Notes under the pieces: generated by a model
The model's database searches: none
What the model saw: the letters and a program-made list of their open reading frames with translations, nothing else
Told to the model about the DNA's origin: nothing
Assembly: GCA_963575745.1 (NCBI GenBank)
Contig: CAUYUJ010018574.1
Location: forward strand, 41,001-105,000
Length of the DNA stretch: 64,000 bases
From: Prorocentrum cordatum
Lineage: Eukaryota; Sar; Dinophyceae; Prorocentrales; Prorocentraceae
Direction: 5' to 3'
Part shown: in pieces, positions 1 to 64,000 of the stretch
Position numbering within the stretch: the first letter of the stretch is position 1
How the letters are laid out: every line of letters begins with the position of its first letter
Translations under genes and position numbers: made by a program

Positions 1-13
1 TCCTCATATCCGG

Positions 14-499
14 CTATATTGATGTCATCAACACGTTTGGCTGTGAGCAGGAACTGCTTGTCTCGAACACCGCGTCGTAAGACGCGGGTCTGAGACCAAA
101 ACCTCTCGTGGTCCTTCTGGGCTTCAGTGAGAAAGCTCTGCGTGCATCCATGGTGCCGGTGCCTGGTTCGAGGCACTGCAGGCAGTGCTTCGACTCGCCG
201 TAGTGCTCGAATCCTGGGAGGGATCGAAGCACCGTAGCCGATCCAGGCGGCAAGGTAAAGCGCGCCACACGTTCCATCTCACCAGTTGCCACGGCAAGTT
301 CCTGGTAGGTTAGCCCCCTCAGAAAAGCCATGTTGATATCAAGGGAAGCAATGACACATTGCCTCTTGCACGCTGCCGCGCTTGCGAGTAATCTCTGACC
401 TGGCCGCCGCGCTATCCCTGAGAAGGTTGTCGCATCAGAAGCTTCGAGGCCCATGAAATCCCGAAGCACCAGGCGCAATCGGATGGAACCTCTACCCAT
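14..499 (-). pseudogene. Copia-like reverse transcriptase, N-terminal part
   Basis: The 161-residue frame contains SLDINMAFLRGL, the copia-type form of the first catalytic Asp motif (Asp-x-x-x-Ala-Phe-Leu-x-Gly). It is followed by LPPGSATVLRSLPGFEHY and LQCLEPGTGTMDARRAFSL, the region leading toward the palm. The second Asp pair would lie beyond base 1, so activity cannot be judged. It is the 3'-most part of the large element and is separated from the upstream linker by stops between 500 and 577, so it could not be translated as part of one polyprotein from this copy. Confidence 0.7.
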
Positions 500-577
500 A
501 TGCGCACCTCGAAGTCATGATGCTTAACGATTTAGATACATCTCGCATCTTGAAAAATTTGTTGGCAAACCATGCCT

Positions 578-1397
578 TCAGTTCAGTATATAAGCCCTCG
601 ATTCTTTCTCGGGATTCGCAAAAATGTCGGCCTTCGCCAGGAGGTCATCTTCCTTGGCGACCGCAGCTCCTTTTGCAGCGGCGGTAACATATACCCGCAT
701 GGTGGTTACAAGGTCGACATATAATATCCTGCGCTGCTGTTCAGATAGGACTACCATTGCCATTTCTACCACGAAGCAGAATTCTACATTTTGTCCGTGT
801 TCGCCCGAATCCAACCAATACGTAAGCGTGGCCTTCGACCGTGGAGCATACTTGGACATGATAAGTCTCCTCGGTGTCGGAGTCGCGTGAATATCCCCAC
901 TTGGGCAGGTGCCCCCGCTGTTCTTCAGCTACAGTGACCAGCGCACTGTCGTCGGTAATCATCTGTGTGGGTACAGTGTAAAGGTCATCTAGTGGAGTTG
1001 CCTCCAGTAGTTCCCTTTCGTCATGTAGTTCTGTGCACCGCACTTTCATAATATGTGCCTCGAGATCCGCTTCTGATCCCTCATATATCGTAGGAAGACG
1101 TCCATGTTCCTGTGGTAGTTCGGCTTCTGGGGCTTCTGTGGCGTTTTCGTCTTGTGCCGGCATGTCCGCCAGTTCCTCAAACTTTGTCATAGCATGCTCA
1201 AAGCCCGCCTGAGGTTCAGTGGAGCTTTGGCACTGGATGATTCTAGAATGTGCTGATCCAGTTATATCATGAATATTCAGGGCAGGGCCTTCTGCGCCAC
1301 AGCAATGGCAACCTGGATTTACATCGTTGTCATAATGGGTCAATGTGCAACTGTCAGCGTAAGCTACCGGAGGTAGCTTATGGATACTCTTGGCCAA
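578..1397 (-). pseudogene. Copia-like polyprotein, acidic linker between integrase and RT
   Basis: Two overlapping frames (1397-741 and 859-578) read as one broken segment. The first is acidic, with a run ending in LEATPLDDLYTVPTQMITDD and then HLPKWGYSRDSDTEE. The second carries SKATLTYWLDSGEHGQNVEF and a helical Ala/Lys-rich stretch before the reverse transcriptase. The frame change near 860 marks a small indel. There is no enzymatic motif; this is the spacer expected between integrase and RT. The assignment rests on position and uniform strand. Confidence 0.5.
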
Positions 1398-2018
1398 CCT
1401 ACTAAGACTGCATTCTCGATGCGGAAGAAGTTTCTGATAAGGTACTGCAGTGCCAGATGTACCTTGGGAGATAGTCGGCTAGCACTGGTCATCTGAAGCG
1501 CCCCCCTTTGGTCGGGACAGAGCCAAATGTCATAGCAGGTCCCCCCGCAAGCAGACTGGCCACGAATGTCAACACTGTCCGTAATGCAGCGCTGTCGGAG
1601 CCGATTTCTCTGGCTACCAAAGCTTCGATGTAAAGTGAATGTCGTGCATCGCCATATTGGACTTGTACACGCGCGGCTTCCCACTCGAATGATAACTTGA
1701 CCCCCGTCGGGATCACGTCGCGCAACTGGGAACGGGCCATTCTAGCCGCCCCAGGTCGTCCTTCGTAGTTGTGGGACCATGGTAGTCAACCAAATCTCCT
1801 TCCTCGTAATAATACTGACCGGTAATTGTTGTTTTAATACGTAATGCACAATTGGTCTTGTCTACTGCGGTAGCCTGTGTGATAGCTTCAATGCATACCC
1901 TGCGTATTACCTGTTCCCCAGAGTGGTCAGACGCTTCTGTTGGCAATTCATGGTCCAGCCCAGGCAGGTCAGGGAGCATTGCCAGTTGCCGTGCAAACAT
2001 ACCACTATACGGAGACAC
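1364..2018 (-). pseudogene. Copia-like integrase, C-terminal region (frameshifted)
   Basis: Three frames (2018-1713, 1740-1489, 1684-1364) tile this stretch. The first begins MSPYSGMFARQLAMLPDLPG, which resembles the segment after the integrase catalytic core, and continues with EGDLVDYHGPTTTKDDLGR, an SH3-like C-terminal strand region. The next two carry VQYGDARHSLYIEALVAREI and the downstream helix. Two frame changes break the reading. A 14-bp hairpin at 1535-1548 codes Ala-Gly-Gly-Pro-Ala inside this part. Confidence 0.6.
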
Positions 2019-2019
2019 C

Positions 2020-2398
2020 TCATTCTAGAAGGTCAATGCATATGCGGCAAAACAGGGCTTCGTGCAGTAATCGTGTGAACACAGGAGGTACGTCTATAAC
2101 GCGTTGTCCACGCGCGCGCATCCTCAGCTCAGTGCCCTTTGCCTTAAGGACTGCCCTTGCAGTGTCTTTGTTAAAGGCACCCTCCCCATCGGAGTAGTAC
2201 CTTGGCAGGTCTAAATTGCATCCAGCACTGCTGATACGCATCTGAGATACTGGTCATTGTCTTATCTGGTATCTCCATTCCAGTGGCACATCGAATACAA
2301 CGATCAATTATGTGAAATAGTTTGTGCTCCTGTTTGCAGAACATAAGGTCGCATTCGCCTTCTTCATTGAACTTGCCAGGTAATGCAGTGGATGGCAC
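2020..2398 (-). pseudogene. Copia-like integrase catalytic core (frameshifted)
   Basis: Two overlapping frames make up the core. In 2398-2171, FNEEGECDLMFCKQEHKLFH holds the first catalytic Asp (ECDLMF) of the DDE triad, followed by the strand and helix IDRCIRCATGMEIPDKTMTS. In 2241-2020, RYYSDGEGAFNKDTARAVL gives the second catalytic Asp in the typical Asp-Gly-Glu/Gly setting. The expected Glu would lie about 35 residues later, where the frame reads LLHEALFCRI. A frameshift near 2200 separates the two Asp residues, so this integrase is inactive. Confidence 0.65.
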
Positions 2399-2525
2399 AA
2401 CGGCGCGCCCTGGCTTGTCCCAAGCCCTGCGCCCCCGGCATGCGTCGCAGACGCCTTTGATCAGGTTGAGCCTGGCGCTGTCCAGACCTGCTTTGGTTAA
2501 GAGTTAAGATGAGTCTCATCTTAGG

Positions 2526-3096
2526 CTATTTAGTAAAGAACCGTCGCAAATGTAGCTTCCGCAACTCGCGTGTTACCACGCTTGGGTCAAGGCTTCGTAA
2601 GTTTTGTAAGCTGATCTGAACTTCGAACCTTGACCAGTCTGGGAGTCGTGGGCGTGCAGCAGGGTTACCCGCAGGTGGCGGTGGAGGCGGATATCCTCCC
2701 TGCTGTCGGCCACGTCTGGCTCTGATATGTGGCAGCCGGCGGTGGTCACCCAAGCTACCAGCTCCACTCGAGGCAGGTTGCCCCGCAGCAGATTCAGCAG
2801 CATGTCTGCCTACTGTAATGTCGTGGCTGCTGGCGCCAGATGTGGGGCCAGCCCTGGAGCCGGGTCTCGGCGCTCGTAGCCGCACAGGTGCTGGTGCGGC
2901 TTGCGCCTCGAGTGGTGGCGCTGCCGGTTCGAGATTGTCCGCGGTTGTCGAGCATTTTCCAAGGTCTGGCAAACTTGCATTTGCCAGGTGCCCGCAAGTG
3001 ACCAGGCTTGTTCCGGCCGTAGTTCTTCTTGCAACTCGGACATTCAATGGTAGTCCTCCTTATCATACCACCTGCAATGTTTAGGGTCTCTGTCAT
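2526..3096 (-). pseudogene. Zinc finger and pre-integrase segment of copia-like element
   Basis: Two frames overlap. The upstream one (3096-2794) contains IECPSCKKNYGRNKPGHLRA followed by PGKC, a Cys-x2-Cys ... His ... Cys finger. The other (3047-2526) ends with DWSRFEVQISLQNLRSLDPS and then ELRKLHLRRF, the pre-integrase segment that precedes the core. Between them is a Pro/Gly-rich linker carrying two hairpin elements (2659-2672, 2773-2786) that code Ala-Gly-Asn-Pro-Ala and Ala-Gly-Gln-Pro-Ala. Confidence 0.55.
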
Positions 3097-3212
3097 GTGG
3101 GGGGGGGAAACGCATACTCACATTATCTGCACATGCAATACATCCTCATATTTCCGAGGGCGGTCTCGTGATTGACCCGTCGGGTTGTCGAGGGATAGCT
3201 GGGTCGTCCAAA

Positions 3213-4522
3213 TCAAATCCCAGCGCGTTGGTGACGAGGACGGTGGAACAATAAGGGTGGCCATGAAAGGGGCCGCGCTTCACTTGGATAGATCGAATGC
3301 GATCTGCACTGCATCGACAAAAAGGGACCGCATCTTTGAGGCATAGTGTGCAACCATAGACAGTTCTTTATCACATACCGAGGCATGTTGGTGATGGCCA
3401 GTACATTGCTTTCGTTCAAAAGGTGCAAGTTAGAGACGATGATTGGCCATAGTATGTCGGCTTCCACATCAATACCCCATGGGAATCACCTAGGCCAGTA
3501 GTACTTTGATCCATATGTACGCTGCAAGTGCCCTTGCATGTGGCCAATGTTGTCCATGGCGGCATTTGATCCACCCCGGTGCCCACTGATTATTCTCGGA
3601 AGTAAAGCCGTCGAAGGTCGTTTCGACGCATGGCAACTTTCCCACAAAACTTGATATGTGGAATGTCTTATTTGGCGTTCATGTCACGTGTCCTAATTTG
3701 CTTGGACATTAAAAAACAAGGTGGTTCAGTCGTTCTGCAGTTAGGTTGCAATTAGACAACGTTGACGAAGCACACGTCTACATGATGCATCACTGCATCC
3801 TGGGCATCCTTGTTTCCAAAGTCAACATATGAACGTTTGTCTCGGTCTCCTCCAGTAGTCAAACCTCAGCTGAATGCTAACTGCGATATCCCCCCGCTTC
3901 CTCCACACAATTCCAACATATCGACCTTATTGTGTCGTCCGTAACATAAAGTCGGGATTAGGGAGATCGTCTGCATGCGCGTCCGCTGGTATCCCCGCAG
4001 GTAGCGCGATGAAGGTTTCTTGTTCGTCATCGCTCTCCTTGTCGGAGTCGAGGGGGACATGGATGTAGTAGGCACTACATCCGAGACCCTTTGGGTCGTC
4101 ACCGCAGTCGTCGTTGCCATCTTCGATTACGTGGGGTATCTTGCGTGGCTTGATGCCCGCTTCCTTGTCGGCTTTCTATGATCCTTTTTGATTGATCCGG
4201 GCATCTGTCGGTAGCGCTGTCTGTTGCGCAGCGCAGGATGAACTGAGTGTCGGAGTCTCGGGAATAGAGGGGAGCACGCGGCCGCGCTCAATCGAAGGGG
4301 AGGAAGACAATCGTCATCGACGAACGCAACTCGCCTTGGACGCGGTCGCTGGCCCTCTTGTCCGATGAGAACCGGTTCCGGCGGTTCCCAGTACAGTCGA
4401 GTACAAATATTTGTCGCACCATTCGGTAACGGTGCATTGTAATTGTACTCGGTAGGCTGATCCTGGATCTCGACGTCTTGTATACTAGCGTTGTCGCCCA
4501 GGTTCATTGTTACCCGTCTCAC
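3213..4522 (-). pseudogene. Methyltransferase-like module of copia-like element
   Basis: At 3925-3866 the minus frame reads VDMLELCGGSGGISQLAFS then a TGA stop. Glu-Leu-Cys-Gly-Gly-Ser-Gly-Gly resembles the glycine-rich SAM-binding motif I of cytosine methyltransferases. The same frame continues past the stop (GLTTGGDRDKRSYVDFGNKD, then VMHHVDVCFVNVV) and, after another stop, LQPNCRTTEPPCF, where a Pro-Cys-type catalytic motif would be expected. Downstream pieces include DIPHIKFCGKVAMR near 3650 and a Cys/His stretch KQCTGHHQHAS near 3400. Cytosine-methyltransferase genes captured by retroelements are known in Symbiodinium; whether this module is one of them is inference. At least four stops make it dead. 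Confidence 0.45.
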
Positions 4523-4599
4523 GACATGGCCCCATTCAGGGCCATTCTCAGGATACTAAACGTGAGTTCGAGCCCCATTTATCCACTCCTGCGTGGATG

Positions 4600-5337
4600 C
4601 TAAGATGTACAGCACTCGCGTGGTTTCTTTATTGTATGCAAATCAATTTGGCCAATCAGCCGTGCAGTCATGATAGCCAGCGTGTTGTCACGCCACTCTG
4701 CCTTCTGAGCGCCTTGGCCATGCCAGTCCAAGTCATGCTCAGTAAGTTGCGCAGGTTCCCCCGCAGCTTGGCATGTGCATCTCCACGCGTTAATTGGAAT
4801 GCGCGCGTAGGTCGTTGCCACCTGCAGATACGATCCGCTGGGCAGCTTACTTGAACGGCCAACGCGGCAGCATCGCATACGCATGACCTGCAAGTCTAGA
4901 TCTTCAACAGCATCTCGTTTGGGACCTTGTTTCCAGACGTAACCTGGTGGTCCCACAAGCACTATAGACATGCGTAGAGCCCGAGCTTTAATCATCAGAT
5001 TTCGGATGCGTTGATGATGTGGCCCTGCCCGCTTCCCAAGCAACCTGAAATACCAGTCCGCGTGCGTTGTCGCCCATGGACATTGACCATCCCCCGAAAG
5101 TAGAGCACCCAAATACTGTGCACGTGTACAGGTCATAACCTCTGTATGTGCGATACGGTCGCACATGTAGCCACGAGCTCGAAGTTCGGGGCAACCTGTC
5201 CGTATGTCCTCGATGACAAGTGCACGAGAATGATAATGATGCGATGAGCGTTCATTTGCTGCAGTGGCCACACAGCCGGGTCCACTGCTGCCTCTGGCGG
5301 CCGCGCAGCGGGGCTTGCAAATGTCCCTGGCGCGCAC
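4600..5337 (-). pseudogene. Conserved-looking copia polyprotein segment with PSGSYLQVATT motif
   Basis: A 245-residue frame between retropepsin and the methyltransferase-like module. It contains VLVGPPGYVWKQGPKRDAVE, then VMRMRCCRVGRSSKLPSGSY followed by LQVATTYARIPINAWRCTCQ, and DLDWHGQGAQKAEWRDNTLA. The Cys pairs and the Trp-x-Cys-x-Cys could bind metal. I think it belongs to the methyltransferase-like part of the polyprotein but cannot name a fold. A hairpin at 4751-4764 codes Ala-Gly-Glu-Pro-Ala right after the Cys-rich stretch. Confidence 0.4.
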
Positions 5338-5445
5338 GGCCGGCGCCTGGGAAAAGCATGCAGGCTTGGCCGCGCAAGACGAGAGAACCTCAGTGTTCGG
5401 CCTGCCGGAGCAAGCGCGAGTGGCCGCGACGCGCGCCTGCCCCCG

Positions 5446-5889
5446 TCACTCATTTTCAAGCGATGGGGGCGCCCAAATGCCCGTGGCATGCTGCGCTGCT
5501 GAGCCACTGCTCGAAGTGAAAATACCAAACTTCTCAGCGGCATCATCTCCTCCTGCAGGTGCCCCTGCATTCACGTCGAGCGGCGCCCACTTGCTGACCT
5601 CCTCGTAGAGGGCCTGCAGATACACCTTCGCCTGCAAATTGCGCAAGGCGAAGTCCTGATCGGCCGGCGTGGGGACATTCCCGAAGGACGTGCTCCTGCG
5701 ATGCCACGTCTCCAAGGTGTTCTTCACCAAAGACTGGATCGTGAAAGCAAGCGTCTCCTCGTTGATGGAGAAGCAGTTGCCCTTGGTATCCTGAGACATC
5801 ACATATGCATGGGCATCGCTAGTAGCGGGTGCCCCCGCACTGCTCGACGCAGGTTGCCCTGCAGCTGGCTCTGCGCCAGCTGCCTCCAT
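5446..5889 (-). pseudogene. Linker after retropepsin, rich in AGxPA hairpins
   Basis: A 147-residue frame, out of register with the retropepsin frame it overlaps (5799-5889), so a frameshift lies there. It starts with Ala/Gly/Pro repeats coded by two hairpins 10 bp apart (5849-5862 and 5825-5838), continues with a helical region (LAFTIQSLVKNTLETWHRRS, YLQALYEEVSKWAPL) and ends with a third hairpin (5555-5568) coding Ala-Gly-Ala-Pro-Ala. No known domain. Confidence 0.4.
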
Positions 5890-6443
5890 GACCAGTAATG
5901 GGGCATCTTCGCAGTGAGGATCGGCCGTGGTAGAAACGATATTGAGCCTTTATCCCCCGCCGCGGCCCCGCGCTCGTCGACCTCGAGCGCCAAGTGCCCC
6001 GATGGCGTTTTCATCAAATCAAATACCCTGGCGCCTTTCCCAAGGAGGAGCCTGTGCATCTCAGAGCCGGGGATGGCCATCTTCTCGCGCCCCTGCCCCA
6101 GGATAGCAGGGGGATTCCCCCCTGAACCCTCAGTCGCGTTAGCTGAGTACGCGCCCAGTCTCGGCGCGACGGGTTCCCCCGCGGGATCTCTTCTCCTCTT
6201 GCGCGCAACGTTGCAGCGCAAGGACTTGTCGCAGACAGCGGCGCCATGTCCCACTCCGGACACGCCTAGCCTCTTCGTCAAATTCAGCTTCTTGATGTCG
6301 TGCCCGTGGGAGCGGGGCACGCGCTCGAATGTCTGCGCCGTTTTCAGACCGACGATGTTGATGTCGCTGCCGATGTCCAACAGGACCGCCAGCATTCCGT
6401 CCACCATGGTCCCACTGTTCGCGGCCAGGGCCAATTCATGGCG
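5799..6443 (-). pseudogene. Retropepsin-like aspartic protease of copia-like element
   Basis: The frame contains MVDGMLAVLLDIGSDINIVG, matching the active-site loop of retroviral-type aspartic proteases (hydrophobic-hydrophobic-Asp-Thr/Ser-Gly-Ala/Ser). Here the loop is Asp-Ile-Gly-Ser, so the usual Thr/Ser is Ile, which would probably impair catalysis. It is followed by LGVSGVGHGAAVC, the flap-side strand region, and later MKTPSGHLALEV. It is in the same frame as the RING segment upstream, separated by one TAG at 6444-6446. In a live element it would cleave the polyprotein. Confidence 0.6.
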
Positions 6444-6446
6444 CTA

Positions 6447-7844
6447 TCCAACTATACCTGGCATTTCGGACAGCGTAGTTCCACACGGGCCATTGCGACG
6501 CCTCTGCCCTAACACCCATTCGTTCTTCGCCAGGGTCGCGAAGACGTTCGTGTACCAGCGGGCCTCTTCCCCAGTGATGGGGCTCCTTTCGAAGATCCAG
6601 GCCGTCGGGCACTCGTCACGCATGTGAGGGCGTGGTGCAGATGAGAGCGGAATGTTCGCAAACATGTCCTCATCGGCGCGCGTGGCGACCTGTCCGCCTG
6701 TGTTCACTATCAGCACAGCGTGTAGCACGTCGCGCTCTGATGTGGCACTGTTGCCGCTGCGAACGCTCACGAGGATTTCCGTCCTATGTTGGCTGCGCGG
6801 GCGGATGTCTCGCCCGTAGGGCGTGCATGCATGTGGTGCTTGGAGCCGCTGTGCATGTCTCTGGGTGGCTCTCTCCATACGCCTCAGCCACAAATTATTG
6901 GCAGGTAACGCCGCAGGTGTTGTCGCAGCAGGCGCCCCTGCATTGTTAGCTGGTTCAGCAACGACTGGCACAGGCGCATCCGTGGCAGGCACGGTGGCTG
7001 CTGTCGCCTGCGCCGCATTGGATGATGACGCAGGTTGCCCCGCAGGTGTCGTTGCGGCAATTGCTGCGTTGTTCGTCACCATCGCCGTGATGCGGTCGAG
7101 CTCTCCGCGAAGGTCTCTGAGCTCGTCAGCCCCGCGGAGTATCTCTTCATGACGAGTTGCTGCATCTTGGCCCCCGGCTAGGGCGCAGTGAAACTCAGGT
7201 GCGCTGAGACCAACACCCCTGCAAATAGCGCAGGGAGCCTCACTCGCGGCACCTTCTAACGCACCAGCCAACTGCCGATCCACATGCGCATGAGCCACTC
7301 GATCCCAGCATTATGCATGAAATATGTGGCCACACTGAAGCCCCCAGACCTTGTCGTGATTGACGAAGTTGCCCAGACATATGACACGCTTGTTGAAGTC
7401 ACCGTCGCCGATGGTCGGCGGCGTTGCCAATGGCCTGATACGCGTCTGGCGTTCCAGCCTGGACTCACCAATCTCGCACTGGATCGGTGGGGCCGATGGC
7501 GACTGCATGGCTGCGAGCGCTGCCAGGTTGAAAGCAAGCACCCCCGCAGAAATTAGAATGGCAGGTTGCCCCGCACGACCCATCGGCCGGCGCGCCTGCC
7601 GCTCCTGGTTCCGGCGCTGGCGGGCCAGCTGCATGGAGAGATTGGCCTGCTGTGTCTCGTGGATGGCCAGGATCTCTGGGCGCACCGCCCCCACGGACGA
7701 TGGCGCAACCAAGCCAGGGGCCTGTTGCATCGCATCAGGATCCATGGGAGTGACCAGATAGCCGCAATGAGGAATCTGACCCAGTACTCCAGGCTCGTAT
7801 CCGGAGCCGCGTGATAGAAGTCGTCGGCTGTCGCCCGAACACAC
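6447..7844 (-). pseudogene. RING-like zinc finger segment split by an in-frame TAA
   Basis: One minus frame runs from 7844 to 6447 with a single stop, TAA at 7311-7313. The reading is RVICLGNFVNHDKVWGLQCG, then HIFHA, stop, CWDRVAHAHVDRQ, and later PCAICRG. This is a RING pattern (Cys-x2-Cys ... Cys-x-His-x2-His-x2-Cys ... Cys-x2-Cys) with the first Cys replaced by Arg and the stop in the two-residue gap before the sixth ligand. RING fingers usually act in ubiquitin transfer; a role inside a retroelement polyprotein is inference. Ala-Gly-Gln-Pro-Ala hairpins flank it (7030-7043, 7561-7574). The N-terminal part is Gln/Arg-rich and helical. Confidence 0.55.
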
Positions 7845-8641
7845 GGGTTATCCGGCTGCGATCCCACGCGAGGATTGCCCGCCACCTGAGCGTGGTAGTC
7901 CGGAACCAACGGTGCATACATCGGCGGTGCTGCTGGTCGCTCAGCAGCCGTCGGATCGCATGTCGGGTGGCTGAAAAACACTGGAACATACCCGTGCCTA
8001 TTGAGATTGTCCGGCGACGGATTTGGATCCGGAACAAGCGCCCATGGGGGTGTCCAGCTGGCGCTCGGGAGGTCGATGCCGCCCCGACGCATGCTCTGCA
8101 CGGCCTCGCGCATCTGCCTGCGCATCCACTGTTGCTGACCCATCAAGCTTTCAATCCTCTGGGCAGCGTCGCGGTCGGGGAAAGCAGGTTGCCCCGCAAG
8201 TGGACGCGGTGATGCGAACGGCGATGTCGCCTGCAAGGCCTCGTAGAGCTGTGGGTCCATCCGAATGCTCTGGGGCCTCGCCTGCAGGCTGTTGGTGGCC
8301 CCAGCACACCGTGGAGTCCCAAATGGAGCCGCAGCCCTGCTCACGGGCGCGAACGAAGCAGGTTGCAGCGGAGGCGCTGGCAACTGTTGCGTCTGAGCAC
8401 GCCGCGGGTCGTTGGCATGCAGCCCGTCAATGGGCGTGATTCCAGTGGACGTCATACCAGACACGTCCGCGCTCTGGGCCTGAATCCATGATCCATATGA
8501 GCCCCCTGCAGGTGCCCCCGCTTGGTATCCCTCTTGCATCATAAACACCGCAGTGAACTCGACTCCCTGCATGGGCGTCGGTTCTAGGGGGCAAACAAAC
8601 CTACCTCGCTTTTGACCACCCTCGCTTCCAAGAGATACCAA
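7553..8641 (-). pseudogene. Proline/alanine-rich polyprotein segment upstream of the RING
   Basis: A 362-residue frame, Pro/Ala/Gln-rich, with tracts such as PLQPASFAPVSRAAAPFGTP. The meaningful reading leaves this frame near 7800 and continues in the RING frame, marking a frameshift. Hairpins at 8508-8521 and 8184-8197 code Ala-Gly-Ala-Pro-Ala and Ala-Gly-Gln-Pro-Ala; a decayed one lies at 8358-8371. No catalytic motif is visible. Confidence 0.4.
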
Positions 8642-9251
8642 GCGATGCTAAACTACAGCCTGTACTGGCCAGGGCGCTTGACGAGAGGAGTCGCGTGGCA
8701 TGACTTGGTTCTGCCTGGAAGCGAAAGCGGGGCAGGTAATTCACTCTCTAAGGTTCGGGGCACTTGAGGTTGTAGGGGGTCTTAGGTATGAACCAATTCT
8801 TCAACGAAGATGCACCGTCTGGAAACTCATATATATATATATATATATACACATATGTAGTTGTATGTATATATATATGTGCATATATATATATATATAT
8901 ATATCGGACGGAAGTACGTTGTCAGCACGCAGATTTCTCCGCTCGTTGTCCCAAATGCACAAGCGGGTGATCCACGCATGTCCCACTCGATCGCATCCAC
9001 ATTGAGTCGGGTTCGGTAAGACGCCCATGAGCTGAACGATGTGGGTCGGCGGGATTTTGCCTTCCCGACCTGCCGTCAGAATACTGCAATTTGCTGAGCG
9101 CCAAATTGCCATATGGTCACAACGTATGCGTTTTTGTTTTCAAAACTTGCCATACTTAGTCTCCAGAATCAACGCGCAGGACGGACTGTTATCTCCAGGT
9201 AGATATGGGCATCCATGGACAAACTGTCTGCCCCTTCCATTGACAGCGTCA
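8642..9251. other. Non-coding spacer with TA dinucleotide tracts
   Basis: Two (TA)n tracts at about 8829-8848 and 8883-8904 are separated by a TATG-rich bridge. Nothing else recognisable lies in this stretch, which interrupts the polyprotein fragments of the large element and may be a later insertion or expansion. Confidence 0.6.
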
Positions 9252-9986
9252 TCAGCACGTCAGGACGGTACCACGAATATAATAACAAGGCGCCCCTGGT
9301 GTCGTCAGATCAATTATTCCTTTGCATGAGGGTTCAGGGCGCATCATGCCAGGGCTGCTATGCCCACTGCTTGGACGCAGAAAATACGTCGGATGAGTCT
9401 CGCTAGCGAACTTACACTTCTGCACCTGGAGCCTGTTCTTCTGCATGCCGGCGCTGTCGACCATGCCAATCAAATTCAGCACCGCCAATGCCCGATATGC
9501 CCAATGGCGGTTACTGAGGCGCTGCCGGACAGCACTCAGGTGGCGCCTGTGCCAGTGCTCGCGGCCCTCGGGCGGCCAGTTGTTGAGCAACTCCGAGAGC
9601 TCCACCCAGCCGTCGCGCTCGTCGAAGGACCGTGCCGCTGACGAGAACCTATCAGAAACATGGTTGCGATGAAGCGGCTCATGACGAGTAGCTGCGGTGA
9701 GCCATTCTGAACATTTACGCCGTTCATCGGCGCTTAATGTTGCTCCAACAATTCTCAATTCCTCGAGGATACTATTCAAGTATATCTTCTCAGAGCGGTA
9801 CCTAGGAGCAGGCTCTTTCCGCGGGAGGTTACGCGCAACCTGACGTGCGTGAGCTGCTTCATCAGCAAGTACGGCAGTATCCTCGATGTCGCCCTGCACC
9901 AATGTAGCGATCAGACCCGTCATCGATAAAAGGCTGATGCGCTGGGTTGATCTTCGTTCGATTTGCAATGCGTAGCTTTTCCCCAT
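9252..9986 (-). pseudogene. Possible Tpt1/KptA-like segment of copia-like polyprotein
   Basis: A 244-residue frame with IYLNSILEELRIVGATLSAD, then ERDGWVELSELLNN and HLSAVRQRLSNRHWAYR. The pattern Asp-Gly-Trp/Tyr-Val-x-Leu-x-x-Leu-Leu followed by a helix and a basic stretch resembles the N-terminal winged-helix half of tRNA 2'-phosphotransferases (Tpt1/KptA). The NAD-binding catalytic half was not identified, so the resemblance is tentative. It lies between gag and the RING segment. Confidence 0.3.
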
Positions 9987-9998
9987 CCTTCCTGCATT

Positions 9999-11084
9999 TC
10001 ACTGGCACTTCGGCGGCAAAAGCAGGTTGCCTCGCAGAACGTGGATCCGGCTCATCAAACCGTCTTGCTGGCTGGATTGCTGCAGGCGCGGCCGACGAAC
10101 TGGCGCCTGCTGATCCCCTAGGAGTTCGAGAAAAGCGCGAGCGTCGAAGTCCCGGCATATCTTTTCACCGAGAACTCGCATGTATTGATCTCGGGGGCCG
10201 CCCTTGACGCCTCTGACGCAGTTTCCAATGCCCTCTGATTGGCGCCATGCTTTGATGGGGGGGCGCCCCTCGATGACCCCATCCAGTGCTGGCGCCCAAC
10301 CTGTCCTGGGCGCCCGGCCAGGTGCGGGGCCACGACGGGCCGCCGGCCCCCTTGGGGCGGGCGCGCTGGCGCCCTGGAACGCAGCCGACGCGGCGGCCAC
10401 TGCTGGTCCTCTGGATCGATGTCGCTCAGCAGGTTGCCCTGCAGATCGCTGATGCTCGCTGCTACCAGGATTGGGATGACCCGGGCTATTTCTCTTCTTC
10501 TGTTCGGGCGGCGGCGCAAGTTGATCAGGTCCTGGCGACTCAGGCTGGCTTGGGGAAGTCGAAGATGGAGATAAAAATATAGGCTGACCTGCCCTCGACC
10601 TCGGAGGAGGTGCCTTTGGCGTTGCCCCTGGGGGTGTCAACGGCTGAATTGCGGGCGCCCACGGTTCAACGCGCGTGGGCCCTCTGCTAGGGTTAAGCTC
10701 CTCCGCGTCACCAGGCCTATTGATCGCCGCCCTATTACAGGTGGTTATCCAAACGATCCTTGGTTCGTGGTAAGCGACTACCCTGTCTGGCTCGAGAATC
10801 GCATCCTTTGTAATCCGGTTACCAGGCTCTACTGGTGGATCAATGTCGTGAGTGTAGTCCGCGCCAGAAGCGAGGTCCGCGTCGGAATAGTCCGCGCCGG
10901 ACCCTGGAGGAGCTGCTGCCGCGGGGCCCACTGCCTGAGCAAGGACTTGGTTGCCTGCAGCAGCATCGTCTTCTGGCTGGTCAGCAGCTTCCTTCTTAGA
11001 CGAAGCGGGCCCCCCCGCGCGCCACTCGCGATTGGATACCTTCAGGTAGTGATTAGGAGCAAGATTTGTCCAGCTCGCTGGCAC
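9999..11084 (-). pseudogene. Low-complexity gag-like segment of copia element
   Basis: A 361-residue frame dominated by Pro, Ala, Ser and Arg, with an acidic start (GADYSDADLASGADYTHDID) and a more ordered C-terminus (DQYMRVLGEKICRDFDARAF). Hairpin elements occur at 11005-11018, 10579-10592, 10429-10442 and 10022-10035, each coding a version of Ala-Gly-x-Pro-Ala. It belongs with the gag/linker part by position only. Confidence 0.35.
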
Positions 11085-11552
11085 GAGCTATTTCGAGGTC
11101 TTCAGCTGGCTGACAATCCAGTCTCGTCAACTGCTCGGCGCGTGGAACTTCGCTTGGATGCGCGACGCGACCCCGACCATCACCGCGAGACCAGACCCAC
11201 GGCGTCCGTCCGAAGACGGGCCCCCTTGATGGACGCCTCATGGGGCAGCTGGGTCAGTGGTCAGCAAAATCAAAGCAAGCACACACAAGACGTCGGTAAA
11301 TCTGCCGTTCCTAGATGATGGCCCTCTTGAAGTCCCGCTTTTGAAGAGCCTCTTGTGATTTGACGGCCCCTCCTCCGCGGGAGCGCGCGATCTTGCCTTC
11401 GCCATTTCGTTCAACATTGCGAAGAGAATTCCAGCGCCGAGCCTACTGCTCGGACCAACCTCGGCCCAGTCAGCGTCGCATCGCACCAGGGGGCACGCGT
11501 TGACGAGCTAATCCAATGGTACCATAGCAAACAAAACGCTGCACCTCGCCTT
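11085..11552. other. Spacer inside the element, no supported coding
   Basis: Only short frames occur on both strands, none with a recognisable motif. The base composition matches the flanking gag-like segments, so this is probably a decayed part of the same polyprotein region. Confidence 0.4.
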
Positions 11553-12302
11553 CTAGGCACTCTTCTGGCGGGTTCCCCTGCAGGCGCCCCCCCCATGTTG
11601 GGGCGCCAGGTCAGTCACCCCTCCTTGGCGGGGCCCCTGGGGCCCTCGCATCAAGAGGGTGAGGGCGCATAATGCTGGTAGAGCGAGCGCCGCTGCAGCG
11701 CGCGCGCGAATGTCCGCGCGAATAACTGCGGACACGACCACGGCGTAGCAAACGTTGGTCTTCAGCTTCCACTCGTCGTCATCATCGTCCGAGCGGTTCG
11801 CGCGTTTCCAGACTTGACGGCCTGTCGATCGCCCCCGGCGGCTCGGGGGCCGCCTCGCGGCCACGAGGGTAAACTGATGTGTTTCGCTGTGTCCAAGCTC
11901 ACACTGAATGCGCTCTGACAGGTCGCCAGCATCTCGCGGGCTTCCCTGCGCAGGATCATCGTCATGTGCTGCCATGTTTGTCGGGCTGCCAATTACCTGG
12001 GGATAAAGCATCATCTGCATGTCCTCGTCTGTCGAAGGAACTGTGGCTTCTGAATCCGAAGGTGTCCCCGCCATATCTTGGTCTACTTCGGCGGGCACAT
12101 GGAAATCCTCGACACATTCAACGTGTTCAGTTTGCCCCGCGATGGGCATGCCCAGCCAGTCTGCCAGGTTGATCCCATTGTGGCCAGTGAATATATCCTC
12201 GAGGAGCTCGTCGGCGCAATTCTCGAGGGACATACTGACATTCAAATATCTGGCAGCCATGAAGTTAACAACTGTAACTGAGCTGTCGGCAGGGTCGGCC
12301 AC
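11553..12302 (-). pseudogene. Acidic gag-region segment of copia-like element
   Basis: A 249-residue frame: acidic N-terminal two thirds (DELLEDIFTGHNGINLADWL; SEATVPSTDEDMQMMLYP) followed by a basic Arg-rich part and a hydrophobic segment near RAAAALALPALCALTLL. The end carries two overlapping hairpins (11568-11581 and 11580-11593) coding Gly-Gly-Ala-Pro-Ala-Gly-Glu-Pro-Ala. No catalytic motif. Confidence 0.35.
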
Positions 12303-12311
12303 TGGCGTTTC

Positions 12312-13191
12312 TCAATCGACATACGGCATGTCCGAGTCGGTTTGGGCCCGATGCATCGACGGACCTCTGCCTCTCCCATGGCCCGGAGGGCGCGCGCGGC
12401 CCAAATGCTGCGTGCGATGGCAGATATCACAGTCCATCGCTTTGCCGTTCGCGTCTTTCGGGTTGCCCCGACGTCCCTTCCCCTTTCCTGAAGTGCGCCT
12501 GCGATTCCTGCCTGCGCCTAGGAATAGTTCTTCGTATTGCGGCCCAGTAAGGGATGACAGGAAAGCTAACAGACCTCTGCCATGCAGTCGCCGTAAGGTA
12601 CGTGGGCATGTCATAATAGTCTAGGGCGTTCGCTTCGTCGTCTGATGACGCGTCAGCGTCGGTCCAATAGTCGAAGTCGGACTCAGCGGGCTGCCCCGTT
12701 GAGCATACAAGGGTAGTGGCCTGCGCAGGAGCCGCCGTTGCCAGCGGCCCCCAATACCTGGCCCAGGAGTCTTGCGACCCCGCGGCCAAACCACCATTTT
12801 GAACTAATAGCGTGGTGGATTCCTTTGGTTGTGGATCGTCATTCCAGACGTTCGTAGCAGGTTGCCCTTCGTTGGCTTCAGCATGGAAGGTTTCGGTACG
12901 GTGGCCGTGGCTGAAGAGACCAACAATATTGCCAGGGGTTCGCTCAGCGATGTGAGCACATGACCTCATGCGTTCAAGCAGAGAATAAATTTGGTGCTGG
13001 TCCCTCGGCATGCGGTGGTTAAATGGCTGTTGAAATTGTTGTGCGCGCGCCGTCCCCACTCCTAAGGCTCGGAAAAGAATAACCGCTAGAATCCGGAAGT
13101 TGGGGATGTTAAAGCCTGCCGATTCGGCCTCATAGCGGGCTACATCGAAGCGCGCCAATGCCCAATGCCTGGTCGATCCGTTCTCCCGCAT
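12312..13191 (-). pseudogene. Gag region with decayed CCHC zinc knuckle
   Basis: Two overlapping frames (13191-12427 and 12614-12312). The upstream one is helical, then acidic and Ser/Thr-rich, ending in a basic tract (AIRRTIPRRRQESQAHFRKG). The downstream one reads GKGKGRRGNPKDANGKAMDC followed by DICHRTQHLGRAR: a Cys-x2-Cys-x4-His-x4 retroviral-type knuckle whose last Cys is Arg. Knuckles of this kind bind RNA in gag. The frame change near 12.5 kb and the lost ligand show decay. Confidence 0.55.
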
Positions 13192-13258
13192 GGACTCGAA
13201 AGTCGATGAGAGCTGTACCTGAGTTGAGTTGGCGTTTCTAAATTCTCAAACTTCGTCC

Positions 13259-13699
13259 TCAGGAGGAACATAATGTAGGTGACGCCATCAGTACGGCGGC
13301 CACGTATGTTGACGCCAAATTGATGACTGCTGGGGGGATTATCATGGATATGGTCCGTGCGAGGCCCCCCAGACCGCGCGGCGGTGCTTCAGCTTGTTGG
13401 GAGGGCGTCATAGTGCCTATGGTCACGTTGATCCAGGCATGTACCTCTCGAGCGAATTCGCGGAAAAGTACTTGACCGGCCGGGTCCCTGCGGGGACCGG
13501 TTGTTTTTGTGTCGTCTCCGCCACGCATGTGCCCCACAGCACACGCGATCGCAACCCATGCGAGACCAAAAATAGTAACACAAATCCAATGGCCCCGTAG
13601 GTCGTGGTCGGATGTGGTTGGCTGAGGTTTGTGGTGTTTTGTTGCAAGCCTGCGTGGGGGTGGAGGCGGCACAATGTCGTATCGCATGTTTCCGTGCAT
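13259..13699 (-). other. Unassigned frame with one possible membrane segment
   Basis: A 146-residue frame with PPPPPRRL near its start and a hydrophobic stretch GHWICVTIFGLAWVAIACAV, then a moderately hydrophobic C-terminus. A second frame (13803-13423) overlaps it. It may be the 5' end of the copia-like element or unrelated sequence. I do not recognise it. Confidence 0.25.
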
Positions 13700-13979
13700 G
13701 TCGAAGAAGTTTCAAATTGGAGTAGGTGGGTGGACTTCAGGAGTGTAGTAGCGCAGGAATGTAGGATTCGAGTAAGAGTCCTCTGCGAGAGCAGAGGTAG
13801 CACTGCAAGTGTCCTTGCGGTTGTGCGTAGTTCGGAGGTGAGGGGGTGAGATCGAAGTGGAAAGGAGACCCACCCAACCGGGACATCGGTTTCGGTTTTT
13901 TGTTTTTGCGTGCAGGCGTGCGGGCGAGGCGAAGCTGCGTGCGCGGGCGAGAAATAAGTCTCCTGTAGCTGAGGCGCGG

Positions 13980-14100
13980 CCGGACCAAAAGTCTCCCTTC
14001 CGGCAACCGGTGCCCCGCGGTGTCCCGCTGGAGTCCCGCCCGGGGGCCGGTGGCGCGCGGTGTCCCGCCGGTGTCCCGCCCGTGTCCCGTCGGTGTCCCG
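13980..14100. repeat. GGTGTCCCG-type minisatellite
   Basis: Imperfect 10-19-bp repeats of CGGTGTCCCG and variants (CGGTGCCCCG, CTGGAGTCCCG) directly precede the GAT triplet array, whose interruptions (GGTGTCCCGATGATG, GTGCCCCGATGATG) contain the same word. The triplet array may have expanded out of this minisatellite. Confidence 0.7.
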
Positions 14101-15000
14101 ATGATGATGATGAGGAGGAGGATGATGATGATGTTGATGATGATGATGATGATGTTGATGATGATGGTGATGATGATGGTAATGGTGCTGATGATGATGG
14201 TGCCCCTATGATGATGATGTTGACGATGCTGATGATGATGATGATGGTGACGGTGGTGATGATGATGATGGTGGTGCCCCGATGACGATGATGGTGTTGA
14301 TAATGATGATGCTGCTGATGATGTTGGTGCCCCGATGATGATGATGAAGATGATGATGAAGATGATGGTCCTGAAGATGTCGTTGATGATCATATGATTT
14401 GATGATGCTGATGAAGATCCTGATGATGGTGCCCCAATGATGATGATGAGGTTGATGATGATGCTGTTGATGACGATGCTTGTAATGATGGTGACCCGGT
14501 GATGATGATGATAATGATGGTGATGACGGTGCTGGTGATGAGGTGATGCCGATGATTTCGATGATGGTGGCCCAATGTTGGTGATGATGTTGCTGCCGTT
14601 GATTATGATGATGGTGTCCCAATGATGTTGATGATGATGAAGATGTTGACGATCATGATGGTGACGATCATGATGGTGTTCCGATGGTGATGATGTTGAC
14701 GATGATGGTGTTGATAATGATGTGGGTGGTGTCCCGATGATGATGATGTTGATGCTGTTGTTCATGACCATGGTGATGAGGTGATGATGATGGTGGTGTT
14801 CCGATGATGATGAAGATGGTGTCCCGATGATGTTGATGATGCTGATGATGGTGACGATGATGGTGCCCCGAATATGGTGATGATGGTGATGATGATGTTG
14901 ATGTTGATGCTGGTGATGAGGTGATGAGGATGTTGGTGTCCCAATGATAGTGATGATGATGTTGGTGACGCTGATGACGGTGATGTTGATGATGATGACG
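14101..15000 (+). repeat. Interrupted (GAT)n array with GGTGYCCC spacers
   Basis: About 900 bp of GAT triplets broken every 30-60 bp by GGTGTCCCGATG or GGTGCCCCGATG. On the minus strand a frame stays open through it (Ile/His/Ser-rich, from 15563 to 13737), but composition and lack of motifs point to a repeat artefact. Its N-terminal 130 residues before the repeat include one hydrophobic segment (LWWSALALLLTIHGTIWW). Confidence 0.9.
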
Positions 15001-15250
15001 ACGAAGTTGATTGCGATATGGATTGCGATATCGATAGTGCGACCGATAGTTACACCGAACGTGAGATCGATTGTGCGATCGATAGTGAGATCGATCGTGA
15101 GATCGACTGTGAGATCGATAGTCAGACCGATTGTGAGATCGATCGAATGAAATAGATCGAATGACATCGAATGTGAGATCGATCGAGTGAGATCGGTCGA
15201 GCGAGACCGATTGTGAAATCGATAATGAGATCGATAATGAGACCGATCGA
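15001..15250 (+). repeat. GATCGATAGTGA-type satellite, first locus
   Basis: Degenerate 10-14-bp units built on GAGATCGATAGT with variants GAGACCGATTGT and GATCGATCGTGA. The same word family recurs at 20940-21255. Rich in GATC and ATCGAT. Confidence 0.85.
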
Positions 15251-15682
15251 GTGAGACGTTGGTTCCTTCCCCCCCCCCGAACCTCCTTATCACCCGAAGG
15301 GTGGTCGTAGGTATGTACATTTCTCCGCGCAGACCCACTGCACCCTGATGCTCCACCATATCAGTAGTCCACCAGATAGTGCCGTGGATGGTGAGGAGTA
15401 AAGCAAGAGCTGACCACCATAGGCCAGCTCCGCTACCAAGTTTGAAGGGGGCCGGCAGGCCCGACCAGAAGCTACGCCTTAGGCGAAGCACGGCTCCTGC
15501 TTTGTTGTATCGTAGTAACGATAGTCCCAGTCGTAGGAGATCGTCGCGGGAGCGACGGGCCATCTCAAGCGAAGGATGTTTTCGGTCTCGATGGCGAATC
15601 GTACACCTCGCACTGAGGCGTAGTCAGATATAGGCGGCCGGCCGCTTGAGCACAAACGGCCGCGGACACACGCTCGTTGCCT

Positions 15683-17810
15683 CTCGCCTGTAGCCCAGCT
15701 CACTTTAGAGTCCAGGAGGCCCTCCAAGACGGTCCAAGACGGCCCTGAGTCGCCAAACGATCGCTCGAAGACGCCCCAGATGGCCTCAAGATGGCGCAAG
15801 AGACTTCCAAGGCGCCCCAAGAGGCCTCCAAGAGGTCCCCAAGAGGGCCCCCAAATGGCAACAATCATTGTTTTCCCATGCGTGTTTGAAGAATTTAGTT
15901 TGGCATTCTCGCCTTTTCGGGTTCCCGATGCTCCAAGACGGCCCAAGAGGCCCCCAAGACCACCACAAAACAGCCCAAAAGGCCTCCAAGAGGGCCCCAA
16001 GACGGCCTAAAAGCGCCCTAAGACGGCCCAAGAGGCGCGGAAGACGGCCCAAGAGGGCCCCAAGACGGCCCCAAAAGGACACCACGAGGGAACACGAACA
16101 GAAAATCCGAGCCTTCCGCCCCACGGGACCCCCAGGAGGCCCCAAGAGGCGCCCAAGAGGACCCAAGAGGCCCCCAAGAGGCGCCCAAGAGGCCCCCAAG
16201 AGGCCCGCCCCAACACGGCCCCCAAAAGGCCTCAAGACTGCTTCCAGGAGGCTCCCGAGAGGCTTCCCACGAGATCCCAACGAACATCCACTAAGCTTAT
16301 AACCCGCAATCCAGGCACGGTGGCGGGACTTGACGTAGGCAGCTGGATCCGCCGCCCTGTTGATTCATCACATGGGTGCCTGGCGTGCTGAATTTCTTAC
16401 GGTTTTGGTTTTGGTTCTTTTCCAAAAGAACTCTGCCAGTGGGCTCCGGCGCGTCCCGCCGGGGTCCCGGGAGGATGCCGAAGGGTCTCTGGTTGCAAAG
16501 GGTTTTTCCGTTCCAGACGGCTCCAAGATGGCCCAAGATGGCCTCCAGGATGCCTCCAAGACGGCCAAGATGCCCTCCGAGACGGCTAAGATGGCCCCGA
16601 GATCCCTCCAAGACGGTCCAAGAGGTACCCAAGACGGCCTAAGATAGCCTCAAGATGGCCCAAGACGGCCCAAGAGGCCCTCAAGAGGCCTCCAAGACGG
16701 CCCAAGAGGCCTCCAAGAGGTGCTCCAGGAGGCCCGAAGAGGCCAAAATCGTTGATTTCCGTCGGGTTTTTGAAAGACTTTGGCATTTGCGCCTTTTCGG
16801 CTTTCCGACAGCCCAAGACGGCCCAAGAGGCCCCCAAGATCACCCAAGAGGCCTCCAAGATGGCCCCATGACGGCCCAAGAGGCTCCCACGACGGCCACG
16901 GGCCCGAAGACAGCCCAAGAGGCCTCCAAGACGCCAACGATGGCCTCCAAGACGCCCAAGGTGGCCTCCAAGACGGCCCCGAAGCGCCCCAAGAGGGCCC
17001 CAAGTCGGCCCAGAAAGGCCCAAAAGACGGCTCCCGACAGCGTAAGACGTGCCAGGAACCCACCAAGATGGCCGAAGTTGGCTCGAAGCTGGCCCAAGAC
17101 GGCCCAAGAGGCCCCCAAGAGGGCCTCCAGGAAGGCCAGAAGAGGACAAAAACCTGAATGTTCCTAAAGTTTTTGATGGGTTTGGACACTTGCTTCTTTT
17201 CGGCCTTCCGACGGCCCGAGACGGCCCAAGAGCCCCCAAAGATCGCCGAAAGATCGCCCAAGAGGCCTCCAAAATGGCCCCAGAACGGCCCAAGAGGGCC
17301 CCAAGACGGCCCCAAGAGGCCCCCAAGACGGCACAGGAGGCCTTTAAGACGCCCAAGATGGCATCCAAGACGGCCCTGGAGCATTCCAAGAGGGCCCCAA
17401 GTCGGCCCGTAGAGGCCCCCCAAACGGCTTCCGACGGCGTCAGACGGACCAGGAGCCCACCAAGACGGCCGAACATGGCCTTAAGATGGCCCAAGACGGC
17501 CCAAGAGGCCTCCAAGAGGGCCCACAGGAAGACCCGAAAAGACCAAAATCATTGATTTCCCATTGGTTTTTGAAGGATTGTGGCATTTGCTTTTTGTTCG
17601 GCCTTCCGACGGCCCGAGACGGCCCAAGTGCCCCCAAAGATCGCCCAAGAGGCCCAAGACACGGCCCCAAGAGGCCCCCAAGACGGCCCAAGAGGTCTCC
17701 AAGACGCTCAAGAAGGCCTCCAAGACGGCCCAAGAGCCCTCCAAGACGTCATCCAAGAAGGCCCGAAAGGGTCAAACTGTCTTCCGGACGGCCAAGATGA
17801 CCTTCCAGAT
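15683..17810. repeat. CCAAGACGGCCCAAGAGG satellite with about 400-bp higher-order period
   Basis: Short units of 12-18 bp (CCAAGACGGCC, CAAGAGGCCTC) fill about 2.1 kb. Conserved A/T-richer blocks around CTTTTCGG-x2-TTCCGACGG end at about 15920, 16800, 17203 and 17601; the last three are 403 and 398 bp apart, giving a higher-order repeat. On the minus strand long frames of Leu-Gly-x-Leu-Leu-Gly-Arg-Leu-Gly stay open, and two blocks give similar basic peptides (QMPKSFKNPTEINDFGLFG and QMPQSFKNQWEINDFGLFG). I treat it as satellite, not genes. Confidence 0.85.
16290..16500. other. Unique-looking insertion in the satellite
   Basis: About 210 bp without the CAAGACGGCC unit, containing TTACGGTTTTGGTTTTGGTT and a GGCGCGTCCCGCCGG stretch. 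It falls where another 400-bp block would be expected and may be a diverged block or a small insertion. Confidence 0.4.
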
Positions 17811-18250
17811 GCCCACGTGTTCCCCGAAGGCTTTCCACACCGATTCGGGGAACACGTGGTCCGATAGCTTGGCAGGTCTGGCCTCAACGTTCGGCCGCAT
17901 AGGCGCTTCCAAAAAGGCAGGGGGGCGGCGGTGATTCGCCGTAGGCGTCTTCGATAATACTCAACGAGGGGCCACACAAGTGTGACAAAACACGTGAAAT
18001 ACGCCTTCCACGCCACACTTTGAGTCCTCTTGGAGTCTTCTTGCTATGCTCACCTCACTTGCAACAAGTCGGTCATGTATTGACCTGGGCTGTATTCAGA
18101 GAGCGTGCAATCGAGGAGGGGGAGGGGGAGAAGGGAAGGATGGGGTGGGGGAGAGGGGAAGGGGAAAGGGAGGAAATGGAGTCTGCGGAAGAGAAAAATG
18201 AAGCAAGAGGAAGGGGAGTGACAGGTGGAGCAAGGTCGACAGATTCCACT
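17811..18250. other. Spacer ending in a GGGGAGAAGG purine tract
   Basis: No supported coding. From about 18113 to 18190 the plus strand is almost pure purine (GGAGGGGGAGAAGGGAAGG), a possible triplex-forming tract. Confidence 0.5.
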
Positions 18251-19260
18251 GCCCATCTGTCTGCTGCTCCTCTTACTTCTCCTCCTCATCCTCATCATTT
18301 TCACCATTATCATAATCCTTCTCGTGCTCATCATCATTACCCATGCCGCCTGGCATAGCATCGACATTCGTCTCCTCACCTGTTGATGCCCCCCCACCAC
18401 CACCCCGCCGACTCCCCTACATACCTCGCCTGCTCCCCCGATCCCACCCAAGGAAGATCTGCCTGACGAGTCGCCATCTACCTGGCACCCCGCCACCAAG
18501 AATTCGCATCCGGACTGGAAACGCTACTCGTGTAATCCAATATTGTCGCGAAAACAATTGAGGACGCCTCGTGTGTTGCGATGGATGCTTGGGCTGCGCT
18601 CGTCCTGTGTACCACATCGTCCCCCCGAAGCCTCATGCACGCTCTGATCCTTCGCTTGGCACCCCCTCTGGGATCTAAATTCGGGTCGGGCGAAAGGGGG
18701 GGATAGCAAAGGGGGGGTTTGAGAATCAGCTCACGTAGCTGATTTTCCCGGCGCCTCCCGGCGCCGGAGGCGGCTATGTATCGAGGAATGGGCCCCTCGG
18801 TGGGGCTGAAACCAGCTGCATGCAGCAAATTTCGCACCCCCCCCTTACCCAATCCCCCCCTTATGTCCGGCCCGATGAATGCGTGCTGCTTTCCTCCGTG
18901 AGGAACTCGCCGTCACCGGTGACCATCGTGTCGAAGAACTGCCACCACACCTGCGAAGGGTGCCGACGTCGGCTCGAGGGCGGCCGGGGCCGGGCACGCG
19001 ATCCGATTGCCGATGGAGCGATGACGCATCCACCCTCCTCCTGCGCCTCCTCATCGGCCTCCTGGACCTCGTCACCCCCAGAACAATCACGATCCTTCTC
19101 GTCCTCCTGCTCCTCACTCGCAACCATATCAAAGCCACCTCCTTTCTCCTTGTCCTCCTCCTTACCACCCTCCTTTTCCTCGCAGTCCTCCTTACCATAA
19201 TCATCCTCGTGATCGTCATCATCATCACCACCCAGCCCTCTGACGCGGAATGACGACGCC
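18251..19260. other. Low-complexity pyrimidine-rich stretch without supported gene
   Basis: CTCCTC, ATCATC and CCTCCT runs dominate at both ends (18260-18340 and 19025-19240). Open frames on both strands are compositional (Ser/Pro/Leu or Arg/Met). The middle (18560-18860) has poly-G runs but nothing recognisable. Confidence 0.5.
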
Positions 19261-20640
19261 CGTTTGGTCTCGGCTTAGTTGAAGGCGTTGGATCGGGTAC
19301 CATTGGATAAGGAGAAGGAATTCATGGTCTGGATGCGGGCGGAACGTCAACTGAGGTTGGCCATGGATGCGTCCGCTGCCCTCATCAGACACGGAAACAT
19401 ACAAGGTCTGAACTTCCCGGGCATGTTCCTCAATGAACGGCCCCACCGTGACCTGGCAACTCGACCAAAAATTCATTTCTCCACACTCGCGGGAAAGATG
19501 TGTATCTTTTTCTGGTGACCCCCCGGCAAATCAACGCCTGGAAAATAAGGGCAACCCGGCATCGCTGCCAAATCCAACTTCGCGCACGCCCTTGCCCATC
19601 GGACTGTTGAAGGCCGCACGGAAATTGCCCGAGCAATTGTAGCAGCCTCTCTCCGACATCGGGGCATCGCCCCCTTAGCTGCACTTGCCTGCCGCGCCTC
19701 CTTCCTGACGGCCCGCTCTGTATCCACCGCGGCTTGTTCCGCAGCGTTCGGGGCATACATGGTCGCCCCCACTGACGGTACTCTCGCACCTGCAGTTGCC
19801 ATTGCCTCTGCCCCCCCCCCCCCCCCTATTGGAGCAGGTCCTGACAAGATAACCGCGACCACGCCCCGCCCAGGGCACTGCGGGCGTTTCCCTTTCCTTG
19901 TGCCTTCGTCAGCGGCGCAGACATCGTGTCAGTCAGCCAGCGCTTCGCCATCTTCAAAATTAACTTCGCCGTTCCACCAGTTTCCACCAGTCGTCGCAAC
20001 AGCCTTCGCCCCCCAGTGCGATTGTCAGTATTCGCTCTCGATGACGCGCCCAAAATCCATGGCATCGCTGTTCCTCGCGTTCGCCTCGGACCTTTCCTTC
20101 GTAACGCAGTAGTTGGATTTGGCATATATCTCTTTGATTTGCCCGCAGTTAGCGAACCTGACGTTTTGAAACAGTTCTGCTGTCAGTCTCCGAGCCAAAA
20201 ACGTTGCCCGCGTGAGTCACGATGCCTCGAAGCGCGGTGCCCTGAATAGCAAAGGCAACGACTGCGCAGGCCCACTCCCCTTTAGGGTTCTTATATCAGC
20301 ATCCCACTGCGCCAACTGAGCGTCCAGAAAGTCAACCATTTTTTGGTTTGTTGGAAATGCATCGCCAGGAGCATTTTGTGGGGTAGCGTAACTCTGGTGA
20401 CGGCGGAGCACAACTTGTATACACGTGGATGAGTCCTTCGCTGTCACGCAGTCCGTCTTCAGTTTGCCCATGGGTCCTGTGCCTTCCAGGTTGTCAGAGG
20501 ATGTACCACCTGCCCTCGCCTAGATGGTGCAGGTGCTTGGTAGCGAACTCGCTGTCACCCCGTGTCGATTTCGTATGTGAGTGTCTGGGCAGCCCTTACC
20601 ACATTAGGCTTGCATCGGCCTAAAATTCAACGATCGAGCC
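19261..20640 (-). other. Unassigned region with short minus-strand frames
   Basis: Minus frames at 19862-19473, 20125-19826 and 20471-20217 have ordinary amino-acid composition; the last reads QKMVDFLDAQLAQWDADIRT and looks helical. They could be fragments of a decayed gene or gag-like region, but none matches a family I know. A run of 13 C lies near 19812. Confidence 0.25.
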
Positions 20641-20769
20641 ATGGCGCACTCGTCTGGTTGATTGTGAGCCGCCGCCCAAAGTCTCTAATCTGAAATTGAA
20701 GTTGTTGCACTGCCGTTCTTCTTGCGTTCCAGCGCCAACCTGCGCGAGCGCATAACTGAGACCAGTCCG

Positions 20770-20935
20770 GGACCTGGAAACTGCCTTCTGGAACCCAAAT
20801 CCGGGAACCTGGGAAACTGGCCGCATACCGAAATCGGCCAAAACCAATCAGGAACCCCGGAACGGGAAATCGGAACCCAGAACGGGGAACCCGAGAACCA
20901 GGCCGCCTACCGGAATCGGCGGTTAACTTTCGCCA
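20770..20935. repeat. GGGAACC-rich block, left copy
   Basis: Repeats of GGGAACCTGG, GGAACCCAGAACGG and CCGCMTACCGRAATCGGC. A closely similar block sits at 21260-21400, so the two flank the GATC satellite between them. Confidence 0.75.
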
Positions 20936-20939
20936 AATC

Positions 20940-21255
20940 GTTCAATAGTGAGACCGATACTAGAATCGTTAGTGACTTCGGTAATGTTAGGGATATTGAG
21001 ATCGATTGTGAGATCGATAGTGAGATCGATAGTGGGATCGATAGTGAGGACATAGTGATAAGGTCGATCGTGAGACCGATAGTGAAGTCGATTCAGTGAG
21101 ATCGATACTGAGATCGATCAAGAGATCGCTCGTGCGGTCTATAGTGATATTGACTGTGAGATCGATCGTGAGATCGATCGTGAAATTGATTGTGAGATCG
21201 ATAATGGGATCGATTGAAAATTAGTAATGAGATCGATGGTGAGACCGATCTAGCA
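20940..21255 (+). repeat. GATCGATAGTGA-type satellite, second locus
   Basis: Same word family as 15001-15250 (GAGATCGATAGTGAGATCGAT and variants GAGACCGATAGT, GAGATCGATCGT). Rich in GATC and ATCGAT palindromes. Confidence 0.85.
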
Positions 21256-21259
21256 GCAG

Positions 21260-21400
21260 ATCGACCAGGAACCCGGATTTCCGGGAACCCCGCCGCCCAC
21301 CGTGATCGGCCGGAACCAGCAACCGGGAACCGGGGAATCTGGAACTGGGAACCTGGGAACCTGGCCGCCCACCGAAATCTGCCGGGAACGTCTGCCAAAT
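21260..21400. repeat. GGGAACC-rich block, right copy
   Basis: GGAACCCGG, GGGAACCGGGGAATCTGG and CCGCCCACCGAAATCTGCC repeat the words of the left block at 20770-20935. Confidence 0.75.
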
Positions 21401-21429
21401 CTGTCAACCCCCGCTTGGACCCTTTCAGT

Positions 21430-22200
21430 GCAAGCACTGATTGGAGAAGAACCTACTTTTTGATGTGTGCATCGTGGTATTCTGTTCCAGGTCCACAGCC
21501 TTCTCTTAAACCCCATTCATACCGCTTCCGGTCAAAATTATTCGGCGAACTCTGCTCAGCAGCAACGAGTTAAGACTGTCCACCACCTGGAACATCGTAC
21601 ACGCATCTTCCCGATCTACCTGACGCATTCCGCCGTTAATATTGGCGTTGATGACCTCCTGCGTTGCTGGCATGATTTCCCTTGGGCGCTACTGCGGCAT
21701 AGTTGTAGCATCTGCTGCTGTACGCCTAGCTGCAGCTTGCGGAACCTACCTGGACTGAGGCTCAAACATGCCACACGGTCTGCTGGCGCGTGAAGCTGAG
21801 CTGTGGCGTCGTTTACTCCTGAACCCACTGTTTGTCCTGGCACGGCCACGTTAACCTCGGTACCGTGTTCCATGTTCTAGAACACAGCTTTAAAGGTCGA
21901 TCGCAAGCAAGCGTCAAGCACGTGTCAAATAGATTCAGCCCGTCTGGGCAACTAAGCCTTCTAAGATAGAACCAAGCGGCGACATAAGAATCTAAACCTT
22001 GCCCCCGTCGCGGTGTCAGCGTCCTTCTCACCCTCCTCTTGCATCTTCCTGCCTCGTCCGACTCCTCCTGGCAAAAGTAGCAGCCATGCTGAGCCTCGCG
22101 GTGCACCGATCTGCCAGCGTGAGAGCCAGAGATCGAACAGTGCATATCGGGATACGCAGCTCTGAGCTCGTCGAAGACGTTGCGCCTGGCCGCCAGCAAA
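21430..22200 (-). other. Unassigned region with weak minus-strand coding signal
   Basis: Frames 22199-21813 and 21873-21616 have balanced composition (for example FDELRAAYPDMHCSISGSHA and GRFRKLQLGVQQQMLQLCRS) and overlap slightly, as in a frameshifted old gene. No domain recognised. Confidence 0.25.
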
Positions 22201-22214
22201 GGGGAGTATCCTCT

Positions 22215-22289
22215 GCCTCCCCCCTCCTCCTCGTGTTCCTCTTCCTGCTCCTGCTCTTCCTGTTCCTCCTCCTCCTCCTCCTCCTCCTG

Positions 22290-22320
<31 letters not shown>

Positions 22321-22690
22321 GCATCATCATCATCAACAACAACAACAACGTCATCATCATCATCGTCATCATCATCATCAGTAGCAGCATCAGCATCATC
22401 ATCATCATTATCATCATCATTATCATCATTATCATCATAATCGTCGTCGTCGTCGTCGTTGTCGTCGTCGTCGTCGTCGTCGTCCGTCCTCCTCCGTTTC
22501 CTCCTTCTCCTCCACTTCTTCGCCTTCCCCCCTCATCCTCCACATCTTCGCCGTCCCCCTAATCCTCGTAACCTTCCTCGCCTCCTTCCCCGCTACAACC
22601 TCACGATGACCCGGAATCCCTCCGGACCCACTCCGAACCAACCAGAGCACTCCTCCTCATCCTCCTGTTCCTGCCCCCGCTCCTGCTTAT
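22215..22690 (+). repeat. CTC, ATC, AAC and GTC triplet tracts
   Basis: Successive tracts of (CTC)n, (ATC)n, (AAC)n, (ATC)n and (GTC)n, then CTCC-rich sequence. Both strands stay open as homopolymer-like frames, which is compositional. Confidence 0.9.
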
Positions 22691-22776
22691 ACTGCCGCGG
22701 CTGAAGCTGATCCTCTTGTCTGCTGTCCTCGAGGTCCGCCTCGGCGCCGCCTACACGCGCCCCCAACAATCCAACA

Positions 22777-23215
22777 TGTACGCTGAGAAGGGGGGGCGAA
22801 CGGTGTTCAAACTGGGGATCTCGCGCAAGACCACCTCCGACCACACGGCTCGAAGAATACGTCTGTACACGGATGGAAAGCGGCTCCTTCAAAATAATAT
22901 GAATATCGCCCTGGTATTCCACACAGATTGCCCGGCATCTCAAAACTATGCAACACATGCACGGATAAGGGGCGGTCCTTTTTCAAGGTGCAGCTCTCGC
23001 GGCATACATCCTCAGAACGTACGACGAGAACTCGACTTGAGCCACGGCTGCACGGATGGAGCGGCGGCTCCTTTTCAAAGCGGGGTGTCGCTGGGCATTC
23101 CCCTGCACTGCCTGGCCCCACCTTGTCGCAGTGCTTGCAGCTCGCACGCTGCAGTGCCGCTTCCATTTCAAAACAGAGCTCCTGCCCGCATCGCGGGCCC
23201 ACAGAGCGACGTCTT
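22777..23215 (+). repeat. Tandem array of about 91-bp units, five copies
   Basis: The core TGYACGGATGGAAAGCGGCTC (shortened or varied in each unit), followed by CCTTTTTCAA-type sequence, starts at about 22777, 22865, 22958, 23049 and 23143, with spacings of 88, 93, 91 and 94 bp. Spacings are mostly not multiples of three, so a repeated protein domain is unlikely although the core can read Cys-Thr-Asp-x-x-Arg-Ser-Phe. Confidence 0.6.
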
Positions 23216-23334
23216 GAAAGTCGGGAGGGGCGCTTCGCGCATGAAAGTGCACCATTGCAAAAGCCTAGGAGGAGGGAGCTTGGGACGGGGACGGCACGAG
23301 GTATTACAGCATCGCTGGTGTTCATTCGGTGCGT

Positions 23335-23560
23335 ATGGTGCTCCTCCTCATCATCATCGTCTTCCGCAGCAGCAGCGGCAGCAGCATCAGCATAAACACT
23401 GCCAGCATCATCATCGCAGCATCACCAGGACCCGCATCAGCAGCATCATCATCAACCTCGTCAATAACATCGCTATCCTCATCACATTCACCAGATCAAC
23501 CGTCATGATCAACAGTATCAACGTCACCATCATAATCATCGTCACCATCAGGTGAGGCGT
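23335..23560 (+). repeat. CATCATCAGCAG-type triplet tract
   Basis: Imperfect CAT, CAG and ATC triplets. No coding support. Confidence 0.75.
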
Positions 23561-23616
23561 TGCCCGCCGGCGCTCCCACAAGGGGAGCAGCCGCCTAGCC
23601 CCCCCCCCCACAGCGG

Positions 23617-23659
23617 CAGGCAAGTCCAGGATTCTTCCGAAACTCCCTGGACTTGCCTG
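23617..23659. repeat. Perfect inverted repeat with 14-bp arms
   Basis: CAGGCAAGTCCAGG at 23617-23630 is the exact reverse complement of CCTGGACTTGCCTG at 23646-23659, with a 15-nt loop. It could fold as RNA or be the ends of a very short palindromic insertion. A poly-C run lies just upstream. Confidence 0.8.
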
Positions 23660-24110
23660 TCGATGTGGGGAAGGCTTCATACAGTCGGGGCGTTGACCTA
23701 AGGAACCCTAGATAAGGAACGAGGCCCCTTTTTTCCATAAGTTAACCTTCGATTTCCTGTCGAAGACATAAGGAAAGCCTGAGGCAAGCTGTGAAACACT
23801 TAAGGAACGCGGAGCCCCTCCCCAACCAAAAGGGTTCCTTCTTCAGGGCCCCGACTGTAATCCCCCAGCGCCGCCTGCTGGCGCCTCCAAATCTAGCGCC
23901 CTCGGCGGGCGCCCGCGGCACTGCCTGCACCGGGCCTCCCGTCTTGCTTCCGTGCATGGCTGGAGCCGCTCCACATCTGCCAGCCTCCCGAGTAGGCAAT
24001 CGAAGGTTTCCCGCCCACGCGGTGGTTTTTCCCTTCTGTCTGCGCTTGCTCATCTAGCCAGCGCAGCCTGCAAGCCTCGCACTGCGCCGCCAGCGTTCTC
24101 GCACACGTGC
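23660..24110. other. Spacer, no supported gene
   Basis: Short open frames on both strands lack motifs. It contains the repeated word TAAGGAACSC (about 23699, 23715, 23803) and nothing else recognised. Confidence 0.4.
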
Positions 24111-24129
24111 TCCAGGTTCGCCCGGCCCG

Positions 24130-25320
24130 CGTGGCTCTGAATGCGGCCATCGTAGCTCAACGCGTGGCCCTCGTAGCTGAGGCCGGTGGCTGTCGAGGTT
24201 CTTTTCCTGGCCCTTGCAGCTCAGCCCGTCGCCCCGCTAGCTCTGCGGGAAGCTTTTGGAGTGCCTCCTGTGGCCCGCGTAGCGCTTGTTGTGGCCCTCG
24301 TAGCTGAGCAGGTGGCCCTCGTAGCAGGGCTGGTGGCTGAAGGTCTGCTGGTGGCCTTGCAGTTCAGCCCGTCGCCCTGGTAGCTCTGCTTTTGACCCTC
24401 GCGGCTCAGTTGGTCGCCCTCGCGGCGGTTCAGCTGGTGGTCCTCGTAGCCCTGCTTGTGGCCCTCGTGGCTCAGCTGGTGGTCTTCGTAGCCCTGCCTG
24501 CGGCCCTCGGAGCTGAGCTCGCGGTCCTCGTAGCTGTGGCGGTGGCTCTTGTAGCTGCGCCGATGGTCCTTATGGCTCAGGTTGTGGTCCTCGAAGGTCT
24601 GATGGTGGTCCTTCTAGCTCCGATGGTAGCTCGCGAAGCTGAGCAAGTGGCCACCGATGTTCTGCTCGTGGCCCCCATGGGTCAGCTGCTTGTCCACGTA
24701 GCTCAGCAGATGGCCCTCGTAGCTGAGCCGGTGGCCCTTGAAGCTCTGCTGGACGCCCGTGTTGCCCAGCAGGTTGCGCTAGTAGCTCTGCGGGTGGTTT
24801 TCTCAGCTCTGCATCTGCTCTGCGTAGCTGAGTTCGTGGCTCTTGTAGCTCAGGTGCAGGCTGCCGTCGTAGTTCAACAAATGGCTCACGAAGTCCTGCT
24901 GGTGGCCCGCGTAGCTCTGCGGGTGGTCCTGGTAGCGCTGCTGATGTCTCTCGTATCTCTGCTGGCGTTCCTCGTAAGTCCGCTGGTGGTCGTCCTAGTT
25001 CTGCGTGTTGTCATCGAAGTTCTTCGCGTGGCTGTCGTAGCTCTGCGGGTGGCCCAAGTAGCTCAGTTGGCCGCCTGTGGGGCTCTGCGAGTGCCCAACG
25101 GAGCACTGGTCGTGGTGCCGAAAGTTCGGCTGGTAGCCACGTGGCTCCTTCTTTTGGCCTGCACTGCTGTGCCCGCGGCCCTCGTAGCGCTGCTGGTGGC
25201 TCTCGTTGCTGCGCTCGTAGTCCTCGTAGCTCTGGCTGTGGCCGTGCTAGTTCTGCTGGTAGCCAGCCCTCGTGGCTGCGCTGGTGGCCCTCGTCGGTCC
25301 TGCACTGGTCTTCGTAGTTA
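24130..25320 (+). repeat. 21-bp minisatellite GCTCTGCTGGTGGCCCTCGTA
   Basis: Degenerate 21-bp units run for about 1.2 kb; successive units are easiest to see at 24950-25080. Because the period is seven codons, the plus strand stays open from 24392 to 25408 as a Leu/Val/Ala heptad-like repeat. This is most likely a repeat artefact; there is no start context or domain. Confidence 0.8.
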
Positions 25321-25324
25321 TGCG

Positions 25325-25850
25325 TGTTGCCCCTCTTCGGGTGACACCCAGACCTCCTTCTGTTCGTCCCCGCAGTCCGAATCGAAGTCGTCGGCGGTCA
25401 GGTCATAATACTCCGTTTCCCCTCGTGTAGCACCTCTCCCGTGCGTGCTCTCGTATAGCACGTCTTCCTTGTATTTTTCTGCGCATACTATCGTATAACA
25501 TATCTGACATCTGTGTCGTACTTGGTGTCGTGTTTGTCGCAGCAGGCATGGCACTTGCTGTAGTTAGTGGCGTCGTATGTGGCATCCGTCATGGCGGCAC
25601 CCATGGGAGACATGTCATTCCGTCCGGCTATAGGGACAAGCCGCAAACTGTAGCCAGTCATGCGTGCCGCAGCTCGCAGAGGCCTGTGCCCCAGAAGGCC
25701 CGCCACGAACATCTCGTAGCCGATTCTCCTCGCACACGTCCTGGCTGTTGGCGCCCGTTGTGCTGCCATCGCGCGGCGGCGGCCAGCAGGCTAAGGTCGG
25801 CCCAGGTGCCCTGGGGCCCCGATCGCGGGGGATGGATCCCGCATGTGGCC
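25325..25850. other. Spacer with T- and GT-rich part, no supported gene
   Basis: Short frames on both strands; words such as CTCGTATAGCACGTC and CGTATAACATATC give a weak repeat near 25450-25600. Nothing recognised. Confidence 0.4.
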
Positions 25851-26400
25851 TTCCTCCCCCTCCTCCTCCCCCCTCCTCCTCCTCCTCCTCCTCCTCCTCC
25901 TCCTCCTCCTCCTCCTCCGCCTCCGCCTCCTCCTCCTCCTCCCTCCTCCCTCCTTCCCTCCTGCTTCCCCGCTGCGCCTGATGAGCATGCACCCGGCGGG
26001 CCCAGCCTCGCGGGGCGCGGCCGCAGCGGCGGCCGTGGGCTGGGCTGCGGCAGGCGACGCTGTAGGGACGCCAGGGGGAAGCGAGGACGACAACGACGAG
26101 GCGAAAGGGGAGGAGCACGAGGGAAGAAGGAGAACGAGAGCGGGGGGTGAGGAGGAGGTAGAGGGGGGGAGGACGGGGACGAGAAAGGGTAGGGGGAGAA
26201 GGGGGGGAGGGGTAAGGAGAGGGGAGCCGTGGGAGAAGAAGCGGGAGCAGGGAAGACAAAGGGAGATGAGACGCGGGAGCAGGGGAGGAGGAGAAGCTGG
26301 GGAGGGAGAGTAGACGGAGGTTGGACGGAGGGAGAGGAAGAGGAGGAAATAACTAAGAGAGAAGGAAGAGGGGGAGGAAGGTTAGCAAGAGGAGGATGGC
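25850..26400. repeat. (CTC)n followed by GGGAGG purine tract
   Basis: (CTC)n at 25850-25960, a GC-rich break, then G/A-only runs (GGGGGAGGAGG, GGAGAAGGGG) from about 26100 to 26400. A strand switch from pyrimidine to purine lies inside the stretch. Confidence 0.85.
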
Positions 26401-26424
26401 ACAAGGCGTGGAGTGCTCCAGGAG

Positions 26425-26456
<32 letters not shown>

Positions 26457-26665
26457 CCATCACCATCACCATCACCATCATCATCATCATCATCATCATC
26501 AGAATCATCATCTGCATCAGCATCATCATCATCAGCAGCAGCATCCTCCTCCTCCTCCTCCTCCTCATCATCATCATCATCATCATCACCATCTGCATCA
26601 GCATCATCATCATCATCAGCAGCAGCAGCATCCTCATCATCATCATCAGCAACATCAACAACAAG
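26425..26665 (+). repeat. (ATC)n with CAC, CAG and CTC interruptions
   Basis: Triplet array with blocks ATCACC, ATCTGCATCAG, and two similar AGCAGCAGCATCCTC stretches (about 26537 and 26620), suggesting an internal duplication of about 85 bp. Confidence 0.85.
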
Positions 26666-26669
26666 CGCC

Positions 26670-27665
26670 TGCACTCAAAGAATATTCAGCTTCACCAGCA
26701 CGACACCCTCCCGCGTTTCTGTATGATGATTACCATATCGCCGAGGCTACCTCGCAGCTCCGAGCATCCCCCCTAGGAAGCACGATGCTAGCAAGGCCCC
26801 ATGCGGGGCAATCGATTGCCGCCGAGCGCTCTGCGACGGACCGTAAGTTCCTCTTCGTCAAACCTGAAGCCTTCAATGTGGCCCTGACGTCGAGGACAAA
26901 GAACCAACAAGCTTGTCCTTATCATCCTTACCTTCCTCCTCGTCAGTACCCTCCCCCTCATCATCGTCAGAATCCTCTGCGAATCACCGTCGCTTCCACC
27001 GACGTCGCCGAGATTTCAACAGAGAAGCGCCAGAGGCTCACCCCGTCCCAGGGGCCCCTGAAGCTAGCTAGCAAGCGTGACAGCGTGCAACAATTTGCAC
27101 GCAATCGTTTGGTGCAACATCCTGAATATAAAAAACTATGGTTACGCGTTCACTTTATGATACGAATTATGCAGGTTTCAGTGGATAGAAGGCGTTTCAA
27201 TACAACGCGTCTAGGCAGGAAACAGCGCGAGACCCTTTACTGTTGCAGTCCTCATCCGCTTCTCCAACCTCGCCTCGTTTGCGGTTGTGGGTAAGACCAG
27301 CAGTCTCTCGCAGCCCGCCATGTTATTGACTGGGCAGATATGGTGCAGGGAGTGTCTGTATTAGCACCGGGGGTTGGAAGACCCATGGGCTAGTGGCCGA
27401 ACGTTCTTGCGGGGTGGGGCAGGAAGCGGCAAAGACACTATGAAGCGGCTGGCTAACTGCCACCCCCCGATGTTTTGGCCAAACGTTGACCCTTGGGTGG
27501 CCCTTGGGTGACCATTGGGTGATCCTGTTCGGCCCCTTTTCACTCGAGCCGGGCGACCGCCCAAACCCCCCCCACCCCCAGCCACCCATCACAAACACAA
27601 GTAAGTAGGAGCTTCTGTGTCAAGGGCCCCAGCGTACCAGCAGCCAAAGCCACGACCATTCCACG
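26670..27665. other. Spacer, no supported gene
   Basis: A plus-strand frame continues from the triplet tract to 27294 (SASPARHPPAFLYDDYHIAE; QQFARNRLVQHPEYKKLWLR) with ordinary composition, but no motif and no independent start. Near 27480-27530 the word TTGGGTGRCC is repeated three times. Confidence 0.3.
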
Positions 27666-27672
27666 GGCCAGC

Positions 27673-27676
27673 CCAA

Positions 27677-27714
<38 letters not shown>

Positions 27715-27845
27715 GCATCATCACCATCATCATCTTCATCACCATCATCATCAGCAGCATCAGCATCGCCATCAACATCGTCATCATCATCATCAGCATC
27801 ATCATTATCACCATCATCATCACCATCATCACAACCACCATCACA
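27673..27845 (+). repeat. (ATC)n with CAC and CAG interruptions
   Basis: Triplet array of the same type as 26425-26665. Confidence 0.9.
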
Positions 27846-28355
27846 GGAACCCCACACGAGACAAGAGCAGGCACCATCGAGCAGGGCCCCCCGCCAAGAG
27901 AAAGGGGGACGAGCCAAATGGACGAGCTCGAAGTGCCGTCGTTGCCAGCGCAGCGCAGGAGAAACAGGGAAAGGAAGAGGAGACGAGCAAGAACAAACAA
28001 CGGAAACAAGAGGACAACGAGAGCGACAGGCAAGAACTATATCAAGACATTGAAAACCGCACGAGGGAGGTACAGGGCCCAGGAAGCTCCGAGAGCGAAC
28101 CGTCCCTGACGCCCCCAAGGGCAAAGGACGCCGCCCCCGCGGCTAGGGGCCAGCGCGGGTAAAGAAAAAAAACTAAGAACATGCAATGCAGCATTGTGAC
28201 CGCACAAGCAAACTCGGAACGACCTCACGAGGCTCGGCCGAACCGAAGTGGAGCTCAGAGCTCGAAGCCACGGTGGATCAGTGCAGTCGCATTTGTCATC
28301 AACGTCATCCGGCGGCTGCTGGTCGGGGACGTAGTCGGAGCCTGTATGGTGTCAG
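27846..28355. other. Spacer, no supported gene
   Basis: Lys/Arg/Glu-rich plus frames arise from GAGGAGAC-type composition. Nothing recognised. Confidence 0.4.
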
Positions 28356-28369
28356 GCTCCTGCAGTTCG

Positions 28370-28720
28370 GCGAGCAGGTCGGCGAGCCCCTCGGTACGGG
28401 AGTCGGCGAGCTGGTCGGTGCTGGAGTCGGCGATCTGGTCGGCATGAGAGTCGGTGATCTGGACGATGCTGGAGTCGGCGAGTTGATCGGTGCGGGGATC
28501 GGTGACCAGCGGTGCTGGAGTCGGTGACCTGGTCGGCGAAGGAGCAGGCAAGCGATTCTGGTCTGTGCTGGTGTCGCGGCTGGTGCCGGTGCTGGTGTCG
28601 CTGTAGGTGTCGATGCGGATGTCGACGCCCGTTGGAGTGCGAACGACGAACGAAGTGCCGACGCAGGTGCGAGTGCTGGTGTCAATGACGGCGTCGATGC
28701 TGATGTCGGTGATGGTGGCG
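28370..28720. repeat. GGAGTCGGCGAGCTGGTCGG minisatellite, decaying into GGTGTCG words
   Basis: Imperfect units of about 30 bp (GAGTCGGCGAKCTGGTCGGTGC) from 28370 to 28550, then shorter GCTGGTGTCGATG words to 28720. The minus frame is Ser/Pro/Thr-rich (SPTPAP) by composition. Confidence 0.75.
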
Positions 28721-28744
28721 ATGTTGGCGATGATCAGCATAGTC

Positions 28745-29004
28745 ACCATTCTTCTCCACCACCTCCACCTCCTCATCATCTTCATCCTCCTTACAGCAAG
28801 CATCATCAACATCATCCTCGTCACCACCACAATCATCAGCAGCAGCACCACCACCATCACCAACATAATGATCAGCATCATCATCATCAGCATCATCATG
28901 ATCACCATCATCATCATCATCATCATCATCCTCATCATCACCAGTATCAGCGTGACAATCACCATCAGCATCACCATCACCATCATCAGCATCATCATAA
29001 TTAG

Positions 29005-29059
<55 letters not shown>

Positions 29060-29525
29060 GTCATCGTCATCATCAGTCATCAACATCGTCGTCGACGACG
29101 TCGTCGTCTCCTCCTCCTTCTCATCCTCCTCCTCCTCCTCCTCCTCCTTCCCCTCCTTCTCCCTACTTCCTCCCTCTCCTCCACCCCTTCTACACTCCCT
29201 CCTCCTGCCCCGCAGAGGGGGGACAATTCCCGACCCCACGAAGACTGTCCTCCTCCGCCTCCTCCTCCTCATCATCATCATCATCCGCAGCAGCATCCGC
29301 CTCCTCCTCGGAGGAGGGAAATGAAGAGGATAAGAAAGGGGGTCCTGGTCCTCCTTAATCCTGAATAAGGAGGCGAGATGGAGGAAGAGGAGGAGGAGGA
29401 GGGAGGGGGGGAGGATGGAGGGAGGAGGACGAGGGATGAGGGATGAGGGCTGAGGATTGAGGTGTGAGGGGGGAGGGGGAGGAGGAGGAGGAGGAGGAGG
29501 AGGAAGGAGGAGGAGCAGGAGGAGG
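28745..29525. repeat. (ATC)n, (CTC)n and (GAG)n tracts
   Basis: ATC triplets 28745-29085, CTC triplets 29105-29200 and 29255-29310, GAG-rich 29370-29525. Pyrimidine and purine tracts face each other around 29310-29370, so the flanks are roughly inverted copies in composition. Confidence 0.9.
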
Positions 29526-30840
29526 AATAAAAACATTAACAGTAAGCAAAGACATAACAGTAATAATATGAATGCGAATAATGGGAATGGCAATACTAAG
29601 AATGATGATAAGAATCAGATCACTCATCATATACCAATCATAAGGTTGAAGCATTCATTGCAACGAGAACAATACTAATACGAATACGGTCACCGTGCTA
29701 CTGCAGGGAGCGCCACACACAAGGAACGAAAGGGCATTCTGCTGGCCGCGGCGAACCTCGGCCGAGAATCGGCTCCCCGACCTAGATTCAGGGGGACGTA
29801 AGACCTGGGTACAGGGGACTCGGAAATCCCAGACGAGCTCGTTAAAAAAATGACGAGGCCGATCCTGCATTTTGACGAGGCCTCCCGCTGCAGACATCCC
29901 ACGAAACTCCTCCTCGTCAAAATCCGAAGCGCGGTCGTCCAAAAACGATGGCGAACCCGAGTCCTGGCAAACCCGGGTCTTACGCTCCCCCGACCTAGAT
30001 CTGAGGATCGGCCCGGGAACCAGAGCCCCTCCGGAAACCAGAGCGTTGGCGGCTTCTCAAAGGGAGGCTCCTTCTTAGAAGGCGCGGGCCTCACGAAGCC
30101 TTCCCCCCTCCCCCTACGGCAGGTTCGTGTCGTGACGACCCCGGCGTTGGTTTCTGACACCGCGTGGATCGTTCAACCTTGAACGATCGGCAGCTTTCCC
30201 ATCGCCCGATCGTTCCATGTAGGCCGATTCTGGGCCACTGGCGGCGTGCAACCTTGAACGTCCGCGGCGGGGTCGCCGCCAGTCGACACGACGTGAACCT
30301 ACCGTACCCCCCTCTGCGCGTGGCCGAGAGGAATCCGTACTTCAGCGTCCTGTACCTCAGACACCCGGCGCCTCGACTAGGACTCGAGGCGGCCGGAGTG
30401 CTGCCACTTCGTGGCCTCTGGAGGTTGGTTCTGGGCCACTGGGCCATCAGAAGACGCCTTGTCATGAAGAAGCTGCCCCGAGGAAGGAGTCGAGGGGTCC
30501 TGGAGCCCACGCGTCGACAACAGCGAAGCGCCGTATGTCTGGGAACCTGCGCGGCGACAGCGCGTGGAGATCAGCAAAGGAGGGGTATACATGCGATGAG
30601 CCTCAACGTAACGACCGCACCGCGCCGTTGCTTCAATCATCCAAATGGAACAGCATGCGCGGTGATCGCCACGTTCGCTGCGCATGGGAGTGCACGCTTT
30701 TTCCTTGAGCACGGCGACGGGTCGCAGTCACCAGATCCATGGCAGCGGGGCGCATCTGCCTGAAGATGGCCACATTTTGCGGCGACGAGCAGTAGACTGG
30801 TGTTCCAAGGTATGGGGGTACATAGGCACCAAGGGCTCCC
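29526..30840. other. Spacer with small inverted and direct repeats, no supported gene
   Basis: TCCCCGACCTAGAT occurs at about 29771 and 29987, each beside near-complementary copies of ACGTAAGACCTGGGT. A perfect hairpin lies at 30167-30188. A plus frame 30164-30763 is open but has no motif. Confidence 0.4.
30167..30188. repeat. Perfect 10-bp-arm hairpin GATCGTTCAA-CC-TTGAACGATC
   Basis: Inverted repeat with a two-base centre. The words CGATCGTTC (about 30207) and CAACCTTGAACG (about 30249) recur just downstream. Confidence 0.7.
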
Positions 30841-30842
30841 AA

Positions 30843-30985
30843 CTTCGCGCTTCGCGCTCCGCGAAGCGCGAAGCGCGAATAACTTCGCGCCCTCGCGCCG
30901 CCCCCCCAAAGGGAGAAAAGGAGGACGAGGAGGAGGGGGAGAAGGAACGAGGACCGCGAAGCGCGAATAACTTCGCGCCCTCGGG
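30843..30985. repeat. GCGAAGCGCG hairpin and duplicated GCGAATAACTTCGCGCCCTCG-type word
   Basis: CTTCGCGCTTCGC (30843-30855) is the exact reverse complement of GCGAAGCGCGAAG (30861-30873). The sequence GCGAAGCGCGAATAACTTCG plus GCGCCCTCG occurs near 30866 and again near 30957, flanking a purine-rich tract. Confidence 0.75.
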
Positions 30986-30989
30986 GGAG

Positions 30990-32090
30990 CCCTAAAGGCA
31001 CACACACACACAAGCACACCACAATGCGGAGGCGGCGCGCCCGGAAGGAGAGCGAGGAGGAGGAGGCCCTCTCAGAAGGCGGCGGGGCTTCTCAGAAGCC
31101 CTCGGGCCCTCGGAGAGGTCGTCCGTGTCTTCGGGGAATGCTCAAGAAGCTTTTCAAGAGGCTGGGGGACTTCCAAGCCTTCTGAGAAGGCCCGCCCCTT
31201 CTCACCTCCCCCCCGGGCTCGCCGCCGACACGGGGATACATGGAGCGCGCTTCTGTATGTTCGGCGATAGTGGGCATGATAGGGGGGGGGGAGGGGGGGA
31301 GGAGGAAGCCGGGGGGGGTATAATGCAACGCCTCCCCCCGCCGTGCGCACGGCGGCAGTGCCCGGAGCGCACTGGGGGGGGAGGGGCGTTACGTCAGGGG
31401 GGGGGGCGGGGGCTGTAATGCCCATTCTGCCCCCAGCAAGAAAGAGACGCGCTCTCGATGTGGCTTCAGCGACGGCTGCCCTGCCTGCCCCGCGCCACCA
31501 CGGCCCCCTCCTCCTCCGCCCTCCGCGCCTCGACCTCCAGGAAGCGCGCGCCGCTCCGCGCTGCTTCGCGCAGCCTCTGGGGGTCGGCGCGGAGCCTGGG
31601 GACGACAGGGGAGGGCAGAGAGCATCCAAAGATCAGTTCGCATACTTTCGGACGTGTGGGGTGCATGGGCCTGTGTATATGGGACGCACAGAGACGTACC
31701 AATACTAGATGTCCTCCTTGGAGACGCGCGCCCGACCCGAACATAGAGTATACCCATCTCGTAGTATATCGTTTCCCGAGCGGTGTGGCCAGAAAGCGCC
31801 CGCCACGACGCATGAACTATAAGATTTCCCGGTGCGCGCGTCGCCCCTAGGGGGGCGACGCACATATAGTACAAGTATGTTGGCTGACGCCGATGTATAT
31901 ATGCGAGTATAGGTATGTGTATGCGTGACCAGGGGGTTCATTCCACAACAGATGATGCGCCTATTGCTATGTGAACGCTCGAAAACATGTACAGCCATCG
32001 GCCACCAGACATGCACAAGCAAGCAAACACGTGAACAACAATATGCACACAGTGGAACACCACACGCAACAACTGCAAAAGCAACAGACA
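30990..32090. other. Spacer with poly-G runs, no supported gene
   Basis: Poly-G runs at 31283-31320 and 31376-31405. Frames on both strands are Arg/Pro/Gly-rich by composition. TATA-like words near 31675-31920 have no visible gene to serve. Confidence 0.4.
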
Positions 32091-32192
32091 CAGCACCAGC
32101 AAAAGCAACAGCAGCAACAGCAGCAACTACAACAGCAACAACAACAACAACAACAACAACAACAACCACAACAACAACAACAGCAACAGCAA

Positions 32193-32224
<32 letters not shown>

Positions 32225-32245
32225 ATAACAACAACAAGGCGAGAA
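32090..32245 (+). repeat. CAA/CAG triplet tract
   Basis: CAACAGCAA-type triplets reading poly-Gln in one plus frame. No flanking coding support. Confidence 0.9.
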
Positions 32246-32522
32246 AGGATTCCTGGCACCTTGCCCCCATGGCACCGGCACCCAGGACTCTCCTGGCTTG
32301 GCGAGAACGGAACCCTGATACCCCGCCCCCAATTGCGGGGGGGGGAGGCGCAACCAACCGCAACAGCGCAACTTCTGGTCCTACCATATTTACCTAACAG
32401 CTCTTGCTGATAGGTCTCTAGTGGGGTCAAAAGAGAGCATCATGACTCCCCAGGGGGGTCTGGGCAGATGCCGGACGGGTGCCCCGGGAATCCGGGGACT
32501 CCTTCTTTAGCCAACAGTAACG
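32246..32522. other. Spacer, no supported gene
   Basis: Contains GGGGTATCAGGG-type sequence and a poly-G run near 32337. Nothing recognised. Confidence 0.4.
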
Positions 32523-32797
32523 CACTTCGTGGTCTTCGAGTTCCCAGAACTCCATTCCTGGGCATGATTTTGAATGCCCGGAGCCAACTGTAGGCCACTT
32601 CGTGGTCTTCGAGTTCCCAGAACTCCATTCCTGGGCATGATTTTGAATGCCCGGAGCCAACTGTAGGCCACTTCGTGGTCTTCGAGTTCCCAGAACTCCA
32701 TTCCTGGGCATGATTTTGAATGCCCGGAGCCAACTGTAGGCCACTTCGTGTTCTTCGAGTTCCCAGAACTCCATTCCCGGGCCACATTTTGAATGCT
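32523..32797. repeat. Four tandem 73-bp units
   Basis: CACTTCGTGGTCTTCGAGTT starts at 32523, 32596, 32669 and 32742: exact 73-bp spacing. Copies 2 and 3 are nearly identical; copies 1 and 4 differ in a few bases. The minus frame stays open but shifts by one base per copy, so it is not a protein repeat. It abuts the GGCTGA array. Confidence 0.9.
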
Positions 32798-34062
32798 GAG
32801 GCAGGCTGAGGCTGAGGCTGAGGCAGGCTGAGCTGAGGCAGGCTGAGGCTGAGGCTGAGGCTGAGGCTGAGGCAGGCTGAGGCTGAGGCAGGCAGGCTGA
32901 GGCTGAGGCTGAGGCTGAGGCTGAGGCTGAGGCTGAGAGCTGAGGCTGATGGCTGAGGCTGAGGCTGAGGCTGAGCTGAGGCTGAGGCTGAGGCTGAGGC
33001 TGAGGCTGAGGCTGAGGCTGAGGCTGAGGCTGAGGCTGAGGCTGAGGCTGAGGCTGAGGCTGAGGCTGAGGCTGAGGCTGAGGCTGAGGCTGAGGCTGAG
33101 GAGGCAGGCTGAGGCTGAGGCTGAGGCTGATGCAGGCTGAGGCTGAGGCAGGCTGAGGCTGAGGCCGAGGCTGAAGGCAGACTGAGGCTGAGGCTGAAGC
33201 AGGCTGAGGCTGAGGCTGAGGCAGGCTGAGGCTGAGAGGCAGGCTGAGGCTGAGGCAGGCTGAGGCTGAGGCTGAGGCTGAGCTGAGGCAGGCTGAGGCT
33301 GAGGCAGAGGAGGCTGAGGCTGAGGCTGAGGCTGAGGCTGAGGCTGAGGCTGAGGCTGAGGCAGGCTGAGGCTGAGGCAGGCTGAGGCTGAGGCTGAGGC
33401 TGATGCAGGCTGAGGCTGAGGCAGGAGGCTGAGGCTGAGGCTGAGGCTGAGGCGAGGCAGGCTGAGGCTGAGGCAGGCTGAGGCTGAGGCTGAGGCTGAG
33501 GCTGAGGCTGAGGCTGAGGCTGAGGCTGAGGCTGAGGCTGAGGCAGGCTGAGGCTGAGGCTGAGGCTGAAGGCCGAGGCTGAAGGCAGACTGAGGCTGAG
33601 GCTGAAGCAGGCTGAGGCTGAGGCTGAGGCAGGCTGAGGCTGAGGCTGAGGCAGGCTGAGGCTGAGGCTGAGGCTGAGGCAGGCTGAGGCTGAGGCAGGC
33701 TGAGGCTGAGGCCGAGGCTGAAGGCAGACTGAGGCTGAGGCTGAAGCAGGCTGAGGCTGAGGCTGAGGCAGGCTGAGGCTGAGGCTGAGGCAGGCTGATG
33801 CTGAGGCAGGCTGAGGCTGAGGCTGAGGCTGAGGCAGGCTGAGGCTGAGGCAGGCTGAGGCTGAGGCCGAGGCCGACGGCAGACTGAGGCTGAGGCTGAA
33901 GCAGGCTGAGGCTGAGGCTGAGGCTGAGGCAGGCTGAGGCTGAGGCTGAGGCAGGCTGAGGCTGAGGCTGAGGCAGGCTGAGGCTGAGGCTGAGGCTGAG
34001 GCCTGAGGCTGAGGCTGAGGCAGGCTGAGGCTGAGGCAGGCTGAGGCCGAGGCGGGCAGACT
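32798..34062 (+). repeat. GGCTGA hexamer array with AGGC insertions
   Basis: About 1.27 kb of GGCTGA, broken by GGCAGGCTGA units. A longer variant (GAGGCCGAGGCTGAAGGCAG then ACTGAGG and GAAGCAGG) recurs near 33160, 33570, 33700 and 33860 as a higher-order unit. The minus strand is open as Ser/Ala/Leu or Gln/Pro runs, which is compositional. A shorter array with the same variant lies at 55870-56118. Confidence 0.95.
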
Positions 34063-35614
34063 GAGCCTGAGTTGGGTTCGTCTGGGGGGTCAGGTCTATC
34101 AGGGGGCCTCAAATCCACGACGGAGGGCCCGTCAAGAGGGTCGCAACAGAGGGGCCGTCAAGAGGAGGGGCCGCCAGACTGAGTTTTTTCGTAAGCTCTT
34201 GATTCGCAAACGGCCGAAACCAAATCCCGTCAACGAAAAAAATTGTTCCGAATTTCGGTTGGCAACTACTGCCATAGGAATTGGAAGTGAGCTTACATTC
34301 CTCAAAACGCACCCAGATTGGAAATGTAAGACATGCGTTATGAAACCGCCATTGGTCAACTGATAGCCAATTGCACCACATAGGAAGACCGTGCTCCTAC
34401 GAAATGCGCGTCGAAACCAATCTTCTACACAGCATACTTGAACGGAACGGCAGACCCCAACAGCCACGATTATTGATAATGGTAGAAAGGGTGGACTGGG
34501 AGGGGAAAAGGCGGTTGCGAGACATAGCCAGGAGAACACGGGGGGGGGGGAAGCTGGCAAAGGGAGGATTGCAACCAAATAGTCTGCACATCACTGGGGC
34601 CCCTGGACTGGAAAGGGGGCTGTTAGATCTGAAGGAGGAAGGGTTGGGGAGAGGAAGGGTCAAGGGCGGCATCGAGGAGAGAAGGGGCACGGTGAGCGAG
34701 CAATGCTACGCGCTGGATGGGGCAAGAACAGCACCACGTAGGTTGTGGAGGGAACAAGGCGAGGAGGTTCAGGAGGATACAACGGCATCGACGACAGACT
34801 GAGGAACACGAGGGGGTGGTTGAGAATGAGGCTGGGCATCAAGAGGGTGATGGTGAGCAGAGGTCACAACAACGCGCTCGGGATTTGCAGGAGGAGGAGC
34901 ATGAGATAGCACGCGGCCATAGATCAACACAAACGTTTGGGCGGGACCCGAGGGGGACAGTACGACCATCCATACTAGGTTTCACACAGGAGCATCGCAA
35001 TACCTCAAACAAGCGCGACGACCCCTAATATGAGAAAGCTGCGCGGAGACAGAAACTAGACGATTGACTTGTTTATTCTCGTGTTGCTGCTGCTGCTCCC
35101 CCCCTCCTGGCGTTCATCCTACTGCTCTTACCACTGCTCCTTGCGTTACCCTTGCTGGTATTGATCCTCAGACTCCTCATCTTCATATGCTCATCGTGGT
35201 CCTCCTCCTTCCTCACCTCCTCCGCCCTCCAACCCTCCACTCAGCCAATCTCAAGCTTTACGTGCATGCAAATCGCATTGCCAGGAACCGTCAGAACTGG
35301 AGACCCTCACCCAGAGGTGTTTTCAAGGATGGCTCCAATGAGCCTCGCCCTCATCGAAAAAAGAGGGCCTCGAAAACACGCCGACAACCGCGCGAGGTGA
35401 GCACGCCCGCACCGACTCCAGAATCCGAAGGCGACTGAACTGAACCAAGAGAGAGGCAACGGCAACGATAACACTGGTGACGACGAACCTTCCAACATAT
35501 TTCACCTGTCGACGGGCTTCGTGCACACTCGACAGAGCGCGCCCCACTCGTGCCCGCAAACGGGCACCCCACCAGCACCTAGCACGGGTGCTGCCCCGAA
35601 GAAGCTGTTTCGCC
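34063..35614. other. Spacer downstream of the minus-strand gene pair, no supported gene
   Basis: Frames on both strands are short or compositional. A poly-G run lies at about 34540. If the frame at 35615 has a long 3' UTR it would lie here, but I see no signal that marks its end. Confidence 0.4.
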
Positions 35615-37540
35615 CTACTTGCGCAAGCGCCTCCTCTTGCCGCCAACCTGGCCGCTCACGCCGTCGCCGTTCTCGTCCGCCTCTTTCGCCGCCATCGTCG
35701 GCGCTGCCGCCGAGCCCGACAGCGAAGACGCCGCCTTCTTGGCGGGCCCGCCCGCCTCGCCGTCCTCCTGCACCCTCTTGGAGCCGCTGGCCTTCGGGAC
35801 CTGGCCGACGACATCCTTGCTCGCGCCCTCCGCCAGACTTTCCAGCTCGGTCCAGAACGAGGACGGCACGTCCGCGAGCTTGGGGTTCGCTTTCTGCTGG
35901 CTCACGTACTGCTTGGCGGCGTTGGCGCTCTCCACTCCCACAGTCATCAAGATGATCTCAAACCCCTCGACCACCAACGCCGCCACGTTCGACTTCTGCA
36001 AAGTCGCGCGGGCCACCGCCACCGAACGCGCCGTCACCTCGTGGTCCTGCAACCGAGGCACGATGCGCAGCAGGCCAGCGCGCGCGCTCATCTGGCTGAT
36101 GAAGTGGAAGAAGGTGTTGTTCGCGCTGACCGTCGAGTTGACAACGCCGTCCTTGATCAACGAGGCTGCAATGGTGCTCTGGAAGCTGCCGTCGCAGAAG
36201 GCCGCCTCCCAAGGCGGCGTGGCGTCCCTGCACACGTCGGCCTGGCCGCGCAAGAGCTCCGAGAAGACCTTCAGCAACTGCGTTGTGCACGCTCCGCCGA
36301 ACAAAGCCATGCGACTAGCCCACTCGCGCAGCAGGCCGACTGAGACGGGCGATGCCAACGCCATGGCCTCAGCGTCCTTGACCTCAGGTGAAGATACAGT
36401 CTTCTCCAACTCCATCAAGATCTCCTGGAAGCAAAGCTGCAAACCCGTAACCGTCTTGAACGCCGTGTCTGAGTCGACTTCGGAAACGTCATTCTGAAGA
36501 AGCACCTTGTCCAAGCACGCTGCACAATGGGCCACGCCCCTCGCCTGGCAGAAAACGCTCAACCAGCCTGTGAGGACGCGAACGGGCACCTTCACCATGG
36601 GCTGAGCAGAGTCCTTCGAACTCTTGACGTCAACTTCTGTCACGTTCGCATCGGCCGAAAACTTCAGGATCGTGTCGATGCAACGGTTGCTGGCGTAGGT
36701 CTTGAACAAGGTATCGTTCTCCTCTGGCTTGAAGTGCACGGTCGGTAAGGGTAGCTCGCGCAGACGGTCCAAACTGCTCTTGTCGATGAGGTGGCCGATG
36801 ACATCGCCCGCAGAGGTTGCAGCAATCACATCGGGATGCACGATCTCCACAATGACTGTCTCATTGAATACGCAATTCATCATGTCAGTCCAGAACGGGT
36901 CGATGCACTTCTTGACGATCTCGGCGCCCTGAGTTGTCCAGAAATCCGTCATCATGTCCTGAAACGCAGTCAATATCTGATACTCTGTCACGCTGGCCCT
37001 GGAAGTAAGATCGAAGTCTCCGCTGACACTGCCACGAAAGTGCAAACTGCTGAACTTACAAAGCGCCTCTACCACAGGGCTCGCCTTGTCCGAACCTGAG
37101 AGCTCGCTGAAGTGCTTGACCAAGTCGATCGGCTTCTCCTTCAGCGTGAGGGTAGTCAACACGTAGCTACAAGCGTTCCTGATCATGATGACGTTCTTGG
37201 TCAGATCCTTCGTCAATTGAACTGGGTCCTCAACGCCATCGAATGACTCCGTGAACGTGGTGATGCGCTTGCTCACCATCGTAATGATTGAGGTCAAGGT
37301 TCCCAAAAACTGCACGACATGATCTGAGAACTTCGTCACGACGTCGACGATCTTCTGAACATCTGCGCCGACCTTCTGCATGTCTACAAGCACGTCTGTT
37401 CGACTCTCGGGAACGGGAGCCGCAGCATCAGCGCATCCACCATAACTGGCGTGCCCGCCAAGCATCATCGAAGTAGGGTCGTACGCCTGAGTCTCGTCCT
37501 CTACGATCGCCTCCAGGGCCTCCTCAAGCTCTCGTTTCAC
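35615..37540 (-). CDS. Uncharacterised helical protein with C-terminal nuclear-type basic tail
   Basis: An intronless frame of 641 codons with ordinary composition, unlike the repeat-driven frames around it. It is mostly helical and includes KVGADVQKIVDVVTKFSDHV, VTEYQILTAFQDMMTDFW and a Cys-containing region CQARGVAHCAACLDKVLLQ. The last 80 residues are Ala/Gly/Ser-rich and end in GGKRRRLRK, a classical basic nuclear-import-type signal. No enzymatic motif seen. The frame is open upstream of 37540 without ATG (a GTG there); the first in-frame ATG is residue 25 (37468). Either translation starts there or a 5' exon is spliced on. It lies 372 bp downstream of the frame ending at 37913, same strand, so the two may form one gene or a unidirectional pair. 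Confidence 0.65.
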   Translation of the reverse strand: MKRELEEALEAIVEDETQAYDPTSMMLGGHASYGGCADAAAPVPESRTDVLVDMQKVGADVQKIVDVVTKFSDHVVQFLGTLTSIITMVSKRITTFTESFDGVEDPVQLTKDLTKNVIMIRNACSYVLTTLTLKEKPIDLVKHFSELSGSDKASPVVEALCKFSSLHFRGSVSGDFDLTSRASVTEYQILTAFQDMMTDFWTTQGAEIVKKCIDPFWTDMMNCVFNETVIVEIVHPDVIAATSAGDVIGHLIDKSSLDRLRELPLPTVHFKPEENDTLFKTYASNRCIDTILKFSADANVTEVDVKSSKDSAQPMVKVPVRVLTGWLSVFCQARGVAHCAACLDKVLLQNDVSEVDSDTAFKTVTGLQLCFQEILMELEKTVSSPEVKDAEAMALASPVSVGLLREWASRMALFGGACTTQLLKVFSELLRGQADVCRDATPPWEAAFCDGSFQSTIAASLIKDGVVNSTVSANNTFFHFISQMSARAGLLRIVPRLQDHEVTARSVAVARATLQKSNVAALVVEGFEIILMTVGVESANAAKQYVSQQKANPKLADVPSSFWTELESLAEGASKDVVGQVPKASGSKRVQEDGEAGGPAKKAASSLSGSAAAPTMAAKEADENGDGVSGQVGGKRRRLRK

Positions 37541-37912
37541 AGTCGTGCCTGCCTGCGCTCCTTGGCTCTGGAAGACATAATGCTCTGGAGGGTCGAGGGG
37601 TTGCGATTAACTTTCTGACGAGTCCCCCCTCCACCCCGAGGTGGCACGCCAGGGGGGTGGATGAGAAGGCCCTGGGCAACCTGCGGGGGAGTCGGGGAGC
37701 CTGAGGGGCACCGACGGAGACCGAGGGTGAGCGATCGGTGATCGATTGAGGTCTGGCGCGATTCAAAGGGAACCAACTAACACCGAGGATATCCAACGTG
37801 AGCCCCTCCCCCTTAAAGAACCTCCACCGCACCCTCCCCGCGCAAACTGCCGACGCTAGCCGACCGCCGCGCAACCCCTGTCCCCAAGCTCGGGCTGAGG
37901 TTTTTAGATCTG
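37541..37912 (-). other. Gap between two minus-strand frames, possible intron
   Basis: 372 bp with no convincing frame. Toward the downstream frame, minus-strand TCTTCCAG (near 37570) is a plausible 3' splice site, followed in frame by AGCCAAGGAGCGCAGG and the frame of the next gene. No matching 5' splice site is clear; dinoflagellates often use GC or GA donors. Confidence 0.3.
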
Positions 37913-39886
37913 TCATCTCCCCTGGCCCAGAAGCAAAACTTCAAACGAACTTCCCTCCCACCGCACCCAGACGGCCCCAAGAGGTCTCGCAAATATGTCA
38001 TCCAGAGCTCCTTCGGCGCCATCGCGGGAGCATGACCCGAAGTTAACGACCTGCTTCAGCTTCTCGAAGGACCACGCGATCATGATGAAGTTGGCAATCT
38101 GACCCACCTCGCACAAGTCTGCAAGCTGGTTGCTGAGGTCAGGGGCCGCGTTCTGTAAACCTGCAGGAGACCACCTCAGCACGGCATCGATGAACTTGAC
38201 CATGCTCTCGCTACCCGCGTCAATCAATGTCGTCATAGAGTCTGGGTTTTGCATGCCACCGTCATTGCCATTGAACGTCCAGCCATGCAAGTCCACTAGC
38301 TCAGACATGATATCTATGTCGATGCGCTTGACGCCCTCGCGGTACAAAGCATCAGCCGACTCGTCCTCCACGCCTTGCTTCCCAAACTCCCTGGCGATAT
38401 TCATGACCTGCGCGCACGATGGGTATATCATCATTACCTTGGCCAGCTCGCTGCTAATCTTGGAGTCCTTCGCTGAGTGTGCAATCAACTTCCTGGCGGC
38501 CCTGACATCGCTCGTCGGAGGGCGGTCCCGTTCGTCATTCATGGAGGCCTTGAACACTGTGGCACAAGCGGTGATGACATCGCCGAGGTCGTGCGCCAAC
38601 TCGGGAGTAGTAGCAGCCTTCCGTGACCAGATGTCCGCGCAGTCCGCCAGCTCCTTCACGATGGATGGGATGTTCAGGCTGCCCTTGGCGCCTTCTTCCG
38701 TGGTCGAGCAAGGCATGTCGTGCAAGTAGCTCTTGATGATGTCAATGACGAACCTGGTGACAACAACCGACACCGAAAGGCCGAGCACGGACCCGATCAG
38801 CTTGTGAGCCCGACCTGCCGACTTGCGTTTCTTCATGGCCAACGCTTTCTTGGAATCGCTAGTGTAGTTCATAACGTGATCCTGATCCTGCGTGTCGCCT
38901 TCGGACTTCACGTCAACTGCAGCCGCGCCATCGCCTGCCTCCGCACCCTGAGCACCTGCATCATCGGCATCGCCCTCACCGCCCGCACCATCCCGAGCAG
39001 CATCCCCATCACCATCTGGAGGCATCGACTGCAACCACCTGACCACATCAGAAACTTCCAGCATGTGCAAGGCGGCAGTGGCAGACTTCGTCTCGGTAAA
39101 CTCCAACATGACATCTGCGAAATGCTTGACGACAGACAGGTCGGGTGCAAGCGTCAACTCGCATTGGTCGAAGTACTTGCAGATCACACGGAAGTGCGGC
39201 AACGTGGCAATCAAGAATTCGTTCTTCTCGGAGTCCAGCCACTTCTGAATCGTCGTCCAAAGGCCGATCATTGCAATCGGCCGCTGCTTGATCTGCCTGT
39301 AGCCCGTGATGACGTCCACGTGAAACTTTCCCTCGATCTTGGCCTCGTATGCGTTGAAGCGGCGGATCAACGCATCGACGGTGGGCTTCTTGAAAGACGA
39401 ATGCCATCGGACCTCGGAGAGCTTCCCAATGTAGTTGTTGATGGTCGTCCTCACGCGCTTGACGCAATTCATCGTGTGGTCATTGGGGAGCTCACCGTCA
39501 AGCGAAGTAGCCAGGAGGGCGCCGTCGTCATCTTCATGTTCGCTGCTCTCCTGATGGGCGAGAGGCAGCTCCGCAACGCCAAAACCAACCTCAGCCTGCT
39601 GCGTTGCAGCGTCCTGGCCCTGAGGTTCTTCCACCTTGGGTTCCTCCTTCTTGAGAACCGTGACCGCGCCCGAGAGGCCACGCGCTCGCAAGCTGCGTTG
39701 AGGAGGAGGCGCCGAGCACAAGGATCCCGAAGACGACGGACGAGGCGACTGAATCTGCGCCTTTGGCTCGGGCGTCTCCAGCGCCAAGGTGCTCGGCGCT
39801 GACTCGTTGTAGGAGGAGCAAGCATCCTGGGCGTCAGGCGGGCCGAACGCGTCCTCAGCGTTCTCGACCTTGACGCGCGGCTCCAT
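37913..39886 (-). CDS. Uncharacterised 657-aa protein with acidic, SUMO-motif-rich N-terminus
   Basis: Starts at an ATG (39886-39884) with an in-frame TGA two codons upstream, so the start is well set. The first 160 residues are Pro/Ser/Glu-rich and disordered, with MEPRVKVE and LKKEEPKVEE, which fit hydrophobic-Lys-x-Glu sumoylation sites. Residues ~165-330 are helical (NNYIGKLSEVRWHSSFKKPT; GLWTTIQKWLDSEKNEFLIA). After a low-complexity Asp/Gly/Ala linker (~330-365), a second helical half follows (HKLIGSVLGLSVSVVVTRFV; DIWSRKAATTPELAHDLGDV). The last ~20 residues could be intron read-through. No known domain. A diverged DinoSL-like sequence lies about 61 bp upstream. Confidence 0.7.
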   Translation of the reverse strand: MEPRVKVENAEDAFGPPDAQDACSSYNESAPSTLALETPEPKAQIQSPRPSSSGSLCSAPPPQRSLRARGLSGAVTVLKKEEPKVEEPQGQDAATQQAEVGFGVAELPLAHQESSEHEDDDGALLATSLDGELPNDHTMNCVKRVRTTINNYIGKLSEVRWHSSFKKPTVDALIRRFNAYEAKIEGKFHVDVITGYRQIKQRPIAMIGLWTTIQKWLDSEKNEFLIATLPHFRVICKYFDQCELTLAPDLSVVKHFADVMLEFTETKSATAALHMLEVSDVVRWLQSMPPDGDGDAARDGAGGEGDADDAGAQGAEAGDGAAAVDVKSEGDTQDQDHVMNYTSDSKKALAMKKRKSAGRAHKLIGSVLGLSVSVVVTRFVIDIIKSYLHDMPCSTTEEGAKGSLNIPSIVKELADCADIWSRKAATTPELAHDLGDVITACATVFKASMNDERDRPPTSDVRAARKLIAHSAKDSKISSELAKVMMIYPSCAQVMNIAREFGKQGVEDESADALYREGVKRIDIDIMSELVDLHGWTFNGNDGGMQNPDSMTTLIDAGSESMVKFIDAVLRWSPAGLQNAAPDLSNQLADLCEVGQIANFIMIAWSFEKLKQVVNFGSCSRDGAEGALDDIFARPLGAVWVRWEGSSFEVLLLGQGR

Positions 39887-40919
39887 GACTCACGCAAGTC
39901 GTCGGCTCCTGGGGCCGACTGGGGCCCGAGCAGTCTCGGAAAACGGATTGAGGCCAAATGGGCTTCGGGCGCTGACTGAATCGCATACTGCGGAACTCAT
40001 TGAGGCCAAACCGCCATGCCATCATCGAAACAAGAATCACAAGAAGTTGCGGTCTTCTACCGCTCGACCGATCAAGATGCCACTGAAGGACAACGGCCCA
40101 GCGCCATTCCTCGCAACAAGCTGACAAATGACAAATGTGCGTTGCCGACTGCATCTCGGCAATTGCCCTCGGACGAAACGCGCAGACCCTGAGAGAAGAG
40201 AACCACGTGATATTGACCTCATCCCCACAACTCCCCTTCTCCTCCTTGTCAATCAATGCTCCAGAACTAAGACACAAACGACCTCGGCTTTGGCAGACGA
40301 CGCGCCGCAGCCGGCAGAGATTTTGAAATCGGTTCCGGTGTCGGGGATGATCTCCAAATCGGTTTCGGTCTGGGCAATGCGTGTGTATTGCATGCAATGT
40401 ACGTACATTATAATTATAATGATACGATATGTAATACGCCTACACGGCTACTGACATGACGCACGCGGTGCTAAGTGTAAGTACTTGTACAAAGAACACT
40501 AACGCGTTGGTGATGTATGTGCGCGTACGAATTACACACAGAAAACACTTAAGTGTGGCCCGCCATCGCCAACGCGCACGCGATACTTTCAAACGTGCGT
40601 TGCCGCATTGCGTTGCTACATATACCAACCGAAATGCTATATCAAATATAACGCGGTAGAACCAACTAAAGACACAAACACATTGCTAAACAGACACCAC
40701 ACACAAACACACATACAACATACACACACGCAAATTCCCCATCACCCCCCACATGCCCCTTCCCCCTCTCCTTCCCCCTCCGACAGGCAAGGTAATCGAG
40801 ATAAGAGAATTGGACAAATGGAACAAAGCGTGCGCTATTATAACGAGCAACCATTTGTTCGCATGCTATGTACGTATTCCGTTCTATTCAAAACCTCTCA
40901 TTTCAACACCTTTGTAATT
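39887..40919. other. Upstream region of the 657-aa gene; no other gene
   Basis: Contains two copies of ATTGAGGCCAAA (39947 and 39999). The first extends into a DinoSL-like sequence. Near 40320-40375 GAAATCGGTTCCGGTGTCGG-like words repeat. Then AT-rich sequence and CACACAAACAC tracts to 40740. No TATA-type promoter can be defended; dinoflagellate genes usually lack one. Confidence 0.5.
39947..39968 (-). promoter_or_regulatory. Possible diverged spliced-leader relic upstream of the 657-aa gene
   Basis: Read on the minus strand this gives CCGAAGCCCATTTGGCCTCA, close to the DinoSL core (CCGTAGCC, ATTTTGGC, TCAAG) with two extra C, one missing T and two or so substitutions. It lies about 61 bp before the ATG, a plausible 5' UTR length. 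The indels make chance resemblance possible. Confidence 0.35.
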
Positions 40920-41560
40920 CCAAAAACTGAATTTCAAATTTCTGGCGCCCTTTAAGGAGGCCGACGGGAATGTCGATTTGTCGGTTTGTACACTACAGAA
41001 GCTCGCGCGCGCGCGGACGCGCGCGCACGTCCGCGCGCGCGCGCCTAAGGAATTCTGTATCCCCACGAAAAGAATAGCCGCCATGAAATTCCAAAAACTG
41101 AATTCGAAATTTCTGTGGCTCTTTAAAGAGGCCGACGGGAATGTTTTCTTTTCCATTGCTGACCATACAAAAGCTCTCACGCGAGCACGCGTGCAGACGC
41201 GCGCGCGCATCCGCGCGCGCGCGCACCGAAGCTCTGCATTATTCCGAAGAAAGAAAGCCGCCATGCAGGCTCAAAAACTAAATTTGAAATTCCTGTGGCT
41301 CCTTAAGGAGGCCGACGGCAATGTCGCCGTACATGTCTATTACTGAAAATACAAACGTCACGAAGCGCGCATTCTGATTTCTGTATTGCCTACAATAAAA
41401 AGCATTCATGCATATCCAAAAACTAAATGTGAAAATTTCTGGGGCCCTTTAAGGAGGCCGACGGACATGCCGATTTATATATTGCGGGCAATACTTACAG
41501 AAGTCACTACGCTCGCGCGCGCAACGAGTTCTGTAATGTGCACTTCAGAAGAGCAACCAT
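40920..41560 (+). repeat. Four tandem units of 145-180 bp with alternating GC palindromes
   Basis: Units begin CCAAAAACTGAATTTCAAAT (or variants) at 40920, 41091, 41271 and 41416, followed by CTTTAAGGAGGCCGACGG. Units 1 and 2 contain long alternating CG/CA tracts (about 41008-41045 and 41196-41224); in unit 1 these form an inverted repeat GCGCGCGGAC ... GTCCGCGCGC. Such tracts favour Z-DNA or cruciforms. The plus frame is open over units 1-3 but shows no domain. Confidence 0.8.
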
Positions 41561-43589
41561 ATAACTATAAAAGTTGAAAACGGGATTTGCGTTTGTTCAA
41601 GGCCCGAAGCTCACGCTGTCGATCGTCCTGAGCGTGTACTTTGCGCAGTGCACGATGGGATCCGAAACCAATGGGGGGGACCTGTGCGACGGGGGAAGGG
41701 GGCGTTTGGGGGGTGGGATGGTAGGAAGTAGACGGGGGGGGCGGGAAGAGGCGGGGCGGGGGGCATCCTTGCCAACCGCAAAGACATGAGAGATAAGAGA
41801 CCACACCCCCATCGGCGCGCAACTTCGATCGCTGCGGACAAGTCGCGGCGCGGCAGCAGCGCGACTCCGCTGCGCTAAAACCATTGCGCAACGATGAAGA
41901 AGGGAAGAGCGCGCTGGGGCGCGCAGGAAGGTTGTACCGCAGTGGCCGCGGGCGCGCCGAATTGATCCGCCCCGATGACACTACGTTGCGCGCGTTTGGT
42001 AAACGTAGGCGCGGCGCGAGACGCGCGCGAATCCTATGCTGGGCGATCATTTTGAAAACGCCGCGCGCCCTCGCCCGCATGGCTTTCCCATCGCCACCCT
42101 TCGCCGCCCGCCCATGCCCCCCTGCCGCCGTTCGCCCGCCAACCCTGCTTCTCTTCCTCGATCCCCACCTCTGCCTCTCCCTTCTCGTCGCGCTCAACCT
42201 TCTCCGCCCTCGCTTCCGCCACGACCTCCTCCTCCGCCCAACCCGCGGTGGCGGTCGCCGCAACTGCTTCGCCGTTCGCGCACCGCCGCGCGCGCGCCCC
42301 AAGGCCATGGTGGTCGCTCGCACAGGAACCGCCCTTGCCCCCCTTCTCACAGACACCGCCGCCGCTGGCCATGCCCGCCAGACCCGCCGCGGCGCCGTCG
42401 CCGAAGCGGTACGGCGTACCGACCATATGAAGCCGCAAGGTATCAGCCACGTCGGACGGGTACGCGGGGCGAGAGCGCGCCACGTGCATTAACGGCGCGT
42501 GCGTCGGCGACGCCCGAGCTCATTCACGGTGTCGTAGGTCGTCGATGCGCTCTTCGGCGCGCCTCTACTGAGTCTGAGACAGCCCTCCGATGACTCCAGG
42601 CGACGACTGTGGGCGCTGCGCCTGTGAGCTCCAAATGCCCGGGACGCTGGCACGACAGCCAGAACGGCGGCTACCCCTCCCGACGTTGCGCATGCAGAAG
42701 ACAAGAATCTAAGGGGAGGGGGGGGGGGCCTGCCTGCACGCTCTGCCACCAATGAACGGCAACCGCTGGCAAAAGAAGCACGCGGCGGGCTGCGCGAAAT
42801 GCCGCCGAAAGCCCGCTCGGTGACTGATCGGCATCGGCTGCGCCGCCGACAGCCGCGCGCGCCTGCCAACGCTTGCGCGCTTGCAATCGGCAGCGCGCCG
42901 TCGAGGGCCAGCCGCCTACTGTTCTTCGAGGCCCGATGCGACGGCCAAGCACGCTCGCTCTCGACGACGAGCACTCGGCGCGCGCTGCGGCACGCCAAGC
43001 GCCCTCCAGCGCGGCGCGTCCGCCGCCCCCACTGGCTCGGCGCCTTTGCCGTGCGCAGCATGGCGCCGACTGACAGAATTTGCACCATGCCGAAACTCGT
43101 TGTCGGTCCACGCGTCAGCGCCTCCGCCCCACAAGACGTGGCCGTCGCTGTCCCTCGAGAGCCACGGCTCGAACGCAGTCTGGTGCATGAGCCGAGCAAG
43201 CTGGCCAAGCGCGAAGAAGCGCGAGCACAACTCCTTGCTCAGCCTGCGCTGCGAGCATGAAGGAAACGCCGCGCGGACGCCGCATCCAAAACAGGGCGGC
43301 GCCGCCCGCGCCGCAATGACAAATGGCAATCGAACTGCGTGCCCTTGAACGATCGGAAGCCCCACTCGTGAGTGAGGTAGCGGCGCACCGTGCCAGCAGC
43401 TCCACGCACTGGATCGCATCCCGCGCCAAGTACTGGGAGCGGCCATCGGCGCCGAACCTGTTGTCGAGCACCGTGTCGGCGACGAAGCTCGACGCTGCCG
43501 CCCCGTGCACGAGGCTTGCACGTCCTTGACTGCGCAGCCCGCGTTGCGCACAGACCGCTGCCTTTCCTCCTCCCCCTACAAATCACCCT
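41561..43589. other. GC-rich region with possible decayed minus-strand gene near 43.0-43.55 kb
   Basis: Three minus frames between 43551 and 42916 contain protein-like pieces in different registers: VADTVLDNRFGADGRSQYLA, then RRYLTHEWGFRSFKGTQFDC, then LARLMHQTAFEPWLSRDSDG and GADAWTDNEFRHGANSV. This looks like a frameshifted relic, family unknown. The rest (41570-42900) has Arg/Pro/Ala-rich frames by composition only. Confidence 0.3.
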
Positions 43590-43599
43590 TATTGTCCAC

Positions 43600-43624
43600 A
43601 TCGTCGTCCTCGTCTTCCTCATCA

Positions 43625-43671
<47 letters not shown>

Positions 43672-44075
43672 CTCCCCCTCCTCCTCCTCCTCCTCCTCCT
43701 CCTCCTCCTCCTCCTCCTCCTACCCTCGTCCTCCTCCTCCTCATCCTCCTCCTCCCTCCTCCTCCTCCTCCTCCTCCCGCCGCCCTGGCCCTCCCCATTC
43801 TCCTACCCCAATGCGTTTAACGTTGTCCAAGGCACGGCCACTCGCCACGGCGAATTGGCCCGTGCCAGCTTCTTTCCCTGGCCCGCCACCACCATCTCCC
43901 ATCACCCCCCCCCCCCCCCCCCTCCTCCACCTCCTCCTCCTCCTCCTCCTCCTCCTCCTCCTCCTCCTCCTCCTCCTCCTCCTCCTCCTCCTCCTCCTCC
44001 TCCTCTTCCTCCTCCTCCTCCTCCTCCTCTCCTCCTCCTCCTCCCCCTTCCTCCCTCCCGCCCTCCTCCTCCTCT
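43600..44075 (+). repeat. (GTC)n and (CTC)n tracts with poly-C
   Basis: (GTC)n at 43625-43672, (CTC)n at 43675-43790 and 43920-44070, poly-C at about 43906-43922. The segment between (43795-43905) repeats the word ACGGCCA-CTCGCC, which recurs as ACGGCCATTCGCC at about 44142. Confidence 0.9.
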
Positions 44076-44655
44076 TTCGCGTATTCCGCATCCTCTCGCC
44101 CTCCTTCTGTAGCTCCAATTCGATGCGACCGTTTTCAAAGCACGGCCATTCGCCGTAGCGCACTGGCCCGCCCCTGGCCCTGCCCTCTCCACGCGTGCGC
44201 TCATTTCCACCCGTCGATCCATTTGCGCGAATTCCTATCCTTTTATCGCTGTTGCCAACCACGTTCGCGCAACGACGGAGAGGCGCATGCCACGCCAAAG
44301 CAATGCTAATGAGCCGCAGGGCATGCGCAACCATAGCATGCCAAAGGCACTCGCATCTGACATGGTTTACGCGCAGTAAGAATTGCTGCGAGCAGCGTTA
44401 GCGAATTGCCCGCCCAGAAATGCAGCGGCGCACCGTCGGCGATTGCGGCGCCGTAGTGGCGGTGCGACAACGCGCAACGCGCACGGAATTCAGTTGAAGG
44501 GAATAAGAGGGAACACACAGCAGGTAGGACCAGGGCCAGGCGCAAGGGGGAGGGGGGGGGCGCGCGGTTAGATTCTGCGCGATTCCGAGTGCTGCTCCAC
44601 CCGCGAATGCAGAGCACTCAACACCCTGGCGTCAAAGGGGGCTCAGGCCCCTCAG
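44076..44655. other. Spacer, no supported gene
   Basis: Short frames only. Nothing recognised apart from a poly-G run near 44554. Confidence 0.4.
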
Positions 44656-44684
44656 ACTGCGCGGCAAAGACAGCGAGCCGAGCT

Positions 44685-45150
44685 GACGGGGCGAGTTGAC
44701 GTACCTTCCGTCTTGACGGGGCGAGTTGACGGGGCGAGTTGACGGGGTGAGTTGACGGGGCGAGTTGACGGGGCGAGTTGACGGGGCGAGTTGACGTACC
44801 CTCCGTCTTGACGGGGCGAGTTGACGGGGCGAGTTGACGGGGCGAGTTGGCGGGGCGAGTTGACGGGGCGAGTTGACGGGGCGAGTTGACGGGGCGAGTT
44901 GACGTACCCTCCGTCTTGACGGGGCGAGTTGACGTACCCTCCGTCTTGACGGGGCGAGTTGACGGGGCGAGTTGACGGGGCGAGTTGACGCGGCCCTCGT
45001 TCTACCAGTTTTATATGATCGAGTTGACGGGGCGAGTTGACGTACCCTCCGTCTTGACGGGGCGAGTTGACGGGGCGAGTTGACGGGGCGAGTTGACGGG
45101 GCGAGTTGACGGGGCGAGTTGACGGGGCGAGTTGACGTGTCTCCCGCCTT
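44685..45150 (+). repeat. 13-bp minisatellite GACGGGGCGAGTT with 17-bp spacer units
   Basis: Near-perfect head-to-tail copies of GACGGGGCGAGTT, interrupted five times by GACGTACCYTCCGTCTT and once by a 30-bp break near 44990-45020. The low divergence suggests recent expansion. On the minus strand three units give 13 residues (STRPVNSPRQLAP), open but compositional. Confidence 0.95.
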
Positions 45151-45229
45151 AGAGCGTCGTGTTGACGTGCGGCCTCGGTGTTGAGTTGGCAAGGCGAGTT
45201 GGCGGGGGCGAGTTGACGTCCCCCTCTTG

Positions 45230-46955
45230 ACGTGCCTCGGTGGTCTTTACTCGCCCTAGTTGATTCGCCTCTCGCGAGTCGACTGGCCCTCGTCGCGCGG
45301 CTCTGCCCTACGTCAATCCCCCTCCTCGATTGCAGTGGCCTGCGTTTCGCTAAGGCAGGCCAACTGCTCGCGTGGCAGCGGCGCGACCTGAATGCCTCAG
45401 AACCCAGGCAGCCAGCGGGGCAGCAGAAAGCTGGCTGCATGCAAATGATAGCGCCCGAAACGCCGCCCACGCAGCAATGCAGCCGTTGCGGCGAGGGGCA
45501 CCGCGGCGCGCGCGCGGCTTGTGCGCTGCATGAATGCATGAAGCACAACGCAACTACGCGACACGGAATGCTTGCCACGCAGCAGGACACGCGACGCACC
45601 CCAATCGGCCAAACGTAATACAGCCACACCAGCTAAAACACACGTAAGGCAACACCGCTGGCAACGTACCCACGATAGTTTACGAAACACTACTCGCCGC
45701 TGCGCGCGTTTGTCGTCCGAGCCGTTGGGCTGCGTCGTTGTCACACTTGCGAAATCCGTAAGGGATCACGTCGGGTGGCGATCCTCGCACGAGCCAAGCG
45801 CGCTGGCAATGGCAACGTTGGTCAGGGTGATGATGCGTGGGCGCGGGAGAGGGGGAGCGTGGAGGGTGGAAGGGGGATGGGGCTTGGGGGGGGACATGCG
45901 AATCGTTCAATCTTGCACGGCCGCACCTCTCCTTCTTCTCGCCACCGCACCCCCACCCCTTGACCCTCTTGCGCGACTTGAGAGCCACCGAATGCGAAAT
46001 GTACCAATCGCAACACAAGGAACTTGAATGCCATGTCGTCCTGCATCGGCACCGAGCTCTAGCGGCAAGAGCACGACCTCCGACCGCGAGCATGCGCACG
46101 GCACTTCCAGCGCGCGCCAGTCGACGGGTGCGATGTCTGCCCGCTGAAGCAAATGCCGCTTGGACCTTGAGCCCCTTGCAAGGTCGCAGCCTGGGTGGTG
46201 GTACAAGGCATCGCCGTGCCGTACCTTCGCACGAACATCAGGCTTCTTGATGTAAAGTCGATCGAGAAGTCCTTGAAATCTTCCTTCCATCGGGCTTCAC
46301 CCTAGCCCGCAAGAGCGCATGCTGCGTGCCAGCGAATGCGCTGGCGGCGTCGCCACGCCGAATGCCGCCACTCGAGACCGCCCTACGCCGAGAGGCGCCG
46401 CCGAAGCCAACAACGCGAAGCTGTACGCCAGCCGCTCGAAGGCAGGCACCTCGCCCTGTGGCCTCAGGTTCGAAGGGTTCCTGCGTCTTCGAACCGCAAT
46501 GGCGATCGAGCCAGCCGCGCGGCGTTGCGGCGCCCGCCATGGCCGCTGGCAACCAATGAATCTTCGGATGGATGGCCGCCAAGATGTCGGGCACATCGCG
46601 GCGCATCACGTGCGCGAGTTGACAACGACCGCAACCGATGGCCAGCGCGCGAGCAAGTTCGTCGAACGCGCGCTGCGATTAGATTACGTCGACAACGGTG
46701 CAGCCTCCACCCGAATCGCCCAAACAACCCAAGCAGAGCCCGACATGATTTGAATTAGACGGAGGCAATCGTGCGCACGAAACGAACGCTGCCCAACCGC
46801 CAGCCGTCCCTCCCACCGTATGCGCTACAACCGCGCGCCAGCCTACGCCATGCCGAACACATTCTTCGACCCGTACGATCGCCCCAACTTACGTCACCCA
46901 CCCGCCAGCCCCCCAGCGCGCCGCCCCCCGCGCCCACCCGCCCGCGCCCCCACCA
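45230..46955 (-). other. Region with broken minus-strand coding relic at 45.9-46.75 kb
   Basis: Minus frames 46727-46464, 46609-46238 and 46290-45907 contain protein-like pieces (VPDILAAIHPKIHWLPAAMA; LDRLYIKKPDVRAKVRHGDA) in changing registers. They may be one old gene or retroelement fragment; family unknown. 45230-45900 holds nothing recognisable. Confidence 0.3.
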
Positions 46956-46959
46956 CCAG

Positions 46960-47460
46960 AAAGAAGAGGATGATGGGGAGAAGGAGAAGAGGAGGAAACG
47001 GAGGAGCAGCAGCAGCAACAGCAGCAGCAGCAGGGAGGAGGAGAGGAAGGAGGAGGGGGGGAAGGAGGAGGAGGAGGAGGAGGAGGAGGAGGAGGAGCAG
47101 AACCAGAAGGGGGTGGAAGGGGAAATGAAGGAGGAAACCACGAACAGGAGGAGGAGAAACGGAAGAGGATGAGGAGCAGGAGGACATGTGAAGAGGAGGA
47201 GGATGAGGAGGAGGAGGGCGCGGGGGAGGAGAACAGCGAGGAGGGTGAGAACCAGGAGGAGGAGGAGGAGGGAAGAGGAGGAGGAGAGGAGGGAAGAGGA
47301 GGAACGGGCGGACGAGGAAGGGGAAGAGGAGGAACGAACAGGAAAAGGAGGAGGAGGAGGAGGAGGAGGAATGAGAAGAGCAAGAAAGGGATGAGGAGAA
47401 GGAGGAGGAGCAGGAAGAGGGTCAGGAGGAGGCGGATAAGGCGGAGACGGGGGAGGGGGC
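46960..47460 (+). repeat. GAG/GGA purine tract
   Basis: About 500 bp nearly all G and A on the plus strand (GAGGAGGAG with AACAGG and GAAGAG breaks). Could form triplex DNA. Confidence 0.9.
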
Positions 47461-48695
47461 GATGATACGTCTTCCGACGTAACCACGCCCTCCTCCTCCG
47501 ACGTCGGAAGAGGGCGCGCAGCCCTCCTGGGGGCGTGGCACGCGAAGCGTGGTATATATCTGCATCATAACACGTGCGCAATTATATTCGAGCATAAGTG
47601 TGGCACTGCAAACTATCACAAACTCAATCCTATACCATACGAGCACACGTGTCAACCTACAACAAATAACATTAACCAGTCCATGAACGAGCGCGTGCAC
47701 TTTAAAATTGTTTCGTGAACATTTATGGTACATTTTGAAGCATTCACGTGCGAATGTCGACCGTGGAGCGCAAAAAAAATAACCAACGCAGCGGCTTGTA
47801 ACGTTATTACACCACAGGCGTTTTACGTTTATTAGTTGGTACACGCAAGCGCCTCGCAATACTGACATACGCATGTAGCTTACCACGCCAACGCAATAGG
47901 CATAAACACGCGTCCGCTTGGGTAACGCATGCTGGCCCGCACGGTGTGCACGGCCTGCATGCGATACATTTTATCTAAAAACGGATAGAGTAAGATGCGA
48001 TACCACGCAACACGCCACACATACCAACCCGATGCAGCATACTACCACGCACTACGGCACGAAACCATATCATTACAGCTGGTTGTGCAGTATGGTGTGG
48101 TACTTGATACCATGTACTACCATGTTGTACTTAATGCCACCCCCAATCTCCTTATCAGCCAAAGTGGGCGGTGAGAGGTGAAGGGCGGGTTGGTGGCGAG
48201 GATGGGGCGGGGTGAGCAGGCTGGGAGCGGACGACGCTAGTGGTGGGAGAGAGCGGTGGAGGCAACCGCGGATTCCATGGAAGGACCGATTGGGCGGAAA
48301 GAAAACAATGGGATGGGCGGAGGGAGGGGCAAGCAGGATAGGGGCGAAGGGGGCAAGGTGCAGTACCAACTACATCATACAGTACAATGCACTACCATAG
48401 ACTACCATACGCTACCATACTGCATTACACTACATTTAAGGGCCGACGCATGTAACACACACTGAACTACAACATTAAACGCACTACACTAAGCTACATT
48501 ACACTAGACTACAGTACTCTACCATGAATGATAATAAAGGCACCCCCAACCTCCTTATCAGACGAGTGGGGACTGCGATCGAATGGACTGCGATCGAATG
48601 GAGACAACGTTGAGAGTTGACGCGGGAAGGGCGAAGCAGGACGCGACAGAGAGCACAGCTGCGATGGCGGTCGGACGCGCCTGCGCGAAGCCAAC
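47461..48695. other. Spacer with nested inverted repeat and degenerate CTACA words
   Basis: TCTTCCGACGT (47470-47480) pairs with ACGTCGGAAGA (47501-47511), and CCACGCCC (47483-47490) with GGGCGTGG (47531-47538). At 48365-48525 degenerate CTACATTACACTA words form a weak repeat. CACCCCCAATCTCCTTATCAG (shortened here) near 48137 recurs near 48541. No gene seen. Confidence 0.5.
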
Positions 48696-48699
48696 GATC

Positions 48700-49070
48700 A
48701 CGCCGCCGAAGAAGAGGCGGTGGAGGAGGCGGAGGAGGGCAGGAAGGAGAAGGTGGCGGAGGGCGAAGGGGAGGAGGGGGAGGCGGAGGAAGAGGCGGAG
48801 GGCGCGGATGAGGAGGAGGAGGAGGAGGGGGAGGAGGGAGGAGGAGGAGGAGGAGGAGGAGGAGGAGAGGTGAGACGAGGAGCAGGATGAGGAGGTGGGT
48901 GAAGGGCAACCTCTCCCCTATCCTCCTCCTCCTCCCCCTCCTCATCTCCTCCTCCTCCTCCTGATCCTCCTCCTCCTCCTGTCATCCTCTCCTCTCCTCC
49001 TCATCCTCCCTCCTCCTCCTCCTCCCCCTCCCCCTCTTCCTTCTCCTCCCCCCCAATCCCCCTCCTTTTC
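48700..49070. repeat. GGA purine tract facing CTC pyrimidine tract
   Basis: GAGGAG/GGAGGC runs to about 48880, then CTCCTC runs from about 48915 to 49060. Together they form an imperfect inverted arrangement about 370 bp long. Confidence 0.85.
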
Positions 49071-49413
49071 CCTATCCAGCCCTTCGGTGTCAGCACCTCT
49101 TCCCGTATCACCCCCCTCATCCAATCCTCCCTTCCACTGCCCGCTCATACGCCCGCGTTGCGGCCCATGACTCTGACACCCTTGAACTCGTCGTCGTGCC
49201 TACTCTCATCTCTCATCTTGCCCGTCTATTTCGTCATCGCATTCGCGCGTTTCACCGCCAACTCCTCCACCTTCACCTGCTCAATGTCGTGGTCATCCTC
49301 CTTCTCCTGTTGGGGTTGCCGTTCTCGTCGTCTGCCGCCCTCACCCTACCCCCTTCTCATTCTTCCCTCGCTCATAATAGGAATCCTACCTCCCTTCAAA
49401 GCCGACATCAATG
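49071..49413. other. Spacer downstream of the minus-strand gene cluster
   Basis: Pyrimidine-rich, no supported coding. It is the presumed 3' flank of the frame ending at 49414. Confidence 0.4.
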
Positions 49414-50040
49414 TTACTTCGTGGCGCGGCCCCGAGCCGTCTGCCACCTGTCCTTTGCCAGGCGCAGGTGCCGCGCAGTGAGCTCCTTGCGCTCTTCGGC
49501 GGTGGCAGTCGGCAAGGTGGGCTCTACCTCGAAAAGCCACCGTTTGATGCAGTCGTCGCCTGGGTACAAGCGATCGCCGATCATCAAATTGCACCGCGTG
49601 TGCATATAGCACGTGACGTGAACACCACCTTTCGTCTTGTTCTTGACGAGGCGGCCGACCATCTTCGTGCCACGGTAGAGGTACCCTGCCTCACTAGGAG
49701 GCCCGACCTCCTCCCACGGCTCGGGTGGCGGGGGCGGATGGCCAGCCGCGCATGCGCCGCCAGCGAGCTCAGGACGCCCGACGCCGCTGCCGCCGCCATC
49801 GCCCTCGTTGCCAGCACCAGCCTCGTCGGCTGCAGCTCCGAGGCCCACCGCGAGCTCCTCGACAACTGCAGGCTTGAGCTCGCCGTCATCGATGTCGAGG
49901 CCGCGCCCGACGAGCGCGCTCTCGGCCGCCGAAGAGGGCGGCGGCGGCACCAGCGGGCGCTCGAACTCGGCGTCCTCGAAGAGGCCCCCGTCGAAACCAT
50001 CGTCACCGAAGAGACTCGATTCCGCGGAGCCGCAATCCAA
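49414..50040 (-). CDS. Uncharacterised Cys/His-containing protein or 3' exon
   Basis: A 208-codon frame. The first ~100 residues are acidic, Gly/Pro-rich (FGDDGFDGGLFEDAEFERPL). The second half is ordered: GTKMVGRLVKNKTKGGVHVT followed by CYMHTRC and PGDDCIKRWLFEVEPTLPTA, then a helical basic end. Cys-x3-His-x2-Cys plus a later Cys could be a small zinc site. The frame is open about 65 bp further upstream to a TGA, with no ATG before the internal one in GTKMV. So it probably is a 3' exon of the gene ending at 50197 (gap about 156 bp) or a decayed gene. Family not recognised. Confidence 0.5.
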   Translation of the reverse strand: MDCGSAESSLFGDDGFDGGLFEDAEFERPLVPPPPSSAAESALVGRGLDIDDGELKPAVVEELAVGLGAAADEAGAGNEGDGGGSGVGRPELAGGACAAGHPPPPPEPWEEVGPPSEAGYLYRGTKMVGRLVKNKTKGGVHVTCYMHTRCNLMIGDRLYPGDDCIKRWLFEVEPTLPTATAEERKELTARHLRLAKDRWQTARGRATK

Positions 50041-50196
50041 GTCTAGATGCTCGAAGTGGCCCCGCTCCGCCGTCTCCTCTGAGAAGGTCCCAATGCACGC
50101 GCGGCGCCGCTCGGTCAGCCGCGAAGTTCAGCGTTCAAGGATCCACGCCCACTGACGTGGACCGTTGGAGATCCTAACGCCGAGCTCCGTGGCTGA

Positions 50197-52545
50197 TCAA
50201 GTGACGCAAGGCGTTTGCATTGGCGCTCTCCGATCCTCATCCTGCTGCGCCGCCTCGGAGCCAGCCCCCTGCGCCAGCCCCTTGTCCAACTGCGCCGCCT
50301 CCTCGCCCTGCTCGCCGCCAGTGCCGACGGCGCTGCCAGAGGCCAGTGGGCCGCGCCTCCCGCGGCCGCCGCCGCGGCCGCCGCTGCCGCGCCCGTTGCG
50401 CATGCCCTGGGCAGCGCCTGCAGCTGGCATCTGTTCGTCGAAGGGGTCCCCTGTCACCAGCTTGGCGATCGCGGACTTGCGCTTCTGACCGCGCTCTCGC
50501 GACGGCGGAGGCCAAGAGCGCTCAGGCACGAAGATCTTGCTGATGAACTTCTTGCCATCGACCTGAGACCACATCAAACTGCTGTCGAACCCAGCATATG
50601 CGAAGTACTCCAAGCTATACAGCGAAGCGCTCCGCAAAGCCCTGACAATCTTCAGAATGAACTCGTCCGAGGTCTGGCAATCCAAGACTTCAAACTGATC
50701 CGAAATCCTGCAAGTCCTCGTAAGGATCCCCACCAGGCACGGACATAGCAACTCAGGCGCCGCGTAGAGATCCGCATCATCCTCGTGGAAGCCGCAGTTC
50801 GTAACATCAAAGATCTTTGGATTGTAGCAAGTGCCAGTGATGAAGGCAAAGAAGCGTTGCTTGGAGACTGGCTCGGTCAACGTGTCGCCCTCTATCATGA
50901 TGAGCTCGGTGCCGTCGTCGGCCTTCTCCTTACCCAGATTGCTGATATGAGAGAATATGTGCTTCTCTACGCGCTCAAACTTGACCACGTCGCCAACGTC
51001 GTCCCTGCTGACGTTCCGAGCTAACCGCCCGACGCCCCAAAACTCGTACTCCTTCCACTCATCAAAATTCACCGTCTCGTCAGGCTTGAAAACGTGGTTG
51101 GAAGCACCGCCATCGCAGATGACGCCGTCGCTCGGCCAGCCATGCTGAACGACGTGGCGGTGGAACTCCTGCTTGCTGATGGGCGAAGCCTGGCAACCGC
51201 AGTTCCAAGATGCACGATACTGTTTAACTTGGCCGCTCTGCTTGCCAGGATCATCTGGGGGGTCATCCCTCCACTCGTCGTAGACGCTGCGATCCAGGTC
51301 GTGGCCACCATCGCGCTTCCCGCGCTCAGCCCAGTCTGCCCTGAACTTCTCCTTGGCGGATGTGAGCTCTTCGCAAGTCAGCGTTCTGCCTTTTGCCATC
51401 TTGACCGACTGCAAGTACTTGTTCCGTGCAAGCATGAAAGGGTTCAGGCCGACGCGCCGTCGGGGGGGGCCCGCGGCGTCTGCTCTCGAGCTGGCCGCCT
51501 GTCCAGCGGGCGCTGCAAGCAGGGCTGGGTTGGGTCGCCGCACGACCACGGGCGCCATGAAAACCTCGTTCTCGTGAGAAGTAGGGCGCGAAGCTGGCGC
51601 TGAGGACGAACTCGGCGCATCTGACGCGTCCCCAAGCGCGAGCGGCTGGCTTGAAGACGCGCCCTGCATGGCGAACAGCAAGGGGCCGCTGTTGCCGCCG
51701 TCCTTGCAGATGAACGGCGTCAGCTCCACAGACTCCTCGGCTGGCAAGTTGGCAAGGGAGCTCGGCGACAACGGGTGGAAGCCGTTCCGATCCAGGTGAA
51801 CGTGGAGCGCCTCGCGTACCATCTGCTCACGCGCAACGTGTACTGAGCTCCTCCCAGGGGCCCTCTTCCTGTGGTAGGCCGCCAGCTCCGAGTTCGTGCG
51901 CTCGATGTTCGCAATGTCGTGGGGATGGTTCTTGAAGTCGGCTGCCAAGATGGATCTGCATCGGGAACTCAGCAGCATGGGCACCGTGTCAAACTGGGAG
52001 CGGATGCCGAAGCTGTAGATGTCAAGCTCATTCCTCGACGCGTCCAGGAGGCTCTGGGCGACGCGCTCCTTCTCGGCATCGGGAACTCCGCTGTCGATCA
52101 TCCTGTACATTTTGTACGGCCACGTCGAGTACTTCACCTCGTATCGTCTGAACGCCGAAGTCGCCAATCGCAGTATTGACCCCCTCGATCGCTTCATGAA
52201 GTCATCATCTGTCAATGGAGCACCGACGACATCAAGTATTGACCATGGCATTCGGGTAGGGCTATCCTGCGACCAGCACGGCCCGAGCAGCCGCTTGAAC
52301 TCGAACAAACAAGCGCCGATGCGAGAACCATTCCGATCTAATAAGATGTCTGTCTTCGAGAATTTCGACTGGCGCTCTGTCAAGTTCACGGCAGCGTTGT
52401 CACCCAATACTGGATACAAGAGATGGAAATCGAACACCGTGGTCACGATCGTCAACACTGCGAGGTCCCAGAACGTCGAGTCGTCATCGTAGTACTTCCT
52501 AACCTTCCTGACGCGCGCGCCTTGGACGAGCTGCGTGAAGTCCAT
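50197..52545 (-). CDS. Uncharacterised 782-aa protein with possible PD-(D/E)XK nuclease motif
   Basis: Intact intronless frame from ATG at 52545 with an in-frame TGA seven codons earlier. The N-terminal 230 residues are globular; KTDILLDRNGSRIGACLFEF then Lys places D66, E82 and K84 in the Asp-x(n)-Glu-x-Lys spacing of PD-(D/E)XK nucleases, with hydrophobic strands in the right places. Residues ~365-430 (NPFMLARNKYLQSVKMAKGR ... YDEWRDDPP) resemble an HMG-box-like helical domain, tentatively. A Cys/His stretch (WNCGCQASPISKQEFHRHVV) and a globular region follow. The C-terminus is RGG-rich (GRGSGGRGGGRGRRG), typical of nucleic-acid binding. It lies 175 bp downstream of the DinoSL-tagged frame. 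Exact function unknown. Confidence 0.7.
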   Translation of the reverse strand: MDFTQLVQGARVRKVRKYYDDDSTFWDLAVLTIVTTVFDFHLLYPVLGDNAAVNLTERQSKFSKTDILLDRNGSRIGACLFEFKRLLGPCWSQDSPTRMPWSILDVVGAPLTDDDFMKRSRGSILRLATSAFRRYEVKYSTWPYKMYRMIDSGVPDAEKERVAQSLLDASRNELDIYSFGIRSQFDTVPMLLSSRCRSILAADFKNHPHDIANIERTNSELAAYHRKRAPGRSSVHVAREQMVREALHVHLDRNGFHPLSPSSLANLPAEESVELTPFICKDGGNSGPLLFAMQGASSSQPLALGDASDAPSSSSAPASRPTSHENEVFMAPVVVRRPNPALLAAPAGQAASSRADAAGPPRRRVGLNPFMLARNKYLQSVKMAKGRTLTCEELTSAKEKFRADWAERGKRDGGHDLDRSVYDEWRDDPPDDPGKQSGQVKQYRASWNCGCQASPISKQEFHRHVVQHGWPSDGVICDGGASNHVFKPDETVNFDEWKEYEFWGVGRLARNVSRDDVGDVVKFERVEKHIFSHISNLGKEKADDGTELIMIEGDTLTEPVSKQRFFAFITGTCYNPKIFDVTNCGFHEDDADLYAAPELLCPCLVGILTRTCRISDQFEVLDCQTSDEFILKIVRALRSASLYSLEYFAYAGFDSSLMWSQVDGKKFISKIFVPERSWPPPSRERGQKRKSAIAKLVTGDPFDEQMPAAGAAQGMRNGRGSGGRGGGRGRRGPLASGSAVGTGGEQGEEAAQLDKGLAQGAGSEAAQQDEDRRAPMQTPCVT

Positions 52546-52720
52546 CAGCCATGTCGGCGTTCAGGCGTGAGTTGTGTAACAAAAATCCTCTCTGCTCAAC
52601 TTTACCCTCTTCTTCCCATTCGGTGAGGGGTTGGTCCCCCCCCCTCCCCCCGCGGGCCTCGAGGGGGGAGGGGGTGTTTTGTAGGGCGTCGGGGTTATCT
52701 TTAGGCCACTCTTGAGACTT
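52546..52720. other. Intergenic gap with GC-rich palindrome
   Basis: Between two same-strand frames. It contains CCCCCTCCCCCCGCGGGCC and CTCGAGGGGGGAGGGGG (about 52638-52676), which can pair as a long hairpin; possibly a transcript-processing or termination structure. Confidence 0.4.
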
Positions 52721-54739
52721 CTATTTCCTGGCACCTCTCACGCGCATCGCGCCCCCCGAAGGGATGGGGGAAGGGGGGGGGGGGTCGACTCCGCAAACCG
52801 CCAACCCTCCGAGACGCTCCAAGACGCTCCAAGACGCTCCAAGGCGTTCTAGAACGCAACCCGAGAGCTTCGCGTGAGCTTCTGGACGAAGCTCGCGCGA
52901 AGGCCTTGGGGGCGCGTTCAGAAGCCGCCGAAGGGGCCGAGAGGAGAGGAAGGAGGGGCGAGCAAGAAGATGAAGAGCTGGGCAGGGAGGCGCAGGGAGG
53001 AAATAAGAAGCACACGAAGAGGAGAAGGAGGAGACAACGCCCGACGATTGGCGTTCATCGCCCGAATGGGGCCGGCGGGGATCCGCGCAGCATGATCGAT
53101 TCGAGGCCGCCTCGCCCGAGCTGATGTCAACGCGCGTCTCGTCGACGTCCGAGGGCACCAGGGTAAAACAGTCGACGCCGAGCCTATACAAACACCTTCG
53201 ATACAAAGTGCGACGGAAGTTTGGAATGACATGCGTCCACGTGCTCTCTCCAGGTATCGGATCAGCTGTGCCAAACATGGAATCAACTGCTGCGCGCAAA
53301 GCCTTGTCCACAGCGACGGCGTGGCTAGAACAGCATGGAGACTGCGACTCGGGATCCCAACAATGATGAATCATCTTGCCATTCAAATCGCCATTGAACA
53401 TCTCGATTGCACACTGTAAGTCCATGTACTGTTGAGAAAACTTCCCGTTCTTACGACGATGCCCAGACGAGCTCATGGAAAACAACACCTCGCACACCGT
53501 CTGCAAGGTCAGGCACGATGTTGCATCTGGAGGTGGCCCGACAACCCGACGCAACTTGCCTACAGCCTTCTCAAGGTATGTGGTCATCTTGATGTAAGTG
53601 CCCTGCAAACGGTAGAGCTTCGAAATACAATATTGCATCATCGTGTGTGCCTTGAGTGCCTTCAATTGGATCTTCGTCCGATGATGCGCATGCACATTGC
53701 AGGTTTCAACGAAGATGAACAGACATTGCGTCTCGGGCCTCTTGAGATACACCGTCTCATAGATCCAGCACAGCCTCTTAAGGAACAGCAGGTTCCCAGA
53801 TCCCCGATCACACATCGGCATGAACGTCATGAAACTGACAGTGCTCAGGAACTTCGAAAGGGCCTCGAAATCGTCGTACGAATGCAGATCCGATATGCTA
53901 TCGAAGATGGCTGGCTGCAAAGCGTTTGCCGACGTCCCCTCAACAACGCGAGCTCTATGAATGAACTGCTCTTGCCAGTGGTGCTCACATTGGCCAGCTT
54001 TCAGCATGATCGAATACACCCCTCGTTGGACCAACGTCTGGTGATGAACTGCTTTGGTGCGTTTCCGAGCGTTCCGAAAAGAAGATATCGACCGAAAGTG
54101 CAGCTGTACTTCATCCCACATGTGCGCATGACTGATATGAATCATCTTGTCATCACCAGCTGACTGCAAACACAACTCAGAACGCCGACAAAGATCAAAG
54201 AGACCATCTTCCTGCCGCTGTTCAATGATACTACACGCAACCTCAAGAACTCGAACGGCCTTGACCCCAAGAGACGGACACTGATGCAGTGGGAGGTGTA
54301 CTCCGCGAGCAATGAGAGTGAAGTCCTCTGGGCGCAGCCTGTCTAACTTCCGACGTCCAATGGCGGCAACTTTCTCGCGGCCGATCAGCTTTGCGGCGCC
54401 AGGCAGCATCACGGTCACCTGCTCGATCGTGCTCTTGAGCGCGTCGCGCTCCTCTCGAGCAAGATCCCTCTGGGCCTCCAAGCGCCCCGCACTCCTCGCA
54501 GTGCGAGCTCGGAGGGCACGAGCCTGGCTGGCGGTCAAGCCGCCAACGGCGACTGGCGCAGCCTCGACCGCGATGGCGGGCCGAGCAGCGGCCACTGGCT
54601 CGGCGGCCACCAGCGCATCGCCGTCCAGCTCGATCTGCAGCCCCTCTGCAGCGAGCTCCCGCGGCGCCGCGGCTGCGGCCGAGGGACCCGAGGCGGGCAG
54701 CCCCAGGTCCTCGAGGTCAACCTGGTTGACCTTGCTCAT
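52721..54739 (-). CDS. DinoSL-tagged 672-aa protein with transposase-like motif
   Basis: Intact frame from the ATG at 54739-54737, directly behind two spliced-leader relics. Residues 1-120: Ala-rich, then a basic coiled coil (ARTARSAGRLEAQRDLAREE). Residues ~130-540 are globular and Cys/His-rich. D311, S314 and N316 in MCDRGSGN, followed by C347 and H350 in TCNVHAHH, resemble the Asp-x-x-Ser-x-Asn ... Cys-x-x-His pattern around the second catalytic Asp of hAT-type transposases. A clear third acidic residue was not identified, so the link is a hypothesis. The last ~120 residues (Ser/Pro/Arg-rich, including GACGCTCCAA repeats) look like read-through into non-coding DNA; the real C-terminus may be near residue 550 with an intron after it. 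It heads a three-frame minus-strand cluster. Confidence 0.7.
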   Translation of the reverse strand: MSKVNQVDLEDLGLPASGPSAAAAAPRELAAEGLQIELDGDALVAAEPVAAARPAIAVEAAPVAVGGLTASQARALRARTARSAGRLEAQRDLAREERDALKSTIEQVTVMLPGAAKLIGREKVAAIGRRKLDRLRPEDFTLIARGVHLPLHQCPSLGVKAVRVLEVACSIIEQRQEDGLFDLCRRSELCLQSAGDDKMIHISHAHMWDEVQLHFRSISSFRNARKRTKAVHHQTLVQRGVYSIMLKAGQCEHHWQEQFIHRARVVEGTSANALQPAIFDSISDLHSYDDFEALSKFLSTVSFMTFMPMCDRGSGNLLFLKRLCWIYETVYLKRPETQCLFIFVETCNVHAHHRTKIQLKALKAHTMMQYCISKLYRLQGTYIKMTTYLEKAVGKLRRVVGPPPDATSCLTLQTVCEVLFSMSSSGHRRKNGKFSQQYMDLQCAIEMFNGDLNGKMIHHCWDPESQSPCCSSHAVAVDKALRAAVDSMFGTADPIPGESTWTHVIPNFRRTLYRRCLYRLGVDCFTLVPSDVDETRVDISSGEAASNRSCCADPRRPHSGDERQSSGVVSSFSSSCASYFLPAPPCPALHLLARPSFLSSRPLRRLLNAPPRPSRELRPEAHAKLSGCVLERLGASWSVLERLGGLAVCGVDPPPPSPIPSGGAMRVRGARK

Positions 54740-54770
54740 GCCAAAATGGCTTGAGCCAAACAGGCTGCGG
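54740..54770 (-). promoter_or_regulatory. Double relic of the dinoflagellate spliced leader
   Basis: On the minus strand, 54770-54750 matches the 21-nt core of DinoSL at 18 positions (CCGCAGCC, TGTTTGGC, TCAAG). It is followed at once by CCATTTTGGC (54749-54740), an exact copy of the internal part of DinoSL, and then by the ATG. A full leader followed by a leader lacking its first six bases is the signature of an mRNA trans-spliced, reverse-transcribed, inserted and trans-spliced again at the AG inside the old leader. The downstream gene is therefore probably a processed retrocopy, and the DNA dinoflagellate. Confidence 0.85.
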
Positions 54771-55865
54771 GCCCACTCGGCGATGGCAAAATCAAGTCGT
54801 GGGCATGGTCGAGTAGACGGAACGAGGTCAAACGGGGTCGGTTCGATTAGGGCGACCCCTCACACAGATCGTGCAAACGTGGCGACGCTTTCCCTTGCCC
54901 CTCACTCTCTTCCGCAACTACTCTTCCTCTTGAAACTGAGAAGTCGACACCACAAGAAACCATAACGCGGGGCGACGTAAAAAGGCCTGGCAACACCACG
55001 ACGACGCATATGACTACGAGGCCTGGACCGTGAAAGACGCAAACTACATGCAATATCTAACATCGTGGCGAAGCGTCAGACTCAAGAAAAAAGAGGCGAA
55101 CGAAAACGGAGGCCGTTTGAAGCGACCCCCCCGTCCCATAGATAGCGTTGTTTGTTTACAAGATGTCTCTGGATTGGGGTCGACATATCACAAACCATGG
55201 TCCGCTGCCCACAGACGTGGGTTCAAAGTTTGATCGGCATTTCTGTTGTGCTTTCTCTCCTGCCCTCCCGCATCCCTCCCCCGTCGTCTTCGTCTTTCCT
55301 CGCGCACCATCATCTCACCCACTTGCAAAATGGGCCTTGCATCCACCTCTTTTCTTTTCCCCTATCATCCGTTACCGCCCCCCATCATTTTTGTTTGTTC
55401 CTGTTATACCCCCCCATCCATCCTCCTCAATGGCCTTTCTCTTGTCTAACGTTCCATGTTTTCGGTTCGTTACTCATGTTTTCCGAGTGTTAAAACGATT
55501 GGTGTCCTATTGCTGATGTTTCTTGATGTACAAATGGGGACTGAATGACACCCCCTGCTTGATACGTCCCCACAAACGGCAGGCGGCAAATGTGTTACCA
55601 ATGCTATTGTATCTACTGTCAACAATGATGGTTGTACCACCCGTTGGGGCGAATCGTGATTCACGGGTTGTCTATGAATACGCCCACCCTTAGCGGAATC
55701 GAGAGCATGCATATTGCCTTCTGCATTACACGTGGGGCGCAAAGGTTTTCTTTGGTCTTACATGGTTTTCACGGGGGTCGCGTTGACGGACCAAGTGTTA
55801 GAACCGAGTTGATGGACCCCTGGGTGTCCCAAAGATAGAACAGGCTCATCTCTGACCCCCAGGGC
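54771..55865. other. Upstream flank of the gene cluster; no supported gene
   Basis: Short frames only. 55230-55450 is pyrimidine-rich (CTCCCGCATCCCTCCCCC). No promoter motif can be defended. Confidence 0.45.
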
Positions 55866-55869
55866 TACC

Positions 55870-56118
55870 CAAAGCCTGAGGCTGAAGCAGGCTGAGGCTG
55901 AGGCAGAGGCAGGCTGAGGCTGAGGTTGAGGCAGGCTGATGCTGAGGCAGGCTGATGCTGAGGCTGAGGCTGATGCAGGCTGAGGCTGAGGCAGGCTGAG
56001 GCTGAGGCCGAGGCTGAAGGCAGACTGATGCTGGGGCTGAAGCAGGCTGAGGCTGAGGCTGAGGCAGGCTGAGGCTGAGGCAGGCTGAGGCTGAGGCTGA
56101 GGCAGGCTGAGGCTGAGG
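55870..56118 (+). repeat. GGCTGA hexamer array, second locus
   Basis: Same hexamer and the same compound variant (GAGGCCGAGGCTGAAGGCAG then ACTGATGCTGGGG) as the 32798-34062 array, 22 kb away. It ends in a short GACTGCGACTGCCG-type run. Confidence 0.9.
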
Positions 56119-56370
56119 TTGTGACTGCGACTGCCGTTGCCACTGCGACTGTCATCGCGAATGCGACTACGACTGCGAGAACAGCAGAATTCTACAACTG
56201 GATTCTCATCTGAATCGTACGGGGACTGCTTCCAGATATGCTCCTACACAACGCTGTTAGGTTGCTTTGCCCGGATATTTTTATGGGGAGGGGGAAATGC
56301 TTTCGAGCTTCCCGATGGGATGGGGTGTGCCGAAATGGACCCAAATCCGCCGGTTGTGAGACGTGAGTCA
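56119..56370. other. Spacer, no supported gene
   Basis: GACTGCGACTGC words to 56180, then unique sequence with GGGGAGGGGG near 56285. Nothing recognised. Confidence 0.4.
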
Positions 56371-56800
56371 AAATAGATCCCATACGGTCTGTATGGGGCC
56401 CGAGACAGACCATACGGCCTGTATGGGACCCGATACAAATCCCATACCTGTATGGGATCCGAAACAAGCCCCACAAGGCCTGTATGGGATCCGATACAAT
56501 TCCCACACGGCCTGTATGGGGCCCGATGCAAACTCCATGCGGCCTTCTTGGAATCCGGTACACATCAAATACGGCCAATATGGGATGCGATACAGATCTC
56601 ATACGGCCTGTACGGGATCCGATACAGATCCCCCACGATTTGTATGGGATCCCACGCGGATCCCATACGGCCTGTATGGGATCCGACCATGCGGCCTGTA
56701 TGGGGCCCGATACAAATCCAATGCGGATCCTATACAGATCCGGAACGGCTTGTACAAAATCCAAGGCGGCCTGTGAAGGATCCTATACAGATCCGATACG
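56371..56800. repeat. Tandem palindromic repeat CCCATAC-GGCCT-GTATGGG
   Basis: About 12 units of roughly 33-36 bp. Each centres on a 19-bp hairpin (7-bp arms, 5-nt loop) joined by GATCCGATACAAAT-type linkers. Some units vary on one arm only (CCACAAGGCCTGTATGG) and others on both. Confidence 0.9.
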
Positions 56801-57277
56801 GACTGCCGAAAAAACAATGGGGCACCCAGCGAAAGGCGCACGAGGCGCGCAATGGGGGGGGGGGGGGGGGGGCGCAACACGCGCACGGGAGGGCGCAACT
56901 CGCGGGGGGGAGGCCGCAACCCAACCACGCCCGCGCTCGAGCGTAGCGCGGTTGCGTTGCGCCCCCCCTGGCGCAACGCAACTGGGCCCCACGAAACGCT
57001 CTCGACAACAACAACAGCAACAACAACAACAGCAGCAGGAACAGCAAACGCATCCAAATAATAACGAACGTCGGCGACACAACAAAACGCCATTATGATA
57101 TGGTGAAACTACATGTACACACACATATATATATATACATATATATATAATATGTATATATAAAAATATGTTTACAGAGAAGCGAGACATAATAGGGGAA
57201 ACCAAGTGGAGAGAGAGAGAGAGAGATGGCGGTCGAGAAAATCAGGACGGTATAGAAAAATGATGAAAACATATATA
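56801..57277. other. Simple-sequence mosaic: poly-G, CAA, TA and GA tracts
   Basis: Poly-G 56855-56872, CAACAA 57005-57035, (TA)n 57125-57160, (GA)n 57211-57226. GCGCAAC words recur at 56873-56990. No gene. Confidence 0.8.
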
Positions 57278-57703
57278 CTTCCCAGCTGCCGGGGCGATGT
57301 TTTTTTTCTATGGGGCGGGCGCGGGAGGGCGAGGCCACGGCAAGTCCAGAGAAGCTGGGGCTGACAGCTGCTGCCGGCGAAAGCCGCACGCCTTCAAAGC
57401 CACTGCCCAGAGCCACCTGGCAACACCGCGCAATCGAGAGAGGGCATGGGGGGAGCGGGAGGGGAGGCTTGAGCGAGATGGCCACGATAGCACATCAAGT
57501 TCGGCAACTTCGCCGTGGGACGCAGCATCAACTTTCGAAAAGAAACAGCAACTTCAACTTCCCAGCAGCCAGTGCGATGTCTTTTTCTATGGGGCGAGCG
57601 CGGGAGGGCGAGGCCGCGGCGAGTCCAGAGAAGCTGAAGCTGACAGCTGCTGCCGGCGAAGGCCGCGCGTCTTCAAAGTCACTGCCCAGAGCCACCCGCG
57701 CCC
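57278..57703. repeat. Two direct copies of a 145-bp sequence, about 281 bp apart
   Basis: Copy 1 at about 57278-57420, copy 2 at about 57559-57703. Shared words include ACTTCCCAGC, TTTTCTATGGGGCG, GCGGGAGGGCGAGGCC, TCCAGAGAAGCTG, TGACAGCTGCTGCCGGCGAA and CACTGCCCAGAGCCACC. About 90% alike by eye. Unit 1 of a two-unit tandem, or retained copies of a non-coding element. Confidence 0.8.
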
Positions 57704-57931
57704 CGCAGCGCAGACCTGGCCACGACAGGTGGCCGAAAACGACTTGCGCACGTTTGTTCTGATGCCGTACATTGACCATTCAGAAACGCAGGAGAAACCG
57801 TGCGTCACCCCTGAAACGCTTCAAACGCATTGTTTTTTGCCACATTCTGCGGCAGCGAGAAGGCGAACTTCCGCCAGCATGGGAGACACCAACCACCCCA
57901 GGGAGACAAACGTCATACAAAAGTGCTGCGT

Positions 57932-58720
57932 CTAGCGAGGCAGAGGAGATGACGCACGTGAAAGCAATGCGCGTTTAGCAGCACGCGCGTTGGCCGAAAT
58001 CAGCGACGTGCGTAGAACAGGGTTCACCATCCATTCCCCTCTGACAGCATTGGCCAAGTGCGTCGCGACAGAGGCAGCGGCGCGAGCAAACTGAGGCGAG
58101 CACGCCGCAGCAAGTTCTGCACGGCGAGCTGGCGCACCCCTGTCCCGACCTGGGAGGACGAGGCGAGGCAGGCCAGACAACGAGCAGATGCCGCTCTCAC
58201 CAGAGCACGATTTACACGAGTTGGCAAAAGTACGGTCACGGACGTGGGCATCTTGAAAGGCGTTCGAACTGGCATAGATCCACATTGTGGATTCTGCAAG
58301 AAACGTGAAAGAGAAGCTGCACCATGTCAGGCGCATGCCAGAGAAGCGAGCCCCGCGGGTTCTGCAAAAAGACAAGGGGGCCAATCTGAATGCATAGCCG
58401 GATGAGCCGGCAGGAAAAATGGAACGAGCGGCTGCCTGGGCGGAGGCGCTGCAAACGGGCTCCCGACAAGCCAGGTTTGCCCATCGGTAAAAGCCTGACC
58501 GAGCCGCATGCCGACCGCGGCTTCGCCCAGCAGCCAGCCTCGGAACACAGACTCGGCGGTGGAGTCGAGGTGGTCCTCGGCAGCCCCACGCGACGCCCAG
58601 ATCCAGGCAACCGCCGCCCAGGTCGCGGACGCGCTGCGAGACGCGGCCCCGCCCAGCGAACAGCCCCAAGAAAATGCAACTCCTCCACTTGTCGGCGCCC
58701 GCGCAGCAACGACGATATCC
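57932..58720 (-). pseudogene. Methyltransferase-like C-terminal module of the YR retroelement
   Basis: After the recombinase the frame reads WRSCIFLGLFAGRGRVSQRV, where Leu-Phe-Ala-Gly-x-Gly resembles the SAM-binding motif I of cytosine methyltransferases. An overlapping frame gives VFRGWLLGEAAVGMRLGQAF, and later comes LAESTMWIYASSNAFQDAHV, where an Glu-Asn-Pro-type motif would sit (here Ala-Glu-Ser). The end reads GICSLSGLPRLVLPGRD and QFARAAASVATHLANAVRGE. Frame changes and lost residues make it non-functional. The match is by pattern and position. Confidence 0.45.
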
Positions 58721-58819
58721 CCGCCGCAGGTGCAGCCTCGCGCCTGCCAGCGGCGCGGTCGGCGTCGGCGGGCTCGCCTGGCCGCGGGGGCAGCGGGCCC
58801 TCCCTGCAGGCAGGGCGCG

Positions 58820-59855
58820 ATGGCTGCCGGCAGCAGGGCGGCGACCAGCGGCAGCCCCTGGCCGCCCCGGGGCGCCCAGGAAGTCGTGCTCCACGACCTC
58901 CCCAAACAGCAGAACGTCGGGCTCCACCCTGGCCGCCCCCCGCAGAAGGCGCGTCTCCTTGCCGCGCCGGCGCAGGGCAGCCTTCGCGGCCCATCGGCCC
59001 CGCCGCGCCACCTGCTCCGGGGCCCCGGCGCCCGACGGCAGGTCCTCGCCAGCCCCCCCGCGGCGAGGGGGGCGCAGGCGCGGCCGCAGATGCATCGGGC
59101 CCAGGGCGTGACAGGCGCCCACGCAGAGCTGAGCAATCGACGCAGGCTGGAAGCCCCAGAGCGGGCCATCCCTCGTCACTACCCCCAGCGCCTCCAGGGC
59201 GGGCCCCAACCAGGACGCATGGCCCAGGAGCGCGCTCTCGTCCCCGAGGTTGGTCTTCCCAGGAAGCTGGAGGTCGGAGTCGTGCAGCAGCAGCCCCCAG
59301 GGGGTCGGCGCCTTGCTGGGGCGGGCCACCAGCGGCGCCAAGTGGCGGCCCGCGGGCTGGGAGGCCTCCTGCGGACGGAGGTGGGCCGCGAACGACATCA
59401 TCGCGAACAGGCCCATGCGCGGCTGCCCCCAGGCCGCCAGCGCCCCCGCAATGGCGAAGGCGGCGCGGCGAGGAAGCGGCAGCCGCATCCGCGCGGGCGC
59501 CCGCCTGCGCCAGCCCACCGCGCACCGCGTGGCCCGCGGCAGCGCCTGAGCCGCCCTCTTGCCCAGGGCCGGCGCGCAACGTGCCGGCGCCGCCAGCGGC
59601 GCCGAGCGCTCGTCGGGCTGGAGGGAGGCCCGGGAGTGCACTTGACAGAGGCGCTCCGCGCCCGGCCTGACCGCCGTCCGCTCCAGTGCCGACAGGCCGC
59701 CCGAGGCCCCCCGCGCCGCCGCCACCCGGCGCGCCGCAGCGGCCCCCCGCCGGCGGTCGGCCTCGCGACGGGAGGCCGGGGCCCCCGCCGTCGGCCCCCG
59801 CCCCGGCGATCGAGGGCGAGGCTGGCGGGCGCCGGCACGGCCCAGTGAACCAGCC
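58820..59855 (-). pseudogene. Tyrosine recombinase domain, catalytic Tyr lost
   Basis: The frame has GLFAMMSFAAHLRPQEASQP, giving the first catalytic Arg in its usual setting (Leu-Arg-Pro-x-Glu), then after about 110 residues LRPPRRGGAGEDL and PEQVARRGRWAAKAALRRRG then Lys. In active enzymes the box is His-x-x-Arg-His/Lys and the last element reads Arg-Tyr-Glu-Lys. Here His is Pro/Arg and the Tyr position is Arg (near 58968). It would have integrated the element by strand exchange. Strongly GC-rich, with Ala/Arg/Gly codons from compositional drift. Confidence 0.65.
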
Positions 59856-59859
59856 AAGA

Positions 59860-60101
59860 CGGCCACGAGACAGGGAGTCGGCGGGGTGGAACTCGCCGCG
59901 CGCCCAACGGACGTGAATAACACGATTAAAAAGTGCCCAACAGCAGAGCTTCCTCAGAGCACGCCGTAGATGAATGGATGCAGCTCTACCTCTGCAACCC
60001 AGGGCCACAGGCATGTTGCCTACGAATAACAAGACATGATTCCCGAAAGCGGCTTTGGACTTCAGAATGCGCTCGGTCCCCACGATGCGCGCGCCCCCCA
60101 C
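59860..60101 (-). pseudogene. RNase H domain of the YR retroelement
   Basis: The frame reads LFVGNMPVALGCRGRAASIH, then LRRALRKLCCWALFNRVIHV and RWARGEFHPADSLSRG. The last (59914-59862) is the closing motif of retroelement RNase H (Pro-Ala-Asp-x-x-Ser-Arg), and the first holds the Asn in place of the usual Asp-Asn/Ser core. It lies between RT and recombinase. It continues in frame into low-complexity sequence, so a frameshift follows near 59850. Confidence 0.65.
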
Positions 60102-60410
60102 CCAGGGCCAAGATGTCGTCGGGCACGACGACCCGCGACGCGATGACTGGTGCCCCGCGGGGCCCCTCGAAGAACTCCCGGTGGACCTCCATGAACTTCC
60201 CCGGGCTTACCCTGATGAACGACTCAAGCCTCTCGACGCCCAGGCCGCGATGTGGAAGATGGCAAAGGCGGGGTCAAGAAGGCTCTCTGTCTGCCTTCTC
60301 CGCGCCCGCCACGCGATACCGCCGCCTCTCGCACTGACGGCCGCGCAGCGCCGCGACGTCCGGCTGCGCGGCCCGCGCGGCGACGCCGACTCCGAACTCG
60401 GAGGCTTCGA

Positions 60411-61736
60411 TCACCCCGGCGACGTCATGCACGGGAACGCGGCGGTCAGCACGCACAGCAGCTCGCCCCGAATCAGGCAGGCCCAAGTCACGTGGCCCAT
60501 CAGGACCTCCAGCATCTTGCTCGAACATCGGCCGCGGAGCAGCGCCGTGTCCAGCGCTGCCGTGAGCCGCCACGGGTTGCGTCGCTGGATCGACAGCCGA
60601 CGGCCCTGCCTGAACTCGTGCCCCACCAAGATGGCATCGGTGGAGGCCTCTAACTCCTCGTGGACCGTCAGCCCCCAGCCCCGCAGCACGGCGGACACTC
60701 CATCGCGACATCGCGCGACCATCGCCGGGCCGTGGCCACGCTCGCGCGGCCGTCCTCGACGATCTGGGAGTCCGAGAAACCCGCCACCGCTATCGCCCGC
60801 ACGGTGACAGCCTGGCAGAAATGCATCGCCCACGACCACCCCATGGGCAGGATGGCGAGGCACGGGGCCAGGCTCGCGCCGGCGGGGATGGGCCTGCCGC
60901 CCAGCTCGGCGACGCCAGCAAGGATGGACGTCAGCGTCGGCAGGGCGAGGTAGTCCTCCAGGCCCGACATGGACCGCAGGCGGTAGAAGTCATCATCCAG
61001 GCCCCTGCTCGCCACGCACAGCGGCACGCCGCCCGACTCTACAGCCGAGACCGCGGCCGCCCGTCGGCGAGCGAGCGGGAGGCGCCGGGTGAAAGATGGC
61101 GCTCGCGCAGCGCGCGTCGAAGACGAGGCGCTACTTCCCAGACATCCCCCAAACGAAAAAGACACCAATCATGTGCTTTGAAGTGGGGACCACCTTGAAA
61201 CGCAGCACCCCGCACTGATGAAGCCGCCGAACAAACTCGCCGTGCAAAACCGGGTCCCGAGCCAACCGAGAGTCGACGAAGGGTCCGCGAGGGCATGAAT
61301 GTCGGGCCCCGAACAGCGCCTCGTCGGGCGCCTCGAGCAAGGTATCCTGGGCGAGGCAGCCCAGGTCGGTCGGGCAGGGCCCCGCCCCGGGCCAGGAGAC
61401 CAGCCCCTTGGGGTACGGGACCCGGGCACCGTCGTCGTCGGAGTAGACGGTGGGGCCGCTGAGAAGCTCGCGAAGGGCTTCTTCGCAAAAACCTTGGTCG
61501 CTCGGCATCGCGCCCATGCCGAGGTAGCAGTCCTCTGAAAACTCGATGCTGGCCCGCTGCCCCTGGTTGTCCGGCGCCGAAGGAGGTTCGCCAGAGTGGC
61601 CGCGCAGGCTGTTGAGCGCGTCTATCCCATCGTCGGCCCAGTCCAGAAGCACATCAGCACGGCGACGCCGCTGGCGCACTGCTCGGCAGGAGCGGCGGTC
61701 GGCCACGCGCACAGCAAGGCGAACCACGCGAGGCAA
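60411..61736 (-). pseudogene. Reverse transcriptase of the YR retroelement (three frames)
   Basis: Frame 61736-61131: acidic linker, then DPVLHGEFVRRLHQCGVLRF and MIGVFFVWGMSGK, the fingers start (Gly-x-Phe-Phe-Val-x-Lys-type). Frame 61168-60668: LCVASRGLDDDFYRLRSMSG (first catalytic Asp region) and LPMGWSWAMHFCQ (60850-60812), the typical palm helix of this family. Frame 60863-60411: GLTVHEELEASTDAILVGHE and LRGRCSSKMLEVLMGHVTWA, the thumb/connection. The Tyr-x-Asp-Asp box expected between the last two frames is lost at the frameshift. Confidence 0.7.
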
Positions 61737-62346
61737 TGGGAAAATATCCGGGCGACGAGGGTCGCCAGCGGCGGCAGGGTCGCCGCGACAAAAAAGCCTG
61801 GAGCTCGAGCTTCGCCGCAGCGGGTAGCCCCACGTCCCGCTGCGCGCTCCCGTTCACCCCTTTGTCTCGTCCTTATCCTTGTCCTTGCCGCCCTTCTTGT
61901 CCTTGTTGTTGGGGGCCCGGATGTTCTGGTGCTCTTCGCGCGCCTTGCGCCTCTCCTTTGCCACCGCATACTCTTCGGTGAGCTCGCCGCTGACGCAGGC
62001 CAGGAGCTGGGGATGCACGCACACGTTGCCTCGGTTGGCCGAGGTGCCGTAGAAGGTGGGAGTCCAGCGACTCGTCGGCGTTCGTGATGAACCTCTCCCG
62101 CCACCTCTCCTCCTGTACTTGGATGCTGCGGCACACCATATCCGCCGCCACGACGTCTGGGACGTTGAACTGGTCGAAGCAGACCATCTTCTCCAGGTAG
62201 AAGCAGTGCCGCTCGTGCTCCGCGACGCCCGCGTCGGTCCGAGCGAGGCGGCCCTCCGAGCGCCACTTGCCGTGCTGTGGCGTCCGAGGGGGGAGAGACC
62301 GTTGTCCTTGATGAACTGGCACACACACACACAAACACACACACAC

Positions 62347-62412
<66 letters not shown>

Positions 62413-63529
62413 TACGTGGTGCGGGGCCTGCTATGGGCCAGTCAGGCCACTGGTGCTCCACCAGGCGCGTCACCGCCTCCCCGAAGCCGACCTCCCTGGA
62501 GCCCAACGGGTTGCACAGCACTGGCTGCACGCGCGAGTCCGCCACAAGGCCCAATGGGGCAGCAGCCGCAGGCGCCGCAGGCAGCGGCGCGGCGGGGGCG
62601 GGCGCGGGCGCGGGCGCGCGCGCTGGGGCCGCAGCCAGCGCGCCGCCAGGCGGGGCCGGCGCGGCAGGCGGCAGGAGCACGGGGGCCCCGGGCGCCAGCG
62701 CAGGGCCGCCGAGCGCCGCCACCAGCCCAGCCGCGCCCGCCGCCGGCGCAGCCGCAACGCCTGCCGCGGGAGGCACAAGCCCGCCAGGAGCTGCTGCAGG
62801 CGCAACCGCCAGCGCCCTGCCAGCCGCTCTCGGCACGATGGGACCAGCGGGGGCAGGGAGGCTGAGTCGGCCGGCCGCAGCCGCAGCAGCCGCCAGCAGC
62901 GCGGCCGGCGTCGGCAAGCTGCGGAACCTGCAGTACCGAGCTCCAGGAGACCACGGCATGGTGCCACCCGCCGCGCCGCCTGGGAAAACGTCCCGCCCCA
63001 CGACGTCGGGCGACCCCACGTACACCTCCTCGTACTCGTCGCCGTCGGGAGTGACGATGCTCGCCGCGCCTGGCTGACCAGGCGGCACGAGCACGACCAG
63101 CCTCTCGTGGATCAGCACCGCCCCCCTGACGTGGCACTGCACCCCGAGGACGTCGACCCTGGCGCCACGCCGGCCGCGGCCACGGATGGGGCAGGCAGGC
63201 GGCACAGCGGCCGCCGTCACAGAAGGCCCTCGTGCGGGGTTCCCGCGCCTGCGCCCGAGCCCCCTCCTCAAAGTCCGGCTCAGCCGCAGGCCGCGGCGCC
63301 GCGCCGCGCGCGACCGCCATCCGCCCGCCCGCCAGGCACCAGCAAACCACCGCGGCGGCGCCAGCTCCAGCGAGCCCGCTGGCGGCGCAGTCCAGCGCCA
63401 CCGACCAGAGGCTCGGCCCCTGGTTGCTCGTGCACTGGGGGCCCGAGCAACCGCACCGCAGCTCCGGGCAGTGGAGCTGCGGGGAACAGGAGCACGCCGG
63501 GCACTGGGCCTGCCCCTGGTTGGCCGCGT

Positions 63530-63533
<4 letters not shown>
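61622..63533 (-). pseudogene. Gag-like N-terminal region of the YR retroelement
   Basis: The frame from 63533 begins MYAANQGQAQCPACSCSPQL, Cys-rich, followed by a hydrophobic stretch (ASGLAGAGAAAVVCWCLAGG) that could span a membrane. A second frame has SIVTPDGDEYEEVYVGSPDV near 63050. A long Ala/Pro/Gly tract fills 62.9-62.55 kb. Beyond the CA repeat come GVAEHERHCFYLEKMVCFDQ and FNVPDVVAADMVCRSIQVQE, then in another frame RGNVCVHPQLLACVSGELTE and VAKERRKAREE, a helical region before RT. No enzymatic motif; at least three frame changes. Confidence 0.5.
62319..62412 (+). repeat. (CA)n repeat inside the gag-like region
   Basis: About 90 bp of CA with a few G or AAAC breaks. It sits in the coding part of the retroelement and keeps a minus frame open as Cys-Val repeats, so it expanded after or during decay. 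Confidence 0.95.
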
Positions 63534-63535
<2 letters not shown>

Positions 63536-63561
<26 letters not shown>

Positions 63562-63562
63562 A
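63536..63562 (+). repeat. (GA)n tract at the 5' edge of the YR retroelement
   Basis: GAAAGAGAGAGAGAGAGAGA directly precedes the first ATG of the element on the minus strand. Confidence 0.9.
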
Positions 63563-63639
63563 ACCAAAAAAACTAATTATCCAAGTGCGACCCGACCTAG
63601 TAGTTGGAGCATTTAGGAAACAACATCTACATCTACACC

Positions 63640-64000
63640 GGCAACTACATTTACATATACACCTGCATCTATGCTATGCTATGATATGATGCGCTATACT
63701 ATGCTATGTTATGATATGATATGCTATGTTATGCTGAGCTATGGTATGATGTGATATTATAGTATTGGCTATGATCTGCTATGGTATGCGATGTTATGAT
63801 ATGCTGTGCTAGTGTTGCGCTGCGCTATGCTGCGCTGCGCTGCGCTAAGCTATGCTAAGCTATGCTAAGCTAAGCTAAGCTAAGCTAAGCTAAGCTAAGC
63901 TAAGCTGCGCCAAGCTAAACTAAGTTAAGCTTAGCTAAGATAAGTTAAGCTCGACTCGGCTAAGCTAAGCTAAGCTAAGCTAAGCCAAGCTAAGCTACGC
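63640..64000 (+). repeat. Pentanucleotide satellite CTATG grading into CTAAG
   Basis: Degenerate CTATG/ATGCT words to about 63820, a TGCGC transition, then nearly pure GCTAA from 63850 to the window end. It is not a known telomere repeat. The right edge is cut by the window. Confidence 0.9.

Follow-up and report, generated by a model that had tools for sequence, protein, structure and literature searches.

The window, the 64-kb stretch of DNA analyzed here from the red-tide alga Prorocentrum cordatum, carries the decayed body of an LTR retrotransposon, which was identified as Ty1/copia-like solely via a relative, the C1 element, by colinear tblastn matches with 27-61% amino acid identity over the longer pieces:

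1..15503, minus strand: decayed Ty1/copia-like LTR retrotransposon body
15503-11874, minus strand: gag match, with the gag start near 15503
11460-5985, minus strand: ORF2-like match
5235-1754, minus strand: ORF3-like match
2075-50, minus strand: ORF4/RT-like match

The RT-like match is colinear with C1 at 59.8% identity between 844 and 50, and since at base 50 it still lacks part of the relative, the window element apparently continues past the left edge of the window. None of 20 open stretches of the window passed the Pfam cut-off, and the RT piece by itself matched RVT_2 at 0.067, again below the cut-off. At least 39 other places match positions 5500-8700 of the window at 75-85% (40 of 2290 candidates scored). 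The C1 element is 16.4 kb long, has open reading frames (pieces L035 and L036) and LTRs that are 98.6% identical over 293 bp (L035 84-376 and L036 6630-6921). Its matches comprise an RVT_2 reverse transcriptase above the curated cut-off (2.5e-11), a zf-CCHC motif below the cut-off (0.0022) and a Tpt1/KptA RNA 2'-phosphotransferase domain in the polyprotein (9.4e-15); a protease-like DIGSN stretch and an integrase-like stretch were spotted by eye, with no Pfam match for either. A protein search with ORF2 found only two proteins, both from P. cordatum. One lineage of giant Ty1/copia-like retrotransposons of this alga is the host of the hairpins described below.

Along the window element, a 14-nt hairpin word with the consensus GCRGG-N4-CCYGC recurs, together with hairpins of other stem sequence:

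905..918, minus strand: GCGGG-GGCA-CCTGC in another frame (RGHLP), near RGHPP of C1 (local alignment gapped)
1535..1548, minus strand: GCGGG-GGGA-CCTGC, a few bases from the mapped AGKPA of C1
2568..2581, minus strand: non-canonical hairpin GCGTG-GTAA-CACGC
2659..2672, minus strand: hairpin word, AGNPA on minus, GNNA loop on plus only
2773..2786, minus strand: GCGGG-GCAA-CCTGC (AGQPA)
3524..3537, minus strand: non-canonical hairpin GCAAG-GGCA-CTTGC
3985..3998, minus strand: decayed hairpin GCGGG-GATA-CCAGC (AGIPA), at the homologous place of AGQPA in C1
4751..4764, minus strand: GCGGG-GGAA-CCTGC (AGEPA)
5555..5568, minus strand: GCAGG-GGCA-CCTGC
5825..5838, minus strand: GCGGG-GGCA-CCCGC
5849..5862, minus strand: GCAGG-GCAA-CCTGC
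6928..6941, minus strand: GCAGG-GGCG-CCTGC (AGAPA), mostly GGCA or GACA in sister loci
7030..7043, minus strand: GCGGG-GCAA-CCTGC (AGQPA)
7561..7574, minus strand: GCGGG-GCAA-CCTGC (AGQPA)
8184..8197, minus strand: GCGGG-GCAA-CCTGC (AGQPA)
8508..8521, minus strand: GCGGG-GGCA-CCTGC (AGAPA)
8929..8942, minus strand: non-canonical hairpin GCGGA-GAAA-TCTGC, codes ERRNLR
10429..10442, minus strand: GCAGG-GCAA-CCTGC
11005..11018, minus strand: hairpin word with loop GGGG
11568..11581, minus strand: GCAGG-GGAA-CCCGC, A-C at pair 3
11936..11949, minus strand: hairpin word with loop GAAG, gag region, out of the AGxPA frame
13805..13818, minus strand: non-canonical hairpin GCAAG-GACA-CTTGC, in gag

The exact word occurs 19 times in the window, whereas 100 dinucleotide shuffles averaged 1.18 and never exceeded 4; 17 of the 19 copies fall within 905-11949. 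This confirms the sequence-only reading, which had claimed about 20 copies of a hairpin word in one retroelement, and speaks against a chance origin of the repeats. The same reading had seen none in the other 50 kb; two exact words are present there, at 27881 and 35742, neither with a GNNA spacer. Between positions 1 and 13,000 the spacer is 4 nt in 17 of 17 exact words, and spacers of any other length from 0 to 12 were absent. Reverse complementation leaves the word unchanged, so strand information resides only in the spacer. The single orientation that had been claimed does not hold throughout: the GNNA spacer lies on minus, the coding strand, in 13 of the 17 copies, on plus only in one (2659) and on neither strand in three (6928, 11005 and 11936). 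Likewise, the word had been said to code always for Ala-Gly-x-Pro-Ala (AGxPA), which is true for 8 of the 11 copies that could be aligned to the related polyprotein (11 of 17 alignable) but not for those at 905, 1535 and 11936. The hairpins with other stems at 2568, 3524, 8929 and 13805 show that the set extends beyond the word.

The C1 element revealed the same design, with 42 Watson-Crick 5-bp GNNA hairpins in L035 and L036 versus about 1.4 in shuffles and 7 on the antisense strand. The counts per locus are 27 in L035, 15 in L036 and 33 in L044 (shuffle means 0.87, 0.56 and 0.61; antisense 4, 3 and 4), and another six copia-type loci from this genome contain 0-3 each. In 17 of the 42 the stem has another sequence with both arms matched, the variants including GCGGA/TCCGC, GCGGC/GCCGC, GCAAG/CTTGC, GCGTT/AACGC, GCGTG/CACGC and GCGAG/CTCGC. 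The general design is a 5-bp stem, whose outer pairs are mostly G-C and C-G and whose inner three are variable, closed by a GNNA tetraloop and spaced at roughly one per 300-400 nt of sense RNA. Families differ in flavour, with mainly GCRGG..CCTGC and loops of mostly GCAA, GGCA or GACA in the window family and GCGGG..CCCGC with GYCA loops in the C1 family. Of the canonical words in L035, which occupy three reading frames amid unrelated flanks, 21 of 24 code AGxPA, and all 21 do so by GCG-GGG-NCA-CCY, although the Ala codon counts are 84/82/99/84. The repeated unit is a sense-strand RNA hairpin, and AGxPA is merely its commonest coding. Rfam gave no match at the gathering score for window positions 1-16000 and a single one below it for L035, L036 and L044 (SgrS, E 0.35). 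An Arg-rich block before the zinc knuckle of Gag is common to C1, P0037 and L043. The link between hairpins and Gag rests on co-occurrence with this block, and the contrast with control loci is thin, since a zinc-knuckle-like motif was found in only three of six.

The constraint on these hairpins was gauged by comparing C1 with C2, a single pair of copies from one genome that are 92.2% identical. None of 270 stem bases has changed where 18.2 changes were expected, and none of 20,000 random placements matched this absence of changes. At wobble bases within hairpins 0 of 80 differ, compared with 212 of 1,397 fourfold sites elsewhere; the only three changes concern the loops, at loop positions 2, 2 and 3. 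Conservation is looser in non-canonical GNNA stems (5 of 140 changed versus 9.6 expected, 1 of 14 broken). Since 20 C1 stems with other tetraloops are also unusually conserved (3 of 200 changed versus 15.4 expected), the constraint may extend beyond GNNA loops. Genome-wide counts, which are weighted toward the most-copied families, point in the same direction: GCRGGGNNACCYGC occurs 61,787 times versus 6,571 for the reversed control, and the compensated stem GCGGAGNNATCCGC is enriched about 20-fold (5,695 versus 292), whereas the one-sided mismatch GCGGAGNNACCCGC shows no enrichment (1,861 versus 3,078). At pair 3, G-U (14,238 versus control 1,509) is kept far more often than A-C, which is rarer yet present (2,951 versus 938). 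On the sister tree, parsimony counted 13 changes that preserve pairing and 3 that break it at pair 3, but 36 and 47 at the other pairs; this evidence is weak, and we therefore rely on the C1/C2 comparison instead. The excess of GC>GT over GC>AC in hairpins of the sister tree (29 versus 10) is only suggestive against a background of 1,723 C>T and 1,445 G>A outside hairpins. As these computations show, selection acts on the RNA structure and not on the encoded protein, which bears out the RNA-structure option among those initially proposed: stems are compensated, GNNA loops confined to the sense strand, G-U pairs far commoner than A-C, and synonymous stem bases unchanged. A frameshifting role, proposed along with it, and splicing signals are both implausible given dozens of sites inside open reading frames. 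Introner elements, described in PMC10666404 as introns whose two ends carry inverted repeats, were also considered and rejected, as the hairpin array requires no intron.

An alignment of the sister loci in mixed orientation yielded 41 site clusters on both strands; once oriented, 22 clusters on one strand remained, and at 14 of the 22 the exact word is present in 13-26 of the 30 sisters. These 30 loci contain 301 exact words with a spacer of 4 nt versus 0-10 for each other spacer, and their GNNA loops are found 246 times in sense and never in antisense orientation. A stem scan of the 30 sisters separated GNNA from other stems poorly on both strands, which we attribute to the decay of most sisters. 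In these mostly decayed loci, few Watson-Crick GNNA stems differ from the word (14 sense, 21 antisense), so that only the C1 family shows the non-canonical set clearly. The sole interior gap site among the clusters is a 24-bp tandem unit, and two further gapped clusters sit where the retrieved sister loci end. Beside the hairpin at 5555..5568, such a 24-bp unit with an extra hairpin is present in 4 of the 30 sisters, and the copy-number differences between C1 and C2 are 30-bp and 48-bp tandem units; the extra copies seen are in-frame tandem units of 24-30 bp. At 8929..8942, 4 of the 30 sisters have GCRGG..CCTGC instead, a change on both sides of the stem. At one RT-side site the alignment with homologues from other sources shows no gap, so the hairpin there arose by in-place substitution. 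AGxPA is nearly absent from homologues of the RT part (3 of 36), and the trait is therefore lineage-specific.

These data leave little room for mobile 14-bp mini-inserts, the analogue of Rickettsia palindromic elements favoured by the near-identical 14-mers with unrelated flanks in many places and by the extra copy in 4 of 30 sisters. Rickettsia palindromic elements are in-frame palindromes within genes and far longer mobile inserts, whereas the hairpins here have 14 nt, not a multiple of 3, lack insert boundaries and occur in three frames. Clean filled and empty sites, on which the proposal depended, did not appear, as sisters share identical places, the outcome that had been named beforehand as refuting mobility; target duplications of 2-5 nt, scored around two sets of 28 and 31 hairpins, are about as frequent as chance predicts, with none of 4 or 5 nt in either set; extra copies are tandem units, one site arose in place, and the set includes stems of other sequence. 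We therefore regard mobility as highly improbable. Equally doubtful is that the peptide is kept, as a flexible linker or a cleavage site of the element protease: the prevalence of AGxPA in L035 and in the window would fit, but wobble bases are invariant while x varies, copies use other frames, and the enrichment extends to GNNA hairpins that code other peptides. There may also be no function at all if copying or template switching during reverse transcription homogenises the word within an element, for which the family-specific flavours and the tandem copy-number differences could be cited. Such a process would have to end exactly at the edges of hairpins scattered along the element, leave the central loop positions untouched and make matched changes in both arms; local flanks differ by 8.4%. 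We consider it very improbable. A single homogenising process that copies exactly 14 nt is formally possible.

A role as DNA palindromes, i.e., sites for transcription or silencing factors, has a precedent in the plant Sireviruses, copia-type elements with repeated palindromic words and a CGG-CCG core (PMC2829016). Those words lie beside the ENV gene and in the 3' LTR and are discussed there as transcription elements, whereas the hairpins in P. cordatum are spread throughout coding sequence and belong to the sense RNA, and the canonical word is absent from the C1 LTRs. As DNA palindromes are strandless, neither the sense-only GNNA loops nor the preference for G-U over A-C would be expected, and this explanation is very unlikely too. 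A more serious rival, although in our estimate still unlikely, is that the RNA structures are selected for a reader other than Gag, namely an RNA-binding protein of the host, the pacing of ribosomes at linkers between domains of the giant polyprotein, protection from silencing or the RNA enzyme of the element (Tpt1/KptA). The RNA-level evidence is identical for both readers, the Tpt1 match is strong, and in ORF2 the canonical hairpins overlap neither the Tpt1 match (aa 922-1061) nor the RING match (aa 1622-1675). On the other hand, pausing needs no fixed GNNA loop, hairpins are found even where the last open frame ends (6507 and 6526 of L036) and pacing no longer matters, and nothing connects Tpt1 with the loop.

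We give even chances to the reading that a protein binds the genomic RNA at these repeated hairpins, the most likely binder being the Arg-rich Gag of the element, which would make them candidate dispersed packaging signals; we infer the part of Gag in hairpin recognition. Each hairpin would be a putative docking point whose protein partner recognises the GNNA loop together with the base of the stem, and the likeliest reader would be the element's own Gag with its conserved Arg-rich block. Many weak sites could jointly mark, condense and package an unusually long RNA of 16 kb. Where the protein sequence is unconstrained, as in the linkers of the polyprotein, the hairpin would adopt its preferred sequence and therefore spell Ala-Gly-x-Pro-Ala, and in conserved domains it would be assembled from whichever codons permit; new sites would come from tandem duplication or in-place substitution. 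Similar recognition is known from boxB and retroviral GNRA-type hairpins, which are bound by Arg-rich peptides in one or few copies and share with the present case a size of about 15 nt, a loop of 4-5 nt starting with G and a candidate Arg-rich binder.

Dispersed packaging signals of ssRNA viruses such as MS2 are small stem-loops varying around a common recognition motif (PMC6281560), and they resemble our hairpins in number, size, common loop motif and distribution along genomic RNA. In our case the carrier is an LTR retrotransposon with one very uniform hairpin, and Gag is a candidate binder. Yeast Ty1 is likewise copia-type and its Gag binds Ty1 RNA, but its cis-acting packaging sequences map to +230-580, inside the first 580 nt, a region that also holds a pseudoknot and palindromes, and a dispersed array of one hairpin is not described in the consulted part of that source (PMC8396678). 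No report of comparable hairpins in a retrotransposon was found in the open-licence literature searched, going by titles and abstract openings.

In our judgement, dispersed Gag-binding sites in retroelement RNAs, of the kind proposed for RNA viruses, are hard to test since such sites are usually degenerate, and the uniform, frequent and strictly kept hairpin in this element would allow simple binding, deletion and recoding tests. Here an RNA structure dictates a repeated peptide, which a search at the protein level would misread as a linker or cleavage motif. Furthermore, the hairpin marks a single retrotransposon lineage within the 4 Gb of this dinoflagellate genome and can serve as its sequence tag. 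Tentatively, and with somewhat less than even confidence, the whole 16-kb RNA may be a chain of about 40-60 docking hairpins of one design read by the element's own Gag, a dispersed packaging code like that of RNA viruses, which would be under selection strong enough to dictate linker peptides and would account for more than 50,000 copies in the genome of one alga.

A count over the whole window found 19 copies of GCRGGNNNNCCYGC, 17 of these at 905-11949, compared with a mean of 1.18 and a maximum of 4 in 100 dinucleotide shuffles of the window. Between positions 1 and 13,000 the spacer is 4 nt in all 17 exact words, and the other spacer lengths between 0 and 12 yield no exact word. As the word (GCRGG-N4-CCYGC) is its own reverse complement, its direction is visible in the spacer alone, which reads GNNA on the minus strand in 13 of the 17, on the plus strand in 1 and on neither in 3. 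The sequence-only reading had described about 20 copies in one orientation, missing from the other 50 kb and always coding Ala-Gly-x-Pro-Ala (AGxPA). The observation itself holds, but the single orientation applies only to the 13 minus-strand GNNA copies; two exact words do lie in the other 50 kb (27881 and 35742), although neither is of the GNNA type, and 8 of the 11 copies that can be framed read AGxPA, whereas the remaining 3 do not.

Between about 15,503 and 50 the minus strand of the window is colinear, in broken form, with a less decayed giant copia-like element on contig C1 (the C1 element, loci L035 and L036), and the longer pieces share 27-61% amino-acid identity with it. This contig has a dense run of the word at 2,045,815-2,061,374. 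The C1 element has 293-bp LTRs that are 98.6% identical, stop-to-stop frames of 816, 2,306, 1,235 and 1,074 codons, an RVT_2 domain (2.5e-11) and a Tpt1/KptA domain (9.4e-15; residues 922-1061 of L035 frame 2596-9510), while a zinc knuckle (0.0022) fell below the cut-off of the domain profile search. The same polyprotein also contains a RING domain (2.9e-7; L035 frame 2596-9510, residues 1622-1675). To our knowledge, no retrotransposon has been described with a Tpt1/KptA RNA 2'-phosphotransferase domain, and a literature search, judged by the listed titles, returned no report of a domain of this type in a retrotransposon. The C1 element has matches to two named P. cordatum proteins, at 86 and 90% identity and with query coverage of 5 and 9%. 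Window 5500-8700 is matched at 75-85% by 39 other genomic places (40 of 2,290 first-look candidates scored), and 30 loci including the window's own copy (L005) were loaded as the sister set. Two sisters on different contigs (L011 and L012) agree in score, length and hairpin count and are identical in the stretches compared, which reflects either a duplicated assembly segment or a duplication of recent origin. Within the element's gag part, window 14067-15260 is a long stretch of low complexity made up of GATGATG-type repeats and 12-bp repeats of the GATCGA type.

Computed energies for four coding-strand versions of the word, each folding into 5 bp and a tetraloop, range from -9.3 to -4.9 kcal/mol; GCGGGGCAACCTGC read in antisense reaches just -1.6 kcal/mol and leaves pair 3 open. 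Among 301 sister loops, G is first in 289 and A last in 256, and GNNA words number 246 on the sense strand and 0 on the antisense strand. Pair 3/12 in the sisters is A-T in 101, G-C in 53, G-T in 143 and A-C in 4, with other bases in a further 19/320 words. If all Watson-Crick stems of 5 bp that carry a GNNA loop are counted, L035, L036 and the further locus L044 have 27, 15 and 33 (shuffle means 0.87, 0.56 and 0.61; antisense 4, 3 and 4). Six control loci, copia-type elements of the same genome chosen from RVT_2 matches and with masked stretches in two of the six, have 1, 0, 2, 0, 3 and 2, and the word itself occurs once in all of them together. Other stems are found in 17 of the 42 hairpins of L035 and L036, some of which mutually overlap (for example GCGGA/TCCGC, GCGGC/GCCGC, GCAAG/CTTGC, GCGTT/AACGC and GCGAG/CTCGC); the outer G-C and C-G pairs are mostly retained and the inner pairs vary on both sides. 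The decayed window family does not show this broader set: its non-word Watson-Crick GNNA stems number 14 sense and 21 antisense in 30 loci. The feature is real, and the sense-only loops, the excess over shuffles and the both-sided stem changes bear out RNA structure, one of three options in the sequence-only reading, for a set broader than the 14-mer. A 5-nt loop GCCAN sits on the same stem at L035 2566, 3070, 5886 and 9313, and all four are unchanged in C2, the second copy of the element. L036 1023-1066 holds three tandem GCGGA-TCYY-TCCGC words coding ADPSA/ADLSA units, which are palindromic with a non-GNNA sense loop.

An alignment of C1 with C2 over 9,506 bases shows 92.2% identity and a divergence of 4.6, 3.3 and 15.7% at the three codon positions, which indicates that both copies descend through constrained coding sequence. 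In 27 of the 28 C1 hairpins (four with a 5-nt loop; one is deleted in C2) 0/270 stem bases are changed, where the codon-position rates of the element predict 18.2. In the AGxPA-frame copies 0/80 wobble bases are changed versus 212/1,397 fourfold sites elsewhere, and random placement of 23 hairpins, repeated 20,000 times, gave a mean of 15.7 changes and a minimum of 1. The loops differ by three changes, two at loop position 2 and one at loop position 3; the alignment is uncertain around one of the three, which falls in a tandem stretch. Non-canonical GNNA stems changed at 5/140 bases (9.6 expected), with pairing kept by 4 of the 5 changes and 13 of 14 stems still paired; pooled control stems with loops of 3, 5, 6, 7 and 8 nt changed at 38/570 (46.6 expected). 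However, in 20 L035 stems capped by other tetraloops only 3/200 bases changed (15.4 expected), which counts against a simple picture, and these hairpins may be functional as well. Taken together, it is very probable that the hairpins are under selection at the RNA level.

Mobile mini-inserts and selected linker peptides were the other two options. The 30 sisters contain 301 exact words with spacer 4 and 0-10 for each other spacer. In the oriented sister alignment these form 22 clusters, of which 14 have the exact word in 13-26 of 30 loci and 8 in 1-6. Two of the sparse clusters have gaps only from fetched loci ending there, one is an extra hairpin in 4/30 sisters within a 24-bp in-frame unit adjoining a similar unit, one is the window 8929 site, at which another stem is retained in most sisters, and the remaining four have the word in 1, 1, 1 and 4 loci. 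C2 differs from C1 by one 30-bp and one 48-bp extra tandem unit and by one hairpin absent from it in a deletion, the direction of change being unpolarised in each case. Flanking target duplications of 2/3/4/5 nt number 3/1/0/0 at the 28 hairpins of L035 (expected 1.9/0.5/0.3/0.0) and 3/2/0/0 at the 31 of L044 (expected 2.1/0.5/0.3/0.0). Homologues from elsewhere align gap-free with the RT-side frame of C1 at its residue 183 (e.g., AGKPPITFGY), and the hairpin there therefore arose in place. Positions compared between the C1 and window families are:

L036 1293 = window 3985-3998, common position
L035 5886 = window 8929-8942, common position
L036 3848 and window 1535-1548, common position within a few bases
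L036 4504 and window 905, near each other, with a gap in the local alignment at that point

Other C1 hairpins, e.g., L035 625 and 640, have no window counterpart. Shared sister positions, tandem-unit differences, near-expected target duplications and one in-place origin make a mobile 14-bp insert very unlikely. The peptide fares no better as the conserved unit. Of the canonical words in L035, 24 have a 4-nt loop; 21 of these code AGxPA and 3 (516, 625 and 640) lie in other frames. The 21 use GCG, GGG and NCA throughout and CCC in 20 (CCT in 1), against a background in those frames of 84/82/99/84 for the Ala codons and 59 GGG among 250 Gly codons, and what varies is residue x (S, P, T, A). Nearly fixed codons, a free x and copies in other frames make the peptide very unlikely as what is conserved.

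Genome-wide counts cover both strands of the 4.128-Gb, 21,875-contig assembly and use each pattern reversed as its control. GCRGGGNNACCYGC occurs 61,787 times versus 6,571; the counts are weighted by the most-copied families, and their places are known from the first matches listed. Among the matches listed for the C1 contig, 27/36 lie inside the one element. G-U at pair 3 gave 14,238 versus 1,509 and A-C 2,951 versus 938, so that A-C is far rarer, yet present. At pair 5, A-U gave 5,695 versus 292 and the A-C mismatch 1,861 versus 3,078; tandem units in antisense orientation, of which the C1 element has two, contribute to the pair-5 count. Among the matches listed, GCGGAGCAATCCGC is followed by GCGGGGYAACCTGC exactly 178 nt start to start at eight places, possibly a further two-hairpin repeat family:

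Places of the GCGGAGCAATCCGC-GCGGGGYAACCTGC pair in the genome assembly (G000)
C2:1779938
C56:41634
C78:66668
C107:77652
C181:191927
C184:100466
C200:12256
C212:30365

A single AGxPA occurs in each of 3 of the 36 proteins related to the RT part, and the other 33 have none. The Gag homologue P0037 (49%) has four AGQPA, one at a place lacking it in C1 and two where C1 has one; in two shorter homologues of Gag the number of such motifs is two and zero. These counts indicate that the array is confined to one lineage and that sites are gained and lost slowly. P0037 comes from a public sequence source (label ena) and has AGQPA at linker places; judging from this sequence, the hairpin array may exist outside this genome.

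Many sites on one element RNA are reminiscent of the dispersed packaging signals described in PMC6281560, and cis-acting sequences of Ty1 are located in its first 580 nt according to PMC8396678. The Gag of C1 and P0037 contains an Arg-rich block with 23 Arg/Lys in 40 residues, and the block is also present in L043, a further locus. The richest 40 residues of each of the six control loci contain 13-17 Arg/Lys, but as a zinc-knuckle-like motif was found in only 3 of the 6, it is uncertain whether the other three include Gag. Arg-rich peptides are known to recognise small hairpins with a G-led loop (boxB). A protein probably binds multivalently to the hairpins along the element RNA, and we consider the chances of a role in Gag binding or packaging to be evenly balanced. 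Dispersed functional hairpins are known, and these would be an example in a retrotransposon.
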